Source: a virus
IMG/VR virus record: IMGVR_UViG_3300025012_000306
Coordinates: 1-21,502 of that record
Length of the DNA: 21,502 bases
Reading direction: 5' to 3' (one strand)
The position numbers and the translations under genes were made by a program. Below are positions 1-21,502 of this stretch, piece after piece (positions within the stretch are counted from its first letter, which is position 1; each line of letters opens with the position of its first letter). Below the pieces are notes generated by a model. It was not told where the DNA came from. It saw only the letters and a list, made by a program, of their open reading frames with translations, and did not search any database.

Positions 1-1545
1 CACGTCGATTGGTTCACCTCGCTGAATGAGTACACCGACCCGATGGATATGGTCCTGGACAACAACAGCGGCCGGCCGCGAGTGGCTATCTATGAGGTCT
101 ATTACAAGGTGGTCGAGCCCCGCGACCTACTCGCCACCCAGGACGGCGCGGTGATGGAGTTCCGCAAGGACAATCCGATCCACCTGGATATTCTTGCATC
201 AGGCTTTGGCGTTCTGCATAGGAGGATCCCGATTCATGTCTGCCGGGTGGCCTGGTTCGTCGGTCCTCACCTGATATGGGATGGGCCCAGCCCAGAGCCT
301 CATAACCATTTCCCCTACGTGCCTTTCTTCGGCTGCCGCGAGGATGGCAACAACTGCCCTGTCGGTCTCATTCGGCGCATGCGCGGGCCACAGGAGGAGT
401 ACAACCGGGCCGCGATGGAGATTCAGCGTATCCTCCGCTCTCGCCGTATCGAGAAGGACCACGACGCCCTGCAGGGCATGACCGACGCCCAGGCAATATT
501 CGAGATCAACCGCACTGATGGTGTGATCAACAAGAAGCACGGCCGGGAATTCCAGGTAATCAGGGAGTGGGAAAAAATCGCGGTACTGGAGGGCATATGC
601 AAAAGGGCAAGAGAAGAGATCAACGCCGCTTCCGGTATCTACGCGACTTTCCAAGGTCAGACCGAGGCAGACCAGAGTGGAATCGCTGTCGAGTCTATCG
701 CCGAACTCGGTGCCCAATCGCTCGGCAAGATCAATGCGAACTACCAACATGCCCGCAAATGTGTGGGCGATCTTGCGTTTGCCCATGTCGTGACGGATAT
801 CGGCGAGCGCCGGGTGATGGTGAGCATTCCCCAGGAGATTGGCCAGCAGAAGAAGCAGGTGACCTTGAACGATGGCCTGAATAATCGTGTTTCTCTTCTC
901 CGGGCCCAGGTGGCAATGCAGGATATCCACACCTCTGCAGGCTACAAGCAGCATACCCACATGCGGCTGACCGCCATCATCGACAAGATACCCGACGATT
1001 TCAAAGGGGTCCTCTTGCCGTTCTGGCTGGAATCATCCGAGATGCCGAAAAAAGAGCAGGCTATCAAGCTGATCAACAAGAAACTCGGCTACGAATCGGA
1101 TGAGAATAGGCGCGAAGAGCAGGAAGCAGCCGCAGCAGAGGAGGCAAGGCAACTCAAGGATATCGAGAAGAAACGGCTTGTTGCTGTGGTTGATGATCTG
1201 GAGGCCAGCGCCAAGCAGAAGAACGCCCAGGCGGCCAACGCCACGGCCGACGCGCTCAAGAAGCGCATGGAAACCGCCAATCTCATTCGAAATATGAAGC
1301 TGATGAACCAGTGGGTAATGCCTTCTCCTGGTTCGCCAGCAGGAAGCACCCCGGCCGCCGGCAACCGCCGCATGATGGGCGCCGCCCCCGGCCGGAACAA
1401 TGGAGGGCCGCCGCCTGATCAGCGTAAGGCCCTCCCTCCTGGTGCATCAGGAGTAGCAACACCTACCCCGGCGGGCAATGCACCTGCCCCGTCTCTCCCC
1501 GGCATGGGGATGCAAACCATGCCTCGTGAGGCGTCAACACCGTAA
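1..1545 (+). CDS. P22-type portal protein (5' truncated)
   Basis: The frame is open to the left edge, so the true start lies outside the window; 514 residues are visible. The portal is the dodecameric ring at the packaging vertex through which DNA enters and leaves the head. Assignment rests on resemblance to the P22-like podovirus portal family: a VAIYEVYYKV-type strand near residue 30, a PFFGCREDGN loop followed by the helix GLIRRMRGPQEEYNR (about 105-130), and a GQTEADQSGIAVESIAELGA segment near 215-240. The C-terminal third has a charged Ala/Glu/Lys coiled-coil region (about 370-430) and ends in a Gly/Pro/Ala-rich tail, probably disordered. Scaffold and capsid genes follow directly, the normal head-module order. 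An internal ATG at 43 is not the start, because conserved-looking sequence precedes it. Confidence 0.85.
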   Translation, partial: HVDWFTSLNEYTDPMDMVLDNNSGRPRVAIYEVYYKVVEPRDLLATQDGAVMEFRKDNPIHLDILASGFGVLHRRIPIHVCRVAWFVGPHLIWDGPSPEPHNHFPYVPFFGCREDGNNCPVGLIRRMRGPQEEYNRAAMEIQRILRSRRIEKDHDALQGMTDAQAIFEINRTDGVINKKHGREFQVIREWEKIAVLEGICKRAREEINAASGIYATFQGQTEADQSGIAVESIAELGAQSLGKINANYQHARKCVGDLAFAHVVTDIGERRVMVSIPQEIGQQKKQVTLNDGLNNRVSLLRAQVAMQDIHTSAGYKQHTHMRLTAIIDKIPDDFKGVLLPFWLESSEMPKKEQAIKLINKKLGYESDENRREEQEAAAAEEARQLKDIEKKRLVAVVDDLEASAKQKNAQAANATADALKKRMETANLIRNMKLMNQWVMPSPGSPAGSTPAAGNRRMMGAAPGRNNGGPPPDQRKALPPGASGVATPTPAGNAPAPSLPGMGMQTMPREASTP

Positions 1546-1556
1546 AAAACGCAAGA

Positions 1557-1562
1557 AAGGAG
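1557..1562 (+). promoter_or_regulatory. Ribosome binding site that fixes the scaffold start
   Basis: AAGGAG lies eight bases before the ATG at 1571. It decides against an in-frame ATG at 1478, which would sit inside the portal gene without a comparable site. Confidence 0.7.
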
Positions 1563-1570
1563 AGTTTCAA

Positions 1571-2626
1571 ATGGCAGTAGAAATCGATTCAGCAAAGATC
1601 AACGAGATGAGCCTTGAACAGATGCGGGCACTCGAAGACCAGCTTGTGGCCGAAGAGGCAGGGGCTGCGGTCGCGCAAATGCCGACCCCCCAAGAGCCAG
1701 CGGCACCACAAGCGTCAACGACGCCACCGGCCGAACCGGGAACCACCCCGGCAGAGCAGGCGGCACCGGCAGCCGCCTCGCCGGCACCGGCTTCACCCGC
1801 ACCTGGAGCACAGCCGGCCGCCGCACCTGCGGCCAAGGAAGAGGACCTGACGAAGCACATCGCGCCGCCGAGTAAGTGGGCGGCTGAACGTCACGCGAAG
1901 AAAGAGCTTCAACGGCAACTCGAAGAGACCCAGGCGAAAGCGGCCAAGGCCGATGTGCTGGAAAGCACGGTGAACCAGCTCAAAGACGAGCTGACCGCCA
2001 TCAAGACCGCCATCCAGGACAAGGGGATCAAACTTCCAGGCAGCGTCAAAGATCCGGCTGCAGCATTCACTCCCGAGAAGATGGATGAGATCCGGACGGA
2101 ATTCGGCGACGAACTGGCAGACATGATCGAGATTTTGAAGGCGCAAGCGATCACCCCGGCGGCACAGGCCACAACCGGCCAGCCCGCACCGGCCGCGCCT
2201 GCCGCTACCGCCGCACCGGCTCAACCAAGTGTTGATCCTGAATTACTGAAAGCCATCGAAGCGAATGATGATCTTTCCTACTGGCAGGAGAACAGCCAGG
2301 CCCTTTGGTCTCGTGCTGTCGCGAAGGATGGCGAGATGCTTGCCGATCCAGAGTACGCGAAACTCCCCTATGCAGACCGGTTCGCCAAGGTGGTTGAATC
2401 GGTGAAAAACGATGTCATTCAGAGCACAGCCAAGCCTGGAGAGCAGGCCGGGAATGCACCCCCGGCTCCCTCACTCTCAGGTGCAGGTGGTGTTCCAATA
2501 CCGTCCAACGGAAACGACCCACTGTCGCAGATGGAAGCGATTACGGACCCGGCAAAGCAGATGGCATTCTATAACAGCCAGCCGCAGAAGGTCCGCGACG
2601 AAATCGACAAGGCATTGGGAATCTAA
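1571..2626 (+). CDS. Capsid scaffolding protein (probable)
   Basis: A 351-residue, highly charged, low-complexity protein between portal and major capsid genes, the usual place for a scaffold that templates procapsid assembly and is then released or degraded. Seen in the sequence: a short helical N-terminus, a long Pro/Ala-rich stretch (about 35-90), a predicted coiled coil (about 100-160), a second Pro/Ala-rich linker (about 195-220), and a charged helical C-terminus ending in KVRDEIDKALGI, which could be the capsid-binding helix. Scaffolds diverge rapidly, so the call depends on position and composition more than homology. The ATG at 1571 was chosen for its Shine-Dalgarno site; a start at 1478 would overlap the end of the portal gene. 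Confidence 0.7.
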   Translation: MAVEIDSAKINEMSLEQMRALEDQLVAEEAGAAVAQMPTPQEPAAPQASTTPPAEPGTTPAEQAAPAAASPAPASPAPGAQPAAAPAAKEEDLTKHIAPPSKWAAERHAKKELQRQLEETQAKAAKADVLESTVNQLKDELTAIKTAIQDKGIKLPGSVKDPAAAFTPEKMDEIRTEFGDELADMIEILKAQAITPAAQATTGQPAPAAPAATAAPAQPSVDPELLKAIEANDDLSYWQENSQALWSRAVAKDGEMLADPEYAKLPYADRFAKVVESVKNDVIQSTAKPGEQAGNAPPAPSLSGAGGVPIPSNGNDPLSQMEAITDPAKQMAFYNSQPQKVRDEIDKALGI

Positions 2627-2638
2627 ATAGAGGATATT

Positions 2639-3856
2639 ATGCCCGATTCAAAACAGTATTTAGCTGACCGTATCATTTTCTCGGAGTGCCACAAGCAGCA
2701 CTCCCTCCCCAACCTGCTGACCGCCAGTGCGCCAACGATGATCGACGCCCGGGACGGCAAGGTTCAAACTCCCCCGACTGCTCCGGTTGTGCAGATCAAC
2801 GACCTGTCCAAGTCTCACGGCAACCTGGTCTCAGTCACCATCATCCACAAACTGTCCGGTAAGCCCTCTATGGGCATCGATAAACGTGACGGCTTTGAGG
2901 AGGATGTGAGCTCTGCCCGGTTCGAGATGCGAATCGACCAGTGCCATAAGGCGGTTCGTGTTCCGCTGATGATGGAGCAACAGAAGGTTGGCTACAACCT
3001 GAAGAAGCTCGGCCGCCCGCTCCTGACCGAGTACCACGGCGACCTGACCGACGAGGTTGCTATGAACATGCTTGGAGGAGCCCGCGGCACCTATGTCTCT
3101 TCCGACCGGATTCTGCCCCTCGCGAGTGATCCGGATTACGCGAAGATCATGGTGAATCCGGTAACGGCACCGACCTTTGACCGCAAGTTCTACTGCGGTT
3201 CAGCATCGTCCATCTCCGGTGCTGATGGTCTGACCGCCATTACCGCCAACGATACTTTCGGGCCGGATGATACTCGGAAGTTCAAAGAGGCAATCGAGTT
3301 GATGCCGCACCCGCTGCAGCCGGTAAGCCTTGGGGCTTCCGACACCCAGCCGGGCACCGACCCGATGTATCTCGCCTTCATCACGCCCAAGATGTGGTCC
3401 AACTTCGAGAGCGCCGCGACCGATTTCCAACTGCAGGTCGCCAATGCCCTGAAACGGACCAACGGGTTCAATCACCCGCTGTTCAAGGGTGAGATGTTCA
3501 TGAAGGACAACATCCTGTTCAAGCGCTACAACAAGCCCATCGGCTGGCAGGCTGGCGAGTCCATCAAGGTTTGTGCCAATGACGATGCGGCGACTGAAAA
3601 CAACCAGACCGTACCGAATGGCGTAACTGTCGAGCGCGGTATCATTCTCGGCGGCCAGGCCCTGGCCATGGCTTACGGCTCGGTCCTGCCCGGCGGCTTC
3701 GGTAACTTCCTGATGGACGGCGAGCTCTACAACCAGAAAGCCTGGTGGCGTCAGTGGATGGACTGGATCATGGGATTGGCCAAGATCCGCTTTGCCGATT
3801 CTGCCGGCCGGATCAACGACTATGGTGTCTGCGCGTTCGACGCGGCCGTGGTCTAA
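2639..3856 (+). CDS. Major capsid protein, N4-gp56/DUF4043-like
   Basis: A 405-residue protein matching the phage capsid family represented by N4 gp56 (DUF4043), which forms the icosahedral shell with an HK97-like fold. Recognised features are the N-terminal FSECHKQHSLPNLLT segment, the VQINDLSKSHGN segment near residue 57, the Gly-rich strand around KLSGKPSMGIDKRDGFEED, an IDQCHKAV segment and MMEQQKVGYNLKKLGRPLL near 120-135, followed by a MLGGARG turn. The mid-protein AFITPKMW strand and the C-terminal FADSAGRINDYGVCAFDAAV also fit. The start has GAGGA four to five bases upstream. The gene follows the scaffold with a 12-base gap and is followed by a strong hairpin. Confidence 0.88.
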   Translation: MPDSKQYLADRIIFSECHKQHSLPNLLTASAPTMIDARDGKVQTPPTAPVVQINDLSKSHGNLVSVTIIHKLSGKPSMGIDKRDGFEEDVSSARFEMRIDQCHKAVRVPLMMEQQKVGYNLKKLGRPLLTEYHGDLTDEVAMNMLGGARGTYVSSDRILPLASDPDYAKIMVNPVTAPTFDRKFYCGSASSISGADGLTAITANDTFGPDDTRKFKEAIELMPHPLQPVSLGASDTQPGTDPMYLAFITPKMWSNFESAATDFQLQVANALKRTNGFNHPLFKGEMFMKDNILFKRYNKPIGWQAGESIKVCANDDAATENNQTVPNGVTVERGIILGGQALAMAYGSVLPGGFGNFLMDGELYNQKAWWRQWMDWIMGLAKIRFADSAGRINDYGVCAFDAAVV

Positions 3857-3870
3857 ATAGTTCGACAAAC

Positions 3871-3895
3871 AGGGGGTAGCATTTCTCTACCCCCT
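3871..3895 (+). terminator. GC-rich hairpin after the capsid gene
   Basis: AGGGGGTAG (3871-3879) pairs perfectly with CTACCCCCT (3887-3895) around a seven-base loop. There is no run of T downstream, so this may be a weak terminator, an mRNA-stabilising end or a processing block rather than a classic intrinsic terminator. It lies 15 bases after the capsid stop codon. Confidence 0.55.
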
Positions 3896-3925
3896 TGTAA
3901 CTGATTAAAACTTTTGGAGGTTTTC

Positions 3926-4348
3926 ATGCCTACTATCGAAGCAGCATGCTACAAAGACCTGGCTCATCAATCGCATTGTGGCAACGTCAACTATGAGAAA
4001 CTGGAGTACACCTTTACCGGTGCCGAGACCAACGGGACCGTGGTGAAACTTCGCAAAAAGAGCGAGTACAACACCTACTGGCGCATGCGGATTATCGCTT
4101 CTGCCGGTTTCAATGCTGGATCTGACATCGACCTTGGCTATATCAGCCGGGAAGACGGCGGTACGGATGATCCTGATAAATTCGGCGCGGGACACGATAT
4201 CGTAGCCTCGCAGGATATAGAGGCGTTTGCCCTGCCCTTGGAAGTTGCCGAGAAGCATGACCTGGTAATGGTCATCAACGACAACAACATTGCGAACGCC
4301 GGGAAGAAGGTAACGATCCTGGTTGAGTCGGTTGCTACTTCCGGCTGA
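3926..4348 (+). CDS. Small virion protein, candidate capsid decoration protein
   Basis: A 140-residue protein that looks mostly beta-structured, with alternating hydrophobic strands such as YWRMRIIASAGF and HDLVMVINDNN. It has no signal peptide or membrane segment. Its position directly after the capsid gene, between two hairpins that would let it be expressed at a separate level, suits a high-copy head component such as a decoration or stabilising protein. I cannot place it in a named family from sequence alone. The start at 3926 has GGAGG at 3916-3920; a longer reading from TTG 3914 would overlap that site and is not used. Confidence 0.55.
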   Translation: MPTIEAACYKDLAHQSHCGNVNYEKLEYTFTGAETNGTVVKLRKKSEYNTYWRMRIIASAGFNAGSDIDLGYISREDGGTDDPDKFGAGHDIVASQDIEAFALPLEVAEKHDLVMVINDNNIANAGKKVTILVESVATSG

Positions 4349-4372
4349 TCTGAACGGTAATTCAAACGGTGC

Positions 4373-4396
4373 TGCACGGCTCTTCGGGGTCGTGCA
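4373..4396 (+). terminator. TTCG-tetraloop hairpin before the adaptor gene
   Basis: TGCACGGCTC (4373-4382) pairs with GGGTCGTGCA (4387-4396) over ten base pairs including two G-T wobbles, closed by C(TTCG)G, an exceptionally stable RNA tetraloop. No T-run follows, and the next start codon is only 18 bases away. It may attenuate transcription, define an mRNA end, or insulate the adaptor start. Confidence 0.55.
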
Positions 4397-4414
4397 TGCA
4401 CTTGGTGAAAGGGA

Positions 4415-5089
4415 ATGAACTCCAACGAACTGATAGCCAAGGTAATCGGCATCGTCAACGATCCTGATTACGACACGCCGGCTGACATCCTGAAACTGAT
4501 CAACGGTTCGAATAAGAGGATCGCTGACCTTCTTCTTCTTCCAGACCTGAAGGACGGATTCGATACCGTGGATACCACAGTCGGAGAGATGACGGCTTTG
4601 CTCCCCGAGACCTACCACAAGAACCTGTTCATGGCCAGGGTGGCCGGCAAGGATATCGATATCTTCAAGGACACAGTTTCTCTGTCGCGGGTCCGCGGGG
4701 GATTGAGCCTCGACACAGGGGATATTGCGGCCGTGGCCACAAAGAAAGGCTCTCTCATCTACCAGAAGGTGCCAACGGCGATCACGGAGATCGAGCTTTA
4801 CTTCTACCGCCTACCGGTCCCCATGGTGATTCCAGGAGAAGAGGAAGACGAAAGCCTGCCTGATGGCGCCTACGACAATGATGATTTCGATTGGGCGATA
4901 ATCCATGACACCTGCGCCAAAATTTTCAATGAGATTGAAGACGGCATGGAGGGGGCTAAGGTCAATACCGAGAAACACGAAGCGAAATTCTTGGAGAAGA
5001 TCGAACTTCTTGACGATTACGCTGAACAGCAGGGCAAGGAGCACCCGAACAGACCGTCCACGAATATCAGCTGGTTGGGAGTGAAGTGA
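4415..5089 (+). CDS. Head-tail connector / adaptor protein (probable)
   Basis: A 224-residue protein with a helical N-terminus (ELIAKVIGIVNDPDYDTPADILKLIN) of the kind seen in podovirus adaptor proteins: two helices, then a beta-rich middle with a YQKVPTAITEIELYFYRLPV strand pair, then a long charged helical C-terminus. Such proteins dock on the portal ring and link it to the tail. The assignment follows from that pattern and from its place between head genes and tail genes. The ATG is preceded by AAAGGG at unusually short spacing, so initiation may be moderate. It ends one base before the next start. Confidence 0.55.
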   Translation: MNSNELIAKVIGIVNDPDYDTPADILKLINGSNKRIADLLLLPDLKDGFDTVDTTVGEMTALLPETYHKNLFMARVAGKDIDIFKDTVSLSRVRGGLSLDTGDIAAVATKKGSLIYQKVPTAITEIELYFYRLPVPMVIPGEEEDESLPDGAYDNDDFDWAIIHDTCAKIFNEIEDGMEGAKVNTEKHEAKFLEKIELLDDYAEQQGKEHPNRPSTNISWLGVK

Positions 5090-5090
5090 T

Positions 5091-6008
5091 ATGACAGATC
5101 ATTGGCCGTTGATAAAGAGGTCGCTCGGGCTGAACAACAAGATCGATCAGTACCAACCTTCTTCTCATCTATATCTTGCAGTCGCGAAAGATGTCGCGAT
5201 CAGCGCGTCAGGGGTCATCGAGTTGCCACCTGGCTATTCAATTCTGAATTCAGATTTCCCTTGTCATTCGCTTTTCCGAAACAAGGGGTACGCATTTGTG
5301 GTGCAGGACCGGATTGTCGATTCAGCCATCATGAAGATCAACAACGACCGCTCTCTTGCTGGAGTCCGCTCGGGACTTATCAAGGGGAATCGTGTGGCCT
5401 TCTGCCAGGTTGGAGCGAAGACCTACTACAGCAATGGTATTCAGAATGGCATGATCACAGGTGGCGTATCTAATTTCTGGCCGGACCAGACTGAACACGT
5501 TGGAGCACCAACAGAAAGGGTATTCTACCCGGCACCTATCGCCACCCATCTTGAATACTGGCTCACGTCGATGTGGGTTGCAGTGGGTAATATCATCTAT
5601 GTCGCTGAACCTGCTTCTGTCGGAAAGTTCAATTTCAGCAAGAGGCGATTCCAGTTCGGCGCAAATGTCGTGATGATGAAGGCTGTCGAGGGCGGAATGT
5701 GGGTCAGCACGGCGGAAGAGATTGGGTTTATCGCCAAGGCCGATGATTTCAAAAGCCTGCGGTGGATTGCAAAACCGGCCAGAAGACCGGCGCACGAATG
5801 GTCAGTGTGCCACGAGTTGGCAGACCTGAGTAAGACAGCTCTGCAAATACCAGGGCAATCTGCGGTGTGGTCGAGCGATGACGGTGTGTGCGTGGGGAGA
5901 GAAGACGGTCAACTGGAAGTGATTACTGAAGAAAGGCTTATCTATCCAACCGGCGCAATGGGCGCGACAGTAGTGGATAACGGATGGCTCTATAACTCAA
6001 TTTGGTGA
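5091..6008 (+). CDS. Beta-propeller-like neck/tail protein, P22 gp10-like in pattern
   Basis: A 305-residue protein opening with RSLGLNNKIDQYQPS and then repeated beta strands interrupted by Gly/aromatic turns (for example GMITGGVSNFWP, MWVAVGNIIYVAEPAS, AVWSSDDGVCVGREDG). The alternation of short strands resembles the packaged-DNA-stabilisation or nozzle proteins of P22-like phages, which form a propeller around the tail channel after packaging. I see no enzyme motif. The ATG at 5091 lies one base after the adaptor stop, with a weak GGGAG site inside the preceding gene, so translation is probably coupled. Alternative: another tail-hub protein with a propeller fold. Confidence 0.45.
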   Translation: MTDHWPLIKRSLGLNNKIDQYQPSSHLYLAVAKDVAISASGVIELPPGYSILNSDFPCHSLFRNKGYAFVVQDRIVDSAIMKINNDRSLAGVRSGLIKGNRVAFCQVGAKTYYSNGIQNGMITGGVSNFWPDQTEHVGAPTERVFYPAPIATHLEYWLTSMWVAVGNIIYVAEPASVGKFNFSKRRFQFGANVVMMKAVEGGMWVSTAEEIGFIAKADDFKSLRWIAKPARRPAHEWSVCHELADLSKTALQIPGQSAVWSSDDGVCVGREDGQLEVITEERLIYPTGAMGATVVDNGWLYNSIW

Positions 6009-6012
6009 TGCA

Positions 6013-6495
6013 ATGGCAGAGAGATTCTCAACAGGTTTCGTCAATAAAGTGAATACTATCGGTCCTGTAAAAACCGTAATGGCAAATGGGGTTATGGCAT
6101 GGTTCGACGGCAATATGCCGGCCAACGCCGACGCAGCCGAAGGGTCTGTTAACCTCCTCGCCCTGTTTACTGTGGATGCAGGGGTTTTTGTCCCTGGTCA
6201 AGCAGCCAACGGCCTGAACATGGACCAGTCCGTAGATGGCGTTTTGTCTAAGGATGCGACCGAATTGTGGAAGGCACTTGGTACTGCTGCAGCCGGTCCG
6301 CTTCCAGGAAAGATAGCAACGTGGGGCCGGTGGTACGACAATTCATACACAACAGGGGCCGATACTTCTTCAGCCAGGGTCGACTTCCAGATTGGCACTA
6401 CATCGTCTTATGAGGTACAGGTCGCCAATGCGGTTGTCGTGGAGGATAATCCAATTACTCTTAACGAGTACAATTTCACATTGCAGAAGCAATAA
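6013..6495 (+). CDS. Small phage structural protein, beta-rich
   Basis: A 160-residue protein with a layout common in podovirus and myovirus tail regions: a short N-terminal helix (FSTGFVNKVNTIGPVKTVMA), a GVMAWFDGNMPANADAAEG turn, an Ala/Gly-rich body containing LSKDATELWKALGTA, then a paired-strand domain with ARVDFQIGTTSSYEVQV and an NEYNFTLQ end. I recognise the pattern from many phage genomes but know no assigned biochemical role. It starts four bases after the neck-protein stop and ends three bases before the fibre start, so it belongs to the same tail transcript and is likely part of the tail or fibre-attachment complex. Confidence 0.5.
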   Translation: MAERFSTGFVNKVNTIGPVKTVMANGVMAWFDGNMPANADAAEGSVNLLALFTVDAGVFVPGQAANGLNMDQSVDGVLSKDATELWKALGTAAAGPLPGKIATWGRWYDNSYTTGADTSSARVDFQIGTTSSYEVQVANAVVVEDNPITLNEYNFTLQKQ

Positions 6496-6498
6496 CGG

Positions 6499-7668
6499 AT
6501 GGCTCTCTGGACCCCATACGATTATGAAGTTCTGCCAGTACTCGACCTGGATGCCTCGGTTGCGGCATCGACGGCGACTATTGCTACAAATGGTCAGTGG
6601 CTAGATCAATCACCAGAAGAGCTACATGCTGTCCAGGCAACATCAACCGCAAAACCTTCTGTATTAGTTGCTAACCTTAATGACCTGGATGTACTAAATT
6701 TTGACGGCGGTGATTACATGATCACCCCGAACATTTTCAATGCCGCCAGTGACGTAACTATTTTCATCGTACATAAGGCCACATCGATAGGTGCCACAGG
6801 CGATGCTGCTTTTGGCCTGCAAAACGGACTGAATGCTACTAATGGTTTTTTCCATGCACTGGCTAGAAGTGACATAGCGACTAAATATCGAAGTTTTTTT
6901 GCGGCTGATGGGGACGCAGCTGGGGCACTTTCAATTTCTCCGCCAGCAAATTTTGTAATAAATGAATGGCGTGTATCTTGTCATTACCGTTCGGCCACTG
7001 TTCAGGGGTTTGGTTTTGATGGCACAGTCACTGAACAAGCTGCAGTTGGTCAGTGCAATTTCAGCAACGCCAAGGGGATCGTCGGCTGCTATCGCCAGGC
7101 AACATATGCTTGGAACGGTCCTATTGCTAGAATTCTGGTCATTCCAGCAATTCTCCCAACAAATGCTATAGAAAAATATTTTGGGTGTCTGCATCATAGG
7201 TATGGGCTGGCTTCCCTGCTGCCAGTTGATCATGTATACAAAACTGCACCTCCAGAAGTCCTAGACGCTGTAGGCGGGGTTGTGGCCCCGCCTATGTTGA
7301 TATCCGGCACCGCGGTAAACCCTGTTGTGGCTGTCGGTAACATAGTCCATTCAGCACCTTCGATAAGTGGAAAAGTCTGGAATGTCGGGTTGGGAGATGT
7401 AACTGCCCCCAAAATGCTTCTTTCCGGTGAGGCGACAAACCCAATCGTTAGTAAAGGTGCTATCTCCATGTCTCCTAAGGTATCAGGGTCAGCCTATAAT
7501 CCTGTTTCTTCTTCAGGTGGTGTGGTAATGGGGTGTCCGAAAATTTCTGGAATGGCGGTAAATAATAAAATCGCTACAGGTGGTTTATCCATACTTGGCA
7601 AGGTTTGGGGAACTGCAAGCAACCCCAAGGAACTTGAAATTATCCGGTTCAAAAGGTTGGCGCAATGA
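6499..7668 (+). CDS. Tail fibre-like protein with LamG-type domain and tandem beta repeats
   Basis: A 389-residue protein in two parts. Residues about 1-250 match a concanavalin-like (LamG-type) jelly roll: VLNFDGGDYMITPNIF strand, SDVTIFIVHKATS, NEWRVSCHYRS, and a closing ARILVIPAILPTNAIEKYFG helix-strand typical of these lectin-like folds. Residues about 263-380 contain six degenerate repeats with core (I/L/V)SG-x-A-x-NP. Lectin-like jelly rolls in phage tails commonly bind host surface sugars, so receptor binding is inferred. Base composition becomes AT-richer from here through the next gene. The stop overlaps the next start by four bases (ATGA). Confidence 0.6.
   Translation: MALWTPYDYEVLPVLDLDASVAASTATIATNGQWLDQSPEELHAVQATSTAKPSVLVANLNDLDVLNFDGGDYMITPNIFNAASDVTIFIVHKATSIGATGDAAFGLQNGLNATNGFFHALARSDIATKYRSFFAADGDAAGALSISPPANFVINEWRVSCHYRSATVQGFGFDGTVTEQAAVGQCNFSNAKGIVGCYRQATYAWNGPIARILVIPAILPTNAIEKYFGCLHHRYGLASLLPVDHVYKTAPPEVLDAVGGVVAPPMLISGTAVNPVVAVGNIVHSAPSISGKVWNVGLGDVTAPKMLLSGEATNPIVSKGAISMSPKVSGSAYNPVSSSGGVVMGCPKISGMAVNNKIATGGLSILGKVWGTASNPKELEIIRFKRLAQ
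7271..7294. repeat. Perfect 9-bp inverted repeat at the fibre domain junction
   Basis: TAGGCGGGG (7271-7279) and CCCCGCCTA (7286-7294) are exact inverted copies around a six-base loop TTGTGG. The element lies inside the fibre gene, at the boundary between its lectin-like domain and its repeat domain, in otherwise AT-leaning sequence. It could be an mRNA hairpin or a recombination point. No T-run follows. Confidence 0.6.
7285..7635 (+). repeat. Six degenerate tandem repeats coding for beta units
   Basis: The protein repeats roughly every 18-22 residues. Units include PMLISGTAVNPVVAVGNI, PSISGKVWNVGLGDV, PKMLLSGEATNPIVSKGAI, PKVSGSAYNPVSSSGGV, PKISGMAVNNKIATGGL and LGKVWGTASNPK. The core is SG/WG-x-A-x-NP. 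DNA identity between units is low, so the array is old or maintained by protein selection. Confidence 0.65.
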
Positions 7669-9773
7669 TCCCGCCGAAGGAGATTCTTTGCAATAACTCA
7701 AGCGTTGAAGCCTCTTTTCTTGGTTATGCCCATAGCCAGCTTGCCACACTTAGAGAGGCTATGGCATTTCAAGGCTTGAATGAGGGATATAGAAGAGTAT
7801 CTCCATATCTTGGGGTAGAAGTCGAAGTATGGAAATCGTTTTCTATAGAAGTGATTGCTGTAAATGTCGATGAAAATATATATGGGAAAAATCCATATGA
7901 GCGGAAACTGAGAGAAGAAAAAACTGTTCTCGATAATAGGTTTTTTGTGCGAATCGGTTCACCATCCGATATAGAGCTTGACGATGAAGGACATGTAATT
8001 CGAGACGATACTAGATATTATTGGATTGATTTTTTTGCAACAACAGACAATAGTATTGCCTTCTATTCTCCAGGATCGAGGTACGGTGAATATGAGATAG
8101 ACGACACAATTTATTATAAGGAAGCTAGATTCGTTACAGACGAGACGTTCTTACAAGTTGTCAATTTCCCTGACTACATGTTTCATAACTACGTAAGGTC
8201 TTTTGATCTTACAAGTGTAGTTGGTAATAAGTCTGTTTCGGCACGATTCGTAGCTGGATATCATTTTTTGGCTACAGGTGACTCGATTATTTATACACCA
8301 GAAATTCCAACCGTAGCTGGAGGTGATATCGACTTAGCTACAGGAACTTCAAAAAATCCACCTAACAGGTTCTTTGTAGATTTAGAATCAAGAACCATGT
8401 GCTGGTATCATGTGCTGCAGAAGTGGAAGCTTCCGGATATCGGCCCGCCGGTACACACTGAATCAACTGGGTCTGTAGCTGGTGTGATTATTGGAATTGA
8501 TTATGACAACGGATGGATTACATCAGGATCGTCATTATTTTCATTTTCCGGTGATGTTGCAGACGGGCTGATTTCAAACACTGGATCTGATGCAATACTC
8601 GAACCGATTGGGATATTGTCCGATATTTCTACTCTGAATAGAGAGACAGTTACGTTTTACACATCATATCTATCCGGAACAACTCGCATTATTGCTGCTC
8701 TTCCCGGCTTTGATATTTCGTCGTGTGTTGAAACCTCACTGATCATGTCGCAGTTGGCCAATAACTCAGGATATGAGCAGTATCAGTCAGCATCATTTTC
8801 TATGACAAGCGGAAGCGGTTCTTCTGACGCAAACACTACCCATAATTATTATGATTATCCTGAATGTGCCAACCCTAATTGCACTTCTGCCACTCCTATA
8901 AAATACCAGGAGTCAATAAGTTGGAGCGAATCTTCATCAAACTGGTCAGATACTACTGTTGGTATGACCATAGATATGATTGATGGAGTCGGCGTTACTG
9001 ATGTCGTAAATGGTAATGGTAATGCGAGTCTATCTGAAAGTGTGAGTTGTAATATCCACAGTTGTCAACTTCTGCAAGGAGGATCTTGTACAGACCAGAA
9101 CAATGCTGCTGGACAAGGGAAAAGTATATCTGGATTTGTAACCGGAAGATTCGGGACGAAACACAGTGTCACCATCCCGGCGCAGAATATGGTTTTTCTC
9201 GATTCAACCTCAAAGTTGGTTGTTAATACGCAACTGAATAGAATTGTTGACGGCCCAGATTACCCGGCAATGGGTGTGCCAACAGAAGATACTGTAAATG
9301 GTTGGTTTGCTGCTTGGGATGTGTCGGCTCCAATGCTCAAAAACACAGGTATTTTTACTTACGCCGACACCCAATATCCAAAACATCATCCGGTCGAAGA
9401 TCCTGCCAACTGGCTCCCACTGGAAAATTATCCTATTGGCTTGCCTGAATTGGCTGTGGAAAAAACTATATTTAATACTAGAGTTAAAAGTATTGAAACG
9501 ATAAATTTTAGTGAGACTGAGAATATCAATACCGCATATATAAAAGACTGTCCCGATACCTTTACAGCTTCTGAGCTTTTCTCCGCAGTCATTCTCGATG
9601 ACAGGTGGAGTAAGGGAAGCCAGGGCATAGTGGTCGCTGTCAAATCAAACGCTGAAGGGGAAACGGCTATCTACCACAACGGGACCAATAAACTGAGCGA
9701 GATAATGTACGCTCTGTCCAGGGACAAGTTACTGAAGGCTGGCGAATCCTTGTTTGATATCGGCTTAATTTAG
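7665..9773 (+). CDS. Large AT-rich phage protein of unknown function (probable tail component)
   Basis: A 702-residue protein I do not recognise. It begins by ATGA overlap with the fibre gene, so the two are translationally coupled and probably work together. Seen: a helical N-terminus (about 1-60), beta-rich middle regions with many Tyr/Phe/Trp, a Ser/Thr/Asn-rich region (about 380-450), and five cysteines grouped as C401-x4-C406 and C462-x4-C467...C475, which could form disulphides or a metal site. No signal peptide, membrane helix or catalytic motif stands out. Base composition is far more AT-rich than the head genes and the giant gene (one sampled 60-base line is about one-third GC), suggesting a separate origin. 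Possible roles are fibre adhesin, baseplate part or tail spike. Confidence 0.65.
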   Translation: MIPPKEILCNNSSVEASFLGYAHSQLATLREAMAFQGLNEGYRRVSPYLGVEVEVWKSFSIEVIAVNVDENIYGKNPYERKLREEKTVLDNRFFVRIGSPSDIELDDEGHVIRDDTRYYWIDFFATTDNSIAFYSPGSRYGEYEIDDTIYYKEARFVTDETFLQVVNFPDYMFHNYVRSFDLTSVVGNKSVSARFVAGYHFLATGDSIIYTPEIPTVAGGDIDLATGTSKNPPNRFFVDLESRTMCWYHVLQKWKLPDIGPPVHTESTGSVAGVIIGIDYDNGWITSGSSLFSFSGDVADGLISNTGSDAILEPIGILSDISTLNRETVTFYTSYLSGTTRIIAALPGFDISSCVETSLIMSQLANNSGYEQYQSASFSMTSGSGSSDANTTHNYYDYPECANPNCTSATPIKYQESISWSESSSNWSDTTVGMTIDMIDGVGVTDVVNGNGNASLSESVSCNIHSCQLLQGGSCTDQNNAAGQGKSISGFVTGRFGTKHSVTIPAQNMVFLDSTSKLVVNTQLNRIVDGPDYPAMGVPTEDTVNGWFAAWDVSAPMLKNTGIFTYADTQYPKHHPVEDPANWLPLENYPIGLPELAVEKTIFNTRVKSIETINFSETENINTAYIKDCPDTFTASELFSAVILDDRWSKGSQGIVVAVKSNAEGETAIYHNGTNKLSEIMYALSRDKLLKAGESLFDIGLI

Positions 9774-9783
9774 GGAGACAACC

Positions 9784-10623
9784 ATGGGAGTTTTCGTTGA
9801 TAGGGTGCCAATCGCACCATTCACTTATGGGACTGAGGTATATTCAGGAACCGGGTCAGAAGACGCAAAAAGCCTAGTAGCGGCAAAATTCAATAACTCG
9901 CTCGAGAATAGCGAGTTGATGCTGGACAAACTGCTCGGGGCAGATGGCAATAGTGGGTATCTCGGCCAACTGAATGTGCTGCTCAGTGGTCCGCTCACAT
10001 GGGCCGAGGTGTCTCCTGATAATTCTGTTTTCCCTACGCTTCTCGCACGACTACTGAACGATCTATCCGCCGGGGCGACCGGAGTTAATTCTACTGTTGA
10101 AGCCGAATACATTGCCAGGGCGCAGGCAAGGCAGGATATTATCGATGACAAACTAGAACAGGAAAGGCTTGAATTCTTTGCGGCACGAGGATTCGAACTT
10201 CCGACAGGTGCAATGCAGGCTGAGATTGCAGAACTGGCAAATGAGCGTGCGAGAAACAGAACCGAACTGAACGGCAAAGTGCTGATCATGCAGGCTGAAC
10301 TGGCGCAGAAAAACTCGCAGTTCATCATTGGCATGGCAAAGGATCTTGAGAGTATCCTCCGCGATTTCGCCAACAAGGTCAACGACAGGGCGCTCAATTA
10401 CGCTACGGCGATAGCTGGCCTGCGTGAGAAGATCGCCGAGGCCATGGCCAATATCGGCATGCAGTCTGTCGCCTCATGGGCAGGGTCTTTCCATGCCAAC
10501 GCCGGGTTGTCGCATAGCACTGGCCGTCACCAGAGTGAGTCGCACAGCCACAGTGAAAGCAGATCAGCGAATTTCGGCATCAGCAACAGCCTGTCGGAAA
10601 GTCATCAGTATGAGGAGGCGTGA
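9784..10623 (+). CDS. Coiled-coil virion protein with Ser/His-rich tail
   Basis: A 279-residue protein that is mainly helical from about 90 to 235, with long charged Ala/Glu-rich helices (EYIARAQARQDIIDDKLEQE and later AGLREKIAEAMANIGM). A FFAARGFELPTGAM element in the middle is a turn I associate with phage structural proteins of this type. The last 45 residues are Ser/His-rich (HQSESHSHSES). No enzyme motif is present. A GGAGA site lies before the ATG. Its location between tail proteins and an ejection-type gene suggests an internal virion or tail-needle-like component, but this is inference. Confidence 0.55.
   Translation: MGVFVDRVPIAPFTYGTEVYSGTGSEDAKSLVAAKFNNSLENSELMLDKLLGADGNSGYLGQLNVLLSGPLTWAEVSPDNSVFPTLLARLLNDLSAGATGVNSTVEAEYIARAQARQDIIDDKLEQERLEFFAARGFELPTGAMQAEIAELANERARNRTELNGKVLIMQAELAQKNSQFIIGMAKDLESILRDFANKVNDRALNYATAIAGLREKIAEAMANIGMQSVASWAGSFHANAGLSHSTGRHQSESHSHSESRSANFGISNSLSESHQYEEA
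10613..10618 (+). promoter_or_regulatory. Ribosome binding site choosing ATG 10629
   Basis: AGGAGG sits ten bases before ATG 10629 but only one base before GTG 10620. Spacing therefore favours the ATG, although GTG 10620 would give a GTGA overlap with the previous stop. Confidence 0.5.
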
Positions 10624-10628
10624 CAGAT

Positions 10629-11120
10629 ATGATCGCCACACTCACAAACCTCGATGTGAATGTTGAAGGGGGGAGGGGTATCGCCACAACTCAGGTAACC
10701 TATCCGTTCAACTCGTTTTGCAGATTTGGCGGTAGCCTGCTGGCTGCTGGCCCAAACGGTCTTTATTTGGTACGAGGAGCAGCGGATTTCGCAGGTGCAC
10801 AGATAGATGCCTTCCTCGAGACCTTTTCCTCTGAATTAGGCTATGACGGCAACAAGCGGTTGCGGTTTCTCTATATGCTTGTTGAGACCCAAGGAACGCT
10901 CAAGGTTATCTGCACTGCAGACAATGTCGTGAGCAGGACATTGACCATTGAGCCGGATAGTACCGGCCAGCAGGTAATAAAAATTCCAGTTGGCAGCAAG
11001 GCCAACGGTGCCTCGTGGAAGATCAGAGTTGAAAACGTCGACGGGTGCTGGTTCGCCATAAAGTCGTTATCTGCATTGCCAATATATCTTTCAAGAGGTA
11101 GAAAGGCTAGAAGGGTGTAA
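10629..11120 (+). CDS. Small beta-sandwich-like phage structural protein
   Basis: A 163-residue protein of alternating strands: FCRFGGSLLAAGPNGLYLVRG, then AQIDAFLETFSSELGYDGNKRLRFLYMLVE, LKVICTADN, VIKIPVGSKANGASWKIRVEN and a basic end (SRGRKARRV). This layout, including the acquired-gene-independent 'GPNGLYLV' turn and the lysine/arginine-rich terminus, recurs in phage virion proteins of podovirus tail modules, often as the C-terminal domain of a longer protein. No biochemical function is known to me. It closes the AT-neutral tail block; the next gene has its own strong ribosome binding site after a 50-base gap. Confidence 0.5.
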   Translation: MIATLTNLDVNVEGGRGIATTQVTYPFNSFCRFGGSLLAAGPNGLYLVRGAADFAGAQIDAFLETFSSELGYDGNKRLRFLYMLVETQGTLKVICTADNVVSRTLTIEPDSTGQQVIKIPVGSKANGASWKIRVENVDGCWFAIKSLSALPIYLSRGRKARRV

Positions 11121-11170
11121 AATACTAAGGATAATATCCTACATACATACCAGGCAATAAGGAGGTTTTC

Positions 11171-12955
11171 ATGGTTGTCAGTGAAAGTTTTACCGACGCA
11201 TTCAAGCGAGCGAGAAAAGAAAAGCCTGGTTTTATTGAAGGTGGCGTGCAGGCGCAAGGACTTCCCCCTGGGGCCTCTCTTGGTTATCAGGCAGGCAATA
11301 TCGCGAACCAGGCTGGCGCGGCAGTTTCTGGCCTAAAGGATCTCGTTCCGCAAGATTCTGGTCCACGGTTCCATGTCAACACGTCGGCAGTATCAAAGAT
11401 CGACCCGAACCTTTCTGGTGGTGCGTACACTCCAGAGAACACTCCGGTGGCAGCATCTGAAGGTTTCGGTGATCCTGTGCTTGGCCAGGAAGCAATGGAC
11501 AGAAGGCGGCGGGCCTCGCCGGCACATCAAAGGGTTCTGGACAGGAAGCAAGGGGTGGCCGCGGCGCCAGCACCTGTTCCTGCTTCGCCACCAGCAGATG
11601 TCGGCCCCGATGTGACAGGAAATACCTTGGCCGACTTCGTCAATCCCGAGACTTCTCCAGCGGCCGCGTCTACTTCGCCGCCTATTCAGATACCGAAACC
11701 GCCCGACGCTGGGACTTCACAGCCGAAAGACCCTGTATTTTTACCTGGACCGCAATTACAGGCTATGCCTTCTCACGCTGTTGGCGTGGCACCGACCACC
11801 ACCCAGTCTGCCGCGCCGATTGCAAAGCCAGTTACGGCAGGACCCGCAGTAACCATGCCTGGATCCGCTGTTCCACTCTCTATGGCAAATCCTGCGAACG
11901 ATCCGGCTACGTACGACACGAATCGCACCGCCGGGCCGGTCATGCTTACCAATGTCGGCCCCGGGAACGCAGGAGGTAAAGCGCTGGGAGATGTCGACGC
12001 TTTCAAGACGGCCAATGCGCTTGAGGGTAGCAGACCGCCGTCAGGACCAGCAACCGAGATTCCGGCCGGCAGTCTCCGGCAGGTTGGAAATCTTGATGTC
12101 TCTTTCTCTCCGGAAACCACCCCGGACCAACGAAAGGCTTTCATGACAGATCCTGTCAGGCCGACAGCACAGATCAATCGATTCAACAATGCCAACAGCC
12201 TTGCCGGTCTCACCCAAGGGCAACGCGCCTCGATGAATGCCGACAAAGTCATCAATGGTGGAGCAGGTCGATCGCTGGCCAGCGTTACAATGCCGGCCCA
12301 ATATTCGCCGACCGGACCGAGCAGGACGTGGAAGCAGGCGGCGACCACCGATAGCAAGGCCATTGCTAATGCCGCGGCAAGGCGCGATGCCCGTAATGCG
12401 ATAAGGACAGGTATGAAAGAGAGAGAACTTGATATCGCCGAGCAAAAAACTATCGCAGATACAGAAAATGCTGTAGCTGGCCGGGAGATCCAAGGTCTTT
12501 CTCTCGCCGCATCGGTTGCCAACAACCAGGCCAATCAACAATTTAACTCTGAACGGCTGAAAAATGATAAGGCCAGGACCGATTCACTGAACGCATTGAA
12601 TCAGGGAAAACTCGCGCAGGTTGACACGATCAATAAACTGCAGCAGGAATATCTCTCTCCAGATACAGATCCGAAGAGAAAAAGCGCTATTGCCACCGAA
12701 TTGAGGACATTGGCGAGCAAGGATGAGAGAAAGGACAAAGGTGCTGTCCCGACATATGTAAAACCTGAGTTCGACAAAAAAGGCGTCCAGCGCCCAGGAA
12801 CAGGAAGGTTCGTGTACCCTCCAGGTTATATCGACGATCTTTTCGGCGATGGATTCAACAAGGACGATGCCTCACCTGAACAGATGTCAGTTCTCCTTGA
12901 TCTTGCCAAAAACGATCCCGACTCATACAAGACTTTGAAGAGTAAATTCAACTAA
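11171..12955 (+). CDS. Disordered internal virion / DNA-ejection protein (probable)
   Basis: A 594-residue protein with strong AAGGAGG five bases upstream of its ATG. The N-terminal half is rich in Pro, Ala, Gly, Ser and Thr and probably disordered. Residues about 400-520 are helical and charged (KERELDIAEQKTIADTENAV, then Asn/Gln/Lys-rich coil). The C-terminus (about 535-594) is more ordered, with RFVYPPGYIDDLFGDGF and SPEQMSVLLDLAKNDPDSY. It lies directly before the giant gene, as ejection proteins often do in short-tailed phages, where such proteins leave the head with the DNA. No homologue is recognised; the role is inferred from composition and position. Confidence 0.5.
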   Translation: MVVSESFTDAFKRARKEKPGFIEGGVQAQGLPPGASLGYQAGNIANQAGAAVSGLKDLVPQDSGPRFHVNTSAVSKIDPNLSGGAYTPENTPVAASEGFGDPVLGQEAMDRRRRASPAHQRVLDRKQGVAAAPAPVPASPPADVGPDVTGNTLADFVNPETSPAAASTSPPIQIPKPPDAGTSQPKDPVFLPGPQLQAMPSHAVGVAPTTTQSAAPIAKPVTAGPAVTMPGSAVPLSMANPANDPATYDTNRTAGPVMLTNVGPGNAGGKALGDVDAFKTANALEGSRPPSGPATEIPAGSLRQVGNLDVSFSPETTPDQRKAFMTDPVRPTAQINRFNNANSLAGLTQGQRASMNADKVINGGAGRSLASVTMPAQYSPTGPSRTWKQAATTDSKAIANAAARRDARNAIRTGMKERELDIAEQKTIADTENAVAGREIQGLSLAASVANNQANQQFNSERLKNDKARTDSLNALNQGKLAQVDTINKLQQEYLSPDTDPKRKSAIATELRTLASKDERKDKGAVPTYVKPEFDKKGVQRPGTGRFVYPPGYIDDLFGDGFNKDDASPEQMSVLLDLAKNDPDSYKTLKSKFN

Positions 12956-12969
12956 TTAGGATATATCAA

Positions 12970-15900
12970 ATGGGCAACATCTTTGATGATGTAGATTCTC
13001 AAATATCCTCACCTATCGACGCTTCCGATCCGGTACCGCCTCCGGTGCAAAACGCGACAGCAGTAAAAAGCAACAGCGCCTTCGACCAGGTGGATTCTAT
13101 CGCGAACGCCCCTCAGCCACAAGAGCCTGAGAGAACAGTTCTCGGCACCCTTGAGGATGTGGTTGTTTCCGGCACAATGGGCGGCTTCGACCTGGTGAAA
13201 GGCGCGGCTGGTCTTGCTGACATCGCCACGGGCGGCACCCTTGACAAGCCTCTCAACACGATCCAGAGAGAAACCGGCCGCATTCAGGATACCGTCAAGT
13301 CCTGGTATTCTCCCGCCCAGCAGGAAGCGAATCAGGAAGTAGAGCAGGCGCAGGGGTTTGTCGGCAAGGGCGGTGCAATGCTGGAAAACCCTTCAACCAT
13401 CGCCCACGGTGTAACCAGGGCACTGCCTCAAATGATAGGCGGCGCAGGCATAGCCCGCGGCTTGGCTACAATCGCACCGAAAGTTCTTGGAGCAACCACT
13501 GCCGGCAGGATTGCCGCATCTGCCATAGGCGAGGGCGCCATCACCGCCGGCTCTACAGCCGGGGAGATCAGGGAGAAAACCGGAGACCTCGAGATAGGAC
13601 AGTCCGGAATGTCACTTGCCGCCGGCGCCGGGACCGGACTGTTGACATTGCTCGGTGGATCAATCGCCCAAAAACTCGGCTTTCCGGATGTTGATTCTCT
13701 CCTGGCCGGTGCCGCAGTACAGACCGGCAAGAAGATGACGGCCGGCGATATCGCCAAGGCTTTGGTTGGCAGCGGTCTTACCGAGGGCGTCCTCGAAGAA
13801 ATGCCGCAGAGTGCCCAGGAACAGATATGGTTGAACGTCGCTCTCGGCCGCCCGTGGAAAGAAGGTGTTCCCGAGGGCATGGCAGAGGGCGGGCTGATCG
13901 GCGCGGCCATGGGTATAGGTGGCGGCTCTTATCACCTTTCCACCAGCTTCATGGACAGCACCAAGGAACTGGACCAGGATCCGCTCGGCGAACAGGTGAA
14001 CAAACTTCTCGACGAGAGCCTCAACGACAAGGCAGCAGGCCCAGTCGAGTCTCCCGACGCCAGGGCGGCCGCACATCTCGCCGGCATACTCACCGGAACC
14101 CCGATTGAAACGGAAGAGGACCGCGGGCAACGGGTCCAGGCCGCCCTTGATTTCTTCAATGATCCGCAGATGCCCCATGACGCCAAAGACCGGTTTGTGA
14201 AGGAAGGGGTGTTTGCTCATCTCGGAATCGATGTTCCCGGCCAGGAGCCTGGCTATGGTCCGGACCAGCAGCAGGGCTACTCCCCCATCCTTCCGGAAGG
14301 GGCCAGGGACCAGATAGACGCCGAGGTCTTGAATCAGCAGTTCCCGGAAGAGACTCGTGACTTGATGTGGGATCTTACAGGGCAGGCAGAAGACGAACAG
14401 GGCATGGCTGACACCAGGACCAGAAAGCAGCGATTCGAGAATCTGAAGCAGCGCCTGGCCGACAAGGAAATTTCCATTGAAGAACTGGAAGCGAACCGCA
14501 CCGGCAGGCCGCTGACCGCCGAAGAATCCGCCCAGGCGTTTCTTGGCCAGGAACCTACCCCGGCAATGGCCGATGTGGAGGGCCGACAGGCGCGCCTCGA
14601 TGACGCTGCAGCGGCTTTCGAAACCATGCCGGAAGAGCAAATTATTCCGGAAGCATCAACTCCATCCAAGGCCACCATCGACAATCCTTCATCCATCGTC
14701 CATGGCAAGGACATCAACCTCGCGCCGACCGAAGCCCAAAAGGAAGCCGAGAACTACAAGACCGCTAAGGCCTCAATCGATGGGCTGAATCTTTCCATCG
14801 AAAACCCGGCCGGCTCGGTGCGCTCCGGCAAGGACGCCTCCGGCAAGGAATGGTCCCAGGAGATGAAGGCCGACTACGGCCGCATTCTCGGGTCAAAGGG
14901 TTACGACAAGGATCATGTCGACATCATGGTGAAGCCCGGCTATCAGGGTGGAGCGGACAATGTCTATGTGGTCAACCAGCACAAGGCGGATGGTTCATTC
15001 GATGAGCACAAGATCATTGCGGGCGTGAATAGCGAGCAGGAAGCCATTGCCCTCTACAATTCCAACTATGAAGCAGGGTGGACCGGTGGCAAATCCGTTA
15101 CTCGAGTCGCCATGCCGGTATTTAAGAAATGGGTGATCGGCCAGGGTCCGAGCCAAGGCGCATTCGTCCGAGAAAGAACCGTCTTTCCTGGAACGAAAAC
15201 GCCAGTTGCCGAAACGAAAGCCCCTGTTTCTGGAACGGCAACAGGGGGAAAGAGTCCATATCAAATGACTCCTGAAGAATATACCGCAGGGATCACAGAT
15301 ACCGACGAAAAGGCCATCCGCCTGGCGGCTCATCCGCGATCTGTAAAAGAAGCATTGCGGTTTGATCTTCCGGTGCCTCTTCCTGTTCTGCAGGCCTACA
15401 GCAATAACCAGTGGGCGAAAAACGGTATCGCCAAACTTTACCCGGGGCAGGCCGAGTCACCATCTACCTCCCCAACTGACAAGGAAAACTTGACAGTTCC
15501 GACTGCAACACGGACAACGACATTCACCACCGAGAAGGGAAGCGTCTATAGTTGGGACGGAAAAACATCCCAGCGCAATAAAGCAAAACGTCCAGAACAC
15601 GGTGAAGATTCAGGGGTCAAGGAAAGGTCTGCGGTAACGGTCTTCATATCTCCAGAAGCAGCGAGAGAAGTCGGTATGTGGCAGACCAGCAGCGCCAGCA
15701 GTAAGAGAATCGCTATTCGCGGCAATCAGATAATACTCACCTCGCCCAACGGCAAAACAGGAATTAGAGGTTCTGATGGTAGGTTTGAGTTTACGACCGA
15801 GCCGGAAATCGGGAAGAACCCTCTTGAGTTATGGTATCCTGACAAAGATGGGTTGTTCAAGGGGAATCATCCTGGGAATAAAATAGTCAGTATTGACACA

Positions 15901-18900
15901 GTTCAGCCTGGACAAACCTTGGCGGAAAATCCGACAAACCTTGGCGGAAATCCGCAGCAGCTTGTCGAACACGTCACCAAGAAAGGCAAGACCATCCGCG
16001 GAATAGTCCGCACCGACATTACGTGGAAAGAAGCCAAGGCCATTGACAAGTTCACCTTCAAGAAGGATGGCGGGTGGTTCATTCGTGAGCAGCACCTCAT
16101 CGCCGACCCAGGGGACAAAACAGGTCAGACCTCCAAGGATTCAACGGTTGAAAACAAAACCGATTCCGGAGCCGAAAATCGAAACGTCAAAGGGTTGGAA
16201 AATTCCGGGATATCCATTCCCCGCGGCAAAGCCGGCGAGATGCTGGCCGAAGGCGATGTGCGCCTCACCGCGACCGGCCGGCAGACCACTCCTTTCCCGA
16301 AAGTGGCAAACGACTCGAACAGAAAGGCCGAGAACACCTTGAAGCGGGTGGACAGGTGGTTGATGGAAAACGCCCTGGCCGAGGCCGAGTCCCGGGGAGA
16401 CAATTACAACGCCCGCATGTTCAGGGGCAACATCGACAAGCCCAGCCAGGCCGACAAAGATTCGGCTGAGATGTACCTGTTTGACGAGGTGCAGCCGAAG
16501 GTTGTTCCGTCGATACTTAAAGACCTCGTACCACCCGAGCATAATGGGGAAATAGAGGTTCCCCCAACCAAGCAGCCAGACGCCATCGAGCGAGAAGCGT
16601 CCCGCATGGAATTCACCAGTATAGACGGGTCAACTGAATTTATTGTTCGTGCTCCAGACGGCAGGGGAGGATTCACGAACTTTGCGAGATTCTCGGTGAA
16701 CAGCAAAGGCAAACCTATCGGCGTGCGTCATTTTTATGAATCTCGAGCAACCAGGGATTCGGTTGAACTCGCCCTGAAACGTTTCGATCTTGCCTCAGTA
16801 AATCAACCATCGCAGACCGAGGAGAATAGCACAGCAACGGAATACCGTTACTACCCCAACGACCAAGTGGTAATAACCAACGGCGAGAACAAGGGCGAAC
16901 GTGGAAGCGTCAGCCGATTCGTCCAGATCGGCAGACAAAAACCTCTTGTTTCCATATCCCTGGAAAACGGGAAATCTTTCGAGACCACTTCCGATAACGT
17001 TCGTCTCGTTGAGGAAAGGCCAGAGACAGAACCGAAGTCTACACTGGAACAACTCCAGGAAATGTCGGATGACGATATCGACAACCTCTTTGATGAGGTG
17101 GACCGGGAGCGGGCCGCCGAGAAACCGCCGAAGGCTGAAAGGGCTGAATTGTCTCCTGCTGAAAATTTCGCGAAAATCGTCATTCCCCATACCTATGGAG
17201 ATTACGATATACCAGAAGCGCTATTTGATCGATTCAAGGAAGCGGTAGCTGCTGGTGTAGGTTTCCGTATTTCCGGCGACAGGGCGAAGTTCGACAATGG
17301 CATGGAATGGATTATCCATGAAAGCCAAGCCATCATGACTGGTGATGACAGTCATGGATGGGCCAGCACGATGTCGGCCGCGTCAATCAAGAGATCGATT
17401 TCTTCCTGGCTGAACGACCACGAGACCAAGGCACCGAGACAGCAGAAAGCGCCGAGCGCCCCCCGGCCGCCGAAGAGCAACCCGGCGGGCCCGCCAAGCC
17501 CGCCGGCGCCGAAGAAGACCGCCGGGCAGATCGTCAAGGAAGGCGGCATTGCCGCGCAGTCGGCGGTCAAGGACGCCATGGCCGGTCTCACTGCTCTTTT
17601 CGGCGATCCGAATACCATCCGGATGGGACCTGCATTCGATGAAGAGACATATCGAAAGGCCAAGCCTCATTTCGTCAATGCCTGGAATGGAGTTAAGGAT
17701 CTTGGGTATTCCGTAAAGGAACTGATCAATTACTTCTATGGACAATTCGGTGACAAGATCCGTCCCTACCTGCAAAGATTCGTCAAGGATGTGCGGAATG
17801 GAGACCTCGAAGTCGAGTTGACAGCAGAGCCTAACAAGAGTACGCTTGAAGAAAGGGGAGGTGAACCATATGCCGATAACGAAAATAGAGCAGGTCAGCA
17901 AGATGGGCGGGATGTACGGACAGACGACGAAGCAGCTGCAGGCGCAGGCGATAATGCATTGGAAGGAGTGGCTCCCGAAGGAAGCGGCGGCACTGGAAGC
18001 GGCCGGGCTCCTGCAGGCGGAAGCGCTCAAGGCGGCCGAAAGAACGCAGGAGGGAATAAGAAGCCTGATGCAGGCGGGGTACCAGCACCACGAGGCGGAA
18101 GAGGTGATGCTGCCGAGGTATATTCTTCTACCGCCGGAGAAGGAAGTGGTAGAGGAGATGGAAAGAGAGTAAGCGGCCCCGCCACCACTCCCGCAGTAAA
18201 TTTCCGCATCACCGAAGACGTTCGTCTCGGTCAAGGCGGCGAGACCGTGAAGTTCAACGACAATCTCGCCGCCATCAAAATCCTCAAGAAACTCGAATCG
18301 GAAAAGCGCCGGGCAACTCCGGAAGAGCAACGCGCCCTCGCCCGGTATGTCGGCTGGGGCGGGCTGGCAAATTCATTCCGCAATGGCGTGACCGGCGAAG
18401 TAAAAAGCGGCTGGGAAGATCGTGTTGCCGAACTCGAGAAGATCCTCACGCCCGAAGAACTGGCAGTTGCCAGGAACAGCACCAAGGCCGCGCATTACAC
18501 CAGTTTCCCGGTCGTGAATGCGATGTGGAAGGCGGTCGAGCGCATGGGGTTCAGGGGTGGCAACATCCTGGAGCCTTCTGTCGGTGTCGGCAACTTCCTT
18601 GGCCTGATGCCGGAATCGCTGGCCGGCAATACCAACATGATGGCGGTAGAGTATGATAATATCACGGCCGGCATTGCCAAGCACCTTTACCCGAACGCCG
18701 CGGTATTCCATTCCGGTTTTCAGGACCTGCCCTTGCCGGAGAACAGCTTTGACCTGGTAATCGGCAATCCTCCTTTCGGGCGGGACAGCCTCAACTTCCC
18801 GCACAATCCTGACCTCAATCCCTACTCGATTCATCACCAGTTCTTCCTGGCCGGAATGGACGCCCTGAAACCTGGCGGCCTGCAGGTGATGGTGGTTTCC

Positions 18901-21502
18901 CGCTACCTGATGGACGGCAAGGACACCACCGTCAGAAAACTGCTGGCGGGAAAAGGAAAACTCCTGTCCGCCATCCGGCTGCCGGATACGGCGTTCAAGG
19001 AAAACGCCAAGACCGATGTCGTGACGGATGTTCTCTTCCTGCAGAAATACACCGAGCGCGAACTCTCGGCGATGGAGACCGCCCGGGCAACCGCCAAAGA
19101 GCAGAAGATCACCCTGCCAGATCCGGAGTGGGTAGAAACCACCACCATTCCAGATCCGCTCGGCAACGAGCCGATGAGGGTCAACGCCTATTTCAAATCT
19201 AACCAGTCAGCGGTTATTGGCAGATTGGAACGATCCGGCTCCATGCGGGGGTCCGGAACCAATGTCAATGTGAAACTCGACAAGTCCGAGGACATCGCAG
19301 CGCGCCTCGACAAGATCATCAAGACCATGCCGGCGGATATCGCCGTTGAAGTGGCGCCGGCCGACAAGCAGGCGCAGTACTTCAAAAACATGGTCGACGC
19401 CATGAAGATTTCCCTCTCCGGTCAGGAGTTGGGTTCCATCTCCTTCAATGAGTTTGGCGAGCTGGAGCAGGTTATCGACCGCGAGACCGACGGCGGCGAT
19501 ACCATTCTATCCAAGCGGGTTATCACACCGTCCTCTCCCTGGTCATCGGCTCTCAGCATGGACAAGGATGGCAAGTGGTTCCGCGACGTCGACAAGGTTG
19601 ATGAGAAGGGCGAGAAGGTCAAGGTGGTTGTCGGTGACAAGGCGACCAAGCGAAACCAGAAAACCCGAGAAGTATTCGAGAAGGAAAGCGACATACCGGC
19701 CAACATGAAACTCGGCGAGCCCGGATATAATCGCCTTCGCGACTCCATACAGCTTCTCGAAACCCTCACCAAGCAGATCAACCTTGAGACCTCCGATTCT
19801 TCCGAGAAGGAGATGGAGAGCAACCGGGCGAAACTGCGACGGCAGTACGACGCCTATGTGAAAGAGCACTCGCATATCAACGACAAGAAGACGGCCAACA
19901 TCCTGGCCGGCATGCCGAACAGCGCCTTGCTTCTCTCCCTGGAAAGCAAGTACAAGCCGCCGATCGACAAGGACAAGGCAAAGAAACTTGGGATAGCTCC
20001 TCAACCGGCCATGGTTGAGGAGGCCACCATCTTGAGCAAGCGGGTCATCTCCCCGGTGGAAAAAGCCACCACGGCGGCGACGCCCGCCGACGCCCTGGCT
20101 ATCAACTTGTCGGAGTCCGGACGAATCAGCCTCGAGAGAGTTGCCGAGCTGTTGGGCAAGAGCGAGGAGGAGACCGTCAAGGCCTTGCATGATGACCTCG
20201 ATACCCCGCTCATCTTCTTCGATCCGGAAACTGACCGGTGGGAGCCGGCCGACGAATATCTTGGCGGCAATGTTGTGCGGAAGATGGAGGCTGCCAAGGC
20301 CAAAGGCCTGGAGAAGAACGCCAAGGCCCTGGATAAGGTGTTGCCGGAACCGTGGACCGCCGACAAGGTGACGGCGACCATCGGCGGCGTGTGGATCCCT
20401 GCCGATGTCTATGCCGATTTCCTTTCCCACCTGACCAAGAGCCCGGCCGAGGTGAAGTATTTTCGCACCACGAACACCTTCCATGTTCAAGGCAGAACTG
20501 CCGGTCCGAGTAATTGGGGCACCCAACAGCGAAGCCCGGTGGCACTTGTGGACGCCATCCTCAACAATCGGCCGATCAAAGTCACCTACACCGACCACGA
20601 AGGAGAATCTCATGTCGACCAGGAAGCGACCGACGCGGCAATAGCCAAGGCTGCCGAGATCAAGGATGAATTCGACGCATGGGTATTCAAGGATTCCGAC
20701 CGCCGGAACAGGTTGGTGAAAATCTTCAACGACAAGTTCAATGTCCGGGTCACCAAGCAGCGCGATGGGCAACACCTGCAGTTCCCCGGGAAGGTGCCAG
20801 ACGCCATCATCGCCATGCGCCGGCATCAGAAGAACGCCATATGGCGCGGCATCGTCGATAATGTGGTTCTCTTCGACCACACTGTCGGTTCCGGCAAGAC
20901 CTTTACCAGCATCGCCCGGGCACTTGAGCGGAAGCGCATGGGCCTTTCCCGTAAGCCGATGGTCGTCGTGCCGAACCACCTGGTCGAGCAGTTTGCCAAG
21001 GACGTTTACAAACTCTATCCCGGGGCGAAGCTGCTTGCCGCTGGCAAGTCTGATCTGGTCCCGGCGAAACGCCGCCGGATATTCGCCAAAATTGCAACCG
21101 GCGATTGGGATATGGTTATCGTCCCGCACTCCTCATTTCAGTTCATCGGCATCTCTCCGGCGACCGAGACCAGGTACCTGGAAGCGGAACTGGCCATTGC
21201 CGAGGAAGCCGTGAAGGAAGCACTGGCAGAAACCGGCCATGATGGCGGAAGTTTCCGCAAGCCTTTGGCAGTGAAAGAGGCTGAAGCCCTGCGCGACAAG
21301 ATTAAGAACCGACTGGCCCAGGTCAAGGAGAAGAGCGGAAAGAAAGACCGGCTCCTCACTTTCGAGCAATTGGGAGTCGATGACCTCACCGTCGACGAAG
21401 AACACGATATCGGGAAAAATTTGTTCTACACTTCAAGCCTCAACGTGCGCGGCATGGGGCCGAAAGGCGGGTCTGGAAAAGCCTACGATTTGTGGACAAA
21501 AA
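12970..21502 (+). CDS. Giant polyvalent protein with DarB-like methylase-helicase (3' truncated)
   Basis: I read every codon from ATG 12970 to the right edge and found no stop: at least 2,844 residues, C-terminus missing. AGGA lies eight bases upstream. Order: Pro-rich start; Gly/Ala-rich segment (57-340) with EEMPQSAQEQ near 278; pyrophosphatase-like domain (594-726); further phage polyvalent segments (763-827, 1002-1045); KOW-like motif (1298-1350); FDEETY...PYLQRF segment (1538-1612); Gly-rich linker (1618-1740); N6-adenine methylase (from 1743, NPPFG at 1933); SF2 helicase start (GSGKT 2640-2644, DEEH 2809-2812). The second half matches P1 DarB-type anti-restriction proteins, which travel with phage DNA. 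The likely role is protection or modification of incoming DNA. The missing part should hold the second helicase lobe. Confidence 0.88.
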   Translation, partial: MGNIFDDVDSQISSPIDASDPVPPPVQNATAVKSNSAFDQVDSIANAPQPQEPERTVLGTLEDVVVSGTMGGFDLVKGAAGLADIATGGTLDKPLNTIQRETGRIQDTVKSWYSPAQQEANQEVEQAQGFVGKGGAMLENPSTIAHGVTRALPQMIGGAGIARGLATIAPKVLGATTAGRIAASAIGEGAITAGSTAGEIREKTGDLEIGQSGMSLAAGAGTGLLTLLGGSIAQKLGFPDVDSLLAGAAVQTGKKMTAGDIAKALVGSGLTEGVLEEMPQSAQEQIWLNVALGRPWKEGVPEGMAEGGLIGAAMGIGGGSYHLSTSFMDSTKELDQDPLGEQVNKLLDESLNDKAAGPVESPDARAAAHLAGILTGTPIETEEDRGQRVQAALDFFNDPQMPHDAKDRFVKEGVFAHLGIDVPGQEPGYGPDQQQGYSPILPEGARDQIDAEVLNQQFPEETRDLMWDLTGQAEDEQGMADTRTRKQRFENLKQRLADKEISIEELEANRTGRPLTAEESAQAFLGQEPTPAMADVEGRQARLDDAAAAFETMPEEQIIPEASTPSKATIDNPSSIVHGKDINLAPTEAQKEAENYKTAKASIDGLNLSIENPAGSVRSGKDASGKEWSQEMKADYGRILGSKGYDKDHVDIMVKPGYQGGADNVYVVNQHKADGSFDEHKIIAGVNSEQEAIALYNSNYEAGWTGGKSVTRVAMPVFKKWVIGQGPSQGAFVRERTVFPGTKTPVAETKAPVSGTATGGKSPYQMTPEEYTAGITDTDEKAIRLAAHPRSVKEALRFDLPVPLPVLQAYSNNQWAKNGIAKLYPGQAESPSTSPTDKENLTVPTATRTTTFTTEKGSVYSWDGKTSQRNKAKRPEHGEDSGVKERSAVTVFISPEAAREVGMWQTSSASSKRIAIRGNQIILTSPNGKTGIRGSDGRFEFTTEPEIGKNPLELWYPDKDGLFKGNHPGNKIVSIDTVQPGQTLAENPTNLGGNPQQLVEHVTKKGKTIRGIVRTDITWKEAKAIDKFTFKKDGGWFIREQHLIADPGDKTGQTSKDSTVENKTDSGAENRNVKGLENSGISIPRGKAGEMLAEGDVRLTATGRQTTPFPKVANDSNRKAENTLKRVDRWLMENALAEAESRGDNYNARMFRGNIDKPSQADKDSAEMYLFDEVQPKVVPSILKDLVPPEHNGEIEVPPTKQPDAIEREASRMEFTSIDGSTEFIVRAPDGRGGFTNFARFSVNSKGKPIGVRHFYESRATRDSVELALKRFDLASVNQPSQTEENSTATEYRYYPNDQVVITNGENKGERGSVSRFVQIGRQKPLVSISLENGKSFETTSDNVRLVEERPETEPKSTLEQLQEMSDDDIDNLFDEVDRERAAEKPPKAERAELSPAENFAKIVIPHTYGDYDIPEALFDRFKEAVAAGVGFRISGDRAKFDNGMEWIIHESQAIMTGDDSHGWASTMSAASIKRSISSWLNDHETKAPRQQKAPSAPRPPKSNPAGPPSPPAPKKTAGQIVKEGGIAAQSAVKDAMAGLTALFGDPNTIRMGPAFDEETYRKAKPHFVNAWNGVKDLGYSVKELINYFYGQFGDKIRPYLQRFVKDVRNGDLEVELTAEPNKSTLEERGGEPYADNENRAGQQDGRDVRTDDEAAAGAGDNALEGVAPEGSGGTGSGRAPAGGSAQGGRKNAGGNKKPDAGGVPAPRGGRGDAAEVYSSTAGEGSGRGDGKRVSGPATTPAVNFRITEDVRLGQGGETVKFNDNLAAIKILKKLESEKRRATPEEQRALARYVGWGGLANSFRNGVTGEVKSGWEDRVAELEKILTPEELAVARNSTKAAHYTSFPVVNAMWKAVERMGFRGGNILEPSVGVGNFLGLMPESLAGNTNMMAVEYDNITAGIAKHLYPNAAVFHSGFQDLPLPENSFDLVIGNPPFGRDSLNFPHNPDLNPYSIHHQFFLAGMDALKPGGLQVMVVSRYLMDGKDTTVRKLLAGKGKLLSAIRLPDTAFKENAKTDVVTDVLFLQKYTERELSAMETARATAKEQKITLPDPEWVETTTIPDPLGNEPMRVNAYFKSNQSAVIGRLERSGSMRGSGTNVNVKLDKSEDIAARLDKIIKTMPADIAVEVAPADKQAQYFKNMVDAMKISLSGQELGSISFNEFGELEQVIDRETDGGDTILSKRVITPSSPWSSALSMDKDGKWFRDVDKVDEKGEKVKVVVGDKATKRNQKTREVFEKESDIPANMKLGEPGYNRLRDSIQLLETLTKQINLETSDSSEKEMESNRAKLRRQYDAYVKEHSHINDKKTANILAGMPNSALLLSLESKYKPPIDKDKAKKLGIAPQPAMVEEATILSKRVISPVEKATTAATPADALAINLSESGRISLERVAELLGKSEEETVKALHDDLDTPLIFFDPETDRWEPADEYLGGNVVRKMEAAKAKGLEKNAKALDKVLPEPWTADKVTATIGGVWIPADVYADFLSHLTKSPAEVKYFRTTNTFHVQGRTAGPSNWGTQQRSPVALVDAILNNRPIKVTYTDHEGESHVDQEATDAAIAKAAEIKDEFDAWVFKDSDRRNRLVKIFNDKFNVRVTKQRDGQHLQFPGKVPDAIIAMRRHQKNAIWRGIVDNVVLFDHTVGSGKTFTSIARALERKRMGLSRKPMVVVPNHLVEQFAKDVYKLYPGAKLLAAGKSDLVPAKRRRIFAKIATGDWDMVIVPHSSFQFIGISPATETRYLEAELAIAEEAVKEALAETGHDGGSFRKPLAVKEAEALRDKIKNRLAQVKEKSGKKDRLLTFEQLGVDDLTVDEEHDIGKNLFYTSSLNVRGMGPKGGSGKAYDLWTK
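14749..15147 (+). other. Inorganic-pyrophosphatase-like domain of the giant protein
   Basis: Residues 594-726. GKEWSQEMKADYGRILGSKG leads into DKDHVDI (D646, D648, D651), which keeps the three aspartates of the soluble pyrophosphatase signature D-x-D-x-x-D. It is followed by VYVVNQHKADGSFDEHKII and YNSNYEAGWTGG. This is a domain described in phage and plasmid polyvalent proteins. Activity is inferred, since only part of the classic active site can be judged by eye. Confidence 0.7.
15911..15953. repeat. Imperfect 22/21-base tandem duplication inside the giant gene
   Basis: 15911-15932 (22 bases) is repeated at 15933-15953 (21 bases) with one A missing. The two copies are read in different frames: the first gives QTLAENP and the second TNLGGNP. 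The net effect keeps the giant frame open. Confidence 0.85.
17581..17813 (+). other. Conserved polyvalent-protein helical segment before the linker
   Basis: Residues 1538-1618. ALFGDPNTIRMGPAFDEETY, KAKPHFVNAW and YGQFGDKIRPYLQRFVKDV form a pattern I know from phage and conjugative-element polyvalent proteins, where it often sits at the end of one module just before a methylase-helicase module. Its function is unknown. Confidence 0.6.
17857..17862 (+). promoter_or_regulatory. Ribosome binding site of the nested gene
   Basis: GGAGGT, within a longer AAAGGGGAGGTG, ends seven bases before ATG 17870. It is among the strongest initiation sites in the window, although it lies inside the giant reading frame, where no start is needed. 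Confidence 0.7.
17870..18172 (+). CDS. Nested 100-residue gene in the +1 frame of the giant gene
   Basis: A complete ATG-to-TAA frame lying wholly within the giant gene. Its product is a compact helical protein: MGGMYGQTTKQLQAQAIMHW, then EWLPKEAAALEAAGLL, ALKAAERTQEGIRSLMQAGY, HHEAEEVMLPRYILLPPE. This layout (aromatic-rich helix, LP, short linker, AAE-x-T helix, YI-x-LPPE end) resembles a family of small stand-alone phage proteins sometimes annotated TnpV-like; their role is unknown and I recall this without a search. Third-position GC is about 76% here and about 35% in the overlapping host frame by hand count. The host frame here encodes only Gly/Ala/Asp/Arg-rich linker. Both facts indicate that this frame is the one under coding selection. 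A TTG at 17846 would lengthen it, but the ribosome site favours ATG 17870. Confidence 0.7.
   Translation: MPITKIEQVSKMGGMYGQTTKQLQAQAIMHWKEWLPKEAAALEAAGLLQAEALKAAERTQEGIRSLMQAGYQHHEAEEVMLPRYILLPPEKEVVEEMERE
18196..19065 (+). other. N6-adenine methylase domain of the giant protein
   Basis: Residues 1743 to about 2032. The entry segment FNDNLAAIKILKKLE...ATPEEQRALARYVGWGG is characteristic of DarB-type methylases. NILEPSVGVGNFLG (from 1865) is the SAM-binding loop. IGNPPFG (NPPFG 1933-1937) is the catalytic motif IV of amino-methylases. ALKPGGLQVMVVSRYLMDGK and the DVVTDVLFLQK strand complete the fold. Key residues are intact. Confidence 0.85.
20815..21502 (+). other. SF2 helicase first lobe of the giant protein (truncated)
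   Basis: Residues about 2616-2844. MRRHQKNAIWRGI serves as the entry motif, then FDHTVGSGKTFT (Walker A, GSGKT 2640-2644), MVVVPNHLVEQFAKD (motif Ia), DMVIVPHSSFQFI and VDEEHDIGKNLFY (Walker B, DEEH 2809-2812). The second lobe lies beyond the window. Confidence 0.85.

Follow-up and report, generated by a model that had tools for sequence, protein, structure and literature searches.

A probable dual-coding locus in phage antirestriction genes: a small gene nested in the +1 frame of the linker before the methyltransferase domain

Can a giant phage antirestriction gene carry within itself, on the same strand, a second gene that is read in another frame? The question is raised by a window of 21,502 nucleotides (by which we mean the whole stretch analyzed, positions 1 to 21,502 of IMG/VR virus record IMGVR_UViG_3300025012_000306), in which an ATG-to-TAA frame of 100 codons at positions 17870 to 18172 of the plus strand lies complete inside a giant frame (12970 to 21501, plus strand) and is shifted by +1, i.e., one base ahead, relative to it. 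We posit that the locus is dual coding: a gene of about 100 residues would sit in the linker before the methyltransferase domain, in the +1 frame, with both frames under selection and with an internal start. Judged from the sequence evidence set out below, we give this reading a probability of roughly 85%.

The host of the nested frame is a polyvalent, DarB-like gene, recognized by PF18823, phrog_10089, and N6 methylase and helicase profiles, and its frame meets no stop from 12970 up to the end of the window, where it runs off. An inorganic-pyrophosphatase-like polyvalent domain (PF18823, residues 588 to 722, E=5.6e-46) is encoded at 14731 to 15135, and the DNA adenine methylase-SNF2 helicase part occupies 18175 to 21501 (phrog_10089, E=6.5e-296, with Eco57I and N6_Mtase Pfam matches), all on the plus strand; N6 methylase and helicase thus stand in a single polypeptide, as in a DarB-like methylase-SNF2 gene. 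Between these parts, at 17869 to 18174, the giant frame overlapping the nested gene has the composition of a Gly/Ala/Ser/Arg-rich linker. Over 84 loci, disorder-promoting residues make up 90% of the giant frame across the nested region versus 69% downstream. The late region of the window also holds two large open reading frames (ORFs), at 7665 to 9773 and 11171 to 12955, that lack any PHROG match.

Much of what a sequence-only reading of this DNA had described was borne out: the complete 100-codon frame inside the giant gene with GGAGGT seven bases before its ATG, the Gly/Ala-rich linker seen on translating the giant frame over it, and the contrast in third-position GC (GC3) over the same bases, which is 0.76 in the nested frame versus 0.356 in the giant frame. 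The accompanying statement that the giant gene is GC3 rich on both sides was only partly right, because it holds downstream (mostly 0.62 to 0.82) and upstream the giant-frame GC3 is mixed (0.38 to 0.88). Is such a frame more than an accident of composition? Its length alone is at chance level: when the synonymous codons of the giant gene were permuted, a +1 ORF of equal or greater length appeared in 50% of trials (P=0.50). What exceeds chance is the homology of the product, the pattern of substitutions, the ribosome-binding site, and the sustained openness of both frames.

Homologues of the nested product did not surface at once. A direct tblastn search with the window protein against phages and plasmids returned no match, and a first scan for relatives yielded near-identical loci. 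A scan with the adjacent methylase recovered loci 49 to 53% identical in that domain, where a homologous ORF occupied the corresponding place and relative frame, and divergent members used as queries then led to homologues in phages of Vibrio, Klebsiella, Erwinia, Agrobacterium, Sinorhizobium, Ochrobactrum, Pseudomonas, and Microcystis, as well as in IMG/VR and bacterial genomes. The search of phage proteins that the sequence-only reading had proposed did find a family, by way of these divergent members and not by direct tblastn. Of 88 nonidentical homologue cores, 85 occupy the +1 frame relative to an open giant frame (at least 300 codons, most 2000 to 5000) and 0 the other frame. A compositional cause of this constant frame was considered and rejected: in a recoding test, the giant frame was stop free in 7% of cases versus 2% for the third frame, a bias too small for 85 versus 0.

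The same picture emerges when loci are gathered with no use of the nested gene. Viral contigs were scanned with the methylase alignment alone, and the best 80 of 464, those nearest the window, were taken; among the 72 distinct loci that these represent, 67 carry the nested family (HMM, E<=0.1), every one in the +1 frame and within the giant ORF. Of the 5 remaining loci, 4 show, by eye only, a look-alike +1 ORF with the pattern W..SP..F..L...G.L..LL. More distant phages (Bcep22-like, 8P, USP_25, and Y7) have +1 ORFs at the equivalent place, that of USP_25 being a marginal HMM match (E 0.0035) and the others look-alikes. P1 DarB and four methylase-SNF2 genes with short N termini were examined and are without a nested gene, so the methylase does not strictly need one. 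Distances between nested proteins track those between the methyltransferases (Mantel r=0.849), which points to co-inheritance. Two bacterial giant genes (L244 and L245, at about 1150 to 1500) have at the same place a different-looking conserved +1 ORF, P.EY..LK.EGG..ALD.Y..EKEREI. No paper on the nested gene turned up in the literature that we searched.

Which of the two frames does selection see? In 19 close pairs, nested codon position 3 absorbs the majority of the changes inside the region, and in the flanks giant position 3 dominates. In 16 independent close pairs, substitutions at nested codon positions 1, 2, and 3 number 106, 88, and 256; nonsynonymous changes number 191 observed versus 332 simulated in the nested frame and 364 versus 303 in the giant frame. 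The resulting omega-like ratios, the both-frame dN/dS-type measure that the sequence-only reading had called for, are 0.25 (nested) and 2.10 (giant) and indicate purifying selection on the nested frame. These data bear on the idea that a G/C-rich linker merely leaves the +1 ORF open by chance, its conservation an echo of the giant protein. That idea accords with the chance-level length of the ORF, but it is refuted by the codon-position pattern, in which substitutions are depleted at nested positions 1 and 2 and concentrate on giant position 1; nested identity is also the higher of the two in 97% of all pairs, and family starts are enriched in Shine-Dalgarno (SD) sites (see below). We regard it as barely credible. 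Could it instead be the giant frame that is the artefact, with two separate genes and an ordinary small gene between them? The low-complexity linker over the nested gene, the giant-frame ratio above, and the annotation of Sinorhizobium phage PBC5 as two genes would all fit. However, the giant frame has 0 stops over the nested region in 84 loci, against about 280 expected if the nested protein alone were constrained (that protein recoded with the codon usage of the host gene), and PBC5 differs in that its frame changes just before the nested ATG; this alternative is very improbable. The comparison of loci thus shows that selection maintains both frames. The locus combines a complete start-to-stop frame inside a gene, purifying selection on that frame, and a maintained host frame.

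How, then, would the nested frame be translated? GGAGGT at 17857 to 17862 belongs to a Shine-Dalgarno-like sequence, GGAGGTGA (17857 to 17864, plus strand), with a 7-base match to the anti-SD complement. Of 87 family starts, 96.6% are preceded by a suitably spaced SD-like match of 4 or more bases, compared with 19.0% of 6439 control ATGs taken from that frame of those giant genes; at five bases the figures are 60% versus 5%. We infer that ribosomes would start internally, at the nested gene's own SD site on the mRNA of the giant gene. Programmed frameshifting, by which the nested frame would be made as a C-terminal extension of the giant gene's product, might be read from PBC5, where the upstream giant frame continues straight into the nested frame. 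Against it stand the conservation of an ATG with an SD across the family and a non-nested copy, in Corticibacter, that keeps the same start and its own SD where an intact giant gene is absent; we consider frameshifting extremely improbable. These comparisons thus support what had been proposed from the sequence, a two-product locus in which the nested gene is real and has kept a ribosome site of its own.

Members of the nested family are proteins of about 100 residues, acidic (median net charge -6), with H30, P36, L42, L66, E75, A76, and E90 invariant. An AlphaFold2 model from 21 sequences is all helical, with a pLDDT of 87.7 overall and about 95 or more at residues 20 to 90, which favors the earlier description of the product as a well-formed helical protein. 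With this model, a fold search of the PDB gave no significant match (weakly 2apl, E 1.4), and a sequence search of the PDB with the nested protein returned designed helical proteins only. The sole significant match in a fold search of viral models was Q8W6J4, which we take to be the PBC5 protein with giant and nested frames joined. In the PBC5 record (L016 8930 to 9309, NC_003324.1), the frame change just 5' of the nested ATG makes that junction, and because of it nested members match phrog_938, solely in its last part (2084 to 2185), the misjoined tail of PBC5 gp22. The stand-alone phage family that the product was said to resemble is, in nearly all phages, a nested one, and the phrog_938 match stems from PBC5. 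The endolysin label of phrog_938 was rejected, given no match to the endolysin domain, as were Hemerythrin, Nudix, and other Pfam assignments, which were below cutoff and inconsistent.

Does the family have relatives elsewhere? It is likely a distant homologue of TnpV, a small protein known from Tn4451-type and other mobile elements, with which it shares a similar size and an alignable core. Profile comparison is suggestive only. The window protein has no match to Pfam TnpV (PF14198) at E<=1; 8 of 31 phage members match it weakly (best E=1.8e-4), none above Pfam's gathering cutoff; hhalign of the two families gives E=6e-4 and 1.4e-4 with probabilities of only 29% and 52%; and one bona fide TnpV meets the nested HMM at E=6.7e-4 in a first search and 0.0035 per domain in a larger one. 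A single-sequence TnpV model (pLDDT 74.8) was uninformative, as was a fold search with it, and a search for the TnpV family in 299 genomes of one phylum gave none over the cutoff. Shared position is the stronger argument. In records with both TnpV and the methylase, coordinates place TnpV upstream of the methylase and in the +1 frame in 10 of 11, the exception being MT836741, with a frame change between the two. Direct checks found TnpV or TnpV-like ORFs nested +1 in a giant SNF2 gene in human-gut contigs, a Listeria plasmid, and an IMG/VR contig. The NCBI annotation of Arthrobacter plasmid pA40H2 labels the nested gene TnpV and has the helicase begin too late; a Burkholderia vietnamiensis plasmid has the same arrangement with the nested gene annotated "hypothetical protein," and Campylobacter pTet has a 166-codon +1 look-alike, both linked to the family by resemblance only. 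The papers on TnpV that we found make no mention of nesting.

How might a gene come to lie inside another? The sequence-only reading had a small gene swallowed where a polyvalent gene became fused to a DarB-like one by read-through. A junction of that kind is unsupported: in pA40H2 and, by resemblance, in the Burkholderia and Campylobacter plasmids, the nested gene lies in a short N-terminal linker of a methylase-SNF2 gene that has no polyvalent part, so it belongs to the methylase's own linker and is not tied to the polyvalent/DarB junction. A broader version, in which upstream sequence fused in frame and ran over a small gene that had stood independently before a methylase-SNF2 gene, is compatible with the dual-coding explanation. 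The occurrence of TnpV in mobile elements such as Tn4451 (PMC3158075) speaks for it, as do related nested genes in proteobacterial, cyanobacterial, and Firmicutes elements, which fit an old small gene. It is nonetheless unlikely, with overprinting as the alternative origin: among homologues we found neither an unfused ancestor nor a genome with a separate small gene between polyvalent and DarB-like genes, the nested gene is present where polyvalent parts are absent, and the few non-nested copies (3 of 88) point mostly the other way. The Corticibacter copy (L065) retains a ghost of the giant linker and an IMG/VR copy (L108) is a decayed giant gene with the small ORF intact; both look like escapees because they keep these traces. 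In the third copy, from Pseudidiomarina sediminum (L071 6974 to 7762), the domain forms the N terminus of a protein of 262 residues whose C-terminal half is hydrophobic, a membrane-protein fusion, and adjoins genes that by eye are McrBC- and HsdM-like. Directly upstream of the Corticibacter and IMG/VR copies is a small lipoprotein-like ORF (6531 to 6956 and 6219 to 6620, respectively).

What might the nested product do? One tentative possibility, which we hold at somewhat less than even odds, is an accessory partner of the methylase-SNF2 engine, since in phages the nested gene and that module are inherited together, and plasmids and conjugative elements also have the two side by side. As such a partner it could work as a subunit alongside the giant protein or, by analogy only, as a small chaperone or localization factor during the making and packaging of the giant protein. 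A part in making or packaging that protein is plausible because the genes upstream of the giant gene in the window encode head functions (portal, major head protein, and head closure) and because virions contain related giant proteins (PMC9144972, PMC9024508): P1 DarB is one (PMC9024508), and virion mass spectrometry of the related Bcep22-like phage JC1 detected the giant protein by 51 peptides, with no sign that the nested ORF was in the search (PMC9144972). The partner reading is tempered by the role in excision proposed for TnpV in Tn4451-type elements (PMC3158075) and by methylases that exist without the nested gene. More generally, we speculate, again short of an even chance, that nearly every linker-bearing methylase-SNF2 antirestriction gene, whether in phages, conjugative elements, or plasmids including pTet, bears a +1-nested TnpV-superfamily gene as a dedicated partner, a hidden subunit that has gone unnoticed since overlapping frames are suppressed by gene callers.

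In the annotated phage records examined, the nested site carries only the giant gene or, in Pseudomonas phage Itty13, antisense ORFs, and annotation pipelines nearly always overlook the nested gene. In Itty13 (L043 3987 to 16325, NC_070969.1), the giant gene itself is unannotated and three opposite-strand "hypothetical proteins" take its place. In two plasmids (L129 3380 to 4088 and L130 3545 to 4100), the NCBI helicase gene starts too late, apparently as a consequence of calling the nested gene. Gene callers, that is, hide the small gene or, when they call it, shorten the large one. Why does this matter? In prokaryotes and phages it is unusual for one gene to lie wholly within another on the same strand with selection evident in both frames; the present one persists in phages of both Proteobacteria and cyanobacteria and likely has counterparts in plasmids and in Firmicutes elements. 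It suggests that a protein has been overlooked in a class of antirestriction machines that can occupy as much as about a quarter of a phage genome, and it gives TnpV a possible new context.

Known systems help to place the locus. Like the DarB-like methylase-SNF2 polyvalent proteins (PMC5512222), the giant product unites an N6 methylase with an SNF2 helicase, here with polyvalent domains upstream; P1 DarB starts with its methylase and has neither such a linker nor a nested gene. P1 also has Ulx, the product of a small gene next to darB, which is listed as aiding DarB localization (PMC9024508). Its likeness to the nested gene is one of functional analogy only: Ulx is encoded by a separate gene downstream of darB, and homology was rejected when the nested-family HMM gave no match to it. 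Overprinted viral genes (reviewed in PMC8227390) are likewise same-strand, fully nested, and dual coding. Unlike them, the family described here is kept across very divergent phages and bacterial mobile elements, and the frame that hosts it is mostly a low-complexity linker.
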